This document shows positions 1-64,000 of a stretch of DNA of 64,000 bases, one piece after another. Under the pieces are notes generated by a model. The model searched no databases. It saw only the letters and a list, made by a program, of their open reading frames with translations, and was not told the origin of the DNA. Every line of letters begins with the position of its first letter. The first letter of the stretch is position 1. This DNA comes from Lactarius indigo (Eukaryota; Basidiomycota; Agaricomycetes; Russulales; Russulaceae): the NCBI GenBank assembly GCA_025766275.1, contig JAFKAC010000036.1, forward strand, positions 539,785 to 603,784, in the 5' to 3' direction. The position numbers were made by a program, and so were the translations under genes.

Positions 1-964
1 TTGGGCAGCACCACCATCTTTAACTTGTGGATCCAAATCACTCAAGCCCGCCTCAACGACTCTGTGCCCATGGCCTCACAGTTGGCCAAGCTCAATGAGC
101 TTAGGGTTGCCCTTTCCAATGCACAGATGGGTGCCACTGACACTCAATTCTGTCTCATTCTCCTCCACACACTACTGCCCTCCTATGAGGTGTTGGCCTC
201 TACCATCCTTGCCAATGGGGCACTGTCCACACTCAAGCACACTGAGATCATAGCGCACATAGTGTTGGAAGAAGCTCACCATGCTGGGCCCTCTGGCTCC
301 TCCCTCAACAAGGTGGCTCCTGTCAAGTCGATGGGCAAGAAGGGCAAGAAGGACCATTCTGGTCTAACTTGCCACTATTGCAACAAAAAGGGCCATATCA
401 AGCCTGATTGCAGGAAGAGGAAGAAGGATGAGGCTGACGCAAAGGAGAAGGAGAAAGCAGGCAACAAGGCTGCCAATAGTCATGTCCTAGTACCTACCAC
501 CACCTCCATTACAGAGGTCATAGAGCCCAAGATAGATTGGGCCTCTGAATCAATTGGTGTTGCCTTGTATGCTGCCTCATGTGTGTGTTGGATGATGGAC
601 AGTGGTGCCACACACCACATTACCCCACACCGGTCTGACTTCAAGGACTATACCCCAACTAAAGGCACTGTACGCCTAGGGGATAAGTCCACCATAGGCC
701 AAGTGGGTGTCGGGTCTGTTGTCTTTACAATGAGCCAGGGTATCCCTATCACCCTTAGCAATGTGCTACACCTACCACAGGTGAAGACATGCTTCTTGTC
801 GATGCGCACCCTAGCACAAAAGGGTGCTGAGATCACCTTTGACAGTGGCTCATCTAAAATATCTGTCAACCAAAAGTGTGTGGCCAAAGGCTACCTTGAG
901 GACAACCTGTACTGGTTGGACACAGCCAGTGTCAGCCTCAATGCCCACACAAAATCAAGTGCTG
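1..964 (+). pseudogene. Ty1/copia gag-pol fragment, upstream part
   Basis: Frame 1 is open from the window edge, so the true start lies outside. It encodes the C-terminal part of a copia Gag, a CCHC knuckle (CHYCNKKGHIKPDC, around residues 123-136) and the start of Pol with the aspartic protease motif DSGATHH (around residue 200). A lysine-rich linker separates knuckle and protease. The frame runs into a solo LTR at 965. Without the LTR and one copy of the target duplication it continues exactly in frame at 1555. It is a dead fragment because integrase is cut at 1848 and no RT or RNase H remains. Confidence 0.85.
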
Positions 965-1549
965 TGTTACGCCACTACAGGGGCGTGGGGTACGACCTGT
1001 ACCAAGTCAGTCAAACAACAGTAGTGCAAGCTCTAAGGCTCGGCTTCAGTAGAATGGTGCACAAGGATCACAAGGATGATGGTCACTTGGATCGTAGAGG
1101 AGGTGCTAAGACTCGAAGGTCTAGCGAAGGCGAAGGGGGTTCTTGAGACAAGGGAAGCACAAAGGCGTTCTGCGTTAGACGAGTGTAGCTATTACACAAG
1201 AAGTCTAGTCTACCGTACAAGCTAGGTAGGGCTAGGTTTAAATAGATGATGGCTAGTGAAGCGGTCACAAACAGATGGCGCCATCGCCAGTCTGGGAACA
1301 ATGGATGGGACATAAGAGGAACAAAGGGACGTTGTACTGAGAACAAAGGCAAATCACGCGGGATCGCACGTGATTGGGAACACAACGGAAACTAGCACAT
1401 GTTGAACTTTATCAGAAGGGAGCATTGATAAGTAGGGTGCGCGATAGTAACCGGGTAATCGTAAAGTCCGCGTAATCGTACAGGGCTCGTATAGTATTGG
1501 GAAGGGAACAGTGATGTAAGAAAGAACGAGTCCAGGGAAAATTGTAACA
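965..1549 (-). repeat. Solo LTR of gypsy family 4
   Basis: Begins TGTTAC and ends GTAACA (perfect 6-bp inverted ends) and is flanked by the 5-bp target duplication TGCTG (960-964 and 1550-1554). It matches the LTRs of element G. The transcription sense is the minus strand: a TATTTAAA box lies near 1240, and the initiator AGACTAGACTT (minus strand of 1201-1211) follows about 33 nt later. No internal domain remains, so the element was lost by LTR-LTR recombination. Confidence 0.93.
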
Positions 1550-1848
1550 TGCTGCCACACTTGATATCTGGCATCAACACATGGGACACATCTCCTCTGT
1601 GGCGCTAAAAGCACATGGTCCCTCTGCCACTACTGGCATGGACATAGATAGCTCCACCATGGCCCACACAGTCTGCTGTGGGTGCGAGATGGGTAAATCC
1701 ACTCACCAACCCTTTTCTGCATCCTCCAACAAAAGGACAACTCATCAATTTGAGATTGTGCACAGTGACCTTGCCAGTCCTATGCAAACTCAGTCCCTGC
1801 AAGGCTCGACGTACACAGCCACCTTCATAGACGACCACACTGTAACGC
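1550..1848 (+). pseudogene. Ty1/copia pol fragment: pre-integrase zinc domain and integrase start
   Basis: Continues the copia frame after the solo LTR. WHQHMGHIS is the GAG-pre-integrase signature, CCGCEMGK supplies the cysteine pair of the integrase zinc domain, and HSDLASPM followed by TFIDDHT holds the first two acidic positions of the integrase core. Coding similarity stops at LTR H. The rest of copia Pol is absent from the window. Confidence 0.85.
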
Positions 1849-2349
1849 TGTCACGATGTCAGCTCGACTTGAGCTCGATAGAGGCGGTAACAACTTAGTG
1901 AATAGTCACAACAGCACAAAGGCCCGTGTCTCTGTCTTGGTGAATACACGAAGGTACACTTGACAGAGGATCGACTCCAAGAGAGGTCTAAGATGCGAAC
2001 TTATAAGGAAGCAAGAGAAAGGAGAGAGAGAGAGAAGTGACGATTCAAGAAGACCAAGATGGTGTATCTTGGTCTTCGTAGACTATCTTAAATACAAGTC
2101 GAGCAGGCTTTCAAGCGCTGCTATGAGTCACAGTAATGTAGCGTCCAACGTATCGCAGAAACATCGCAAACCCTAATACTACTAGTACCAGTACTAGTAT
2201 TGAGTCATCCAGGTACCGCTCGGTCAGCTATCGTATCCAATCGCCTATCGTACTACCGTATCTCCTAAGTCCGCGACTAATCTACCTTACTGCCATAGTC
2301 GCAACCGGTACAGTAAGGGTCTGAGTCGTATACAGGCAGAAACGTGACA
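1849..2349 (-). repeat. Solo LTR H with mismatched flanks
   Basis: Starts TGTCACG and ends CGTGACA, a perfect 7-bp terminal inverted repeat. The minus strand has a TATTTAAG box followed by a strong hairpin (arms AGACCAAGAT and ATCTTGGTCT), so transcription sense is probably minus. It resembles solo LTR I, which has the same TATA-then-hairpin layout. The left flank (AACGC) and right flank (TGTTT) do not match. The left neighbour is copia and the right neighbour is element A cut inside RT, so this LTR marks a recombination joint. Confidence 0.8.
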
Positions 2350-3321
2350 TGTTTTGAAGGCTGCCTTCCACTGGTCTTCTTCTTTTATGTGAATGTTATG
2401 GTACCCCCATCTAATGTCGAACTTTGAGAACAGTGTTTTCCCATTTAAGTTGGTTAAGATGTTGGAGATGAGAGGTAGTGGGTAGGTGTCTTTTATTGTC
2501 CAAGTGTTTAAGGGTCTGTAGTCGAGGATGGGACGCAACCCTCCATCTGTTTTCTTTCTAAAGAAGAAGGAGGAAGCATAAGGGGAGCTTCCTTCATAGA
2601 TGTATCCTTTTGCTATGTTTTCGTCAAGATATGCCTTTAGCTCCTTGTCTTCTTCTGGAGTCAAGGGGTAAATTTTGCAATTGATCTTGTTAGGCACATC
2701 TGGACGCAGTGTGATGGGATGGTCTTCTTCTCTTTCTGGGGGAAAGCGCTGTGCTTCTTCGTCTGAGAACACTTTGTTGTGGCGCTGGTATTCTTCTGGG
2801 ATTGTGGTTTCTTTTACTGGGTCAAAGGTTGTTTTAGTTGTTGCTGTTTTTGCTTCTTGGTGTCGCTTTCTTCAGAAGCGGTACCCTCCTGTCAGGATGG
2901 TGACTGCTTCTCCTTTCAGCTCTTGTTTCTTCCAGTCTACGTCTGGGTTTTCGTGTTCAAACCAGGGGTATCCAAAGATCATTCTGTCTTCTCCTAGACT
3001 GGTCACGAAGAATTGGAAAGGAGTATCCTCTTCTCCTCTTTTTATCCATAGCTGGCATGTTTCCGTCATGGTGCCGTCTTTGTTTAGCGATCCATCTACG
3101 TTTCGGACCAATCTGGGTGGTTTTAAAGGAGTGGTTCCTAGCCCAAGCTTTTGGATCAGATTTTGGTCGATTAGGTTGTCTGTTGCACCGCTGTCCAGCA
3201 GCACATTTATGCGAGCTTCTTTGTAGTAAAGGCGAACGAGGACTTTGATTGTCATAGCACTATCTCGAACACTATACATTGAATTGGCCTCCCTGTCAGC
3301 TCTCACAGGTCGGCATTGCAA
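2350..3321 (-). pseudogene. Element A pol fragment: protease and N-terminal RT
   Basis: Protease motif LLDSGATDNLID (near 3170-3200), followed by the spacer and the start of RT with the family's KTDGGLRPILDYRPLN block and the KFDIRWGYHNI block. The frame is broken by a TGA near 2870 where element B has CGA. Similarity ends after AAFKT at the LTR H boundary, so the catalytic YMDD box, RNase H and integrase are missing. Confidence 0.88.
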
Positions 3322-4994
3322 AAATCCTGGTCTAAGGCATAGTAGCGTCTCTTTTCGTCTTCAGTCATGCCTTGGACAAGTGCATGGGCTTGTCGGACTT
3401 TGTCTTCCGTTGTGGTAGCGGCCACCAATGAGGTGCTTGCTTCTGGGGTGTATGGGGGTGCAGTGTCCGCTTCCTGGGTGTCTGTGGCTCTGGCTTTGGT
3501 TTGGTTGGTGGTGTTTTGTCGTTGACAGTTCTTAGCCATGTGTCCTTGCTGTCTGCACTTGAAGCAGTGGCCTTCTTTCATGAGGGCTTTCTTTTCTTCT
3601 TCGGTAAGCTTCTTAAAGGGGGTGGAGGTAGTGGCATCTACATCCATCGCATTTGGGTCTCGCTTTGGTCATCCTTGGTGGACGTTCTGGGTTGGTCCTG
3701 GGTTTCTATTCCCTGGTCTGGCTTTTAGCAGCTTCCAGCGTTGATGTTCTGCTCTGGCAGCGGTTTGCCACTCGTCCATGGTGTTTGGGATAGTGGTTTG
3801 CATGAGGCAAGTGCGATACAGTCCTGTGGGTAGTCCTCTTTTGAAGAATTCCACTGTTCCAGGGGCATCTCTTGCCCATCCTGCTATTCCTGCAAGGTGT
3901 TCAAAGTCGAGGATGTAACTGTCCAATGCTCCCCCCTGCATCATCAGACTGATGAGTTTCTGATAGGCTCTTTCTTTGTTTAGAGTGTTGGTCCAGTCTC
4001 TGTCGAAGGTGTCGAGAAAACCATCCCAAAGGTCTTTGCTGTTTTTGGTGAGGGCTTTGGTGGGGTCTGCTAGTGCCGCTTCCATGTCATCTTCGGTTTG
4101 GTTGACCCACAGTTGTACACCAGGTCCTTTGAACATTGTAAGGGTGAATAGTACTCGTGCATAAGGTTCTTTGATGAGCTCATTCTCGCTATTTAACTTG
4201 ATGTATCATAGTAGTTCTCTTTTGAACTGACCACTCTCTGTTCTATCTCTGGTGAACGAAGTAGGGGGTGCTCCTTTGAGTCCTCCTGAGCTTGTTGTTG
4301 GTGTTCCTCCTGTTCTGGTGCTTGAGCCGGTACCTGTGCCAGTGCCTGTGGTGTTTATAGCTGACATGACAAGTGTTGGCTGTGGTGTGATGGGGATCTG
4401 GGGTGGTTCAACTGGGAAAGGCAATCTGATTGGTGGTAGTGGGGCTGGGAATCCTTCTTCCGCTGGGGATGGTTCTATCCAAATAGGGATAGTGGGGCTG
4501 GCTTGTGACGAAGCTTGTGTGGGTACTGTGATGTCTAAGCGATGTTCTGAGGAGTGAGATAGTTCTGAGTGTGATTCTGCTTTGTCTGAGCTGGGTTCTT
4601 CTGATGATGAGTCTTGTTGTAGTCCGTATGTTCCCCTAGTGTTTCTTGGTGCTGAGGATGATTGTTGTGTGGGTGTTTCTGGGTTCTGTTCATCTTCTTT
4701 GTTCCACCAGCCTAGTCCTTCAGCAAATCTGTGTGGTGTGATGTTTATGGCTCTGGTATGGTATGTGTTCTGAAAGTATCGGAGGATGTACCAGTTGTTG
4801 TTGATGAATTCCACCAGTCTGAGTTCGCCTTTGATGAGGCACTTGTAACAAGGTGGTCTGCCTGGTGTTGTGGCCCAGCAGGCTCCTCTTCCTAGTTGAC
4901 TGCTTTTAACATGGTGTGGGAGGTCGTCTTGTGTTCTGGTTGTGACTGGGGTCCAATCGTTGTCTGATTCAAAGGTGACACTGATGCTAGCCAC
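3303..4994 (-). pseudogene. Element A gag with AUG-less N-terminal extension
   Basis: Reads from about 4994 down to 3303. The first in-frame ATG is at 4367 (minus; MSAINTTG). The 200 or so codons before it are open, conserved with element B and contain no in-frame ATG. Downstream come the gag core (KGPGVQLWVNQTEDD) and the knuckle CFKCRQQGHMAKNC. The frame is cut by a TGA near 4205 that B shares. Two out-of-frame ATGs in the leader (minus strand of 4691-4693 and near 4910) both sit where B has CG, so they look like CpG decay. Confidence 0.82.
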
Positions 4995-5202
4995 GATTGT
5001 GGTCTGTTCTGGGCGCTGATTTGTGTAAGGGGATGGCTGAAGCGGCCTCTTGTGTCAGGAAAGATCTGTTGCCCAGCTATGCTGTCGTTTCTAGGTTCTG
5101 TGGAGTGTCTGGTTGTTGGCTGATGCGTCCTCTTGGATTGTCACCCACTCTGCTGTGTGGCAGTAGTGTCTTGGGTGTGTTGGGAGTTGTAGACTTGGCT
5201 TA

Positions 5203-5731
5203 TGTTATGCCCTAGCAGGGGCGTGGGTTCTAGAGGTTTCAAGTCACACAAGTATCAAGCAAAGACCTCTGTTGTCTTATTGCTATGAAATACAAGTGGC
5301 AAAAGTGTGGCACAAGGTGCAACACTACTCTGTAACGTAGGACTCCTCGTCCGAAGTGTCTGACACTTCTCTACACTTGATCTTGCTAGTGCACAGAGTA
5401 TAACAGGTGTGACACGTTGATATAGTTCAACTGCAAAGACTTCAAAGTGTCCGGGTTAGGGACTGAGGTAGGGGATGTACAAGAAGAGGGGGATAAGGTG
5501 AGGTCACACCAAAATACGGAGGCAAGGTTGCTAGATTGCAAACGAAGCCAAGTCTGGCTTCCTACGGTCTACAGTACAGGTTTATATAGGGCGAGGTTCC
5601 AAACAACATGAACACAGGCCCACACAGGAGCAAAGAAACTAGATGGAGTAAGGAGACATTTGGATCAAGGCAAACAACGCCACTAACAGTAGTAGCTCTG
5701 TAACTGAGGTCCGAAGTGTCGGATCATAACA
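5203..5731 (-). repeat. Element A 5' LTR
   Basis: Plus-strand ends TGTTATG and CATAACA, 529 bp. On the minus strand a TATATAA box precedes the predicted RNA start AGACTTGGCTT (minus of 5545-5555). The primer-binding site AAGCCAAGTCT (minus of 5191-5201) adjoins the LTR and is its exact complement. It is shorter than the 580-bp LTRs of B because the U3 region differs. Confidence 0.9.
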
Positions 5732-6115
5732 AAGGTGACCAAATGTGACCCAATTCAGCAAGCAATTGGAACTCCTCTTTAGGCACAAAATGGCACCTTT
5801 GGCACAGGGAACTTTTATGGCATGTGAGGACTGACTTGCATTGCCACTTTTGCCAAATGCCAACCACTCCACCTGCTGCTAGTCTGCTGCCACAGTGACA
5901 AAGTGTGACCAAAAGTTGCAGAGGTGGTACTCATTGCTCCACATTGAATGGATTCAGAAACAAATAAATAAAAATATGATTCTGGTGGGATATAAACATA
6001 TCTATTACTATGTACAGAATGAAGTAGCTACAATGTGTTGTTGAAGCTACAAAAAAAGATTACCATTTTTTTGCAGAGGTGTGGGAATGATAGTATGTCA
6101 GTAGGAACGTAACAT
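5732..6115. other. Unassigned spacer right of element A
   Basis: AT-rich, CpG-poor sequence with no open frame I can support and no similarity to other parts of the window. It contains short T-run/A-run pairs but no clear transposon ends. Probably degraded repeat or the target into which A inserted. Confidence 0.4.
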
Positions 6116-7600
6116 CTCACCTCTGTAGGCCTTAAGATGAATATGGAGTGCCAGAAGCAGCCAATATGTGGTATTGTTGGTAGAGATGATGCTCAGATGC
6201 TAGCCATGTTAGCAGGTCTAGTGGGATGACAATATACAGGGAGAAACAAATCAAGGTCTAGAATTTATAAGGTAAGCTAGATGGTATTCAGCAAAGACAA
6301 GTATGACTCTTATCTCTGCTAGGATAACTACTTAATTATGGGGTTGTAACTAGAGTGCCTAGTTTATACAGAGGGACTGCTACATATTTAGAAAGGAGAA
6401 GAAAGGGAAGAGAGGAGTAGAGTGAAGAGGAAGTACTATACTTAAGTGGGGGAGGAAGAAATTTCCATGTGAGAATGCTATATGATCATAGCACTTGTCA
6501 TTGTGATTCCATATTGCTTAATGCTGGCTACCAGAGACTAGCTTCCTATAGTGTCTTTAGGTTTCAGGCTTACATGCACCACTTCTTCTGCTCAGTGTTT
6601 TCCCTCTTGTGTATTCTGGACTGGTGTCCACCTTTTGTGTTCTATAGAAAAATAAGGTCTATATTGGTGGCTGGTGAGAAACACCTGTCAAGAGGACCTT
6701 CAAAGCTTCTTTGGCAAAACATACAGTATCTAGACTAGTGTTCACCTTCTGTGCTCTATAGAAAAATAAGGCCTATATTGGTGGTGTTGATAAGTGACCC
6801 TTGCGCACTTAGTGGCTCTAACAGACTGGACTTACAGATATGGACTGCTGTAGATTAATTAGGACCGCTTTAGATTAGATTTGATTTGATCTGTACAATC
6901 TAGGACTTCTATGACATCACTGTACAATGACATCATATGGACTACTCCGGACTCTTCATTGTACTCCTTCCTTTGTTCTCTTTCTAGCGTTATCTTTATT
7001 GTGATGTCACTATGATATCATCTTAGTCTGGACTCTCTTTGTTTTGCGCTCCTTGTTCGCCATTAGCACACTCCTTTGTCCCACATGTAGAACAACGTCC
7101 CCTGTATTGTGTGACCCTATGTTACTTCTCTTGTAGTAGTGTCACTCCTCTGTATAGTATAAGTAGTAGGCTTGTACGCTCCTGGTCCACATCAGTTCCT
7201 CACTGCTCTGTGTGCCAGACACTCTTACTTTACTTGCCTGACAACTCCCTGTTGCTGCTTCAAGCACTCTCTGCATATCTCACCACAGTCACCTTTGCCA
7301 CTGTGAGTATGCTCTCTATTTGTGCTGTTCATCAGGTGGCCTATGAGAAATACCCGTCAAAAGGACCTCCAAAAGCTTCTTTAGCAAGATATGCAGCATC
7401 TGAACTGGTGTTCACCTTCTGTGCTCTATAGAAAAGTATTGGCACCTTGTGAGAAATACCTGTTGCGAGGACCTCCAAAGCTTCTTTGACAAGATATACA
7501 GTGTCTGGACTGGTGTTCACCTTCTGTTCTCTATGGAAAAATAAGGTCTGTATTGGCAGCCTGTGAGAAATACCTGTTGCAAAGACCTCCAAAAGCTCAT
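6116..7600 (+). repeat. Repeat unit X, left copy
   Basis: Begins at CTCACCTCTGTAGGCC. About 650 bp are nearly identical, in inverted orientation, to 54290-54925. Its right part holds three to four units of a roughly 105-bp repeat recognised by AAAGCTTCTTT and TTCACCTTCTGTGCTCTATAG; the units are near 6650-6784 and 7335-7600. A solo LTR (6785-7334) splits it. The small open frame at 6469-6738 is kept in both copies but shows no recognisable domain. I read X as the end of an unknown mobile element. Its possible link to the frame starting at 7724 is inference. Confidence 0.6.
6785..7334 (+). repeat. Solo LTR in repeat X
   Basis: Starts TGTTGATAAG and ends TTCATCA, with the 5-bp target duplication GGTGG at 6780-6784 and 7335-7339. 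Removing it joins the X repeat units in register. A TATAAG-like box near 7160 suggests plus-strand sense. The family is not otherwise represented in the window, so copia or gypsy origin cannot be decided. Confidence 0.85.
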
Positions 7601-7723
7601 CCCTCCTTTCTCCTCTACCACCACCTTCCACTTTGGGTGTTGGCCTTACCTACCTCTGAATACATTGTGCACGACAGCAAACCCACCTGGTGTCCTTGCA
7701 ACTGCTGTCTAGCCTAGAGCTTT

Positions 7724-7945
7724 ATGGAGCTGTCCCAGAATTGTTTTGACGCACTGATGGAACTGTCCCCCTCTCCAATGCTACATGAGGCTCTGCCTTC
7801 TCCCCCCTTTCATACCACACTCGACCAGTTGGCCATGGAGGCAGCCACTAGCAAGGTCTATGTCCCCACCTCTGATGCCCCACTCCCAGTGGTGGACAGT
7901 CTGAATAATTCAACCCCCACCCTCACCATTGCCAGCCCCACAGCT
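7724..7945 (+). pseudogene. Unknown protein, N-terminal piece
   Basis: ATG at 7724 with G at +4 and an in-frame TAG 15 nt upstream. It encodes 74 residues rich in Ser, Pro and Thr (MELSQNCFDALMELSP) with no known domain. It is interrupted at 7945 by element B. Beyond B and its CAGCT duplication the same frame continues at 25680. It starts about 120 bp after the repeats of X, so it may be a gene of X rather than of the host. Confidence 0.55.
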
Positions 7946-8525
7946 TGTTATGATCCGACGCTTCGGACCTCAGTCACAGTATGTCTCCACCCTGCCTTTC
8001 CCCTTCTGTACTATACCTTGTTACCAAAGGAGCTACTATTACTAGTGGCGTTGTTTCTTTTGATCCGAACTCCTGCTTGCTCTGTTTAGTCTCTTTGATA
8101 TTGTGTGGACTTGTGTTCATGTTGTTTGGAACCCTATCCTATGTAAACCTGTACCATAGACCGTAGGAAGCCAGACTTGGCTTCGTTTGCAATCTAGCAA
8201 CCTTGCCTCCATACTTTGGTGTGACTTCGCCTTATTCCCCTCTTCTTGTGCATCCCCTACCTCAGTCCCTAACCAGGACACTTCGAAGTCTTTGCAGTTG
8301 AACTATATCAATGCATCACACCTGTTATACTCTGTGCACTAGCAAGATCAAGTGTAGAGAAGTGTTAGACACTTCGGACGAGGAGTCCTACATTACAGAG
8401 TAGTGCTGCACCCTGTGCCACACTTTTGCCACTTGTATTTCATAGCAATAAGACAATAGAAGTCTTCGCTTGATACTTGTGTGATTAGACACCTTTAGAA
8501 CCCATGCCCCTGCTAGGGCATAACA
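7946..8525 (+). repeat. Element B 5' LTR
   Basis: Ends TGTTATG and CATAACA. The TATA box has decayed to TATGTAAAC at 8140 (the 3' LTR has TATATAAAC). The predicted RNA start AGACTTGGCTT (8173-8183) lies 33 nt later inside a hairpin with arms GAAGCCA and TGGCTTC. The two ATGs in the transcribed part (8311 and 8504) stand where the 3' LTR and element A have ACG. Confidence 0.93.
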
Positions 8526-10398
8526 TAAGCCAAGTCTACAACTCCCAAAGACACTACTGCCACACAGCAGAGTGGGCGACAATCCAAGAGGACACATCAG
8601 CCAACAACCAGACACTCCACAGAACCCAGAAATGACGGCATAGCCGGGCGACGGATCCTCCCTGACACAAGAGGCCGCTTCAGCCATCCCCTTACACAAA
8701 TCAGCGCCCAGAACAGACCACAATCGTGGCTAGCATCAGTGTCACCTTTGAATCAGACAACGATTGGACCCCAGTCACAACCAGAACACAAGACGACCTC
8801 CCACACCACGTTAAAAGCAGTCAACTAGGAAGAGGAGCCTGCTGGGCCACAACACCAGGCAGACCACCTTGTTACAAGTGCCTCATCAAAGGCGAACTCA
8901 GACTGGTGGAATTCATCAACAACAACTGGTACATCCTCCGATACTTTCAGAACACATACCATACCAGAGCCATAAACATCACACCACACAGATTTGCTGA
9001 AGGACTAGGCTGGTGGAACAAAGAAGACGAACAGAACCCAGAAACACCCACACAACAATCATCCTCAGCACCAAGAAACACTAGGGGAACATACGGACTA
9101 CAACAAGACTCATCATCAGAAGAACCCAGCTCAGACAAAGCAGAATCACACTCAGAACACCGCTTAGACATCACAGTACCCACACAAACTTCGTCACAAG
9201 CCAGCCCCACTATCCCTATTTGGATAGAACCATCCCCAGCGGAAGAAGGATTCCCAGCCCCACTACCACCAATCAGATTGCCTTCCCCAGTCGAACCACC
9301 CCAGATCCCCATCACACCACAGCCAACACTTGTCATGTCAGCTATAAACACCACAGGCACTGGCACAGGTACCGGCTCAAGCACCAGAACAGGAGGAACA
9401 CCAACAACAAGCTCAGGAGGACTCAAAGGAGCACCCCCTACTTCGTTCACCAGAGATAGAACAGAGAGTGGTCAGTTCAAAAGAGAACTACTATGATACA
9501 TCAAGTTAAATAGCGAGAATGAGCTCATCAAAGAACCTTATGCACGAGTACTATTCACCCTTACAATGTTCAAAGGACCTGGTGTACAACTGTGGGTCAA
9601 CCAAACCGAAGATGACATGGAAGCGGCACTAGCAGACCCCACCAAAGCCCTCACCAAAAACAGCAAAGACCTTTGGGATGGTTTTCTCGACACCTTCGAC
9701 AGAGACTGGACCAACACTCTAAACAAAGAAAGAGCCTATCAGAAGCTCATCAGTTTGACAATGCAGGGGGGAGCATTGGACAGTTACATCCTCGACTTTG
9801 AACACCTTGCAGGAATAGCAGGATGGGCAAGAGATGCCCCTGGAACGGTGGAATTCATCAAAAGAGGACTACCCACAGGACTGTATCGCGCTTGCCTTAT
9901 GCGAACCACCATCCCAAACACCATGGATGAGTGGCAAACCGCTGCCAGAGCAGAACATCAACGCTGGAAGCTGCTAAAAGCCAGACCAGGGAATAGAAAC
10001 CCAGGACCAACCCAGAATGTCCACCAAGGACGACCAAAGCGAGACCCAAATGCAATGGATGTAGATGCCACTACCTCCACCCCCTTTAAGAAGCTTACCA
10101 AAGAAGAAAAGAAAGCCCTCATGAAAGAAGGACGCTGCTTCAAGTGCAGACAACAAGGACACATGGCTAGGAACTGTCAATGACAAAACACCACCAACCA
10201 AACCAAAGCCAGAGCCACAGACACCCAGGAAGCGGACACTGCACCCCCATACACCCCAGAAGCAAGCACCTCATTGGTGGCCGCTACCACAACTGAAGAC
10301 AAAGTCCGACAAGCCCATGCACTCGTCCAAGGCATGACTGAGGATGAAAAGAGACGTTACTATGCCTTAGATCAGGATTTTTGCGATGCTGACCTGTG
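8526..10398 (+). pseudogene. Element B gag with AUG-less N-terminal extension
   Basis: The first in-frame ATG is at 9335 (MSAINTTG). From the LTR to 9334 the same frame encodes a conserved domain without any Met (RTQDDL near 8790, then GELRLVEFINNNWYI), broken only by TGAs at 8633 and near 8663. The first of these is CGA in element A. The capsid-like core (KGPGVQLWVNQTEDD) starts near 9566 after a TGA at 9494-9496 shared with A. The knuckle CFKCRQQGHMARNC is near 10140. A TGA at 10181-10183 is CGA in A. The tail ends at 10398, where a stop overlaps the pol frame. Confidence 0.82.
8527..8537 (+). promoter_or_regulatory. Element B primer-binding site, self-priming type
   Basis: AAGCCAAGTCT begins two bases after the LTR and is the exact reverse complement of the predicted RNA 5' end (8173-8183). 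The same pair is kept in element A. I recognise no tRNA 3' end in it. Tf1 and sushi elements prime from a folded RNA 5' end of about 11 nt, and this geometry fits. Confidence 0.75.
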
Positions 10399-13300
10399 AG
10401 AGCTGACAGGGAGGCCAATTCAATGTATAGTGTTCGAGATAGTGCTATGACAATCAAAGTCCTCGTTCGCCTTTACTACAAAGAAGCTCGCATAAATGTG
10501 CTGCTGGACAGCGGTGCAACAGACAACCTAATCGACCGAAACCTAATCCAAAAACTTGGACTAGGAACCACTCCTTTGAAACCACCCAGATTGGTCCGGA
10601 ACGTAGATGGATCGCTAAACAAAGATGGCACCATGACGGAAACATGCCAGTTATGGATAAAAACAGGAGAGGAAGAAACCCCTTTCCAGTTTTTTGTAAC
10701 CAGCCTAGGGGAAGACAGAATGATCTTTGGATACCCCTGGTTTGAACACGAAAACCCAGACATAGACTGGAAGAAACAAGAGCTGAAAGGAGAAGCAGTC
10801 ACCATCCTGACAGGAGGGTACCGCTTCCGAAGAAAGCGACACCAAGAAGCAAAAGCGGCAGCAACCAAAACAACTTTTGACCCAGTAAAAGAAACCACAA
10901 TCCCAGAAGAATACCAGCGCCACAACAAAGTATTCTCAGACGAAGAAGCACAGCACTTTCCCCCAGAAAGAGAAGAAGACCATCCCATCACACTGCGACC
11001 AGATGCACCTAACAAGATCAATTGCAAAATTTACCCTTTGACTCCAGAAGAAGACAAGGAGTTAAAGGCATATCTTGACGAAAACATAGCAAAAGGGTAC
11101 ATCTATGAAGGAAGCTCCCCCTACACTTCCTCCTTCTTCTTCAGAAAGAAAACAGATGGAGGGTTACGCCCTATCCTGGACTACAGACCCCTAAATACTT
11201 GGACAATAAAAGACACTTATCCACTACCTCTCATCTCCGACATCTTAACCAATTTAAATGGGAAAACACTGTTCTCAAAGTTCGATATCAGATGGGGGTA
11301 CCATAACATCCGTATAAAAGAGGAAGACCAGTGGAAGGCAGCCTTCAAGACACCAAGGGGACTGTTCATCCCTCGAGTCATGACCTTCGGCCTCACAAAT
11401 GCACCAGCCACCTTTGCAAGAACCATGAGCAGAATACTCCGACCACTCATGGACAAATACCCCAGGGAACTATTTGTGTATATGGACGATGTCCTGATAG
11501 CCACAGAAGAAGATACAGAGCACCACAGACAAATTGTACACAAGTTCTTGGAAATCTGTGAAAAGGAATCTTATTTCCTCAAAGCATCGAAATGCGTGTT
11601 CAAACAAAGAAAGATCCACTACCTAGGCATTGTCATCGACAGGTCTCAGATCAAAATCGACCCAAAGAAGGTGGAAGGACTAAAGGACTGGCCAAGAGAT
11701 ATCAAGTCAGTCAAACAAGCAAGAAGCGTGTTGGGGACACTAAGTTATCAGCGACCCTTCATCCCCAACTTCGCTCACTTAGCAAGACCCATCACGGACA
11801 CAATAAAGACATCAGAAGGCCCCTTCAGATGGACAAAAGAAGCAACAGAAGCCCTAGAAACTCTCATCACGCTTGTGTGCAAAGACCCCATCTTATGTCA
11901 ACCAGATATGGACAAACCTTTCGAACTAGAAGTAGATGCCTCCGCTTTCGCCACAGGAGCAATCTTAACACAAAGAGACAGCCGAAACAAACCACAAGCT
12001 GTGGGATACTTCTCCAAATCATTTTCAGAAGCGGAGCGCAACTATGACATCCATGACAGGGAACTCCTGGCAGTAATCAGAGGACTAGAACACTGGAGAC
12101 ACCTTCTGTTAGGGTCCCCCCACGAAATCACAGTGTTTACAGACCACAAAAACCTAGAATATTATCGCCACCCTCGACAAATCAATAGAAGAGTGGCACG
12201 AAACATCCCCAGACTTGCGGACTATCACATCAAACTTCACCACAAACCCGGACCCCAGAACCATGCAGATGCCCTGTCAAGACGCCCTGACCATGACACC
12301 GGAGCAGGAGATAACACTGATGTGGTGGTCCTGACCCCAACTATCTTCGCAAACTCCGCTCTCTCCATAAGGATAGATGACCGGGTCATGGCACACCAAT
12401 TAGACCACCAAGACACTCTGAACAAGTGGGCTGCCCCCTTCCACCTGATAAAACAAGGCAAACACTGGTGGAAAGGCGACAAACTGGTGGTTGTGGACAA
12501 CACACCGCTAAAGAGGGGGGTAATTTCCCTGTTTCACGATACAAAAACAGCTGGACACCCTGGAATAACAAAGACCTCATGGTTAGTGTCACAAGACTTT
12601 TGGTGGCCAAACATGAAAGACGACATATCCGCATATGTAAAGGGCTGTGCCACATGCCAATCAAACAAGAACTTCCCTGGGAACCCAAAACCACTGATAT
12701 TCCCCATCAAGACTAACCCAGAAGCACTCCCTTTTGAAACCATCGCTCTAGACTTCATCACAAAACTACCCCAATCAGAAGACAATGACACAATTCTCAC
12801 CATCACGGATCATGACTGTTCCAAAGCAGCCTTCTTTATCCCATGCAGCAAAACAATAGATGCAGAAGGAGTGGCAAAACTCTATGCCAAAACTGTCCTG
12901 CCACACTATGGACTACCAAGAAGGGTCATCTCAGACAGAGACCCCAGATTCACAGCGAAGTTCATCAAAGAACTATGCAGAGTGCTCGACATAGAACAAA
13001 ACATCAGCACAGCATACCACCCACAAACAGACGGACAATCAGAGTGAACAAACCAGTAGCTAGAGCAGTACCTCCGAATGTTCATAAACCACCAACAAAA
13101 CAACTGGACGGAGCTACTACCACTGGCACAGTACACCCACAACTCCTGGCCAAGTGCAACCACTAAAAAGGCACCCTATGAGTTAATTCTCGGGTACATC
13201 CCAAGAGTACACCAGCCAGAAAGAACGACCACAGTGCCAGGAACACAAGAAAGACTAGAGCGAATCCAGGAAGCCAGAAGAACTGCCCAAGCAGCAATTA

Positions 13301-13501
13301 CTCATGCACAGTCACTCTACAAAGGATCCTCTTGCTTTGAACAACACACAGAAGGAGATAGTGTGTGGCTAGACGCCAGGAACTTGAAAACAACGCACCC
13401 TAGTTTCAAGTTAGCCCCAAAAAGATATGGACCCTTCAGGGTCACAAAGAAGATCTCTGCCACCACATATGCCCTTCCTCATCAGTGGCAGATCCACCCA
13501 G
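10396..13501 (+). pseudogene. Element B pol: protease, RT, RNase H, integrase
   Basis: Order: protease LLDSGATDNLID (near 10505), RT with FVYMDDVLIA (near 11475), RNase H with EVDASAFATGA (near 11930) and TDHKNLEYY, integrase zinc domain (CATCQSNK near 12650) and core (ALDFITKLP, TDHDCSKAA, HPQTDGQSE). Stops at 13045 (TGA, normally Arg) and 13058 (TAG, normally Trp in this motif) break the integrase. It reads on to IHP at 13500, where element C is inserted. The pol frame lies at -1 relative to gag and opens just before the gag stop. Intact members of the family would make a gag-pol fusion or restart at the ATG at 10422. Confidence 0.9.
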
Positions 13502-13955
13502 TGTCACGAACCTATAATTCGGTCGTGACTCAAGGGCGCTTAGGACCGGCCCGCGTCGGACCGGTCTTATGTAATCACCTTCCTAAAGGGGAATTCCGAA
13601 TCGGAGTTTGAATTCTGTTCTCAAACGATCACGTGATCAGTCACGTGATCAGTCACGTCCCTCAAGCCACGTGTTGTGTACACGTGTACTTATCAACAAG
13701 TTGATTGTTGATCAATCAACGAAGATAATCATCCAAGTCATCACCCCTCGGGGATTCCCGCATTGACTGCGGAATCATGCCATTCTGACGCAAGATTGCG
13801 CCATCGACTGCGGCGCAGCCGTTCTATGTTTAAACCTCTTTCGATTGGACTCTATTGTTAGATGTCTCTAGAATGTTCCTTTGCGCAGTACTGCGCAGCA
13901 CCCGTGGACAGGCCCTAAGCCTGCCCTAAACCTACGCACAGACCACCCCCTGTAG

Positions 13956-13963
13956 TATATAAG
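13956..13963 (+). promoter_or_regulatory. Element C core promoter (TATA box)
   Basis: TATATAAG, 35 nt before AGACTGTCCA. The same spacing (33-35 nt) between a TATA box and an AGACT- or GTCT-type initiator is seen in all five gypsy lineages of the window, which supports the start prediction. Confidence 0.7.
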
Positions 13964-14151
13964 CTGGTGCAATTCTACGGACAGTCCCTCAGACTGTCCA
14001 CTTGTGACATCTTCCCTCTTGCCTCTCAGCTCCTTCGAGTGTCCCACCTTGTGTGTGCCGCTATCCTCTTTGAGTCAAGAACGCCTTCTCTCCGCGTCTT
14101 CCATCCTCTCTCTGTTCCCGCCTCGCCCGCCGTCGTCTTCAACGTATCCCT

Positions 14152-14169
14152 CGCTGTCGAGTGACAGTG
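14152..14169 (+). promoter_or_regulatory. GAGT-loop hairpin 1 (end of U5)
   Basis: Arms CGCTGTC and GACAGTG, loop GAGT (14159-14162), with one G-T wobble. In element D's 5' LTR the wobble is A-T (arm CACTGTC), so pairing is kept. It lies just before the primer-binding site, and the ORF1 frame can begin at the GTG inside it. Confidence 0.6.
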
Positions 14170-15483
14170 AGTTCACCACACTTGGACAGTCTCTCTAATA
14201 GACTGACCTCGGGCTTCCCAGTGTCTGACTACAACTACGAGTACGACTTCTCGCAGTACGGTCAGTGGGACGGAGACTCTGCCAGCTACCAGTCGGAGTT
14301 CGACAACCAAGGTAGCCCCCTCGACTTTTCCCGCGCCTCCCCTATTCCCTCCACCTCTGCTGTCCGTCTTGACAGCCTCCGCTTCACCGCCCCCTACACC
14401 CCCGCCACCTTCGGTGGTGACGAGCCCCCTGCCCCTGTTGCCCTTGTTCGGGACGCAACCCCCGAACTAGTTTATCCCTACGCTCCGGCTGAAGAAGCCA
14501 CCCCTCGTCCATCCCCTCGTCCCTTGTCCCCCAGTACCGCCCAGTTCTACGAAGAGGTCCTCGAGATCATCGACCTCAACGGGAACGTTGTCCCCTTGTC
14601 CCCTGAACCCCGCGCTGAGTCTGCGCCCCCCCTCCGAGTCCCGACCCCCCGCCCCCCCATTTCCCTTCGTGGCTCTCCTTCGCCACCTCCTGTTCTTCCT
14701 CCGACTCCTCGTCACTCTCCGTCTCCTGTTCCGGTCCCCTCCCGCCTTGCAACCCCCGACTCGCCGATTGACTACGAGCGAGTAGCAGAACAAGGCCCCG
14801 TCTTCCCTCCGGCCCCGCACCCCGAACAAGAGAACCTTCCCCCCCTCGGTCCCACCGCCTACCAGGCCCCCCCTTGTCTCCTTCACCAAGGAGAACACCC
14901 CCACCAGTACATCGCGGTCGTTACCCCTCAAGGAGAATCTTGGCGGCCCGCCTCCACCACACTCCGGGAACTTATCACTAAGATCCCCCTCGCCACCTCC
15001 CTTGTCTCTTTTCCTCCAGTTTTCCCTTCTGTCACCCCCTTCCGTCTTCTTCCCCCTCACGTCTACACCCTTTTCCCGCGCATTGTTGACCCTGCTCAAC
15101 ACCCCGACTTCCCTCCCCTGTACATCTGTTCGAAGGCCATCTACGACCTTCCCTCTCCCGACACCCCTTTCGGGACTATCCGCTACGACTTCAGGGAAGG
15201 ACTGAGACGCGCTTTCGCCCCCCTTGCTAACGTCCACAGGGCAGGGTACATTGACTCTCTAGTGACACTAGAGATCCAGGACTTTTTGGACGGAAGGATT
15301 GTAACCACTTACGGACACTTGCGCTTTTCTTTTAACGGACAAATTTACGCTTACCACCAGGCCTATTTCTTTGAGGACTTGGTTCGTTCCGCCTCCCACC
15401 TTCTTGCTTACTGTCTTTCGCCTCGAATTCCTGCCGACCCCTTTAGTTTCATTTCCACCTTTCCCGACGATCAGCCACTTTAG
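14161..15483 (+). CDS. Element C ORF1: proline-rich protein without any methionine
   Basis: Open for 440 codons from a GTG inside the U5 hairpin to TAG at 15481. A second GTG at 14221 (VSDYNY) aligns with the start of the same frame in element D. No ATG occurs in any frame. Residues 1 to about 250 are Pro/Ser-rich and likely disordered. The C-terminal 130 residues look folded (YDFREGLRRAF, then RFSFNGQIYAYHQAYFFEDL). A short block PIDYERV, followed by PP and acidic residues, resembles the post-pol protein of families 1, 3 and 4. Function unknown. Differences from D favour silent codon positions by eye, so a protein appears to be selected. How it is started without AUG is open. Confidence 0.65.
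   Translation: MTVSSPHLDSLSNRLTSGFPVSDYNYEYDFSQYGQWDGDSASYQSEFDNQGSPLDFSRASPIPSTSAVRLDSLRFTAPYTPATFGGDEPPAPVALVRDATPELVYPYAPAEEATPRPSPRPLSPSTAQFYEEVLEIIDLNGNVVPLSPEPRAESAPPLRVPTPRPPISLRGSPSPPPVLPPTPRHSPSPVPVPSRLATPDSPIDYERVAEQGPVFPPAPHPEQENLPPLGPTAYQAPPCLLHQGEHPHQYIAVVTPQGESWRPASTTLRELITKIPLATSLVSFPPVFPSVTPFRLLPPHVYTLFPRIVDPAQHPDFPPLYICSKAIYDLPSPDTPFGTIRYDFREGLRRAFAPLANVHRAGYIDSLVTLEIQDFLDGRIVTTYGHLRFSFNGQIYAYHQAYFFEDLVRSASHLLAYCLSPRIPADPFSFISTFPDDQPL
14183..14192 (+). promoter_or_regulatory. Element C primer-binding site, self-priming type
   Basis: TGGACAGTCT, two bases after the LTR, is the exact reverse complement of AGACTGTCCA at the predicted RNA 5' end (13991-14000). The pair is identical in elements D (38002-38011 and 38197-38206) and F (63448-63457 and 63639-63648). 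Confidence 0.75.
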
Positions 15484-15591
15484 ATAAGTGGTTATATATT
15501 TGCCTTGTCTTGAAACGAGTGTTTTAAGTGCAACGCAAAGTAAGTAAGTGTTTACTTATTTGGGTTTTTGGACTTAAGTCGAGTGATTTAA
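15484..15591 (+). promoter_or_regulatory. ORF1-ORF2 gap with two GAGT-loop hairpins
   Basis: About 108 nt with no ATG. Hairpin 2 is at 15509-15528 (arms CTTGAAAC and GTTTTAAG, loop GAGT). Hairpin 3 is at 15572-15593 (arms ACTTAAGTC and GATTTAAGT, loop GAGT). A third stem with loop GTGT (arms TAAGTAA and TTACTTA) lies between them near 15541. Element D has the same gap; in hairpin 3 a G-T pair is A-T there. GTAAGT at 15540 could be a splice donor, but splicing from there would not remove the stops upstream. Confidence 0.6.
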
Positions 15592-16575
15592 GTGCCTCCT
15601 TCTACTCCGTTTACCTTCAACTTATCTGAAGAACAAAGGCTCGCTCGAGCCCGAGTTAACTTCGAATCCCACAGGCAGCGGCAGCTTGACCGCTATTACC
15701 CCATCACTTCCACTTACGACCTCATTGATAACCCTCGTCTTGACTGTTGGACAGAACCCCCTACCGCCTTACGTGCCCTTATCGACCTTTTTGACTTCGG
15801 AGAAGTCATCCCCGAAAGGGTTTACCACGAGTTCATTGACGATCTTTCTGAAGTCGTCAAGGCTGCCGACGAGCAACTCTTGTATTGGCACCTTTCAAAC
15901 TCCGTCTCTGCCACCAACCATCCAACAGACCAACTCCTAGTGTGGACCAAAAGCGACTACCTTTGGTTTGTCCACGTTCCCCCTCGTCGTGACCACTACG
16001 TCCGGCAACTCGAAGACGGCTTCTCTCTTCACTTTGTCGACCGACTCCGCCTCACATATCAGGAAATACAGATTTCCTTCCAAGAAATCCGAGTGGTCAT
16101 TCACCCTGACTCCGCCCCCCGCCTAGTCATCTCTGATAGTTCGGAACTCACTTATTCTTTCGCCACCTCTGTGTGGGAAACTACCCTGTCCAACCCTGAC
16201 AGGAACCTGGTCAACCCGAGTATCTGGCACTACCCCCCTTCTACCTCTGACGACCCAGAGTTAGTCTCAATTCTCAACGCTAGAGAAACTTTCCGGACTC
16301 CACCCCTGCTCCGCCGAATTACAGATCGGCTTCCCCCTAGTTCCCCTGAAACTGAAGACGAATCTTCAGACTCCGACATCTCCCTACATAACGGAGATAC
16401 CAACCAGCCGCCTAGTCCTAACGACGGTTGGGGACCAACTCTAACCTCAGGCCCCTGTTGGTGCTCTCAAGAAGTCTGCACCTGCGGTTATCGTCCCAAC
16501 ACCCCCCCGACACCCCCAAACGTAGTATTGTGGTCCCCTGGAATTAACTATCTACCTTATAGAGAAAAGGTCTAG
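15592..16575 (+). CDS. Element C ORF2: unknown protein without any methionine
   Basis: Opens right after a TAA at 15589-15591 with GTG and runs 327 codons to TAG, in the same frame as ORF1. No ATG occurs in any frame. The middle is rich in aromatic and basic residues (DYLWFVHVPPRRDHYVRQL). The C-terminal end has an acidic Ser tract (DESSDSDISL) and a cysteine cluster CWCSQEVCTCGY near residues 290-305. About a dozen residues differ from D, while most nucleotide changes are silent by eye. No family recognised. Confidence 0.62.
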   Translation: MPPSTPFTFNLSEEQRLARARVNFESHRQRQLDRYYPITSTYDLIDNPRLDCWTEPPTALRALIDLFDFGEVIPERVYHEFIDDLSEVVKAADEQLLYWHLSNSVSATNHPTDQLLVWTKSDYLWFVHVPPRRDHYVRQLEDGFSLHFVDRLRLTYQEIQISFQEIRVVIHPDSAPRLVISDSSELTYSFATSVWETTLSNPDRNLVNPSIWHYPPSTSDDPELVSILNARETFRTPPLLRRITDRLPPSSPETEDESSDSDISLHNGDTNQPPSPNDGWGPTLTSGPCWCSQEVCTCGYRPNTPPTPPNVVLWSPGINYLPYREKV

Positions 16576-16584
16576 ATAGTATAG

Positions 16585-16623
16585 ATTGTCGAGATAAATT
16601 TTACGAGTGTAAAATTTGACAAT
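16585..16623 (+). promoter_or_regulatory. GAGT-loop hairpin 4 between ORF2 and ORF3
   Basis: Outer arms ATTGTC (16585-16590) and GACAAT (16618-16623), inner arms AAATTTTAC and GTAAAATTT, loop GAGT at 16605-16608, bulge GAGAT on the 5' side. This gives 15 base pairs in all, identical in element D at 40596-40634. The ORF3 frame opens in its 3' arm. Confidence 0.68.
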
Positions 16624-17308
16624 TTTCCGAGTCAAAACTCTGGATCCAATTCATTGGGCAATCAACCTGGCATCTTCACACGTTGCCCAAAGAAGAACTC
16701 ATCGTCGCTTCCAAGTAGACGATCGGCCCATAGCCTCCACCCCGAGTACCCCTGTAACCCCAAGAAGGGCCCCCCGAGCTCGTCGAGCTACCAACACCCA
16801 GATCCCCCTCCCAAGTATTAACCAAGCTGGTCCGAGTGAACCAGTGTACCCCAGTATCCAAGCAACCCCGACTGCAAGGCAGCATTCCACGAGCAGTGAC
16901 GAAGCTCAGTATCTTGAAACCCAACCCCGAGAAATCCATTGTCATCTCCCTGAGGCTATCTTAGTAACCAAGAGCCTACCAACCCGAACCCCCCGAGAAC
17001 TCGACGTGTTCAGAAGGCACTGTTCTCTGCTGTACCAAAACCGGCACAATCTTGAAACCCTGTATTTTTCCCAACCGCTTACGCGCATAAGCGAGGTTTC
17101 GACAAGCCCCTTGTATTTCCAAGACTTCTTGTGGAGAAGTAAGACAACCCTGACCCACTTTGGTATTTGGGAAGAATACCATTGGATCCGTCGTTCACAA
17201 AGACCCCATCGTCCGGATAGAGCTATCCTCCTCCCCGCATACAAAGTCTACTACCCCTGGAACCTAGACAGTTGGACTGTCACCCGCCTCACCAGAACAG
17301 GTGAATGA
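16616..17308 (+). CDS. Element C ORF3: basic protein without any methionine
   Basis: 230 codons, no ATG in any frame. A CTG at 16640 has A at -3 and G at +4, and this context is kept in element D, so it is the best start candidate. The N-terminal third is Arg-rich (AQRRTHRRF, PRRAPRARRA). The C-terminal half is rich in Trp, Tyr and Arg. It ends GGTGAATGA, so its TGA overlaps the first gag ATG by four bases, a stop-start arrangement compatible with coupled re-initiation. Function unknown. Confidence 0.62.
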   Translation: MTIFRVKTLDPIHWAINLASSHVAQRRTHRRFQVDDRPIASTPSTPVTPRRAPRARRATNTQIPLPSINQAGPSEPVYPSIQATPTARQHSTSSDEAQYLETQPREIHCHLPEAILVTKSLPTRTPRELDVFRRHCSLLYQNRHNLETLYFSQPLTRISEVSTSPLYFQDFLWRSKTTLTHFGIWEEYHWIRRSQRPHRPDRAILLPAYKVYYPWNLDSWTVTRLTRTGE

Positions 17309-18855
17309 ACACACAACGACCCCTCACACCAGAAGAAAAAGCCCACGTCCCCGTATACTTCTTCGATCCCTATTTTTCTCTCACCGATAATCTTTACTAC
17401 GCCAAGTGGAAAGAAGAAGACATCTCCAGTCCTACTGGGAAACACCCGTGGACGGTTGTCGCCACCCAGCACCAAATTGTTTTTCAAGACCTTAAAGAAG
17501 CCTTTCCTGGTATCGACAAGGTCAAGGACTTAAACTACAATTCCCTACACGCCACTTTCAAAGGAAAGAACGTCCGTTGGAACTTTGTAACCGAACAGTG
17601 GATCTACCTAAACAACAAACCAGTCCATTTTAACACACCTAGTGAATCCGAAGATTCAGACAGCGACACAGAGGAAGTATCGCAAATCCTAGAAACCACT
17701 ACCAAGAAACTCTCCGGCCTACTATCCCAAGTAACCTCCCGACCCTCGACACCCCAGATTTCCCCTAGTACCTCCGGCCCTAGCCGTCTCCCTGCACCAG
17801 TTCCACCACAGCGACTCCCGTCACCACCCCTAACTGTCCAAACCTCTTCCTCAGTACCTCCCTTATCCGTTCCTCCTGTACCCACTGCAATGGCAGCCCC
17901 TGCTCCCGCAAAAATCCTAGGAGCAGCACCCGAACCCTTCGACGGAAAGCCTGATAAAGCAGAAGCTTTCTGGAATAATTTGGCAAATTATTTTCACCTG
18001 AACAGTTCTATCTTCGACACCGATGATAAGAAGATTTCCACGGCCCTTACCTACTTTAAGGTGGGCACCTCTGCGGGCGAGTGGGCCCAGGATAGGCAAA
18101 AGAAAGCCTTAAATCCGACCGGCGGAGCCGCCGTTTCCTTTGGAACGTGGGCAACGTTCAAATCTGACTTTAACAAACACTTCGTCCCCGCTCATACGGC
18201 TATGGAAGCCACAAACAAGATGTATACCATGAAAATGGGCACTCGTCCGTTCAACGAGTGGTTCCAAGAATGGTCCACCCATGCCCAACGAAGTGGCGCA
18301 AATGAGCAAACAAAGATGTATGCTTTCCGACAAGCTATTCCAACCGCCTTGAACATGAAGTTGCTCGGCGTATCCCCCTTACCCACGACCTTCGACGACC
18401 TCGTAGAGAAAGCGAGGGAGTTTGACCGCGTCTATCAAGTCTACGCTGGTCACGCCATTAACCAGTTTAACAAGACCCATAAGCCCACCACAGGACGAGC
18501 CGTCCTAGCAGAGGACGATAGCGTTAATGTCAACGCCTCCTCATCACGTACTACCAAACCAAGAAACAAGCTTACCAAGGAAGAGCGAGAGTATCGCTTC
18601 AAAAATAAACTCTGCCTGTACTGTGGCAAGCCAGGTCACGTACTTAAAGAATGTCACGCCAAGACGGCAGCTATGAAGGCCAAAGGAGGCCAATCCAACA
18701 ACAACGCTAGGGCGCATGGCGCCTTTGTTGATGAACCAAGTCAGGAGGAAGCACCTGCTGACCACCCAGCAAACATTGGAGCGATATATCGAGAGATACT
18801 CCCTTTTGACCCGGGCGCACGTCCGCGTTCGGTGCCTATTAATGAGGATTTTTAG
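17305..18855 (+). CDS. gag: Element C Gag
   Basis: 516 codons from ATG 17305, which has a weak context (T at -3). The next ATG in any frame is 17890 (GCAATGG, strong context), at the start of the Gag core (MAAPAPAKILG), and it may be the main start. N-terminal residues 1-195 form a Trp/Tyr-rich segment with an acidic Ser tract (SESEDSDSDTEE). The core contains WNNLANYFHL and RPFNEWFQEW. The knuckle CLYCGKPGHVLKEC is near residue 437. It ends GAT TTT TAG, with pol open in the -1 frame. Confidence 0.9.
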   Translation: MNTQRPLTPEEKAHVPVYFFDPYFSLTDNLYYAKWKEEDISSPTGKHPWTVVATQHQIVFQDLKEAFPGIDKVKDLNYNSLHATFKGKNVRWNFVTEQWIYLNNKPVHFNTPSESEDSDSDTEEVSQILETTTKKLSGLLSQVTSRPSTPQISPSTSGPSRLPAPVPPQRLPSPPLTVQTSSSVPPLSVPPVPTAMAAPAPAKILGAAPEPFDGKPDKAEAFWNNLANYFHLNSSIFDTDDKKISTALTYFKVGTSAGEWAQDRQKKALNPTGGAAVSFGTWATFKSDFNKHFVPAHTAMEATNKMYTMKMGTRPFNEWFQEWSTHAQRSGANEQTKMYAFRQAIPTALNMKLLGVSPLPTTFDDLVEKAREFDRVYQVYAGHAINQFNKTHKPTTGRAVLAEDDSVNVNASSSRTTKPRNKLTKEEREYRFKNKLCLYCGKPGHVLKECHAKTAAMKAKGGQSNNNARAHGAFVDEPSQEEAPADHPANIGAIYREILPFDPGARPRSVPINEDF

Positions 18856-18886
18856 GCTCTTCCATCGTAGCACTGTCGATTGGAAG
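18850..18886 (+). promoter_or_regulatory. Candidate -1 frameshift signal, element C gag-pol
   Basis: The T-run at the gag stop (GAT TTT TAG) lets P-site TTT slip back one base into the pol frame. A hairpin begins 3 nt after the stop (18859-18886): arms CTTCCA and TGGAAG plus TCG and CGA, with one bulged T. The pol frame is open across the overlap. Element D has the same sequence. A clean slippery heptamer is not present here (compare element E). Confidence 0.5.
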
Positions 18887-19049
18887 TATTCGTGCCAGTA
18901 GCGTTGTACACGGCCTTTCCCTATTAGAGACGCTCGGAGCCGAGCATGTACCTGCAGAAACAATTCGGAATAGGAGAGCTCCTTCAATTGTTCTCAGAGT
19001 TACACTAGTAGGAAAGAAGTCTGGCAAGGAAATCAGTGCCCGTGCCCTG

Positions 19050-22000
19050 TTGGACAGTGGTGCGGAGGGCATCATCGTGGATGATGGGTTTGCGCGTGCA
19101 AACAACCTAACAATGAGGACACTAATTAAACCCTTACCAGTTAGAAACGTGGATGGGTCTCCCAACAAGACGGGATCTGTTAGGTATACTACGATCCAGA
19201 GACTACGGATCAGAACTTCTGACGATAACTACCACGACGAAACCGTGGAACTCTATGCAACTACCCTAGGGGAGCACGATATAATCTTAGGAACAGATTG
19301 GCTCCGAGCACATAACCCGGAAATCGACTGGCATCAACCAAAAATAGCCTTCACACGATGCCCAAGAACCTGTACCCTGTCCTCCTCAGCAGTTGTCATC
19401 TCTTCGAAGCTTCCACAAACGCGACATACGACTATTAACATCCTTGAACTTGACTCTGACCAAGAAGCCTGCCTCCCTGTGAACGATGAAATTGAACCCC
19501 TGGAACCTACCTTCATCCAAGATGCCTGCGAACCCTGGCTGTGGATTCACAGCTTCAACAAGTATGACCACCTTGCTATCCGATCCAAAGTAACTACAAG
19601 CACCAAGATAGCAGCACGAACTGCACCCAAGCCTTCCATCGACCACATTCCGAGTCATTTCCAACGTTACACCAAAGTATTCAGTGAAATCGCGTCCCAC
19701 CGACTACCCCAACATCAGCCCTGGGATCACGCAATTGATCTCAAACCAGGAGCCACTATGAAGAATTGTGGCATTTATCGACTTACACCAAAGGAATCCG
19801 ATGCCCTCAAAGAATACATTTCCGAACACCTAAAGAAAGGTTACATTCGATCTTCTAAGTCACCCATGGCTTCCCCCTTCTTTTTCGTTGACAAGAAGGA
19901 TGGCAAACTCCGACCTGTGCAAGACTACCGTGCCCTCAATGATATAACCATTAAGAACGCAGCACCCCTTCCCCTTATCCCTGAACTTATCGACAAACTC
20001 CACGGCGCACGCTACTTCACCAAACTAGATATTCGTTGGGGATACAACAATATCCGCATCCGCGAAGGCGATGAATACAAGGCAGCCTTCAAAACTTCCT
20101 TAGGACTTTTCGAGCCAACCGTAATGACGTTTGGCCTCTGCAACGCCCCTGCCACCTTCCAAACATTTATGAATCAAATCTTCGAGTCCTTGATTGACGG
20201 TGGACACGTAGTGGTCTACCTCGATGACATCTTAATCTTTACGGAAGATATCTCCTCTCTTACAGCGTTGACACACGACGTGCTTCAACGGCTGGAACGC
20301 CACGACCTCTACCTGAAACCTGAGAAATGTACATTTGCACAGACCTCAGTCGAATACCTTGGAATCATCATTGCCGATGGACAAGTTTCTATGGACCCTG
20401 CAAAAGTTGCAGGCATTACCCAATGGCCCACTCCGCGCACTGTCAAACAAGTCCAAGCCTTCCTAGGCTTTTGCAACTTCTATCGACGCTTCATTAAAGA
20501 CTACTCCACTATCGCCCGCCCCTTGTTTGATCTGACCAAGAAAGACGTTCCCTTTTCTTGGGATACCGCGGCGGAAAGCGCTTTCCGCACCCTGATTACA
20601 TGCTTCACCAAAGCTCCTGTCCTTGCCCTGCCTGACCATTCAAAGCCCTTCCGCCTCATCACCGACGCAAGCGATTTTGCTACCGGTGCCATCCTGGAAC
20701 AACCTGATGCCTTGCAACGTTGGCACCCCGTCGCCTTCCTTTCTAAATCCCTCCTTCCTGCCGAGCGTCACTACGAAATCTGCGACAAGGAACTTCTTGC
20801 CATTATCCATGCCTTACATGCTTTCCGCCACTACCTGGAAGGACGGGACGACGTTACTGAGATCTGGTCTGACCATGGCAACCTTGTCTATTTTACCACG
20901 AAACAGAAGCTTTCCCGCCGGCAGGCCCGTTGGGCCTTGTTCCTCTCTCGCTTCCAGTTCATCATCATCCACAAGCCTGGTACACAGAACAAATCTGATG
21001 CACTGTCTCGGCGCCCAGATCATAAAAAGGGGATAGCGGATGAAGATGAAAAGCGAGTACTCCTGGATACCAAATATTTTTCCATCAATGCGGTACAAAA
21101 AACTGCAGTAACCATCCAAGGAGATACCACCCTCCGACAACGTATCAAAAACACCCAGACCTACGACAAGGAAGTCAGCATGGCCCTGGAATCTCTTCTG
21201 AAGAATGGCCCTCGATCCCTAGCTAAAGGCCTAGAAGAGTGGAACCTAGAAGACGGCATTATCTTGTTCAAAGGACAAGTCTACGTTCCAAAAGACGATA
21301 ACCTACGAAGAGACATTGTTAAAACATACCATGACCACATCGCCACGGGACACCCTGGGCGATGGAAAACCTATGAGTTAATATCCCGAGACTTCTGGTG
21401 GCCAGGCATATCAACCTTCGTTAAAACCTATGTTGATGGTTGCGCCACATGCCAAACCACTAAAATCAAACCACGCACCCAAGTACCCCTACAACCAAAC
21501 GCAATACCTGAAGAAATATGGGGGACCATCACAATGGACTTCATCACCGACCTTCCCCTATCCCACAACTATGATTCACTATTTGTAGTGGTTGATCGAC
21601 TCAGTAAAGCTATAATCATTTCCCCTTGCAACAAAACCATCACGGCAGACGAAACAGCCCAACTCTACCTTGAAAACGTCTGGAGACGTACTGGCCTACC
21701 TCGACAAGTCATTTCCGACAGAGGCCCCCAATTTGCATCAAAGGTCATGCAAGAAATTTGGAACAAACTCGGAGTCAAATCCACACTATCTACAGCCTTC
21801 CACCCGCAAACCGATGGAGAAACTGAACGTGTCAATCAAGAACTTGAACAATACCTTCGTGTTTTCTGTAACTTCCAACAAGATAACTGGGTGGACCTAA
21901 TCCCATTTATGGAATTTGCACACAATGCCCGACAACACAGCGCGACCCACAAATCACCCTTCGAGGTTTGGTATGGATACAAACCAGAGTTCATTCCCCC

Positions 22001-22463
22001 TACCCACTTCACCACCAAAATACCCGCAGCCGAGGAAAGATTAAATGCACTAAATCAAATCCGCTCCGAAGTTACCGCAGCCCTTAAGGTAGCAGCGGAA
22101 GTCATGAGAATGTCAAAAACACCCACCCCCTCTCATGAATTCAAGACAGGCGATTTAGTCTGGCTGGAAGGAACCAACATCCATACTACCCACCCCAAAG
22201 CTAAGCTCGCCCCACGACGCCACGGCCCCTTTAAAGTCCTTTCTACCTGGGGAGTCAATTGCAAGCTCCAACTCCCCAAGACGTGGCGCATCCACCCAGT
22301 CTTCCATAACTCCTTGATCTCTCCATACAAAGAAAACACCACGCATGGTCCTAACTTCACCAGACCACCCCCCGAAATTGTCCAAGGGGAAGACGAACAC
22401 TATGAAGTCGAAAAGGTCCTGCAGTCAAAGGTATCGCCCAACAAGAAGGCATACTTTACCTGA
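19050..22463 (+). CDS. pol: Element C Pol, frameshifted in the chromodomain
   Basis: The frame is open from the gag stop. Protease LLDSGAEGIIVDD (near 19050), RT with VVYLDDILIF (near 20210), RNase H with LITDASDFATGA (near 20655) and SDHGNLVYF, integrase zinc domain (HDHIATGHPG and CATCQTTK) and DDE core (TMDFITDLP, VVVDRLSKA, HPQTDGETERVNQ). A chromodomain starts at HYEVEKVL near 22400. Relative to D one G is missing near 22448, so the frame ends early. The rest of the chromodomain (IKWKGYPDSENSW) is still readable in another frame to about 22615. Catalytic residues look intact. Confidence 0.93.
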   Translation: MDSGAEGIIVDDGFARANNLTMRTLIKPLPVRNVDGSPNKTGSVRYTTIQRLRIRTSDDNYHDETVELYATTLGEHDIILGTDWLRAHNPEIDWHQPKIAFTRCPRTCTLSSSAVVISSKLPQTRHTTINILELDSDQEACLPVNDEIEPLEPTFIQDACEPWLWIHSFNKYDHLAIRSKVTTSTKIAARTAPKPSIDHIPSHFQRYTKVFSEIASHRLPQHQPWDHAIDLKPGATMKNCGIYRLTPKESDALKEYISEHLKKGYIRSSKSPMASPFFFVDKKDGKLRPVQDYRALNDITIKNAAPLPLIPELIDKLHGARYFTKLDIRWGYNNIRIREGDEYKAAFKTSLGLFEPTVMTFGLCNAPATFQTFMNQIFESLIDGGHVVVYLDDILIFTEDISSLTALTHDVLQRLERHDLYLKPEKCTFAQTSVEYLGIIIADGQVSMDPAKVAGITQWPTPRTVKQVQAFLGFCNFYRRFIKDYSTIARPLFDLTKKDVPFSWDTAAESAFRTLITCFTKAPVLALPDHSKPFRLITDASDFATGAILEQPDALQRWHPVAFLSKSLLPAERHYEICDKELLAIIHALHAFRHYLEGRDDVTEIWSDHGNLVYFTTKQKLSRRQARWALFLSRFQFIIIHKPGTQNKSDALSRRPDHKKGIADEDEKRVLLDTKYFSINAVQKTAVTIQGDTTLRQRIKNTQTYDKEVSMALESLLKNGPRSLAKGLEEWNLEDGIILFKGQVYVPKDDNLRRDIVKTYHDHIATGHPGRWKTYELISRDFWWPGISTFVKTYVDGCATCQTTKIKPRTQVPLQPNAIPEEIWGTITMDFITDLPLSHNYDSLFVVVDRLSKAIIISPCNKTITADETAQLYLENVWRRTGLPRQVISDRGPQFASKVMQEIWNKLGVKSTLSTAFHPQTDGETERVNQELEQYLRVFCNFQQDNWVDLIPFMEFAHNARQHSATHKSPFEVWYGYKPEFIPPTHFTTKIPAAEERLNALNQIRSEVTAALKVAAEVMRMSKTPTPSHEFKTGDLVWLEGTNIHTTHPKAKLAPRRHGPFKVLSTWGVNCKLQLPKTWRIHPVFHNSLISPYKENTTHGPNFTRPPPEIVQGEDEHYEVEKVLQSKVSPNKKAYFT

Positions 22464-22615
22464 TTAAATGGAAGGGGTATCCCGACTCCGAGAATTCCTG
22501 GCTCCCTGCCTCTCAAATGTCCCACGCCCAAGACCTTGTCCAGCGCTTCCACAAGGACAACCCCTCCGCCCCTCAACCAAAGAACACTAGTGCTCGTGGA
22601 ATAGCACAGCGTTAA
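22464..22615 (+). pseudogene. Element C chromodomain remainder, out of frame
   Basis: Encodes the second half of the chromodomain (LIKWKGYPDSENSW) and a tail ending just before the polypurine tract, shifted by the single-base loss near 22448. Element D carries the intact version. Confidence 0.8.
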
Positions 22616-22623
22616 AAAGGGGA
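22614..22623 (+). promoter_or_regulatory. Element C polypurine tract
   Basis: AAAAAGGGGA, three bases before the 3' LTR, the usual place for plus-strand priming in LTR elements. The same tract is next to the 3' LTR of D. Confidence 0.75.
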
Positions 22624-22626
22624 TAC

Positions 22627-23306
22627 TGTCACGAACCTATAATTCGGTCGTGACTCAAGGGCGCTTAGGACCGGCCCGCGTCGGACCGGTCTTATGTAAT
22701 CACCTTCCTAAAGGGGAATTCCGAATCGGAGTTTGAATTCTGTTCTCAAACGATCACGTGATCAGTCACGTGATCAGTCACGTCCCTCAAGCCACGTGTT
22801 GTGTACACGTGTACTTATCAACAAGTTGATTGTTGATCAATCAACGAAGATAATCATCCAAGTCATCACCCCTCGGGGATTCCCGCATTGACTGCGGAAT
22901 CATGCCATTCTGACGCAAGATTGCGCCATCGACTGCGGCGCAGCCGTTCTATGTTTAAACCTCTTTCGATTGGACTCTATTGTTAGATGTCTCTAGAATG
23001 TTCCTTTGCGCAGTACTGCGCAGCACCCGTGGACAGGCCCTAAGCCTGCCCTAAACCTACGCACAGACCACCCCCTGTAGTATATAAGCTGGTGCAATTC
23101 TACGGACAGTCCCTCAGACTGTCCACTTGTGACATCTTCCCTCTTGCCTCTCAGCTCCTTCGAGTGTCCCACCTTGTGTGTGCCGCTATCCTCTTTGAGT
23201 CAAGAACGCCTTCTCTCCGCGTCTTCCATTCCTCTCTCTGTTCCCGCCTCGCCCGCCGTCGTCTTCAACGTATCCCTCGCTGTCGAGTGACAGTGAGTTC
23301 ACCACA
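22627..23306 (+). repeat. Element C 3' LTR
   Basis: 680 bp, apparently identical to the 5' copy except for one extra T in the run near 23229. Followed by the CCCAG duplication, after which the pol frame of element B resumes. Confidence 0.95.
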
Positions 23307-23598
23307 CCCAGTATTCCACGCATCCCTCCTGATGCCATACAAAGAAACCTCCATATGTGGAAAGAACTTTACGGAACCACCCCCAGATCTAGTAGATGGA
23401 GAACAGGAGTGGGAAGTCGAGAAAATACTAGAGACAAGACGCCACAGGAACCAGTTACAGTTCCTAATCAAGTGGAAAGGATACTCCGATGCACACAATA
23501 GCTGGGAACCAGAAAAGAACCTCAACGCCCCAGAACTTATTCAGGAACACTTTGAAAGCAACCCCAGAAGCGAAGGAGCAAAGCAATGGTTAAAATGA
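23307..23598 (+). pseudogene. Element B pol, chromodomain end
   Basis: Continues B Pol after element C: VFHASLLMPYKE, then a complete-looking chromodomain (EWEVEKILETR, FLIKWKGYSDAHNSWEPE). The frame joins exactly to 13500 once C and one CCCAG are removed. Chromodomains guide integrase to methylated histone H3 in related chromoviruses. The stop is at 23596-23598, 51 nt before the next ORF. Confidence 0.9.
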
Positions 23599-23649
23599 AA
23601 GGAAGTAACAATACGAACAGTAACCACCTTCCCCACTAGCTTCTTCACC

Positions 23650-25068
23650 ATGCCCTCTCGCTCCTCCTCTGTAGAACGCCTTGTTGCTCGTGCCATGGAA
23701 AGAGGCTCCTTTGACGAAACACCCTCTGTCACACCCTCCTCTGGCTATTCTCCCTTCCCAGCACAACCCCCTTCCTTGCCTTCACTCATTCAGGAACCAC
23801 AGCCCATCGATCCCACCATGCCCAGCGTCATAGAAACAGAAGGAGGAGGAATAGCCCTTCGTGTTCCCCCTCCTGAACACACAGCTCCCCCTACTCCTGA
23901 GATACACCAACCTACCACCTCCCCCCCTGATCCTAGAGTGACCATGGCTCGCCTCAGCGAAATAGCCAACGACCCAATCATGGACGCACTCCCCATTAAC
24001 TATGAAAGGATGCACATCACTGCTGAAGAAGATGACGACCCTGGCTACCCCTTCTTCTTGAATGACCCTTGGAGCAGCCACTATGTCCACTTCCTCATCC
24101 CTGACGACGCTGACCCAACCTTGTATGTCTGAAAGGATGCTAAATGGATCAAGATCAGTGAGAACAAAGAAGACGTCATCGGCACCATAGGCAAGAACCT
24201 CCCTCACTATGGCCTCCCCCTCTTCCTCCTTCCCAGAGACGACGACCCCCACAATCCAGCTCCCCCCATCACTCCAGCTCAGATGCAGAACTTCGATGAA
24301 GCTTCCCCCACAGCCAGACAAGTTGACGAAGTCCTAGAAGACCTGGGAGATGACCACCTCACAGCAGAAATCTCCAGGACTCGCCGATTCTTGCGAAACC
24401 AGAAGGCCCTCCGAAAGGAGATTGAAGGCCTGTACAAGACGATGGAGCCCCTCAAAAGGCACCTCCTCAACATGGACATGCAATTAACCAGTACCCGAAG
24501 GAGGTTGCAAGAGCACAAGGCCTATGTCCGGATTGCAGACCAGTGGCTCACACTACACCCTCCTCCTCCTGAAGAAGAGACTCACCCCTTCGGAGTTCAC
24601 CCCATTCCTGCCCCTGCTCCACCTCGCTACCACTCCATGCCAAGACTCCACGACGAACCAGAAGGACCTAGCCCCTCTGCAGAAAGGAAGAAGAGACGCA
24701 AGCGCAGGGCCAACAAGAAGGAGACTGGCACCATTCGACTTTGTTACAGGTGTCAGTCTGAAGACCACCTCTCCTTCGCCTGCCCTCAAAAACAGAAGTT
24801 TTGCTGGAGGTGTTCGAGCACTGACCACTTCCCCTATCAGTGCCTCTGGCCAGCCCCAGAAGAACGCACTCAGTGGTGTGGCAAGTGTTTTACCAGCAAC
24901 AGCCACGAAGAAATCAAGTGCCCCAAGTATGAAAATTGTCGCAAGTGTGGGGCCCATGGTCCCTTCAATTTCCTTCGCCAACATCGCTGCCCCCTCCCTC
25001 GCGAAAGCACCCCCTCCAATGATGTAGACAACGATGTCTATGACCTGATGGACTTCAAAGCACTCTAG
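23650..25068 (+). pseudogene. Element B post-pol zinc-knuckle protein
   Basis: Begins MPSRSSSVERLVARAMERG, has a disordered Pro-rich part, the block PINYERMH followed by acidic residues and PFF, a helical part (near 24280-24520) and four Cys/His knuckles (CYRCQSEDHLSFAC, CWRCSSTDHFPYQC, CGKCFTSNSHEEIKC, CRKCGAHGPFNFLRQHRC). One TGA at 24130-24132, likely from CGA, splits it into two in-frame pieces. Homologues occur in elements E (fused to Pol), G and J. Role unknown; the knuckles suggest nucleic-acid binding. Confidence 0.8.
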
Positions 25069-25094
25069 GGAGAGTTGACTTAGAGAGGGGCTCA

Positions 25095-25674
25095 TGTTAT
25101 GATCCAACGCTTCGGACCTCAGTCACAGTATGTCTCCACCCTGCCTTTCCCCTTCTGTACTATACCTTGTTACCAAAGGAGCTACTATTACTAGTGGCGT
25201 TGTTTCTTTTGATCCGAACTCCTGCTTGCTCTGTTTAGTCTCTTTGATATTGTGTGGACTTGTGTTCATGTTGTTTGGAACCCTGTCCTATATAAACCTG
25301 TACCATAGACCATAGGAAGCCAGACTTGGCTTTGTTTGCAATCTAGCAACCTTGCCTCCGTACTTTGGTGTGACTTCGCCTTATTCCCCTCTTCTTGTGC
25401 ATCCCCTACCTCAGTCCCTAACCAGGACACTTCGAAGTCTTTGCAGTTGAACTATATCAACGTGTCACACCTGTTATACTCTGTGCACTAGCAAGATCAA
25501 GTGTAGAGAAGTGTCAGACACTTTGGACGAGGAGTCCTACATTACAGAGTAGTGCTGCACCCTGTGCCACACTTTCACCACTTGTATTTCATAGCAATAA
25601 GACAATAGAAGTCTTCGCTTGATACTTGTGTGATTAGACACCTTTAGAACCCACGCCCCTGCTAGGGTGTAACA
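25095..25674 (+). repeat. Element B 3' LTR
   Basis: 580 bp, TGTTATG at the left end and GTAACA at the right (the terminal CAT has changed to TGT). It keeps the intact TATATAAAC box at 25289 and the initiator at 25322-25332. Followed by the CAGCT duplication. Confidence 0.95.
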
Positions 25675-27865
25675 CAGCTGTCCCTAATAATACCCCATCT
25701 GGTGACTTGACCATCCCAGGCCCCACTCCTAAACCAGCCCTCATCCTCACTGGGGCCTTCCTCTTGCTGGGTGACCAGGCAGAGGTTATGCTTCCTCCCT
25801 TGCCTTCCCCTGACCTGCTGGTCTTGGTCATTTGACAGGCATCCTCACCTACCCCCACCCCTGACACCTTTCTCAAACATGAAGTCTGTGCTGCTCATTG
25901 CCTTTGGATGGATGAATGTGGCCAGGCACCACCTAAGTCTATTGAGCATCTCCTCCAACAGGACTATAGTGCACACACCATTGGCAACCCTGTTGTGTGG
26001 GACTTGGTGTGCTGGATGCACCATGTCCCCAGGGTCACTGTAACTGAATTCCTCATCCAGCACCCTGTGTCTGATGGTCTCCTAGCTGCCGTGGAACATG
26101 CCTTTGCAACATGTCTCACACAACTCTGGGAGAACCTTGAACTTCACTCTATTCATGCTGCCTCAGCATGTGATGCTATTTCTGTGTGGTGGGCCAATGG
26201 TGGTCATCCTTTTGCTCTGGCCCTGGCTGAGGTGATTCAGGCTGCCCCTAAGGACCCTGCTTCCTCTTCCGGTTCCACTGATGTGCATGGGCAATGTGAG
26301 GTGCCCATTTCTGTCAGCAGTGACAGTGTCAAGTTGATCATGCCCTGAGAGGTGGCTGCTGCAGGATGGGCCCTGTGCCATGTGTCTCACCACACAGGCT
26401 CTGTGGTTCCCCCCCTGAGCTGCCACCCCTCTATCTCCTTTTGCGAAGTGAGTGATGTGCCTGATCCACCAGCTGGTGATGGCAATAGCACCTCCTCCTC
26501 TACCCTGATGCTGATGCCTGCTGCACAGGTCTCCTTCTTGGAGGGACCCAACGCACCCCCAGCAGTGGCTGCCTCGTCTGTGCCTGTTGCCAACATGGGC
26601 CACATGGATGGTGCTGGACACATGTCAAGTGCCTACATCACCCTGACTGGGTCCACACCCACCCCTCCTCCAAATGCGTACTGGGAACCAGAAGGCCAGC
26701 AAGATGTGCACGCCATCCTGGATGTGCTGCACCAGATTGCCACAGTCTGAGCCTCCCAGATCCCTGAGGAGCCTGCACCCAATATGCTCATGGCATGGGC
26801 CAAGAAGCACCAGTGGGAGCTCAATGCCCAGCAGTTCAGCTATGCTTACTATGTGTGGCAGGAGCCTTTGCTGCCCCTTCCCTGTGGACTGCTGGCTGAG
26901 TGGGGCAAGAACCTCACCCACGTGTTTGACCTGGTCAGCATGGTGCTTACCCTTGGGACTGGCCCCCCCTCCCAACAGGACAAATGGGCCTTGTCTTCAA
27001 ACACTTGGTTCTGTGGAGCAACAATTCTGCTCTCCTCCATCACCACCAGCATTCTGGACAGTTCAAACTTTTTCAAGCAAGGTTCATTTCCCATTGATCC
27101 ATGCAACAACACCTTCCACCTGGAGGAGTCCCTCCCTGTTCCAGAAACACAGCTCAACTATCTAAAGGAGCATGTGGCTCAGTTGTCCAGTGAGCTGATG
27201 GCCACTGGCAACCAGGTGATGATGGATGAGGAATCCAAATGGACCCACATCAGGGAGATGGAGGTGGTTGATTATAAAAATCAGATTTGGCAGGAGTTGG
27301 AGCCTGAATTCAAGGAGTGGCAGGATGAGTTGCTTTCTGGTCTTATGGGCCAGGAGGTGGATGCCACCCTATGCATGCTACTGGTGTGGCTGGAGGCCGA
27401 GGGACCCTGTCTAAAGGATGAGGCCCTGCAGGCCTGCCAGGCTGTGGCCCTGTCTGATGATTTTAAGGTGCAATGAACCAAGGAGTTTGATGAGACTGCA
27501 GCAGCTGAGGTGAAAGCTGCCTTCTTGGAGGAGCTATGTGACGATTATTGATGCACCACCTTGAAGGAAGTGGAAACTGAATGGCACCAGTGGAAGGATG
27601 ATAAGCTCGCTAAGGCTAAGACTGAGGCACTGTGCTCCCTTTCCCTGGACTACATGTTGGTGCACTGTGGGGACAATGCTGCAGTGCTCATTGCTGAAAA
27701 GCATGAGTTTGCCAAGGGATATGTCTCTGAAAACTACCAACAGTGGGTCAGCCAAGCTCTGGAGGAGTGCTGGCCATCTGTTGAGGCTGAGGCTCAGAAG
27801 TGGACGAGGGACCAATACCTCAACCTTGAACTCACCTGGATTTGGCCAGAGGTTGGTGCTGAAGC
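25675..27865 (+). pseudogene. Unknown protein, main piece, broken only by TGA codons
   Basis: Starting at 25680 the frame of 7724-7945 continues for about 728 codons with exactly five stops, all TGA (25833, 26346, 26748, 27474, 27549). Each is explained by CGA to TGA. The translation is Trp- and Glu-rich, with a likely coiled-coil half (ETQLNYLKEHVAQLSSEL, then KEVETEWHQWKDDKLAKAK). CpG is rare across the region. No family is recognised; it could be a decayed gene of repeat X or of the host. A Mutator-like element interrupts it at 27866, and a few more codons follow at 29446-29460 before LTR K. Confidence 0.55.
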
Positions 27866-29445
27866 AGTGGCCGTTTTTCCACAGGGAATCACGCCCCCAA
27901 ATAGGAAGGTGCAAAGTAAGTCACATTTTTTTCTGTCATCACAAAATGGGCTTCCCTGAACAATATTCGAGCTCAGTTAAAAAGTAACTTCCTTATTTGT
28001 AAACATGAATCTCATATGTTTTTCTTGAGATATTCCATAGCTTAACACAAAGATAAGTATATTATTATTATCTAATTAGTCTACATCTCTTTTTTTTCTA
28101 AGTCGTACAATGGCACATGAAAACAAGCAGGCACAGTAAATGCACCCGCTTGGAGTCCACAGGCCCTTCTGCTGCGCGACACATGGGGAAGCGGGGACAG
28201 TTAGTCCTTGTGTGCCCCTCTCCACGCAAACGGGGCGGCACGGGAAGGGGACACAACCGGTGGAGGGGTGGTGCCTTTCCCTCTTTCCCTTTCCACGCCA
28301 CCCCACAGGATCGAATCAGCTTGCCCTCACGTGCCCCCTTTCCGCACAAACAGGGTGGCGTGACAACAGGAGAGGGGGCGGTGTACCCTTGTGTGCCCCT
28401 TCTGCGTGAACGAGGCAGTGCGGCCATGGGGAAGGAGGCAGGTGATGGGGAGAGGGAGGTGGTGGCGTGCCCTTGTGCACCCCGCTTCCACGCAAACGGG
28501 GCGGCGCAGTCATGGGGGGAGGTGATGGGGAAAGGGGGGCGATGGCCCCTCTTGCGCGAATGGGTTGGCATGGCCACAGGGAAAGAGGAGGCAGGGTGCA
28601 ACAGGGAGAAGGGGGGCATGTGCCTTCGTGCGCCCCCCTTCCATGTGAATGGGTGGCGCAGCCAGGGGGAAAGTGGGGGTGGGGGCGAGGGGGCCGGCAT
28701 GCCATGTTCGCCCCCTTCCCTTGCAAGTGGGGCAATGTGCCCTCATGTGCCCCCTTTCCACGCGAACCTGGGGGCATGGACAGGGGGGAAGGGATGGGGA
28801 GGTGGCAACAGGAAGAGGTGGCGGTGACGTACCTTTGCGTGCACCCCTTTCCACGCAAATAGGGCGGCACGGATAGGGGGAAAGGGGAGAAGGGGGCGCG
28901 GGCCTTTGTACGCCCTCTTTCCGTGCAGACAAGGGGGCGTGGACATGAAGGGAGGGGTAGAGGAGGGGGTAGCATACCCTTGTGCCCCCCTGCGCCCCTT
29001 TTCTCTGCACAAAGGGGCAGTGGTCGACGCAGGTGAGGGGGGAAGGGGAAGCGGGCGACTCACCTTCGTGCGCCCTCTTTCTGCATGCACAATGCAGGGG
29101 AAGGGGAGGGGCGGGCGACGCAGAGAGGAGAGGAGAGGAGGGAGGAGGGAGAGACTCCAAGCGGGTGCATTTACCATGCCCACTTGTTTTCATGCGCCAT
29201 TGTACAACTTAGAAAAAAAAGAGATGTAGACTAATTAGATAATAATAATATACTTACCTTTGTGTTAAGCTATGGAATATCTCAAAAAAAACATATGAGA
29301 TTCATGTTTACAAATAAGGAAGTTACTTTTTTAACTGAGCTCGAATATTGTTCGGGGAAGCCCATTTTGTGATGACAGAAAAAAATGTGACTTACTTGGC
29401 ACCTTCCTATTTGGGGGCGTGATTCCCTGCGGAAAAACGGCCACT
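27866..29445. mobile_element. Non-autonomous Mutator-like DNA transposon with long inverted repeats
   Basis: Terminal inverted repeats of about 292 bp (27866-28157 and 29153-29445), outer end AGTGGCCGTTTTTCC, flanked by a perfect 9-bp duplication TGCTGAAGC (27857-27865 and 29446-29454). Long inverted repeats with 9-bp duplications are typical of the Mutator superfamily. Removing the element restores the interrupted frame (GAEAKA). The 1-kb middle has no transposase, only GC-rich repeats. Class assignment is by structure only. Confidence 0.8.
28158..29152. repeat. GC-rich minisatellite-like core of the Mutator-like element
   Basis: About a dozen degenerate copies of a motif like CTTTCCACGCAAACGGGG, spaced roughly 45-115 bp (for example near 28222, 28340, 28480, 28640, 28755, 28845, 28915). 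G and C runs alternate. Long open frames on both strands here follow from the composition and repeats. I do not regard them as genes. Confidence 0.65.
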
Positions 29446-29460
29446 TGCTGAAGCTAAGGC

Positions 29461-29858
29461 TGTCACACCTCTGTGACATCACAGTCATGCTCAAGGATTT
29501 GGATTCCATCTGCTCTTTCTCTTTGTATAACAGAAGTCCTGCCAGCTCACAGGTTTGATGACTCATAGTATGCCAACTCACTGTATGCCAGCTCATGGTT
29601 TGCCAGCTCATGTATGTTAGAAAATAGCTTAGAAAAACCCAGTCTTGTAGGAGTATAAGTAGAGGCTTGTAACAACGTAGATACTTGTCTACTCTTCATT
29701 TGAATCCAGCTACTTGTTTCACTTCCTTCGCTTGCCCTGCAAGTTCCCAACCCTCTTCTCACTAAGCCCAAATCCTTGCCAGCAGAGCTCCTGAACTTCT
29801 CCCGACAGAAGTTCTCATTTGAAGCCAAGAAGATTGACAGCCCAACTGAGCTGTAACA
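29461..29858 (+). repeat. LTR K (gypsy family 5), 5' LTR of a lost element
   Basis: 398 bp from TGTCACAC to TGTAACA. TATAAG at 29654, then GTCTACTCTT at 29687-29696, 33 nt later. The adjoining AAGAGTAGAC (29860-29869) is its exact complement, so a primer-binding site survives and this is a 5' LTR, not a solo LTR. Only about 20 bp of internal sequence remain before element G. It shares the TACTCTTCATTTGAATCC region with the LTR of element J. Confidence 0.8.
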
Positions 29859-29878
29859 TAAGAGTAGACCTACTCTTG

Positions 29879-30464
29879 TGTAACACCACTACCGGGGTGT
29901 TAGGTACGACCTGTACCAAGTCAGTCAATTTGCGGGAGTACAAGCTCTGAGGCTCGACTTCAGTAGAGATGATGCACAAGGATCACAAGGACCTAAGTCA
30001 CTTGGATCATAGAGGGAGGCTAAGACGCAAAGGTCCAGCTAGGATAAAGGGGTCAGGAGACTCTGAAGAACACTCAAGGTGATCTGCATTTAGACGAGTG
30101 TAGTATTACACAAGAAGTCTAGTCTACCGTACAAGCTAGGTATGACTAGGCTTAAATACAAGTCAAGTTGTATGGTTGTAGTAAACAGATGGCGCCATCG
30201 CCCGATCAGAAGATAAAGGGACAGACATAAATGGAACAAGGCATAGATATACTGGGAATAAGGACGTATCATGCAGGGTCGTGTGTGAGTAGAAACAAGG
30301 TGGAAACTAGCACATGTCAAGCTTTATCAGAAGAGTCCGTTGATAAGCAAGGTGCGCAATAGGAACTGGGTAATTGTAAAGTCCACGTAATCATACAGGG
30401 CTTGTATAGTATCAGGGTGAGAGTAGTAAGGAAAAGAAAGAACGAGTCCGGAGAAATTGTAACA
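29879..30464 (-). repeat. Element G 3' LTR
   Basis: 586 bp, plus-strand ends TGTAAC and GTAACA. Minus-strand TATTTAAG box at 30158-30151 and AGACTAGACTT at 30125-30115, 33 nt downstream. Next to it, a minus-strand purine run (GGGGGGTAA, 30466-30474) is the polypurine tract. Confidence 0.92.
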
Positions 30465-30559
30465 TTACCCCCCATCTTGGCCTGAAGACGCCTTGACTTC
30501 AGGACTCTGGGTCAACAAGGTCATAGATGTCAGCATCCAGGTCATTCTCCGGCCATCCC

Positions 30560-32016
30560 GTCATGTCTGTGGGGCAGAAGTGAGTACAAAGAAAGAAGAG
30601 GGGGCCTCACGCTCCACACTTGCGGCACATCTCATACTGCAGGCACTGGATCTCATCATGATTGCCATTCTGATTGAAGCATTGTCCACACCATCTACCC
30701 TGAGTGGTGGTTGCGGTGGTTGGCAGAGATGGAATGGTGAAGGATGTGGTGGCATCGGGTGACATTTCCTGACGGATCTGCTCTTCTGCTTGTTGTGTGG
30801 CGATGACTTCGGCCACCATTTCTGTACGGCAGAAGATGCACCAGTATGACTGGTGATCCTGGCTTTGACAGTGTCGACAAGCCGGCCTTGGTCTTGTGGG
30901 ACAATCGCATACTAAATGGTGGGGGCTGTTACAGTGGTAACATCGTCGTCAATGAGGTTTGTCGGCGAGTCAAGGGAATTCAACAGGCCCACCGTGCCTG
31001 GGGGAGAAGGGTATGGCATAGCAGGAATGGCGTAACGGAGCAGGGAGTGCTGTAAGGTGTGCATATTCGTTGGCGATGGTAGTGAGGGCCCTGGCATACT
31101 GTAGGCGTCTCTTCGTGCTGGCCAGCATAAGGTCTACTGTGAGTCGTTTGGCCCTTAGCTTCCGAGTGTCCTCTTCCAGTTTCTCATGCTTCTCATCCAG
31201 TTCCTTCATAGCTGCAAGCCCAGTATGCAGCCGAGTTATTTCTGCAGTGAGCCATGGGGAGTTAAGCTCAATGAGGGTTTCGTTGAGCACACAGGCACAA
31301 ATGTCGTTGGGGTTGAAAAACTGAAGCTGTTCGGCGGTGATGGGGGGGGCTGAGACGTTGGGGCACAGAGTAGACAGGTAGACCGTTTCGCCATAGTGTG
31401 GTTGCTGTGCCCCCATCACTCCCACTACCTCGGTGAATCCTTTGCAATAGTAAATGTACTTTGCAATATCAAATCCACCCTCGGGTCGTGGAATCTGAAG
31501 GGGGTAGTATTTTGGTGAGCCTGGAGTGTTTGGGAAGAAGGGGGCCCCTGGGTCGTCAGTGTCTTCAGCGGGGGAGTCTGGTCGGTCATAGTTGATAGGG
31601 GTATGAACCCTGACAGGGGTAAACGGCTCCAAAGGTGGTGGTGGAGTAGAGGGTGTCTACGATGGAGGGGAGGGTATGGATGGTTCTGGCAGAGGAGTGG
31701 GGGTTCGCCGGGGTGGTTCCAGTGTGGTAGGGGGTAGTGTTCGTGCGCTTGGAGGAGGAGGGGTTGGTGAATATTGACCCTCTTCAGGTGTGGATGGAGT
31801 GAGCTCCCCTGGTTCTTGTTCAGGGGAGCGGGGGATAATGGGTACAGGGTCAATGGTCATAGTGGACTGGGGGGAGTCGGTGGCTGGTGGTGGTGGTAAT
31901 AGATGGGGGATGTCAGTGATATTGATGACGACAATTCCTCGTTCGAGGAAGGTGCTGAGCTTGGGGTTGTCAAGGACGTTGACAAGAGTAGTGTTGGAGA
32001 CTGGGGTGGAAGTCAT
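30560..32016 (-). pseudogene. Element G post-pol zinc-knuckle protein
   Basis: Starts MTSTPVSNTTLVNV at 32016. Pro-rich region, then PINYDRP followed by acidic residues and PFFP, a long helical part (near 31050-31300), and four knuckles (CYHCNSPHHLVCDC, CRHCQSQDHQSYWC, CGQCFNQNGNHDEIQC, CRKCGA). Stops at about 31657, 30970 and 30950 split it. Same domain order as in B and E. Confidence 0.78.
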
Positions 32017-32057
32017 GGTGTTGTGTTGCTAAAGAGTCGGGTAACAGGGTTCCTTTC

Positions 32058-35000
32058 TTAGAGCTCTTGTCCAGCCCCTTCGGTGGATGGGTGTGTTTGG
32101 TAATAATTCCTGATAGCATCTTGTACATGTGTCAGGTGGGTTGCTGGCTCCCATGTATTGTCACTCATGGGGAATCCCTTCCATTTCACTAGGAAATGGA
32201 GTTTGCGCCCTTGTCCTCGTACTTGGGCGTCTTCAATTCGCTCCACTTCATATTCTTCTTCTCCATTGATAAGGTCAGGCGGAGGTTGGGTAAAGTTGGT
32301 GCCATGCATCTCCGTCTCCTTATATGGTGTGAGAAGGTTCGCATGGAATACAGGGTGGATCTTCCATGACGCCAGTAGTTCGAGTTCATAAGAAACGTCT
32401 GATAGAACCCATGTTATCTTGAAGGGCCTGTATTGTTTAGAGGCGAGTTTGCTTGTGGGGTAGATGGTGTGAAGATTTGTCCCTTCCAGCCATACGTAGT
32501 CCCCTAGCTGATAAGGTGTGAGTGTTCCCTTGCCCTGTTGCACCATTAGGCGTTGTGCGTGTTTGATGCTGTCTTGGGTGTGTTGTCTAAGGACCAATAG
32601 ATCTTCTAATCTTTGATCTACTGTTGGACAGCTTGATGGTTTTGGGTTCCATGTCATTCGGGGTTCCCATCCCATAAGGAGTGAGAATGGGGAGTTCTTG
32701 GTTGTGGTGTTGGTCCACGAATTGTGCACGAAGTGCGCCATAGGTAGGACTTCCGCCCAATTGTCTTGTTGTACGTTACACCAGTGTCATAAGTATTGTT
32801 CTAACCACTGATTGGTGCATTCCAATTGTCCATTGGTTTGAGGATGGTATGCTGACAATATGTTTTGTTGTATGCCTAGTGTTTTGCACAATTGACACAT
32901 GAATGTTGATGTGAATCTGGGGTCCCAATCAGATATGATTTTTCGCAGGTAGGCCGTAGTAAGGGTATACATGCTGGAAGTAGAGTTTGGTGACTCTTTC
33001 TGATGTTATTGTTTCATTGCATGGGATGAATATGGCCGCTTTGGAGCAATCGTGATCAGTAACTGTGAGAATTGAATTGAAGCCGTTCGAGATGGGGAGT
33101 TTCACAATGAAGTCCATGGCCACCACCTCGAAGGGTTCCGCTGATGGGTTGGTCATAATAGGGAACAGATGTGGTTTTTGTTGATGAGGGTTGATCTTAT
33201 TGCTTTGGCATGTGGCACATCCTTTGACATAGGCTTCTATATCTTTTTGCATGTTGGGCCACCAGAAGTCGCGTCGCATTAGTTCCAGTGTATTCATGAT
33301 TCCTGGGTGTCCCGTGCTTGGGGTATCGTGGAAAAGGTGATTACCCCCCACTTAAGGTTGTTGTTGCCCACAACAACAAGGGTGTCGCCCTTCCACCAGA
33401 GGCCGTCATGCTTTTTTAGGTTATGAGGTTCGACCCACGGGAGAACTGCCAATTCTTCCATATTTTGAGCAATCTGGGTCCATATGTCCATGTTGTGCAT
33501 GGATGTTTGGGTGACTTTTAGGAATACTTCTTCCAGTAGCACTGTGATGTGATCATTATCTGTCGTGCCATCGTTGTAATCAGGGCGTCTTGATAGGGAA
33601 TCTGCCTGGGTATTTTTGGTACCAGGGATGTGTTTGAGTACAAAGTTGTATTCCAAGAGTTCCTGAAATTCTCATGCTACACATCAGCTGATCTTCCTTG
33701 GTTCCTTCCAATACTGAAGATTGGCATGGTCTGTATGGATAGTTATCAGGTGGGGAGAGCCGATTAGGTATGTGCACCAGGTTCGTAGGGCTTTGACAAT
33801 AGCCAATAATTCCCTATCATAGATATTGTAGTTGTGTTCTGCTTCCATTAAGGATTCAGAGTAGAACGCAATCGGGTGCATCTTCTGGTCTTCCCCCTTT
33901 TGATTTAATACTGCTCCTAGAGCATAACTGGAGGCGTCCACTTTAATCTCGAAGGGTTGGTCTAGTTTTGGGAATAGAAGTACCGGTTTGGAGCTGATTC
34001 ATTCCTTGATGGTATCAAACACCTTTTGTCTAGCATCAGTCCATTCCCATGGTACGTCCTTTTTTGTGAGGTCGTGGAGTGGTCTTGCTATCGTAGAAAA
34101 CCCCCTTATGAACTGTTGATAGAAGTTACAGAAGCCTAAGAAGGCCCGTACTTCTTTTAGGGATTTTGGCACCTTCCAGTCCCGTATGCCTTGTAGTTTT
34201 ATTGGGTCCATCTGCAGCTTGCTGTACCCAATGATCAATCCCAGGTATTCCACCTCATAGACCTCGAACACACATTTTTCCGGTTTGATGTATAGGTCGT
34301 GTTTGTTACAGAGGTCTAGAACTTGGTGTAACACTTGTCTGTGATGGGTATGGTCATCCGCAGTTGCAATCAAGATATCATCCATGTAGATGATAACTTC
34401 TCCTGTCAGCACCAGTTCCCGGAATATGGTGTCCATCATGGTTTGGAAGGTGCTAGGGGAATTGGTAAGGCCGAAGAACATGACCCTTGGCCCAAACAGT
34501 CCCTGATTAGTTTTGAACGCTGCCTTCCATTCATCCCCTGGCTTGATTTGAATGTTATTGTATCCCCATTGGATATCGAGTTTGGAGTAGAGGTGTGCTT
34601 CTCTAATCCTATCGATGAGTTCAGGCATCAGGGGAAGGGGATAGTGGTTCTTCACAGTGAGTTCATTGAGGTGGCAGTAATCTTGTACTGGGTGTAACTT
34701 CCCATCCTTCTTTTTGATGAAGAAGAAGGGGGATGTGTAAGGGGACTTCGATGGTTGAATGTATTTCTTGTCCAGGTGTTCGGTCACAATTTCCAATAGT
34801 TTTTCGGTTTCAGGGACTGTGAGCAGGTATACTTTACAATCCATGGTCTCGGGGGCATTCAGGACTAGGTCAATAGCGTGATCCCAAGTTCATGATGGAG
34901 GGAAGCGTTGGGAGGCTTCCTCGCTGAAGACTTTCCGATGTCTTCTATATTCCTCAGGGACCATTTCTTCAAAGGTCTTCTGGGGCTTCTTGGCAGCTTC

Positions 35001-35530
35001 TTGTTGTGCTAATTCTGATGCTGTCGTTGTTTTTCGCAGTCGGATGCACAGGTCTTCCCCTTGTCCTAGCTGTTCCCAGGCCAATTCGTCAAGTTGGTAC
35101 GTCTCCAATGCCTTAATGGTAGCTTCCATAGGCATGGCTTTGTCTGACAAATTGAGGCTGGTGATTACAACTGGTTGGAATTCCTCGTCTAGGGTAGCAT
35201 CCCGCCAATGGAATTTTGGTTCAAAGGCTGTAAACCAGGGATATCCAAGGATGACTTTGTCGTTTCTGAGATCGGTAATGAGGAATCGGAGGTTCTGGGT
35301 TTTTCCTCCTGTTTTGACAGTTAGATCAGTGAAGGTGGTGATTTCTCCTCCTTGGTTATGAGTTCCATCCACATTCCATATCTTAATAGGTTGTTCCGTG
35401 GCCAACCAGGCAATTTTTAGTCATCTTAGAAGCTTTGTGCTTATAAAATTGTTGGTCGCTCCGGAGTCAATAAGAATGTTTCATTCAGCTGTCATGTGTG
35501 CAGATTTGAAAAGTACTGGAATTCGCATGG
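32058..35530 (-). pseudogene. Element G pol
   Basis: On the minus strand: protease ILIDSGATNNF (near 35475), spacer, RT with IIYMDDILIA (near 34390), RNase H (MDASSYALGA near 33940, TDHANLQYW), integrase zinc domain (CATCQSNK near 33210), core (AMDFIVKLP, TDHDCSKAA, HPQTNGQLE) and a chromodomain (FLVKWKGFP near 32190). It is split by stops and frameshifts, for example near 33670, 33960 and 32780. Non-functional. Confidence 0.88.
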
Positions 35531-35639
35531 ATTGGAATCTGCTATTGTACATGCTAAGTTTTAATGCTCTAGCCCAGGCTGCCGGGTTCAAGCATTCAGA
35601 AAATCCTTCTTTTGTCCAAATAACTTGTCCACCATGAGT

Positions 35640-37236
35640 TCGCAGACCTCGGGGCTTTGGGCAAAGAGGGCAGCAACTTGTGCCTCTGCTTGTTCTTCAT
35701 TCAAGAGGGGTCAAGAGGCTGTCATAGAAATGGTGGCTGTAGTGGGAGTGGTTTCTGCGGTTTTGGCAGTGGCGGCTGGTTTCTGGGGACAGAAACGTGA
35801 GATATGTCCTTGTCCCTGGCAATGGAAACATCTTCCTTCTTTTTGCAACTGCTTCTTTTCTTCGTCTGTCATGGCTGCGCGTGCTCGGGTGCGACTTACA
35901 TCCATTGCATTTGGGTCTCAATTTTTGTTCAGTGTAGACAGCCACTGATTGTGCGATGCTCCTCCTTGTTTGTCTCCTCCTTTTCCTTTAGTGAGTTTGT
36001 CTTTAAGAAGGAGGTATTTGGCTTGTTGGAGGGTAATGGCTGCTTTCCAGTCATCCAATGTTATCAGATGGTGGACCTTGATTGCGTTGACTACAAGCGC
36101 ATTTGGTAGTCCTTTTTGGAAGATTTCTAGGGTGGTGGCTTCATCTTTGTTGTATCCAGCTTTATTCGCCAAGTTAGAAAATTTGGCGATATATGTGTCA
36201 ATGTCTTCTTTTTCCATTTGAAGGGTTTAAATGGAATGTCTTGCTTTTTGTTGTTGGGTAGTGTCAGTGTATGCTTGGATGAAGTGCGTTTCTATGGTGT
36301 TCCATAGATTTTCGGTGTTCATGGCCACTCCACCTGCTAGTTGATTGACCAACCATTGGATTTGTTCTTCTACCCAGTTGTCTACCAGTGGCCCCCTGAT
36401 GTACAAGAGGAGGGTCATTGCTCGAGAGTAAGGGAGCACGAGCTGCTGGACATTTGGGTTCATTCCTCAGTATAGAGAGAAGGCGTTGAGGAATGCTCAG
36501 CTGGTTTCTCGATCCCCAGTGAACTCTGGGGGTGGATTTCCTCTGAGTCGTCTGTTTGGGGGTGGGGCTCCTCTGGCGGCTGTGCCTCCAACGCCTGCTC
36601 TACCTCCAGGTGCACTGCCTCCACCTCCACCTCCAGGCACACCACCTCCATGATGGCCTCCTGTGCTTCCTGCAGGGCCTCCTCCACCTGCCGACAGACT
36701 TCCTCCCAGAGAATGTCCTCCACTACCTGAAGGATTCACTGATGAGGTTCCTGCAGGTGGGGCGGCAGTGAGGGTGGTGGAGAGCTGGGTGGTGGACATG
36801 TTGGCATATGATGCAAAGTCAACTGGTCTCTGGATAGTGGGAGTGAGGGTGGGGTTGTTTTCTGAGTTGGAATTGGGTTCTGATGTGGGTTCCTTGACGT
36901 CTGAATCGGCATTGATGGCTTGAATTTGGCCTTTTCCTGGTCCTAGCCCGAGGTGTGCAGGGACTGGCTTGTATGAGTACCAAGAATGTTTTGAGTTGGA
37001 GTAGGCAATGTAGGCCCAAATATGCTGGTCCTCGATATATTCGACAGGTTCATAGGAGAGTTTGTCAGGGTCGTAAACGTAGTACCCTTCGTTGTGTGGA
37101 GTATTTCTCCAGAGAGCAGTTCCTTTGATAGAGGGTCGGAGATCGTCGTGCAGGTGTCGTTCCAGTATTTCTGGACAAACTGGGTTCGACTTCAGCTGGT
37201 TAGAGCCACAGTGTGCAGCTGGGAGACTAGACTTAA
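35640..37236 (-). pseudogene. Element G gag with AUG-less N-terminal extension
   Basis: The first in-frame ATG is at 36799 (MSTTQLSTTL). Upstream the same frame is open through the primer-binding site and encodes a domain clearly related to element E (EGYYV, PVEYIED, KHSWYSYKPVP, GLGP) without Met. Out-of-frame ATGs in this leader occur in TAT or AAT codons followed by G, consistent with C-to-T at CpG. Downstream: Gly/Pro-rich linker, gag core fragments and the knuckle CFHCQGQGHISRFC near 35840. Several stops. Confidence 0.8.
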
Positions 37237-37498
37237 TGTAATGCCACTACAGGGGTGTTAGGTATGACCTGTACCAAGTCAGTCGATTTGCAGGAGTACA
37301 AGCTCTGAGGCTCGACTTCAGTAGAGATGATGCACAAGGATCACAAGGACCTCAGTCACTTGGATCGTAGAGGGAGGCTAAGACGCAAAGGTCCAGCTAG
37401 GATAAAGGGGTCAGGAGACTCTGAAGAACACTCAAGGTGATCTGCATTTAGACGAGTGTAGTATTACACAAGAAGTCTAGTCTACCATACAAGCTAGG
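37237..37498 (-). repeat. Element G partial 5' LTR
   Basis: Contains the R/U5 side with AAGTCTAGTCT (37473-37483, plus strand). The primer-binding site lies at 37224-37234 and is its inverted match over 11 nt. Cut at 37498 by the 5' LTR of element D. Confidence 0.88.
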
Positions 37499-38194
37499 TG
37501 TCACGAACCTATAAACCTGGTCGTGACTCAAGGCGCTTAGGACCGGACCGGACCGGACCGGGCTTATGTCATCAGCTTCCTAAAGGGGAAATCCGAAATC
37601 GGAGTTTGAATTTCACTCTCCAACGATCACGTGATGTGTCACGTGATTACTCTGCCTTTCCAAGTCACATGTGTACATGCACGTGTATCAATCAACAGTT
37701 GATTGTTTATCAATCAACGAAGATAATCAACCAAGTCACAAGGAACACGTGTGCTGATCACGAGTTCCGCAGTAGCTGCGGAATCACACCACTATGGCGC
37801 AATATGGCGTCATTGACTGCGGCGCAGTCGTACCATGCTTATCCTTTATTCTGATTGGACAGTATTAATAACTTGTCTCTGGAATGTTCCAATCCGCAGT
37901 TTTGCGCAGCACCCGTGGACAGGCCCTAAGCCTGCCCTAAACTTACGCACAGACCACCCCCTGTAGTATATAAGCTAGCGCAATCTATCGGACAGTCCCT
38001 CAGACTGTCCACTTGTGACATCTTCCCTCTCTTGCCTCTCAGCTCCTTCGAGTGCCCCACCTTGTGTGCGCCACTATCTTCTTTGAGCCAAGACGCCCCC
38101 TCTTTGCCCCCTTCGATGCTCTCTCCGTCTCTACCTCGCCCGCCGTCGTCTTCAACCGTATCCCTCACTGTCGAGTGACAGTGAGTTTACCACA
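37499..38194 (+). repeat. Element D 5' LTR
   Basis: 696 bp, same ends as C. It carries a short tandem GACCG run near 37542-37560, the TATA box and initiator AGACTGTCCA (38002-38011). One ATG near 38115 stands where the 3' LTR has ACG. The GAGT hairpin at its end is fully paired. Confidence 0.93.
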
Positions 38195-38233
38195 CTTGGA
38201 CAGTCTCTCATAGACTGACCCCGGGCCATTCCA

Positions 38234-39495
38234 GTGACCGACTACAACTACGAGCACGACTTCTCGCAGTACGGTCAGTGGGACGGAGATTCCGCCAGCT
38301 ACCAGTCGGAGTTCGACAACCAAGGTAGCCCCCTCGACTTTTCCCGCGCCTCCCCTATTCCTTCCACCTCCGCTGTCCGTCTTGACAGCCTATGCTTCAC
38401 CGCCCCCTACACCCCTGCCACCTTCGGTGGTGACGAGCCCCCCGCCCCTGTTGCCCTTGTTCGGGACGCAACCCCCGAACTAGTTTATCCTTACGCTCCG
38501 GCTGAAGAAGCCACCCCTCGTCCTTCCCCTCGTTCCCTGTCCCCCAGTGTCGCCCAGTTCTACGAAGAGGTCCTCGAGATCTTCGACCTCAACGGGAACC
38601 TTATCCCCTTGTCCCCTGAACCCCGCGCTGAGTCTGCGCCTCCCCTCCGAGTCCCGACCCCCCGCCCTCCTATCTCCCTTCGTGGCTCTCCTTCGCCACC
38701 TCCTGTTCTTCCTCCGACTCCTCGTCGCTCTCCGTCTCCTGTTCCGATCCCCTCCCGCCTTGCGACCCCCGACTCGCCGATTAACTACGAGCGAGTAGCG
38801 GAACAAGGCCCCGTCTTCCCTCCAGCCCCTCACCCCGAACAAGAGAACCTTCCCCCCCTCGGTCCCACCGCCTATCAGGCTCCCCCTTGCCTCCTTCACC
38901 AAGGAGAACACCCCCACCAGTACATCGCCATCGTCACCCCCCAAGGAGAATCTTGGCGGCCTGCCTCCACCACACTCCGGGAACTTATCACTAAGATTCC
39001 CCTCGCCACTTCCCTTGTCTCTTTTCCCCCGATTTTCCCTTCCGTCACCCCTTTCCGTCTTCTTCCCCCCACATTTACACCCTCTTCCCACGCGTCGTTG
39101 ACCCTGCTCAACACCCCGACTTTCCTCCTTTGTACATCTGTTCCAAGGCCGTCTACGACCTCCCTTCCCCCGACACCCCCTTTGGAACTATCCGCTACGA
39201 CTTCAGGGAAGGCCTGAGACGTGCCTTTGCCCCCCTTGCTAACGTCCACAGAGCAGGGTACATTGACTCTCTAGTAACCCTAGAGATCCAGGACTTCTTG
39301 GACGGGAGGATTGTGACCACTTACGGACACTTACGCTTTTCCTTTAACGGACTAATTTACGCTCACCAGCAGGCTTACTTTTTTGAGGACTTAGTTCGTT
39401 CCGCCCCCCATCTTCTTGCCTATTGCCTTTCCCCTCGACTTCCTGCCGACCCCTTTAGTTTCATTTCTACCTTTCCCGACGACCAGCCACTTTAG
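38234..39495 (+). pseudogene. Element D ORF1, frameshifted
   Basis: Homologue of C ORF1 from GTG 38234 to TAG at 39493. One base is lost near 39070, so the frame moves (38234-39217, then 39130-39495). The only ATG in this leader (near 38392) replaces CCG of element C, a change that includes C-to-T at a CpG. Confidence 0.75.
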
Positions 39496-39602
39496 ATAAG
39501 TGGTTATATATTTGCCTTGTCTTGAAACGAGTGTTTTAAGTGCAACGCAAAGTAAGTAAGTGTTTACTTATTTGGGTTCTGGACTTAAATCGAGTGATTT
39601 AA

Positions 39603-40586
39603 GTGCCTCCTTCTACTCCATTTACCTTCAACTTATCTGAAGAACAAAGGCTCACACGAGCCCGAGTTAACTTTGAGTCCCACAGACAGCGGCAACTTGA
39701 CCGCTATTACCCCGTCACTTCCACTTACGACCTCATCGATAACCCCCGTCTTGACTGTTGGACAGAACCCCCTACCGCCTTACGTACCCTTATCGACCTC
39801 TTTGACTTTGGAGAAGTCATCCCCGAAAGGGTTTACCACGAGTTTATTGACAATCTTTCTGAAGTCGTCAAGGCTGCCGACGAACAACTCCTTTATTGGC
39901 ATCTTTCAAACTCCGTCTCTGCCACCAACCATCCAACAGACCAACTCTTAGTGTGGACCAAAAGCGACTATCTTTGGTTTGTTCACGTTCCCCCTCGTCG
40001 TGACCACTACGTCCGGCAACTCGAAGACGGTTTCTCTCTTCACTTTGTTGACCGACTCCGCCTCACATACCAGGAAATACAGATTTCCTTCCAAGAAATT
40101 CGAGTGATCATTCACCCCGACTCCGCCCCCCGTCTAGTCGTCTCCGATAGCTCAGAATTCACTTACTCCTTCTCCACCTCTGTGTGGGAAACTACCCTAT
40201 CCAACCCTGACCGGAACCTTGTCAACCCGAGTAACTGGCACTACCCCCCTTCTACCTCTGACGACCCCGAGTTAGTTTCGATTCTCAACGCCAGAGAAAC
40301 TTTCCGGACTCCGCCTCTGCTCCGCCGAATTACAGATCGGCTTCCCCCTAGTTCCCCTGAAACTGAAGACGAATCTTCAGACTCCGACGTCTCCCTGCAT
40401 AACGGAGATACTAACCAGCCGCCTAGTCCTAACGACGGTTGGGGACCAACTCTGACCTCCGGCCCCTGTTGGTGCTCTCAAGAAGTCTGCACCTGCGGTT
40501 ATCGTCCCAACACCCCCCCGACACCCCCCAACGTAGTGTTGTGGTCCCCTGGAGTTAACTATCTACCTTATAGAGAAAAGGACTAG
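39603..40586 (+). CDS. Element D ORF2
   Basis: 327 codons, intact, no ATG in any frame, preceded by the same two GAGT hairpins as in C (near 39521 and 39583). Most substitutions relative to C fall in third positions. The cysteine cluster CWCSQEVCTCGY is kept. Function unknown. Confidence 0.62.
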   Translation: MPPSTPFTFNLSEEQRLTRARVNFESHRQRQLDRYYPVTSTYDLIDNPRLDCWTEPPTALRTLIDLFDFGEVIPERVYHEFIDNLSEVVKAADEQLLYWHLSNSVSATNHPTDQLLVWTKSDYLWFVHVPPRRDHYVRQLEDGFSLHFVDRLRLTYQEIQISFQEIRVIIHPDSAPRLVVSDSSEFTYSFSTSVWETTLSNPDRNLVNPSNWHYPPSTSDDPELVSILNARETFRTPPLLRRITDRLPPSSPETEDESSDSDVSLHNGDTNQPPSPNDGWGPTLTSGPCWCSQEVCTCGYRPNTPPTPPNVVLWSPGVNYLPYREKD

Positions 40587-40626
40587 ATAGTATAGATTGT
40601 CGAGATAAATTTTACGAGTGTAAAAT

Positions 40627-41319
40627 TTGACAATTTTCCGAGCCAAAACCCTGGATCCAATTCATTGGGCAATTAACCTGGCATCTTCACACGTCGCCCA
40701 AAGAAGAACTCATCGTCGCTTCCAAGTGGACGATCGGCCCATAGCCTCCACCCCGAGTACCCCTGTAACCCCAAGAAGGGCCCCCCGAGCTCGTCGAGCT
40801 ACCAACACCCAGATTCCCCTTCCGAGTATTAACCAAGCCGGTCCAAGTGAACCGGTGTACCCCAGTATCCAAGCAACTCCGACTGCGAGGCAGCATTCCA
40901 CAAGCAGTGACGAAGCTCAGTATCTTGAGACCCAACCCCGAGAAATCCATTGTCATCTCCCTGAAGCTATCTTAGTAACCAAGAGCCTACCAACCCGAAC
41001 CCCCCGAGAACTCGACGTGTTCAGAAGACACTGTTCTCTGCTGTACCAAAACCGGCACAATCTTGAAACCCTGTATTTTTCCCAGCCACTTACGCGCATA
41101 AGCGAGGTTTTGACAAGCCCCTTGTACTTCCAAGACTTCTTGTGGAGAAGTAAGACAACCTTGACCCACTTTGGTATTTGGGAAGAATACCATTGGATCC
41201 GTCGTTCACAAAGACCCCATCGTCCAGATAGAGCTATCCTCCTCCCTGCATACAAGGTCTACTACCCCTGGAACCTGGACAGTTGGACTGTCACCCGCCT
41301 CACCAGAAGAGGTGAATGA
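40627..41319 (+). CDS. Element D ORF3
   Basis: 230 codons, intact, no ATG, opens in the GAGT hairpin at 40596-40634. The CTG with A at -3 and G at +4 is retained near 40651. Its TGA overlaps the gag ATG at 41316, as in C. Confidence 0.62.
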   Translation: MTIFRAKTLDPIHWAINLASSHVAQRRTHRRFQVDDRPIASTPSTPVTPRRAPRARRATNTQIPLPSINQAGPSEPVYPSIQATPTARQHSTSSDEAQYLETQPREIHCHLPEAILVTKSLPTRTPRELDVFRRHCSLLYQNRHNLETLYFSQPLTRISEVLTSPLYFQDFLWRSKTTLTHFGIWEEYHWIRRSQRPHRPDRAILLPAYKVYYPWNLDSWTVTRLTRRGE

Positions 41320-42866
41320 ATACACAACGACCTCTCACACCAGAAGAAAAAACCCATATCCCAGTATACTTCTTTGACCCCTATTTTTCCCTTACCGACA
41401 ATCTTTACTACGCCAAGTGGAAGGAAGAGGAAATATCCAGTCCTACAGGAAAACACCCATGGACAATAGTTGCCACCCAACACCAAATCGTTTTTCAAGA
41501 CTTAAAAGAAGCCTTTCCTGGTATCGACAAAGTCAAGGACTTAAGCTACAATTCCCTACACGCCACTTTCAAAGGAAAGAACGTTCGTTGGAACTTTGTG
41601 AACGAACAGTGGATCTACCTAAACAACAAACCAGTCCATTTTAACACACCTAGTCAATCCGAAGATTCAGACAGCGACACAGAGGAAGTATCGCAAATCC
41701 TAGACACTACTACCAAAAAACTCTCTGGTCTACTATCCCAAGTAACCTCCCGACCCTCGACACCCCAGATTTCCCCTAGTACCTCCGGCCCTAGCCGTTT
41801 CCCTGCAACAGTTCCCCCACATCGACTCCCATCACCACCCCTAACTGTTCAAGCCTCTTCCTCAGCACCCCCCTTACCTGTTCCTCCTGTACCCACTGCA
41901 ATGGCAGCACCTGCACCCGCAAAAATCTTAGGCGCAGCGCCTGAGCCCTTTGATGGCAAGCCCAACCATGCCGAAGCCTTTTGGAACAACCTAGCCAACT
42001 ACTTCCACCTAAACCAAGATATCTTTAATTCAGACGATAAAAAGATATCTACTGCTCTCACCTACTTCAAGGTTGGGACCTCAGCTGGAGAATGGGCTCA
42101 AGATAGACAAAAGAAAGCCTTGAACCCAACCGGAGGAGCGGCAATATCCTTTGGCACCTGGGCGCAGTTCAAAACTGACTTTGATGCACACTTCGTTCCT
42201 GGTCATACTGCCATGGAATCCACCAACAAAATGTATTCTCTGAAGATGGGGACCCGACCTTTCAACGAATGGTTCCAAGAATGGTCAACCCATGCTACAT
42301 GAAGTGGTGCAAATGAACAAACCAAGATGTATGCTTTCCGACAAGCTATTCCGACAGCTCTGAATATGAAGCTACTCGGCATATCCCCCATCCCTACCAC
42401 CTTTGACACCCTTGTTGAGAAAGCACGAGAATTCGATCGCGCCTATCGAATTTACGCTGGTCATGCCATTAACCAGTTTAACAAAACCTATAAGCCTACT
42501 TCAGGGCGAGCAGTCCTGGCGGAGGACGATAGCGTAAATGTCAACGCCTCCTCATCGCGCACCACTAAACCAAAAGCCAAACTTACCAAGGAAGAGCGAG
42601 AGTATCGCTTCAAGAATAAACTCTGCCTGTACTGTGGCAAACCAGGCCACGTACTTAAAGAATGTCACGCCAAGACGGCAGCCATGAAAGCCAAAGGAGG
42701 CCAATCCAACAACAATGCTAGGGCGCGCGGCGCCTTTGTTGATGAACCAAGTCAGGAGGAAGCACCTGCTGACCACCCAGCAAACATTGGAGCGGTATAT
42801 CGAGAGATACTCCCTTTTGACCCGGACGCACGCCCGCGTTCGGTGCCTATTAATGAGGATTTTTAG
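41316..42866 (+). pseudogene. gag: Element D gag with one TGA
   Basis: Homologue of C Gag (about 516 codons) interrupted by TGA at 42299-42301, where C has CGA. The second strong ATG is at 41901. The knuckle CLYCGKPGHVLKEC is near 42630. It ends GAT TTT TAG with the frameshift-type overlap and hairpin seen in C. Confidence 0.85.
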
Positions 42867-43060
42867 GCTCTTCCATCGTAGCACTGTCGATTGGAAGTAT
42901 TCGTGCCAGTAGCGTTGTACACGGCCTTTCCTTACTAGAGACGCTCGGAGCCGAGCATGTACCTGCAGAAACAATTCGGAATAGGAGAGCTCCTTCAATT
43001 GTTCTCAGAGTTACACTAGTAGGAAAGAAGTCTGGCAAGGAAATCAGTGCCTGTGCCCTG

Positions 43061-46000
43061 TTGGACAGTGGCGCGGAGGGCATCATCGTGGATGATGGGT
43101 TTGCGCGTGCAAACAACCTAACAATGAGGACACTAATTAAACCCTTACCAGTTAGAAACGTGGATGGGTCTCCCAACAAGACGGGATCTGTTAGGTATAC
43201 TACGATCCAGAAACTACGGATCAGGACTTCTGATGACAACTACCACGACGAAACTGTGGAACTCTATGCAACTACTCTAGGGGAGCACGATATAATCTTA
43301 GGAACAGATTGGCTCCAAGCGCATAATCCTGAAATCGATTGGCATCAACCAAAAATAGCCTTCACCCGATGCCCGAAAACCTGCACCCTGTCCTCCTCAG
43401 CGGTTGTCATCTCTTCGAAAAAACCACAAACGCGACATACGACTATTAACATCCTTGAACTTGACCCTGACCAAGAAACCTGTCTCCCTGTGAACGACGA
43501 AATTGAACCACTGGAACCGACCTTCATCCAGGATGCCTACGAACCCTGGCTGTGGATTCACAGCTTCAACAAGTACGACCACCTTGCCATCCGATCCAAA
43601 GTAACTACAAGCACCAAGTTAGCAGCACGAACTGCACCCAAGCCTTCCACCAACCACATTCCGAGTCATTTCCAACGTTACACCAAAGTATTCAGTGAAA
43701 TCGCGTCCCACCGACTACCCCAACATCAGCCCTGGGATCACGCAATTGATCTCAAACCAGGAGCCACTATAAAGAATTGTGGCATTTATCGACTTACACC
43801 AAAGGAATCCGATGCCCTCAAGGAGTACATTTCTGAACACCTAAAAAAAGGTTACATTCGACCTTCTAAGTCACCCATGGCCTCCCCCTTCTTCTTTGTT
43901 GACAAGAAGGATGGCAAACTCCGACCTGTACAAGACTACCGTGCCCTCAACGATATAACCATCAAGAACGCAGCACCCCTTCCCCTTATCCCTGAACTTA
44001 TCGACAAACTCCATGGCGCGCGCTACTTCACCAAGTTAGACATCCGCTGGGGATACAACAATATCCGCATCCGTGAAGGTGATGAATATAAGGCAGCCTT
44101 TAAGACGTCTTTGGGCCTTTTCGAACCCACAGTAATGACCTTTGGCCTCTGTAATGCCCCTGCCACTTTCCAGACGTTCATGAACCAAATCTTCGAGTCC
44201 TTGATCGACGGTGGACACGTAGTAGTCTACCTCGATGACATTTTAATCTTCACAGAAGATATCTCCTCACTCACAGCATTGACACACGACGTGCTTCAAC
44301 GACTGGAACGCCACGACCTCTACCTAAAACCTGAAAAGTGTACCTTCACGCAAACCTCGGTTGAATACCTCGGAATCGTCATCTCCAATGGCCAAGTTTC
44401 TATGGACCCTGCAAAAGTTGCGGGCATTACCCAATGGCCCGCCCCGCGCACTGTTAAACAAGTGCAGGCCTTCCTAGGCTTTTGCAATTTCTACCGACAC
44501 TTCATTAAGGACTACTCCACCATCGCCCGCCCCTTGTTTGACCTAACCAAGAAAGATGTTCCCTTTTCTTGGGGTACCGCGGCGGAAAGCGCTTTCCGCA
44601 CCCTGATTACATGCTTCACCGAGGCTCCTGTCCTTGCCCTGCCTGACCATTCCAAACCTTTTCGCCTCATCACCGACGCCAGCGACTTTGCTACCGGTGC
44701 CATTCTTGAACAACCTGATGCCTTGCAACGTTGGCACCCCGTCGCCTTCCTTTCCAAATCCCTCCTTCCTGCCGAGCGTCACTACGAAATCTGCGACAAG
44801 GAACTTCTTGCCATTATCCATGCCTTGCATGCTTTCCGCCATTACCTGGAAGGGCGGGATGACATTACTGAAATCTGGTCTGACCATGGCAACCTTGTCT
44901 ATTTTACCACGAAACAGAAGCTTTCCCGCCGACAGGCCCGTTGGGCCTTGTTCCTCTCTCGCTTCCAGTTCATCATCATCCACAAACCTGGCACACAGAA
45001 CAAATCTGATGCACTGTCTCGGCATCCAGATCATAAAAAGGGGATAGCGGATGAAGATGAAAAGCGAGTACTCCTGGACACCAAATATTTTTCCATCAAT
45101 GCAGTACAAAGAACTGCAGTAACCATTCAAGGGGATACTACCCTCCGACAACGTATCAAAAACACCCAGACCTATGACAAGGAAGTCAGCATGGCCCTAG
45201 AATCCCTTCTAAAAAACGGCCCTCGGTCCCTAGCTAGAGGACTAGAAGAGTGGAACTTAGAAGATGGCATTATCTTGTTCAAAGGACAAGTCTACGTTCC
45301 GAAAGATGACAACCTACGAAGAGACGTTGTTAAAACATACCACGACCACATTGCCACAGGACACCCCGGACGATGGAAAACCTATGAGTTAATATCCCGA
45401 GATTTCTGGTGGCCAGGCATATCAACCTTTGTTAAAACCTATGTTGATGGTTGCGCCGTATGCCAAGCCACTAAAATCAAACCACGTACCCAAGTACCCC
45501 TACAACCAAACACAATACCTGAAGAAATATGGGGAACCATCACAATGGACTTCATCACCGACCTTCCCCTATCCCACAACTACGATTCACTATTTGTAGT
45601 GGTTGACCGACTCAGCAAAGCTATAGTTATTTCCCCTTGCAACAAAACCATCACTGCAGACGAAACAGCCCAACTCTACCTTGAAAACGTCTGGAGACGT
45701 ACTGGCCTACCCCGACAAGTCATTTCTGACAGAGGCCCCCAATTTGCATCAAAAGTCATGCAGGAAATTTGGAACAAACTTGGAGTCAAATCCACGCTAT
45801 CTACGGCTTTCCATCCACAAACAGATGGAGAAACCGAACGCGTAAACCAAGAACTTGAACAGTACCTCCGTGTCTTCTGTAACTTTCAACAAGACAACTG
45901 GGTAGACCTAATCCCGTTCATGGAATTCGCGCACAATGCACGACAGCATAGTGCAACCCACAAATCACCCTTTGAAGTGTGGTATGGGTACAATCCGGAG

Positions 46001-46627
46001 TTCATTCCCCCCATCCACTTCAATAGCAAGATACCCGCAGCTGAAGAAAGACTAGATGCACTTAACCGAATCCGCTCTGAAGTTACTGCAGCCCTCAAAG
46101 TTGCCGCAGAAGTAATGAGAAATTCCAAGTCAATCCCAACCCCTCATAAGTTCAATGAAGGCGATCTAGTCTGGCTAGAAGGGACCAACATTCACACTAC
46201 CCACCCCAAAGCTAAACTCGCCCCCCGCCGCCATGGTCCTTTTAAAGTCCTATCCTCCTGGGGAGTTAACTGCAAACTCCAACTCCCAAAGACATGGCGA
46301 ATTCACCCAGTCTTCCACAATTCCTTGATCTCCCCGTATAAAGAAAATACTACACATGGACCCAACTTCACCAGACCACCCCCTGAAATCATCCAAGGGG
46401 AAGACGAACACTACGAAGTGGAAAAGGTCCTGCAATCCAAGGTATCGCCTAACAAGAAGGGCATACTCTACTTGATCAAGTGGAAGGGGTACCCCGACTC
46501 TGAAAACTCCTGGCTCCCCTCCTCCCAAATGACCCATGCGCAAGACCTTGTTAGTCAATTTCACAAGGCCAACCCCGGTGCCCCTAAACCAAAGTCAACT
46601 AGTGCTAGTGGAATAGCACGACGTTAA
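43061..46627 (+). CDS. pol: Element D Pol, intact with chromodomain
   Basis: 1188 codons open from the protease (LLDSGAEGIIVDD) through RT (VVYLDDILIF near 44220), RNase H (LITDASDFATGA), integrase (CAVCQATK, TMDFITDLP, VVVDRLSKA, HPQTDGETERVNQ) and a complete chromodomain (EDEHYEVEKVL, LIKWKGYPDSENSW) to ASGIARR and stop. The frame is open further upstream to the gag stop. The first cysteine pair of the integrase zinc domain reads CAVC rather than CATC, which keeps both cysteines. Confidence 0.93.
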   Translation: MDSGAEGIIVDDGFARANNLTMRTLIKPLPVRNVDGSPNKTGSVRYTTIQKLRIRTSDDNYHDETVELYATTLGEHDIILGTDWLQAHNPEIDWHQPKIAFTRCPKTCTLSSSAVVISSKKPQTRHTTINILELDPDQETCLPVNDEIEPLEPTFIQDAYEPWLWIHSFNKYDHLAIRSKVTTSTKLAARTAPKPSTNHIPSHFQRYTKVFSEIASHRLPQHQPWDHAIDLKPGATIKNCGIYRLTPKESDALKEYISEHLKKGYIRPSKSPMASPFFFVDKKDGKLRPVQDYRALNDITIKNAAPLPLIPELIDKLHGARYFTKLDIRWGYNNIRIREGDEYKAAFKTSLGLFEPTVMTFGLCNAPATFQTFMNQIFESLIDGGHVVVYLDDILIFTEDISSLTALTHDVLQRLERHDLYLKPEKCTFTQTSVEYLGIVISNGQVSMDPAKVAGITQWPAPRTVKQVQAFLGFCNFYRHFIKDYSTIARPLFDLTKKDVPFSWGTAAESAFRTLITCFTEAPVLALPDHSKPFRLITDASDFATGAILEQPDALQRWHPVAFLSKSLLPAERHYEICDKELLAIIHALHAFRHYLEGRDDITEIWSDHGNLVYFTTKQKLSRRQARWALFLSRFQFIIIHKPGTQNKSDALSRHPDHKKGIADEDEKRVLLDTKYFSINAVQRTAVTIQGDTTLRQRIKNTQTYDKEVSMALESLLKNGPRSLARGLEEWNLEDGIILFKGQVYVPKDDNLRRDVVKTYHDHIATGHPGRWKTYELISRDFWWPGISTFVKTYVDGCAVCQATKIKPRTQVPLQPNTIPEEIWGTITMDFITDLPLSHNYDSLFVVVDRLSKAIVISPCNKTITADETAQLYLENVWRRTGLPRQVISDRGPQFASKVMQEIWNKLGVKSTLSTAFHPQTDGETERVNQELEQYLRVFCNFQQDNWVDLIPFMEFAHNARQHSATHKSPFEVWYGYNPEFIPPIHFNSKIPAAEERLDALNRIRSEVTAALKVAAEVMRNSKSIPTPHKFNEGDLVWLEGTNIHTTHPKAKLAPRRHGPFKVLSSWGVNCKLQLPKTWRIHPVFHNSLISPYKENTTHGPNFTRPPPEIIQGEDEHYEVEKVLQSKVSPNKKGILYLIKWKGYPDSENSWLPSSQMTHAQDLVSQFHKANPGAPKPKSTSASGIARR

Positions 46628-46638
46628 AAAGGGGATAC

Positions 46639-47335
46639 TGTCACGAACCTATAAACCTGGTCGTGACTCAAGGCGCTTAGGACCGGACCGGACCGGACCG
46701 GGCTTATGTCATCAGCTTCCTAAAGGGGAAATCCGAAATCGGAGTTTGAATTTCGCTCTCCGACGGTCACGTGATGTGTCACGTGATTACTCTGTCTTTC
46801 CAAGTCACATGTGTACATGCACGTGTATCAATCAACAAATTGATCGTTTATCAATCAACGAAGATAATCAACCAAGTCACAAGGAACACGTGTTCTAATC
46901 ACGGGTTCCGCAGCTGCTGCGGAATCACGCCACTATGGCGCAATATGGCGCCATCAACTGCGGCGCAGTCGTACCATGCTTATCCCTTATTCTAATTGGA
47001 CAGTATTAATAACTTGTCTCTGGAATGTTCCAATCCGCAGTATTGCGCAGCACTCGTGGACGGGCCCTAAGCCTGCCCTAAACCTACGCACAGACCATCC
47101 CCTGTAGTATATAAGCTAGCGCAATCTATCGGACAGTCCCTCAGACTGTCCACTTGTGACATCTTCCCTCTCTTGCCTCTCAGCTCCTTCGAGTGCCCCA
47201 CCTTGTGTGCGCCACTATCTTCTTTGAGCCAAGACGCCCCCTCTTTGCCCCCTTCGACGCTCTCTCCGTCTCTACCTCACCCGCCGTCGTCTTCAACCAT
47301 ATCCCTCGCTGTCGAGTGACAGTGAGTTCATCACA
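46639..47335 (+). repeat. Element D 3' LTR
   Basis: 697 bp, preceded by the same polypurine tract as C. It differs from the 5' LTR at scattered sites, many at CpG. Followed by CCAAG, not by CTAGG. Confidence 0.93.
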
Positions 47336-48407
47336 CCAAGAGGATAAGGGTCAAGGGTCAGGGGTTCTGGGTTAAGGGCTTGAGTGCTGAAGGGACTGAG
47401 GCACTCAAGGAGTCAATGGAGATACAACACAGATGATTGATTAAGCCAAAGCTAAGGAGCTAAGGCATACTACAGGAGTCCCTATATAGTACAGGATTGT
47501 GCCTGAGTGTTATGGTATGGACTGATTACGGACTGGTTACATGTTGTGAACGACTCATGGCCGGTTATGACTACGGCCCAACAGTAGTATTAGTCATGGA
47601 CTTTTACATCGCATCAGTCAGCATAGTAGGTCGCATGTGATTGTGACTCATGTATGACTCATTCCTAGGATAGCTGTACTAGGGTTCGAGCTAGTTATGC
47701 TATTGGTTACCTACTGTTCTAGTGGCGCTTTAAAGCCCGCGCGTATTTGTATAAGTAGTCACTTCTTCGGAAGACCAAGAGTCCCCATCTTGGTCTTCTT
47801 CAATCCACCCCTTTGACTTGTCTTTCGCTTGCCTTAGTCTCGGACTAAGTGTGCTTCCACTTCTATCCACCAAGGGATAGTCTTCTTCTACTTTAGCTGC
47901 AGTGTGTGCCTGAGTGCCCCTGTTCAGCCTGTGTTGGGTTGACACGTGATCCCCATTCGCCCAGCTTTCGCTAAGTTGATTACACCTATCTCCAGTCCAA
48001 GTCAGACTCATGCCGGTGGAGCATAACACTGAGCACATAATGCTACTGGTTGCTATAGATAGAATAATGTGCTGGCAAGATGATGCTAGTATCGTGCAAG
48101 ATGGTGTCATGCCAGCAAGGCAACAAGAAGGTGGACAAGAATAGCACAGAAGGTGCTAGAATGATCAGATAAGGGGGAAGCATAGGTTCAAGAAAGGTAA
48201 CTGCCAAGAGAGGGAATAGATCAGATAAGAACAGAAAAGGAAAACGTGACAGGGGAGTTCATGACATATCCTAGGAATGAGTCATGCAGAAGCTACTAGA
48301 ACACTGCTGACTGATACAATGTAAGAGTCCATGACTAATACTACTATTGGACTGTAGTCATAACCAGTCATGAGTCATTCAGATGAGTCAGAGTCTGTAC
48401 TGTAACA
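47336..48407 (-). repeat. LTR L, minus-oriented, truncated by D and split by solo LTR I
   Basis: The right end CTGTAACA (48400-48407) is followed by a minus-strand purine run (GAAAAGGGGGTGA), so this is the 3' LTR of a minus-strand element. It is cut on the left by element D. Its U3 resembles solo LTR I (shared TAGTATTAGTCATGGAC and ACTCATTCCTAGGATA). A minus-strand TATATAGG box lies near 47486. Confidence 0.7.
47508..48028 (+). repeat. Solo LTR I
   Basis: Starts TGTTATG and ends CATAACA, with the 5-bp duplication CTGAG at 47503-47507 and 48029-48033. The TATA-like GTATAAG near 47748 precedes a hairpin with arms GAAGACCAAGA and TCTTGGTCTTC, as in LTR H. Confidence 0.88.
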
Positions 48408-48664
48408 TCACCCCCTTTTCAGCTGTGAGGCCCACCTCACACATCCATGGTCCTCCCCAAAGCCTCTTGCACCTTGATTATCTCGTCTTCAATCCTCATC
48501 ATCACAGTCCATCTTCCGGTGGTGGACAACCCCCTTCTCTTCTTGGAGATGCTGGATGTGTTCCTCAAATCTAGCCCTGGTGTATATCTGTTGTCAGAGA
48601 CAATGTACCTCCTCTGTGAGCATTATGTCGTCAATGCGTTGAAGCATGGCATTGGCAGGGTGTT
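48408..48664 (-). other. Internal 3' remnant of the L element
   Basis: Holds the polypurine tract and, on the minus strand, a short broken frame (EEHIQHLQEEKG) with no clear domain. Truncated by LTR J at 48665. Confidence 0.5.
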
Positions 48665-49007
48665 TGTCACGGTACCAGGTGACCGTCCGTGACGTGAACG
48701 TGGGCGAGGACTCATGTTTTTATACAAGTGGAAGATGCTGACTTGGAGCACTCAGAGAGCACGCAAGTGAGAGGGAACAAACTGGATTCAAATGAAGAGT
48801 AGACAAGGTATGTACTACTCTGTAGCTACGTCTTATATACTCATACATACTGTTGTTTTTCAGGACTGTTTTCTGGTACTTTCTCAAGCTCCAAGTGAGC
48901 TGGCAGGACTACATGATACGTGGCATAACCGCTGGCAAAGAATCATACTGCTGGCAATCGATCGTTGACGTGTCAACCCGTGACCGTGATGTCACGTGGG
49001 CATGACA
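48665..49007 (-). repeat. Element J 3' LTR (gypsy family 5)
   Basis: 343 bp, plus-strand ends TGTCACGG and CATGACA. A minus-strand TATATAAG box near 48839 is followed 35 nt later by GTCTACTCTT (minus of 48795-48804), the same initiator as in LTR K. The polypurine tract GGGGGGCTA lies at 49008-49016 on the minus strand. Confidence 0.88.
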
Positions 49008-49093
49008 TAGCCCCCCTTCTAAGCGTGATCGTCCTGATCAGTATCGAGCGTGCGGGAGAAGTCATAATCGTGTCGGAAGATAAAGTGTGCTGG

Positions 49094-50284
49094 TCACTCG
49101 TATGGTGTGCCATGTCGTTGTGCGCGAAGACGGGCCGTGATTTGCGTAGCACGTTTGCGATCTACTGCGTGTCCGAGCATGGCAAGCCATGCGCAATACA
49201 TGCAAGCGTGGGCGTGAGTCGTGGGGACATGGCAAACTCTGCGAGTCGCGCATTTGGTGTGGGGTATGCGACATTCGAACGAGAGATGCTGTTCATCATC
49301 GCAGTGACTGCATGCAGGCAGACCGTGTCGGTCGTGGCGTGACGCTCGTCGATCTTCTTTGGCAACCTTGCTGGCGACGGACATTTCGTCATGAAGTGTT
49401 GGGAATTGAGTATGTTGTGAAATCTGTGCGGTCTGAGTGTAAGTACGTAGGGGTTGACGAGGTGGGATGGGCAACACGATTGCTGACCCAATAATTGGGA
49501 CGCGATGGTGGTCGAGGCGTCTGTCGGTGTTGTTCATGCGAATGGTGGCAAACGGTAACAGCGTGGGCACAGGGTTGGACAGATATGGACTCAAGTGCGA
49601 GGCTGTGCAAGTGTTGGCCAGACGTTGGTCTATTTCTTCAGCTTCAGAGCTCCACTCGCTCCAAGCGCGCTCCGTTTCCTTCATGCGCGCAACGAGTTGA
49701 TCGCGCCTGGTGAGGGATGTGCGGAGGCGGTAGACGTCTGTGCTAACTCCTGGGTCAGCAAGCAGATACAGAGCTTGATCAACCTCGTTTTGTGCAGGGT
49801 GGTCAGCACGAAACAAGTCTCTGGTGTCCGGGGGGTCAGAAGGGAGACTAGGGTCCGTGCGAGGCTTAGCGAACAAGGGACCATAGTAGATGGGTTGGTT
49901 CCGTCCTTCTGTGGCGATGACTACTGGCCGATCTCGCTGGTCAATGAGGAACTGAACGAACGGGGCACGTCCTCGCGTTCCATTGGCGAGGGGTATCTCC
50001 ATGATATAGTTGTTAGTAGGGAGCGTTATGGTCCAGTGACGGTCTGGTCGTTCGATGTTAGTCAGGAGGGGTTGGGGTCGGTCCGTGCCTTGTGGGTTTA
50101 CAGGACGCGGCGGTAGCTGGTGGTGAGTCGGTGTCGCCGGAGTTGGGTTAGTAATACGAAGAGCGAGGGAAGGCACAACCGGTGATGGTGAGGCTAGGCG
50201 AGGTATGTCGCATGCTGGCGACAGAGGTGACTGTGGCCCTTCCCAAGGTGTGGTTTCTTCTTCCTGCGCAATCTGTTCCAGCAC
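49094..50284 (-). CDS. Element J post-pol zinc-knuckle protein
   Basis: 396 codons from ATG 50284, thirteen bases after the pol stop. A Pro-rich part is followed by RGRAPFVQFLIDQRDRP, a helical segment (RRDQLVARMKETERAW) and the knuckle CSHCDDEQHLSFEC. Later Cys/His pairs are less regular than in B and E. High CpG and an uninterrupted frame suggest it is younger than G or B. Confidence 0.68.
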   Translation of the reverse strand: MLEQIAQEEETTPWEGPQSPLSPACDIPRLASPSPVVPSLALRITNPTPATPTHHQLPPRPVNPQGTDRPQPLLTNIERPDRHWTITLPTNNYIMEIPLANGTRGRAPFVQFLIDQRDRPVVIATEGRNQPIYYGPLFAKPRTDPSLPSDPPDTRDLFRADHPAQNEVDQALYLLADPGVSTDVYRLRTSLTRRDQLVARMKETERAWSEWSSEAEEIDQRLANTCTASHLSPYLSNPVPTLLPFATIRMNNTDRRLDHHRVPIIGSAIVLPIPPRQPLRTYTQTAQISQHTQFPTLHDEMSVASKVAKEDRRASRHDRHGLPACSHCDDEQHLSFECRIPHTKCATRRVCHVPTTHAHACMYCAWLAMLGHAVDRKRATQITARLRAQRHGTPYE

Positions 50285-50296
50285 CTCTCTCAGTAG

Positions 50297-51622
50297 TCAT
50301 TGTCGTCGATTAGTTCGAGCTTGTGAGTGTCGGCGGTGCATACCCTGCGGAGTGATATAGGTGCTGAGGCCCCACATGTCTTCACGAGATCGCAGAGAGT
50401 TTTCTTGCGCGTCATACGTGGGTCCGACGTTCGCCCAACGTTTGACTTCTCGATTGACTTGTGCGCGTAACCATTGCGGGGTATCGCGATCAGAGATCCA
50501 AGGATACTGTGGTGGATGGTGAGGGGGGTCATTGTCCATGAGTGCGATGTGGTTAATAGTCGTGTCCTGCGAGTCTTTATACTCGCGAACGAGATCTGGG
50601 GTGCGCAAATTGGACTCAGGTTCCCAGCTGTCGTGGGCTGCGGAATAACCCTTCCACCGCACTAAATATTGTGGCGTCCTTCGACGACCGAAGAGGCAAT
50701 AATCGAGTAATCGCTCCACTTCCCATTCTTGTTCTCCATCTATCAGATCTGGGGGTGGATTGTCTTCCTTAGCGCCATTAATTGTGGTCGTTTTATACGG
50801 CGTTAGTAGTCCAGCGTGAAATGTATTATGAATGCACCAGGTAGGTGGTAGTTGAAGGGTGTAAGAAACATCCGAGACATGCTGTATAATCACAAAGGGT
50901 CCGAATCATCTCGGTGCCAGTTTTGTTGTGGGGTGAGTTGTTTTTAAGTTAGTAGCGTCTAACCACACTTTGTCTCCGATGCGATAGGGTTGGTAGGTGG
51001 TACTTTTTACCCATTTTTGCTGAGTCGCCTTCATGGCTTCCTTTGCCTGTTGTCGAGCCTTCTGGAGTGCGTTGAGCCTCTCGGTAGCTGTCGGAGAAGG
51101 AGTGGAATTAGATGTTGGTTGGTGGATGTGAGGTATGAATCCCAATAGTAACTCGAACGGAGCCTTCTTGGTTGTTTTGGATGTCCACACGTTTAGCGTG
51201 TACTGTGCAATCGGGAGCCATTTTGCCCAGTCGTCCTGTTGGTAGTTGGAGAAGATCCGCAGATACTGTTCGAGGCGTTGATTAGTTCGCTCGGATTGTC
51301 CATCCGTTCGTGGATGATAAGCGGTACTAATATTTTGCTCCACTTTTAGGGCCGTACAGAGTGCCTTAGAGAACGAGGCGGTGAATCTCGGATCTCTATC
51401 TGAGATGACTTTAACGGGGAGCCCGTAGTGTGGCACGACATGGCAGAGATAGAGTGCGGCCACTTGTGTGGCGTCGATCGATTCTTTGCAGGGGATAAAG
51501 ATACTCGCTTTTGAGCATCCTTGATCCATAATCGTGAGGATGCTATCGTACTTCATCAATTTCGGGAGTTTAACGATAAAGTCGAGCGTGATGACGTGGA
51601 ATGGTAACGCGTCACTCTCAGT
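50297..51622 (-). pseudogene. Element J pol fragment: integrase and chromodomain
   Basis: Integrase core from TLDFIVKLP (near 51580) with HPRTDGQSERTNQ, SH3-like end, and a chromodomain (EWEVERLLDY, YLVRWKGYSAAHDSWEPE) followed by an 80-residue tail. A stop between 50893 and 50906 divides it. Everything upstream of the integrase core is missing. Confidence 0.85.
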
Positions 51623-51850
51623 AAAAAGGATTAGTCAAGTGAAGTCGCTAAAATAGGACATCAGTCAAGGAAAAGTCAGCTACAAGTCAAGATTTTTGCA
51701 CCAGTCAGACAAAGTCAAGATTTAGTCAACCAAAAATCAATTGAAACTCAGACAAAAATAACAAAAAAAAAACCTTGACTTGGATATTATCCAAGGACAT
51801 AGCTTGGTCAGTCAAAGTCAATGCCAGTCAGTTAAAGTCAAATGAAAATA
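51623..51850 (+). repeat. GTCA-rich patch at the broken end of J
   Basis: About a dozen GTCA or GTCAA motifs at irregular short spacing in AT-rich sequence, with an A-run near 51762. No open frame. Similar subterminal motif clusters occur in some DNA transposons, but no terminal repeats are seen here. Confidence 0.45.
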
Positions 51851-51877
51851 GGGAATAAATTATGGAAAATTGGGAAC

Positions 51878-52950
51878 ATCAGGGTGGGTGTGGGTGTAGA
51901 TGGAATTGGGATGGAGAACATGGGGGTGGGGTGTGGGTGTGATGGGGATATGGGTGGGGAACATGGGGGTGGGTGAGGGGAACATGAGGGTGGGTAAGGG
52001 GAACATGGGGGTGGGGTGTGGGGAACATGGGGGTGGGTAAGGGGAACATGGGTATGGGTGTGGGTGTGGGTGGGATGGGGATGGGGAACATGGGGGTGGG
52101 GTGTGGGTGTGATGGGGATATGGGTGGGGAACATGGGGGTGGGTAAGGGGAACATGAGGGTGGGGTGTGGGGAACATGGGGGTGGGTAAGGGGAACATGG
52201 GTATGGGTGTGGGTGTGGGTGGGATGGGGATGGGAATGGGGAACATGGGGGTGGGCGAGGGGAACATGAGGGTGGGTAAGGGGAACATGAGGGTGGGTAA
52301 GGGGATCATGGGGGCAGGATGTGGGGAACATGGGTATGGGTGGGGGTATGGGTGGGATGGGGATGGGGAACATGGGGGTGGGCAAGGGGAACATGAGGGT
52401 GGGTAAGGGGAACATGGGGGTGGGGTGTGGGGAACATGGGGGTGGGTAAGGGGAACATGGGGGTGGGGTGTGGGGAACATGGGTATGGGTGTGGGTATAG
52501 GTGGGATGGGGATGGGGAACATGGGGGTGGGGTGTGGATGTGATGGGGATATGGGTGGGGAACATGGGGTGGGAGAGGGGAACATGGGGGTGGGGTGTGG
52601 GGAACATGGGTATGGGTGTGGGTATGGGTGGGATGGGGGTGGGGTGTGGGTGTGATGGGGATATGGGTGGGGAACATGGAGGTGGGTAAGGGGAACATGA
52701 GGGTGGGTAAGGAGAACATGGGGGCAGGGTGTGGGGAACATGGGTATGGGTGGGGGTATGGGTGGGATGGGGATGGGGAACACGGGAGTGGGGTGTGGAT
52801 GTGATGGGGATATGGGTGGGGAACATGGGGTGGGAGAGGGGAACATGGGTATGGGTGTGGGTGTGGGTGGGATGGGGAAAGGGAATATGTGTGGGTGTGG
52901 GTGTGGGTGTGGGCAGGATGTGCATGAGTGTGGGGGATGAGGAAGATGAT
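51878..52950. repeat. G-rich minisatellite
   Basis: Tandem degenerate units built from GGGGAACATGGGGGTGGGTAA and GTGGGTGTGATGGGGATATG, about 20-40 bp each. The plus strand is G-rich throughout, with many G-runs able to form quadruplexes. Long minus-strand open frames of Pro-His type are a by-product of the repeat. Confidence 0.85.
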
Positions 52951-52974
52951 TTTGCATGTTTTACAAAGAAGCTT

Positions 52975-54925
52975 TAGAGGCCTTCGTGATACACATTTTG
53001 TTGTACGGCACAGAAAGTGGATGTCAGTACAGATACTGTATAGTTTGCTGAAGAAGCTCTGGAGGTCCTCTTGACAGATACTTCTGGAAGGCTATCAATA
53101 AAGACCTTATTTTGCTGCAAAGCACAGAAGGTGAACACCAGCCTAGATACTGTATGCTTTTCCAAAAGAGCTTTGAAGGTCCTCACAACAGGTATTTCTC
53201 ACAGTTTTTTTTATCTGCAGAGCACAGAAGGTAAACACCAGTTCAGATACTGTATATCTTGCCAAAGAAGCTTTGGAGGTCTTTGCAACAGGTATTTCTC
53301 ACAGGCTGCCAATACAGACCTTATTTTTCCATAGAGAACAGAAGGTGAACACCAGTCCAGACACTGTATATCTTGCCAAAGAAGCTTTGGAGGTTCTCAC
53401 CACAGGTATTTCTCACAAGGTGCCAATACTTTTCTATAGAGCACAGAAGGTGAACACCAGTCCAGGCACTGTATATCTTGCCAAAGAAGCTTTGGAGGTC
53501 CTCTTGATGGGTATTTCTCACAAGGTGCCAATACTTTTCCATAGAGAACAGAAGGTGAACACCAGTCTAGGCACTGTATATCTTGCCAAAGAAGCTTTGG
53601 AGGTCCTCTTGACAGGTATTTCTCACAAGGTGCCAATACTTTTCTATTGAGAACAGAAGGTGAACACCAGTCCAGGCACTGTATATCTTGCCAAAGAAGC
53701 TTTGGAGGTTCTCTTGATGGGTATTTCTCACAAGGTGCCAATACTTTTCTATTGAGAACAGAAGGTAAACACCAGTCCAGGCACTGTATATCTTGCCAAA
53801 GAAGCTTTGGAGGTCCTCTTGATGGGTATTTCTCACAAGGTGCCAATACTTTTCTATTGAGAACAGAAGGTAAACACCAGTCCAGGCACTGTATATCTTG
53901 CCAAAGAAGCTTTGGAGGTCCTCTTGACGGGTATTTCTCACAAGGTGCCAATACTTTTCTATTGAGAACAGAAGGTGAACACCAGTCCAGGCACTGTATA
54001 TCTTGCCAAAGAAGCTTTGGAGGTCCTCTTGATGGGTATTTCTCACAAGGTGCCAATACTTTTCTATTGAGAACAGAAGGTGAACACCAGTCCAGGCACT
54101 GTATATCTTGCCAAAGAAGCTTTGGAGGTCCTCTTGACGGGTATTTCTCATAAGGTGCCAATACATTTCTATAGAGAACAGAAGGTGAACACCAGTCCAG
54201 ACACTGTATATCTTGCTAAAGAAGCTTTTGGAGGTCCTCTTGACAGGTATTTCTCATAGGCTGCCAATATAGGCCTTATTTTTCTATAGAGCACAGAAGG
54301 TGAACACTAGTCTAGATACTATATGTTTTGCCAAACAAGCTTTGAAGGTCCTCTTGACAGGTGTTTCTCACCAGCCACCAATATAGACCTTATTTTTCTA
54401 TAGAACACAAAAGGTGGACACCAGTCTAGAATACACAAGAGGGCAAACACTGAGCAGAAGAGGTGGTGCATGTAAGCCTTAAACCTAAAGACACTATAGG
54501 AAGCTAGTCTCTGATAGCCAGCATTAAGCAATATGGAATCACAATGACAAGTGCTATGATCATATAGCATTCTCATATGGAAATTTCTTCCTCCCCCACT
54601 TTAGTATAGTACTTCCTCTTCACTCTACTCCTCTCTTCCCTTTCTTCTCCTTTCTAAATATGTAGCAGTCCTTTGGTATGAACTAGGCACTCTAGTTACA
54701 ACTCTGTAATCAAGTAGTTATCCTAGCAAAGATGAGAGTCATACTTGTCTTTGCTGAATACCATCCAGCTTACCTTATAAATTCTAGACCTTGATTTGTT
54801 TCTCCCTGTAGATCGTCATCCCACTAGACCTGCTAACATGGCTAGCATCTGAGCATCATCTCTACCAACAATACTACATATTGGCTGCTTCTGGCACTCC
54901 ATATTCATCTTAAGGCCTACAGAGG
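52975..54925 (-). repeat. Repeat unit X, right copy, with 105-bp tandem array
   Basis: Inverted relative of 6116-7600. The core array has units at 53376, 53481, 53586, 53691, 53796, 53901, 54006, 54111 and 54216 (CCAAAGAAGC anchor), an exact 105-bp period. More degenerate units flank it (near 53053, 53162, 53262, 54331). From 54290 to 54925 unique sequence matches the left copy. The period is divisible by three, so frames stay open on both strands; I do not call them genes. Confidence 0.8.
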
Positions 54926-55421
54926 TGAGACAACAATTGTAACTCCACTCATTTTGCTGCCCCTACCAAGGCCCCTACCAACAGTGGGCAGCTGGTAGCA
55001 TGAGCTGTTGCTGCCACCAGTTGGCACACAGGGCCTCAACCTGATCCACCATCAGGGCCTGCAGATGTGAGACAAAGGTGCTGGTTTGTGAGAATCTAGA
55101 GAAACTACTTTGACACTATCTTCCTCTGCACTATGGGGAAGGGGCACATGCATACAGGTGTGGGGGAGATGAGGAACAGGCAGGGGTGTATATGTGTGGG
55201 GGAGTTGGGTAAGCGGGACATGTATATGGGAGTAGGGGAGATGAGGAAGGGGGACATGTGTACAGGTGTTGGGGAGATGAGGAAGGGGTACATATATATA
55301 GGTGTGGGGGAGATGGGGAAGGGGCATGAGTGTATCGATGTGGGGGAGATGAGCAAGGGGGATGTGTGCAATTGACTTGGTGCATGTTATGCAGACTCCT
55401 GACATCACATTGTTCTTAATA
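54926..55421. repeat. Spacer with a 36-bp minisatellite
   Basis: 55131-55370 has six units of about 36 bp anchored on GGGGGAGATGAGG (55161, 55197, 55233, 55270, 55305, 55341). The rest is unassigned sequence with no supportable gene up to the start of element E. Confidence 0.7.
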
Positions 55422-56066
55422 TGTTACAGACTGGACTTGTTTTCAACTTTACTTTAATTTCTTACTTACACTTGCGTTCGCGGGAAAGTCTTTCCTTTCT
55501 TGGCTTTCCCTTTTTCGGGCTTGCTGCGCACTAGGAGCCTTAAGATTCTCTCCTAGTGCAAAGTGAGACAATGAGACACTCATTGTCCTTATTAGTCTTT
55601 ATTACTACTATACTTGGGCTAAATGCACCCTTTTATGGCAGGTGTCTCATTTCTATTTTTAACTTTGAGACATGTCTCACTTGCCTTTTATATCCTCGCT
55701 TCTTCTCACGCTTGCTGCGGATTGCTGTGTTACTTCTCACGCTTGCTGCGGATTGCGCCATTTGTTTGTTCCGCACAAACAAACCCTTTTCTATATAAGT
55801 CGTGGCCCTAGGTAGCTTGTATCCTTAGACTCGACTTCTTTACCATCACAGTATACATTGTTTTCCCATTCCCTTGGGGTAACTCTCTGCTGAACCGTCG
55901 AACCTCTTGAACCCCTGGACTCCTCTCACATCTTGAGTATTGTGTCATACTCTGAGATCCTTGTTAACCACTTAAACCTTGCCATTATCGGCTGAACCCC
56001 CGCTCATTGACATAGAAAGACCAGACTTGCTCACGCCGAGCTGAACGTTCCTACTGTAACGTTACA
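55422..56066 (+). repeat. Element E 5' LTR
   Basis: 645 bp, TGTTACAG to CGTTACA. Direct repeats TTCTCACGCTTGCTGCGGATTG occur twice in U3 (near 55713 and 55736). TATATAAG at 55792, then AGACTCGACTT at 55827-55837, 35 nt later. Confidence 0.92.
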
Positions 56067-56542
56067 TTAAGTCGAGTCTCTCCACCCTGGCTTCAAAACT
56101 AGGAAGCAGGAGCCGTTCCCAGTTCAAACCAGAATTCATCACCAGAAGAACAGAAGACGATCTCTCTGACAACATCAAGGGAGTAGCCATCTGGAAAACC
56201 TACGACGAAACTGAAGGATATTACGTTTGGAGCAAAGAAGACAACGGATATATTCCTATTGAATACATAGAAGACAAACGACTTTGGGTAGTCATCGCAC
56301 AATCAACCAAAGACCACAAGTGGTTCTCTGTCAAACCAGTACCACTAGAATTCGGACTTGGTCCATATAGAAACAACCCAGTTGGCATAGTTGTCGACTC
56401 AGATACAGAAGAACCTGCTCAGGATTCGGATCAACATCAATCCCCTGTTGCATCAGTGGAAGCTACGTCAGGTGTCCCCTCTTTAGCCCCACAAGAACCC
56501 ATAGATTCAGGTGCTCGCACACCAACAAACTCAAGCATTAGA
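56060..56542 (+). CDS. Element E AUG-less N-terminal Gag extension
   Basis: 161 codons open from TAA at 56057 through the primer-binding site into gag in the same frame, with no ATG in any frame. Domain landmarks: ITRRTEDDL, EGYYVWSKED, PIEYIEDKRLW, KWFSVKPVPLEFGLGP, DSDTEE. Elements G and A/B encode related segments at the same place. A CTG at 56087 has A at -3 and G at +4 and is a possible start. An extended Gag begun at a non-AUG codon upstream of the gag AUG is known in murine leukaemia virus (glyco-Gag, CUG); here it is inference. Confidence 0.62.
56069..56079 (+). promoter_or_regulatory. Element E primer-binding site, self-priming type
   Basis: AAGTCGAGTCT, exact reverse complement of the predicted RNA 5' end AGACTCGACTT (55827-55837), two bases after the LTR. 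It is also read in frame as Lys-Ser-Ser-Leu at the start of the Gag extension; element G has the same arrangement. Confidence 0.78.
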
Positions 56543-57661
56543 ATGACAAGCACAGCTACACAAATCAACACCTCAATCACCCACACCCCTAGTGGAGGTG
56601 GCAGTAGCAAAGGCGGAGGTGGAGGTGGAGGAGGAGGTGGAGGCGGAGGTGGAGGTGGAGGCGGTGGAGGAATCCCTGCTGGAAGAGCCCCACCTTTAGC
56701 CCCCCCTCCTGCCGGAGATAAATTAACAGGCCTACCACCAAAAGAATTCACTGGAGACCGAGCCCACAGCAAGAAATTCCTAAAAGAGTTCACCTTCTAC
56801 CGGGCCCTCAATGGATCAATTGAGCAAATGAGAAACCCCTATCTCAGATGCATTGTCTTCCTCTCCCTAATACGAGGAGACTTGGTTGATGACTGGGTTA
56901 TGGAACAAAGTGACTGGCTTACTGATGAACTTGCTGGAGGACGGGCCACAACAGAAGAAGACCTGTGGATCACCATCCTAGATCGCTTCCAGGCTGCTTA
57001 CACAGACGTTGCAGAGAAGCAGAAGGCACAGAAGGCACTCCAAACAGTCAAAATGGAGAATGGAGACCTTGACACCTATATTGCTCAGTTCGCCGCCCTT
57101 GCAAAGAAGGCAGGATATGGTGCAGATGAAGAAGGAACCCTGGATATTTTCTCACGGGGTCTACCTGAAAAACTGGTCAGGAACATCATACAGTTCGACC
57201 ACCCAGATGACTGGAAAGAATGGACCCAATCAGCCAGAAAGCACCATCAAGACTTCATCAATCTCCAAAATCGCTTTGGAATCAAAAAGGAAACTAAAGC
57301 CGGATTCACAAAAGGGCAATGGAACAATGCCTTTAAAGTCAAACCACGTGACCCAAATGCAATGGACATAGGAAGAACTCAAAGAGGAGCTGCAGGAAGA
57401 GCAGCCCTCACTGAAACCGAAAAACAGAAGCTCCAAGCAGAAGGGCGCTGTTTCCGTTGCAAGAAACAGGGGCACATATCGCGAAACTGCCCTGACAAAC
57501 CAGCCAAACTTGCAGAAGCATCAACTACACCCTCTGCACCATCCACCACAAAAACCAAAGAGGAACTAGCAAATGAGATGTGGGGGACTCTGATGGCACA
57601 GAGTGAGGAAGTGCGAGCACTGCTCGTAGAGAAAGCCTTTGCTGAGAAGGATTTTTTGTAG
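56543..57661 (+). CDS. gag: Element E Gag
   Basis: The first ATG after the predicted RNA start is 56543 (MTSTATQINTS). A run of about 20 Gly codons (56610-56670) is followed by PPKEFTGDR, the gag core (FYRALNGSIEQMRNPY, WVMEQSDWL, RGLPEKL) and the knuckle CFRCKKQGHISRNC (57448-57490). It ends GAT TTT TTG TAG. The Gly-codon run could vary in length between copies. Confidence 0.9.
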   Translation: MTSTATQINTSITHTPSGGGSSKGGGGGGGGGGGGGGGGGGGGIPAGRAPPLAPPPAGDKLTGLPPKEFTGDRAHSKKFLKEFTFYRALNGSIEQMRNPYLRCIVFLSLIRGDLVDDWVMEQSDWLTDELAGGRATTEEDLWITILDRFQAAYTDVAEKQKAQKALQTVKMENGDLDTYIAQFAALAKKAGYGADEEGTLDIFSRGLPEKLVRNIIQFDHPDDWKEWTQSARKHHQDFINLQNRFGIKKETKAGFTKGQWNNAFKVKPRDPNAMDIGRTQRGAAGRAALTETEKQKLQAEGRCFRCKKQGHISRNCPDKPAKLAEASTTPSAPSTTKTKEELANEMWGTLMAQSEEVRALLVEKAFAEKDFL

Positions 57662-57689
57662 GCTCGAACCCGGCGGCCTGGGCTAGAGC
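57652..57689 (+). promoter_or_regulatory. Candidate -1 frameshift signal, element E gag-pol
   Basis: The slippery heptamer T TTT TTG sits directly before the gag TAG (57659-57661), in the right register for -1 slippage. One base after the stop is a stem (GCTC with GAGC, CCC with GGG) at 57662-57689. The pol frame is open across it. The spacer is shorter than in textbook cases. Confidence 0.6.
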
Positions 57690-57729
57690 TTTAAACATTT
57701 CCAGTGTACAATATAGCCAATATAGATCC

Positions 57730-60700
57730 TTGAAAGTCCCTGTACACCTGGAAACTGCACACAAAACGGCCGATCAAGACGTCCTAGTAGACTCTGGAGC
57801 TACGGACAATTTCATAGACCCCAGACTCCTGAAACAAATGGGGATAGGGACGATACCCCTGTCAAACCCAAAAAAGATCTGGAATATCGACGGAACCCTT
57901 AATAAGGCAGGAGAACTAACGGCATACTCCATGCTAGATGTCCAATCAGGATCCAAGAAACTACCCATGAGATTCCTGGTGACAAATCTAGGGGAAGAAC
58001 GAATGATCCTGGGATACCCCTGGCTCGCTGCCTTTGAACCCCAATGCAACTGGAAGGACTCCACCATCGACACCAGTCACCTCCCTGTCATCATCACTAC
58101 CCAAGGACTCCAAAAAAAACAAGACACCCCCAAACCAAAGATCCACATCCGGAAAATGTGGAGCACATTCCTGGAAGAGTGCGGGTATGAGGAAGGAGAT
58201 GAACTCTATCTCAGATTTACCCAAGATGAGGTCATTGGCAAAACCACGGTGGCCTCAGAATTGGCGCAAAAGGCACGAGATCAAACTGAAAGAACGCTAG
58301 AGGAAATGGTCCCCAAGGAGTACCTACAACATCAGAAGGTCTTCAGTGAAGAGAACTCCCACCGATTCCCACCAACCAGGTCATGGGATCACGCCATTGA
58401 CCTCACTCCAAATGCCCCAGCCACTATTGATTGCAAAATATACCCTCTAACACGTGATGAAAATGAAGCCCTTACCAAATTCCTCAATGAACACCTTGAA
58501 AAGGGATATATCCAGCCCTCTAAATCCCCATACTCGTCTCCCTTCTTCTTCATCAAAAAGAAAGATGGAAAGCTTCGCCCTGTCCAAGACTACCGACGGA
58601 TCAACCAGTACACTGTCAAGAATCGATACCCACTCCCCTTAATCCCAGAATTGATTGACAAGGTCCGGGATGCGGCGTTATTTACCAAATTTGATATCCG
58701 ATGGGGTTATAACAACATCCGGATCAAAGAAGGAGATGAATGGAAGGCGGCCTTCAAAACCAATCAGGGGCTGTTTGAGCCACGTGTCATGTTCTTTGGA
58801 CTCACCAACTCGCCAAGCACATTTCAGACCATGATGAACGTAATATTCCGTGACATGCTCCTAACCGGAGAAGTCATAATCTACATGGATGACATCCTTA
58901 TTGCCACTATTGATGACCTGGAAAGACACCGCAAGGTGGTCCATCAAGTTCTAGAACGCATAGCGGAACATGATCTCTACCTAAAACCGGAGAAATGTGC
59001 CTTTGAGGTTAGGTCTATAGAGTACCTGGGCGTCATATTGGAAAAAGGGAGGGTCCGAATGGACCCGATTAAGGTTCAGGGTGTACATGACTGGCCCACT
59101 CCAACAACAACCAAAGAAGTCCGTGCCTTTCAAGGATTTGCAAATTTCTATCGCCGCTTCATCCGAGGGTTCTCCATGATTGCCCGGCCCCTTAACAACC
59201 TACTCAAAAAGGACACCAAATGGGAATGGACGGAAGACTGTCAAAAGGCATTTGACACACTCAAGACCCTGCTTGGAAAGGAACCTGTGCTCATTCAACC
59301 GGATTTGGAAAAACAATTTGAATTGGAAGTGGATGCATCCCGATTTGCCAACGGAGGGGTGCTTTACCAAAAGGATAACCAAGGAATTCGCCACCCAGTG
59401 GCCTACTACTCCCAGACATTTGGACCAGCAGAACGAAATTATGACATCTATGATCAAGAATTGCTAGCCATTGTGCGGGCTCTACGACACTGGCGGGCAT
59501 ATCTAGCAGGCTCCCCTCACAAGGTAGTGGTGTACACAGACCATGCAAACCTCCAATATTGGAAAGAACCACACAAGATCAGCCGACGGGTAGCACGAGA
59601 AGTCCTGGAACTCTCCGAATTTGATATAGAGCTCCACCACATTGCCGGCTCCAAGAATGCCCGGGCAGATGCCCTGTCAAGAAGACCAGACTATGATGAT
59701 GGTTCCCATGACAACTCGGATGTAACAGTCCTTCCGGAAGAACTATTTGTCAACGCTACAAGGGAACTGCCACAGGAACAAGAACTATGGGCTTATGTCA
59801 CACAGAACCTAGACCAGGAACGTATCAAAACCTGGATAGATACCCACAACCTAAAAGAACACTCAGGGCTCCACTGGAAAGATGAGCGCTTGGTTGTTGC
59901 AGGGAACAACGACCTTAAGAGGGGGGTAATTCACGCTTTTCATGACCTTCCAAGCGCTGGACACCCTGGAATTTCAAACACAATGGCTCTGATAACACGA
60001 GACTACTGGTGGCCTGGCATGAAGAAAGATGTGGAAGAATATGTCAAAGGATGCGCAGCATGCCAAGCCAATAAAGTCAACACCCACCCAAAGAAGCCAA
60101 GCCTCTCACCCATTTTTGGACAGATGATAGAACCATTTGAAACTGTCAGCATGGATTTCATCGTCAAATTACCCAAGTCAAAAGGCTATGACACAATCCT
60201 TACAGTCACAGATCACGATTGTTCAAAAGCAGCATTATTCATCCCTTGCAACGAAACGATAGATGCAGCCGGAGTCGCACAACTCTATTTACAACACATC
60301 TACCGCCACTATGGCCTTCCCAAGAAGGTCATTTCCGATCGAGACCCACGATTCACATCAATGTTTGCAAGAGCCCTCTGCAAAGCCTTAGACATCAAAC
60401 AGAACATCTCAACAGCATACCACCCACAAACAGATGGACAGTCAGAACGAACAAACCAATGGTTAGAACAATACCTAAGGTTTTGGTGTAATGCAAGACA
60501 GGATGATTGGGTAACCTGGTTACCAATGGCAGAATTTGCTCATAACTCCTGGCCCAACGCTACAACCCGAATTCCCCCATTTGAACTAATCATGGGAAAA
60601 CTCCCACGCACCACATGGACGCCAAAACCCTCCCCAGTTCCAAGTGTAGGACAACGTCTTGAAGAACTGAAGAACAAGAGGAAGGAAGCTCAGGACAACC

Positions 60701-62583
60701 TAAAGAAAGCACAAGATTCCCTAGCACGACGACCCTCCAAGTTTGAACCATACAAAGAAGGAGAAATGGTGTGGCTAGAAGGAACAAACATAAGGACTAG
60801 CCATCCAACTGCCAAACTAGCTCCAAAACGACATGGACCCTTCAGGATTACCAAAGTCCTGTCACCGGTCAACTATGAACTCGCCCTACCCCTGCAATGG
60901 AAGATCCACCCTGTGTTCCATGCCAACCTACTTACACCATATAGGGAAACACCGCTCCATGGAGAAAACTTCCCACGACCCCCACCTGACATAATAAACG
61001 GAGAAGAAGAATGGGAAGTAGAGAAAGTTCTAGACTCTGCCAAGAAGGGACGACGACGTAAACTCCATTACCTCATCAAATGGAAGGGCTTCCCTGACAG
61101 TGACAACTCGTGGGAACCGGAGGAAAATGTATCGGCCCCTGAAGCAATTCAAGACTTCTTCCGGCTACACCCAAATGCCGAAGGAGCGCCCTCCTCACAT
61201 ATAAGAAGTACAAGGTTGGAAGGAAAAAACCCCCACTCCTCTACTCTTACATCTTCGCACACAATGCCTTCTCGCTCCTCCTCTGTTGAAGCCCTCGTTG
61301 AACGCTCCATAGAACGAGGGTTCTTCTCTCGACCCCCAACCCCAGAACAACAGACCACCATGGATGTTAACCCAGCACTGGTTGCGCTGTTGGAAACCTT
61401 CAATGGACATCCCAACTTAGTCCCAAGGTCCTCCTTGTCTCCCCCTCCCGAACCAACCGCCACTCCTCCTCCACTCCCTCCTTCCACCCCTCCTCCTGAC
61501 TCTCCCCCGGTCTCTGTGATTTCCCACTCATCAATGCCTCCACTGGAGGATGCCCCTATCGACTATGAGCGGGTAGCTGCCACTGCCAACGATGAACCGG
61601 ACGAAGATGACGACCACCCAGGCCTCCCCTTCTTTCCAAACATAGAAACCTCAGCTCGCTTCCACCCTCTCTACATCAACCAGCCTGATGGCACTAAAGT
61701 CTTAGCAAAGTACATCGCCTACACCAGTAACCGTCAAGATGTCAAGGGCTGTATGGGCCGAGGTCAACCAGTCTATGGAGAGCCGGTGTACCTGGATAGT
61801 CTCCCAGGAGCCATGCCACAGGTCATGTCAGATGATCAGATGCAGCAACTCTCACGTGACGACCCGCGGGCATATGCCGTAGATGAGGCCCTGAGGGACC
61901 TCAACTCCCCACAGCTAGATGCGGAGGTCTCTCGCCTTCGCAACTGTTTGGAACAGCGGGCTACGCTCCAGAGGCAGTTCACTGATCTGCAGGCTCAATG
62001 CAATCGAGTCCATGGACTACTGTTCAACACCACCTCAGAACTGGATGGAGTGCGCAGTCGGCTGGAAGCCGCACATGCCTATACCCAGATTGCAGAACAC
62101 TATGCTGACACATGGCAGCAACCTCGCCTCTTCCGCCACCAAGACCTTCCCTTTCCCCCTCGCCCTGGAGGACCTGTAGAGATGCCCCGCCTCCGGGAAA
62201 ATCGCAACGGAGACCTGTGCTGGCGCTGTGACAGTCGCTTCCATCGCAGCTTCAACTGTCCTCGGACCAAGCGGTACTGTTACCATTGCCAGAGTACAGG
62301 TCACTGGCCCAACAAGTGCCTATGGCGTCGGCTTGAAGAACAACCGGGAGAAGAAGATGCTGCCAACAAGTGGTGTGGCAAGTGTTTTAGGAACGACCCC
62401 GGACATGCCGAGATCCGCTGCCCTGTTTATGAGCAGTGCTGGAAGTGCGGAGTTCGCGGACACTTCCAGTTCCTTCGCACTCATCGCTGCCGGGAGGTCA
62501 TTGCGGAGAACTATAACTCTGATTGGGTTGACGATGATCTTGTACAGACTGATGACCCTGAGCCTGGCACAGATCGTTTCTAG
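57730..62583 (+). CDS. pol: Element E Pol fused to zinc-knuckle domain
   Basis: The frame is open from before the gag stop. Protease VDSGATDNFID (near 57790), RT with IIYMDDILIA (near 58880), RNase H (EVDASRFANGG near 59330, TDHANLQYW), integrase zinc domain (CAACQANK near 60055), core (SMDFIVKLP, TDHDCSKAA, HPQTDGQSERTNQ), chromodomain (EWEVEKVLDSAK, YLIKWKGFPDSDNSWEPE, near 61010-61140). Then, without a stop, come MPSRSSSVEALVERSIERG (61264) and four knuckles (CWRCDSRFHRSFNC, CYHCQSTGHWPNKC, CGKCFRNDPGHAEIRC, CWKCGVRGHFQFLRTHRC). At 1617 codons it is longer than a usual gypsy Pol because of this fusion. The internal Met at 61264 matches the start codon of the separate ORF in B. Confidence 0.93.
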   Translation: MKVPVHLETAHKTADQDVLVDSGATDNFIDPRLLKQMGIGTIPLSNPKKIWNIDGTLNKAGELTAYSMLDVQSGSKKLPMRFLVTNLGEERMILGYPWLAAFEPQCNWKDSTIDTSHLPVIITTQGLQKKQDTPKPKIHIRKMWSTFLEECGYEEGDELYLRFTQDEVIGKTTVASELAQKARDQTERTLEEMVPKEYLQHQKVFSEENSHRFPPTRSWDHAIDLTPNAPATIDCKIYPLTRDENEALTKFLNEHLEKGYIQPSKSPYSSPFFFIKKKDGKLRPVQDYRRINQYTVKNRYPLPLIPELIDKVRDAALFTKFDIRWGYNNIRIKEGDEWKAAFKTNQGLFEPRVMFFGLTNSPSTFQTMMNVIFRDMLLTGEVIIYMDDILIATIDDLERHRKVVHQVLERIAEHDLYLKPEKCAFEVRSIEYLGVILEKGRVRMDPIKVQGVHDWPTPTTTKEVRAFQGFANFYRRFIRGFSMIARPLNNLLKKDTKWEWTEDCQKAFDTLKTLLGKEPVLIQPDLEKQFELEVDASRFANGGVLYQKDNQGIRHPVAYYSQTFGPAERNYDIYDQELLAIVRALRHWRAYLAGSPHKVVVYTDHANLQYWKEPHKISRRVAREVLELSEFDIELHHIAGSKNARADALSRRPDYDDGSHDNSDVTVLPEELFVNATRELPQEQELWAYVTQNLDQERIKTWIDTHNLKEHSGLHWKDERLVVAGNNDLKRGVIHAFHDLPSAGHPGISNTMALITRDYWWPGMKKDVEEYVKGCAACQANKVNTHPKKPSLSPIFGQMIEPFETVSMDFIVKLPKSKGYDTILTVTDHDCSKAALFIPCNETIDAAGVAQLYLQHIYRHYGLPKKVISDRDPRFTSMFARALCKALDIKQNISTAYHPQTDGQSERTNQWLEQYLRFWCNARQDDWVTWLPMAEFAHNSWPNATTRIPPFELIMGKLPRTTWTPKPSPVPSVGQRLEELKNKRKEAQDNLKKAQDSLARRPSKFEPYKEGEMVWLEGTNIRTSHPTAKLAPKRHGPFRITKVLSPVNYELALPLQWKIHPVFHANLLTPYRETPLHGENFPRPPPDIINGEEEWEVEKVLDSAKKGRRRKLHYLIKWKGFPDSDNSWEPEENVSAPEAIQDFFRLHPNAEGAPSSHIRSTRLEGKNPHSSTLTSSHTMPSRSSSVEALVERSIERGFFSRPPTPEQQTTMDVNPALVALLETFNGHPNLVPRSSLSPPPEPTATPPPLPPSTPPPDSPPVSVISHSSMPPLEDAPIDYERVAATANDEPDEDDDHPGLPFFPNIETSARFHPLYINQPDGTKVLAKYIAYTSNRQDVKGCMGRGQPVYGEPVYLDSLPGAMPQVMSDDQMQQLSRDDPRAYAVDEALRDLNSPQLDAEVSRLRNCLEQRATLQRQFTDLQAQCNRVHGLLFNTTSELDGVRSRLEAAHAYTQIAEHYADTWQQPRLFRHQDLPFPPRPGGPVEMPRLRENRNGDLCWRCDSRFHRSFNCPRTKRYCYHCQSTGHWPNKCLWRRLEEQPGEEDAANKWCGKCFRNDPGHAEIRCPVYEQCWKCGVRGHFQFLRTHRCREVIAENYNSDWVDDDLVQTDDPEPGTDRF

Positions 62584-62620
62584 GGACGTCGAGGCAACAA
62601 GGACTCTGAAGGGAGGGTAA

Positions 62621-62958
62621 TGTTACAGACTGGACTTGTTTTCAACTTTACTTTAATTTCTTACTTACACTTGCGTTCGCGGGAAAGTCTTTCCTTTCTT
62701 GGCTTTCCCTTTTTCGGACTTGCTGCGCACTAGGAGCCTTAAGATTCTCTCCTAGTGCAAAGTGAGACAATGAGACACTCATTGTCCTTATTAGTCTTTA
62801 TTACTACTATACTTGGGCTAAATGCACCCTTTTATGGCAGGTGTCTCATTTCTATTTTTAACTTTGAGACATGTCTCACTTGCCTTTTATATCCTCGCTT
62901 CTTCTCACGCTTGCTGCGGATTGCTGTGTTACTTCTCACGCTTGCTGCGGATTGCGCC
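62621..62958 (+). repeat. Element E 3' LTR, cut by element F
   Basis: Begins TGTTACAG after the purine run GAAGGGAGGG. It matches 55422-55759 almost perfectly and stops at ATTGCGCC, where element F is inserted. Confidence 0.92.
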
Positions 62959-63636
62959 TGTCACGAACCTATAATTCGGTCGTGACTCAAGGGCGCTTAG
63001 GACCGGCCCGCGTCGGACCGGTCTTATGTAATCACCTTCCTAAAGGGGAATTCCGAATCGGAGTTTGAATTCTGTTCTCAAACGATCACGTGATCAGTCA
63101 CGTGATCAGTCACGTCCCTCAAGCCACGTGTTGTGTACACGTGTACTTATCAACAAGTTGATTGTTGATCAATCAACGAAGATAATCATCCAAGTCACCA
63201 CCCCTCGGGGATTCCCGCATTGACTGCGGAATCATGCCATTCTGACGCAAGATTGCGCCATCGACTGCGGCGCAGCCGTTCTATGTTTAAACCTCTTTCG
63301 ATTGGACTCTATTGTTAGATGTCTCTAGAATGTTCCTTTGCGCAGTACTGCGCAGCACCCGTGGACAGGCCCTAAGCCTGCCCTAAACCTACGCACAGAC
63401 CACCCCCTGTAGTATATAAGCTGGTGCAATTCTACGGACAGTCCCTCAGACTGTCCACTTGTGACATCTTCCCTCTTGCCTCTCAGCTCCTTCGAGTGTC
63501 CACCTTGTGTGTGCCGCTATCCTCTTTGAGTCAAGAACGCCTCCTCTCCGCGTCTTCCATTCTCTCTCTGTTCCCGCCTCGCCCGCCGTCGTCTCCAACG
63601 TATCCCTCGCTGTCGAGTGACAGTGAGTTCACCACA
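62959..63636 (+). repeat. Element F 5' LTR
   Basis: 678 bp, TGTCACG to ACCACA, with TATATAAG near 63413 and the GAGT hairpin near its end. The transcribed part has no ATG. Confidence 0.93.
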
Positions 63637-64000
63637 CTTGGACAGTCTCTCTAATAGACTGACCTCGGGCTTCCCAGTGTCTGACTATAACTACGAGTAC
63701 GACTTCTCGCAGTACGGTCAGTGGGACGGAGACTCTGCCAGCTACCAGTCGGAGTTCGACAACCAAGGTAGCCCCCTCGACTTTTCCCGCGCCTCCCCTA
63801 TTCCCTCCACCTCTGCTGTCCGTCTTGACAGCCTCCGCTTCACCGCCCCCTACACCCCCGCCACCTTCGGTGGTGACGAGCCCCCTGCCCCTGTTGCCCT
63901 TGTTCGGGACGCAACCCCCGAACTAGTTTTATCCCTACGCTCCGGCTGAAGAAGCCACCCCTCGTCCATCCCCTCGTCCCTTGTCCCCCAGTACCGCCCA
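63617..64000 (+). pseudogene. Element F ORF1 start, frameshifted
   Basis: Matches C ORF1 codon for codon until an extra T near 63930 (CTAGTTTTATCC against CTAGTTTATCC), which ends the frame at 63949. The sequence after the indel still matches ORF1 in the shifted frame up to the window edge. No ATG in the visible part. Confidence 0.75.

What the first reader, a model, noticed from the sequence alone, without database searches (positions are those of the whole stretch)
13991..17304. A 3.3-kb transcript leader without a single ATG although it encodes about 1000 codons of open frame
I scanned the sense strand from the predicted RNA start of element C to the gag ATG at 17305 line by line and found no ATG in any frame. 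By base composition tens would be expected. The leader holds three long ORFs (440, 327 and 230 codons) with no internal Met. After the weak ATG at 17305 the next one is 17890, in strong context. Element D keeps the pattern despite many substitutions; its two exceptions (near 38115 and 38392) stand at former CpGs. Avoidance in all frames points to selection on the RNA, for example scanning ribosomes that must reach gag, together with non-AUG or otherwise unusual translation of the ORFs.
Basis: partly seen in the sequence, partly recalled or inferred. Interest (0 to 1): 0.92.

Follow-up and report, generated by a model that had tools for sequence, protein, structure and literature searches.

The report
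Start codons made by RNA splicing
A fungal jumping gene keeps the first 3,300 letters of its RNA free of start signals, and appears to make the missing start signals for its extra proteins by cutting out short introns, so that one RNA can serve as genome or as several different messages.

Summary
Element C's leader has 0 ATG in 3,314 nt (19 expected, minimum 8 in 2,000 shuffles). Twenty further copies have 0-2, and a second subfamily, about 30% different in DNA, largely keeps the pattern. Substitutions made 20 ATGs where 275 were expected (26 related copies). The element is a fungal Ty3/gypsy retrotransposon with Tf1-like self-priming. Its three leader ORFs are real genes (dN/dS 0.03-0.21; indels almost absent inside them, frequent around them). 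Best explanation: the missing start codons of ORF1 and ORF2 are assembled by splicing. Introns 14167-14221 and 15540-15592 each join an exon ending in A to one beginning with TG; donor and acceptor letters are kept in 27 of 27 aligned copies. Published Lactarius gene models use junction 1 in 15 of 25 that hold that part, and junction 2 in 5 models. Intron 1 carries the primer-binding site, so a message without it should not replicate. Unspliced RNA has no AUG before gag; each single splice gives exactly one. ORF3 probably starts at a conserved CUG. Nearly Met-free relatives occur down to about 24-36% protein identity. No RNA data were available: splicing is inferred, not shown.

The parts
13502..14180 (+). 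5' LTR of element C (TG...CA, 679 nt); 3' LTR 22627-23306; CCCAG on both outer flanks
13991..17304 (+). ATG-free leader; 13991 is the inferred RNA 5' end
14150..14171 (+). hairpin H1, loop CGAGTG, 3' arm holds donor 1
14167..14221 (+). predicted intron 1 (ACA|GTGAGT ... CTGAC ... CAG|TG), 55 nt; ATG = A14166 + T14222 G14223
14183..14192 (+). primer-binding site TGGACAGTCT, complementary to the inferred RNA 5' end 13991-14000; lies inside intron 1
14222..15483 (+). ORF1 after the split start codon, 420 codons with the start, no internal Met
15509..15528 (+). hairpin H2, loop CGAGTG, before donor 2
15540..15592 (+). predicted intron 2 (A|GTAAGT ... AAG|TG), 53 nt; ATG = A15539 + T15593 G15594
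15572..15593 (+). hairpin H3, loop CGAGTG, 3' arm holds acceptor 2
15593..16575 (+). ORF2 after the split start codon, 327 codons with the start, no internal Met
16595..16618 (+). hairpin H4, loop CGAGTG, between ORF2 and ORF3 (subfamily A only)
16640..17308 (+). ORF3 from the proposed CUG start (A at -3, G at +4) to its TGA, which overlaps the gag ATG
17305..18855 (+). gag ORF; first ATG 17305, next ATG 17890; PF03732
18846..22463 (+). pol open frame (protease, RT, RNase H, integrase, Tf2-1-like SH3)
38003..41315 (+). leader of element D, second copy in the window, two ATGs (38116, 38392) before the gag ATG at 41316

Best explanation
This is a fungal Ty3/gypsy (Tf1-like, self-priming) retrotransposon whose RNA is polycistronic, with three nearly Met-free accessory genes before gag. 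The unspliced RNA has no AUG before gag, so scanning ribosomes can reach gag (sequence shown; scanning inferred). ORF1 and ORF2 have split start codons: the exon ends in A at both donors and the next exon begins with TG at both acceptors. Removing intron 1 gives AUG-ORF1; removing intron 2 alone, or joining donor 1 to acceptor 2, gives AUG-ORF2; each such message then has one AUG before gag. Removing intron 1 also discards the primer-binding site, so that message should not be copied as genome (inferred). ORF3 most likely starts at a CUG in strong context by leaky scanning (inferred). Donor 1 and acceptor 2 lie in hairpins with one shared loop, CGAGUG, which may hold splicing back so that enough unspliced RNA remains (inferred).
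For: ATG gain 20 observed against 275 expected in 26 copies. Purifying selection on all three ORFs. Indels stop at 14216, 15565 and 16634, just before the proposed starts. Only two near-consensus donors and two in-frame AG|TG acceptors are kept in 27 of 27 copies of both subfamilies, apart from a weak donor at 17163 in 26 of 27. Freeing A|GTG in the genome-wide donor pattern adds no variant to 97 matches; 63 of 64 acceptor-2 matches keep AGTG. Single-splice leaders have exactly one ATG before gag, opening 420 or 327 codons. 15 of 25 Lactarius models that hold this part carry SSD/LSD-M-SDY, the peptide of junction 1, and 5 carry NAT-M-PP at junction 2. CTG at 16640 has A at -3 and G at +4 in 27 of 27.
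Against: No RNA data. No intron-less copy found in the genome, although RNA lacking only intron 2 would keep the primer site. The gene models are predictions of unknown RNA support; 2 of 25 read the acceptor unspliced and 8 of 25 read otherwise (two of these 8 do have M at MSD), and 4 of 9 models with NAT do not continue as predicted. Both exons end in A before GT, not in the usual G. Intron 2 of subfamily A has no clear branch point. ORF3 has no split ATG. A 3.3 kb scan is far longer than the 900 nt of RTBV.
Confidence: 0.8

Rival explanations
1. Pure leaky scanning with near-cognate starts, as in RTBV: ORF1 and ORF2 start at the GTG at their 5' ends (or another non-AUG codon) on unspliced RNA, with no splicing.
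For: RTBV and badnaviruses keep ORFs AUG-free for leaky scanning, with an AUU start (passages). Database callers start ORF1 relatives at GTG in many cases (V first in 45 of 70).
Against: The GTGs of ORF1 and ORF2 lack a purine at -3 in C. It does not explain two donors and two acceptors kept in 27 of 27 copies, nor the junctions in Lactarius models. A GTG is also what an AG|TG acceptor looks like to a gene caller.
Confidence: 0.1
2. The hairpins between the ORFs act as internal ribosome entry, bypass or reinitiation signals, so that each ORF is translated from the full RNA without AUG.
For: Hairpins with the same loop stand before each ORF in subfamily A. ORF3 stop and gag ATG overlap or lie 3 nt apart.
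Against: H4 is absent in 5 of 5 B copies while ORF3 is kept. H1 and H3 contain splice sites, which gives them another role. ATG avoidance inside the ORFs would not be needed.
Confidence: 0.06
3. No function: ATG is rare by composition, protein make-up or CpG decay.
For: The leader is C-rich (1,176 of 3,314) and has few A and G.
Against: Shuffles never fall below 8; ATG gain is about 14-fold below expectation with base, CpG state and codon position held; most ATGs found in copies stand at CpGs of C, so decay adds ATGs; pol has ATG at expectation.
Confidence: 0.01

Closest known systems
RTBV and badnavirus leaky scanning (Caulimoviridae)
   Same: Retroelement with a polycistronic RNA, upstream ORFs devoid of internal AUGs, a non-AUG start and leaky scanning to the main ORF (passages of PMC5902531).
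   Different: RTBV spans 900 nt and two ORFs; here 3.3 kb and three ORFs. RTBV splicing fuses a leader uORF with its own AUG to ORF IV; here no AUG exists until the introns are removed.
Retroviral and LTR-retrotransposon subgenomic splicing (env mRNAs, BARE1, CAEV Rtm)
   Same: Splicing of part of the RNA yields messages for other proteins while unspliced RNA is genome and gag-pol message (passages of PMC9143442 and PMC3735527; abstract of PMC2291067).
   Different: In the passages seen, splicing selects or fuses ORFs or shortens gag; none described a start codon made at the junction. Here the intron also carries the primer-binding site.
MLV glycosylated Gag
   Same: CUG start upstream of the gag AUG on the unspliced RNA (passage of PMC9143442), as proposed for ORF3.
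   Different: Glycogag extends Gag at its N-terminus (recalled); ORF3 is a separate protein that ends at the gag AUG.
Tf1/sushi self-priming Ty3/gypsy elements
   Same: Primer site is the complement of the RNA 5' end (10 nt); Tf2-1-like SH3 domain in integrase. The Tf1 mechanism is recalled.
   Different: Tf1 as recalled has no accessory genes before gag.

Membership tests
Ty3/gypsy LTR retrotransposon | LTRs, gag, and pol in the order protease, RT, RNase H, integrase | tested here: met
Tf1/sushi group | primer-binding site complementary to the RNA's own 5' end | tested here: met
   10 nt exact complement; the RNA 5' end itself is inferred
Tf1/sushi group | chromodomain at the integrase C-terminus | tested here: inconclusive
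   SH3_Tf2-1 hit but no Chromo hit in pol of C; a chromodomain-like stretch lies behind the pol stop in another frame, read by eye
Tf1/sushi group | place in an RT tree | not tested
   no tree was built
RTBV-type leaky scanning | upstream ORFs without internal AUG | tested here: met
RTBV-type leaky scanning | non-AUG start codon of the first ORF | tested here: inconclusive
   ORF1 and ORF2 are better explained by split AUGs; only ORF3 by CUG
RTBV-type leaky scanning | ribosomes shown to scan through to the main ORF | not testable with these tools
   needs translation assays
Spliced subgenomic messages | conserved donor and acceptor sites | tested here: met
   27 of 27 copies
Spliced subgenomic messages | spliced RNA detected | not testable with these tools
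   no RNA data; intron-less genomic copies sought and not found

The most novel reading that the evidence does not exclude
A transposon that writes its start codons by splicing. The genomic RNA is kept AUG-free so that it reads as gag-pol; both donors end in A and both AUG-making acceptors begin with TG, so each forward donor-acceptor pair gives a working start. Removing the primer-binding site with intron 1 marks that message as non-replicating. Shared CGAGUG hairpins at donor 1, before donor 2 and at acceptor 2 form a splicing switch bound by one factor, perhaps one of the accessory proteins. The scheme is old and shared by fungal elements whose ORF1 proteins are only about 24-36% alike.
Probability: 0.5. 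Interest if true: 0.95.

Novelty: new variant of a known kind. Interest (0 to 1): 0.9.

Why it matters
Every retroelement must let one kind of RNA be both genome and message. Here the sequence suggests a compact answer: no AUG for the accessory genes unless spliced, and no primer site once intron 1 is spliced. It would be a natural case in which splicing creates start codons as a switch. It turns about 970 codons that gene finders handle badly into three conserved proteins without a known fold, and it can be tested with RNA from mycelium or fruiting bodies. It also offers a natural test of how far ribosomes can scan without an AUG.

Tried and rejected
Rejected: chance or composition. CpG decay as the cause. 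M against V at the first residue of database relatives as evidence of splicing: apart from P0085 and P0091, relatives marked jgi begin with V or L and those marked ena with M, so this looks like a writing convention for GTG/TTG starts. A split ATG for ORF3: one in-frame A|GTG in C, far inside ORF3, none in four B copies. An ORF2-ORF3 fusion: no near-consensus donor conserved in ORF2. The hairpin loop as an Ire1-type site: it does not fit the consensus as I recall it.

Led nowhere: Pfam for ORF1-ORF3 (E up to 1, no hit); intron-less copies (2 matches, neither makes ATG; no exact match, 48 with 1-2 mismatches against 23 for the reversed control); relatives in viral contigs (none); AlphaFold models (ORF2 mean pLDDT 75.9, pTM 0.60; ORF1 68.0, 0.54) had no Foldseek PDB match with E at or below 0.001 (best 0.026 and 0.37). 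Ten literature searches listed no paper whose title or abstract start describes such an element or a retroelement start codon made by splicing; I read passages of four papers and the abstract and outline of one. The library is open-access only, so this is no proof of absence.
Full report
OBSERVATION. The stretch 13991-17304 has no ATG on the sense strand; 32 are expected from base composition and 19 from dinucleotides, and 2,000 dinucleotide shuffles gave a mean of 19.0 and a minimum of 8. It lies in the longest ATG-free run of the window on either strand; the second longest is the same region of element D. The effect is specific to ATG in sense: CAT occurs 32 times and CTG, GTG, TTG 56, 35 and 58 times. 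In pol of the same element ATG is at expectation (54 against 52) and in the gag core above it (18 against 12), while the 582 nt behind the gag ATG at 17305 have none (2-5 expected).

THE ELEMENT. Element C has LTRs of 679 nt (13502-14180) without a mismatch and with one 1-nt length difference, and CCCAG on both sides. Its pol holds protease, RT, RNase H, integrase zinc-binding and core domains and a Tf2-1-like SH3 domain; gag hits PF03732. The inferred RNA 5' end AGACTGTCCA is exactly complementary to TGGACAGTCT at 14183-14192, the self-priming arrangement known from Tf1 (recalled). The genome has 90.3 Mb in 291 contigs. The named relatives of the leader ORFs are all proteins of Lactarius (6 of 19 for ORF2, 27 of 97 for ORF1), so the host is probably a related mushroom; it was not identified further.

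OTHER COPIES. The ORF2 protein gives 126 matches in the same genome, fragments included. Of its rows, the first 76 have 83-100% identity (70 of them over 300 residues) and 22 near-full rows have 51-57% (counted by eye); the latter are subfamily B, which itself splits into 5 rows at 93-100% and 17 at 63-69% to L060. I fetched 20 A and 6 B leaders; the rest was not read. In the 20 A copies the gag ATG is always kept and the ATG count is 0 in 10, 1 in 7 and 2 in 3; 10 of the 13 ATGs stand at a CpG of C. In B, L059, L060 and L061 have none between the LTR and gag, L062 has 1 and L063 has 4, at about 70% DNA identity to C. With base, CpG state and codon position held, the substitutions that separate 26 copies from C should have made 275 ATGs; they made 20, with permutation P at or below 0.014 in 25 of 26 (300 permutations each; the exception is L039 with 12 substitutions). 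L064 (decayed) was left out of the alignment, and the copies are related, so the 26 are not independent.

THE ORFS ARE GENES. Pairwise dN/dS (Nei-Gojobori) within A is 0.100, 0.054 and 0.035 for ORF1, ORF2 and ORF3; A against B 0.152, 0.214 and 0.082; within B 0.077, 0.204 and 0.028. Copies with a shortened frame were dropped: ORF1 used 22 of 27, ORF2 26 of 27, ORF3 25 of 27; element D is among those dropped for ORF1. Synonymous divergence A-B is high (dS 1.0-2.0), so those ratios are rough. Internal Met is 0 in every frame used except one in ORF3 of L058. Relatives outside Lactarius carry 39 Met in 27,379 residues (ORF1, 70 proteins, 49 of them with none), 3 in 3,940 (ORF2, 13 proteins) and 0 in 1,609 (ORF3, 7 proteins), 0.13% overall; in a 28-row alignment the most distant ORF1 relatives are 24-36% identical to C. 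The ORF1 search scored only the 7,992 candidates sharing most words. The first part of gag is also under protein selection (pN/pS 0.14, 21 copies).

WHERE CODING BEGINS. Over 20 A copies against C there are 93 indels in 231 nt of 5'UTR plus intron 1, 27 in the 112 nt between ORF1 and ORF2, and 14 in the 68 nt between ORF2 and ORF3 (4 of 134 are multiples of 3), against 1 (6 nt), 0 and 0 in ORFs of 1,259, 980 and 664 nt. Indels are counted per copy, so shared ones count again. The last indels before each ORF are at 14216, 15565 and 16634. So the upstream parts of the open frames are not coding, and the starts lie at or shortly behind these points.

SPLIT START CODONS. At 14167 stands ACA|GTGAGT and at 14220 AG|TG, 55 nt of intron, with CTGAC in between in all 28 copies printed. 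Joining gives GAC-ATG-TCT-GAC-TAC, the beginning of ORF1. At 15540 stands A|GTAAGT and at 15591 AG|TG, 53 nt of intron; joining gives ATG-CCT-CCT, the beginning of ORF2. A scan for donors conserved in A and B found three that score at least 3 of 5 in both: these two, each in 27 of 27, and a weaker one at 17163 in 26 of 27. AG|TG is kept in all 27 at seven places: the two acceptors, the loops of H1, H2 and H3, one site in the 5'UTR (14038) and A|GTG of donor 1 itself. Genome-wide, 97 places match the donor-plus-primer-site pattern, and leaving A|GTG free adds none (the flanks were fixed, which favours well-kept copies). For acceptor 2, 63 of 64 places keep AGTG; the other is on a contig without a match. 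Taking out intron 1 leaves one AUG before gag (420 codons), intron 2 alone one (327 codons), donor 1 to acceptor 2 one (327 codons), both introns two. Intron 1 contains the primer-binding site.

INDEPENDENT MODELS. Of the 32 retrieved proteins named as Lactarius, 15 match SSD-M-SDY or LSD-M-SDY by a script; SSD-M-SDY is what TCG AGT GAC A|TG TCT GAC TAC encodes. Two read the acceptor unspliced as V (P0005, P0111), 8 read otherwise (two of them, P0044 and P0060, have M at MSD after another leader), and 7 lack this part. Nine have NAT before the ORF2 start; 5 continue M-PP as predicted for junction 2, 4 do not. These are predictions, and their RNA support is unknown to me. Two relatives, P0024 and P0042, read from the donor's GTG-AGT through HTWTV, which is how the primer site reads in that frame, to the V of the acceptor (by eye, their DNA was not seen).

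ORF3. It has no in-frame split ATG in four B copies. Its coding start fits CTG at 16640, with A at -3 and G at +4 in 27 of 27 copies although the flank upstream varies by indels. Its stop overlaps the gag ATG in C and lies 3 nt before it in B, so gag may also be reached by reinitiation. This part is the least certain.

HAIRPINS. H1 (donor 1), H2 (before donor 2), H3 (acceptor 2) and H4 (between ORF2 and ORF3) share the loop CGAGTG. In the window, CGAGTG with a stem of 4 or more pairs occurs at 11 places, all in copies of this element. The motif of H1, H2 and H3 is found in 27 of 27 (two H2 loops differ by one letter), H4 in 22 of 22 A and 0 of 5 B. Stems vary: H1 has 8 uninterrupted pairs in 16 of 27 and 4 in 11; H3 has 8 in 22 A, and in B 4 or 2 before a one-base bulge. 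By eye, B has C-G where A has T-A next to the H3 loop, and L060 differs from L059 on both sides of a further pair. A role in holding back splicing is a guess from position.

COMPARISON. RTBV scans 900 nt of AUG-free ORFs with an AUU start and splices a leader uORF to ORF IV (passages). BARE1, retroviruses and CAEV show splicing for subgenomic messages, and MLV a CUG start before gag. In what I saw, none combines an AUG-free genome with start codons made at splice junctions.

LIMITS. No RNA data. Intron-less genomic copies were not found, which fits packaging of unspliced RNA only but also fits no splicing. Intron 2 has no clear branch point in A. ORF1 and ORF2 models matched no solved fold; ORF3 was not modelled.

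Noticed in passing
window 22380-22640: Behind the end of pol of element C a chromodomain-like stretch reads in another frame, so the pol C-terminus of this copy looks broken (by eye).
   Followed up: no
window 13060-13501 and 23307-23595: Both flanks of element C read as the integrase end and chromodomain of another element (PF00385 in the right flank): C appears to sit inside its pol.
   Followed up: partly
window 17308-17889: The N-terminal 194 codons of gag behind the first ATG are also free of ATG in any frame; pN/pS 0.14 over the first part in 21 copies. Two gag starts by leaky scanning are possible.
   Followed up: partly
window 18846-18855: The pol open frame begins just before the gag stop in another frame; a frameshift is likely.
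   Followed up: no
ORF2 C-terminus, about window 16450-16560: Conserved Cys-rich motif CWC..EVC.CGYRP.TPPTPP.VVLW.PG in most relatives, which looks metal-binding.
   Followed up: no
window 51822-52855 and 53217-54356: Tandem repeats with periods near 21 and of 105 bases.
   Followed up: no
window 62959-64000: 5' end of a third copy of the family at the window edge, with hairpin H1 at 63614.
   Followed up: no
L063 about 960-1130: This B copy carries H1 and the LTR end twice, a local duplication in the leader.
   Followed up: no
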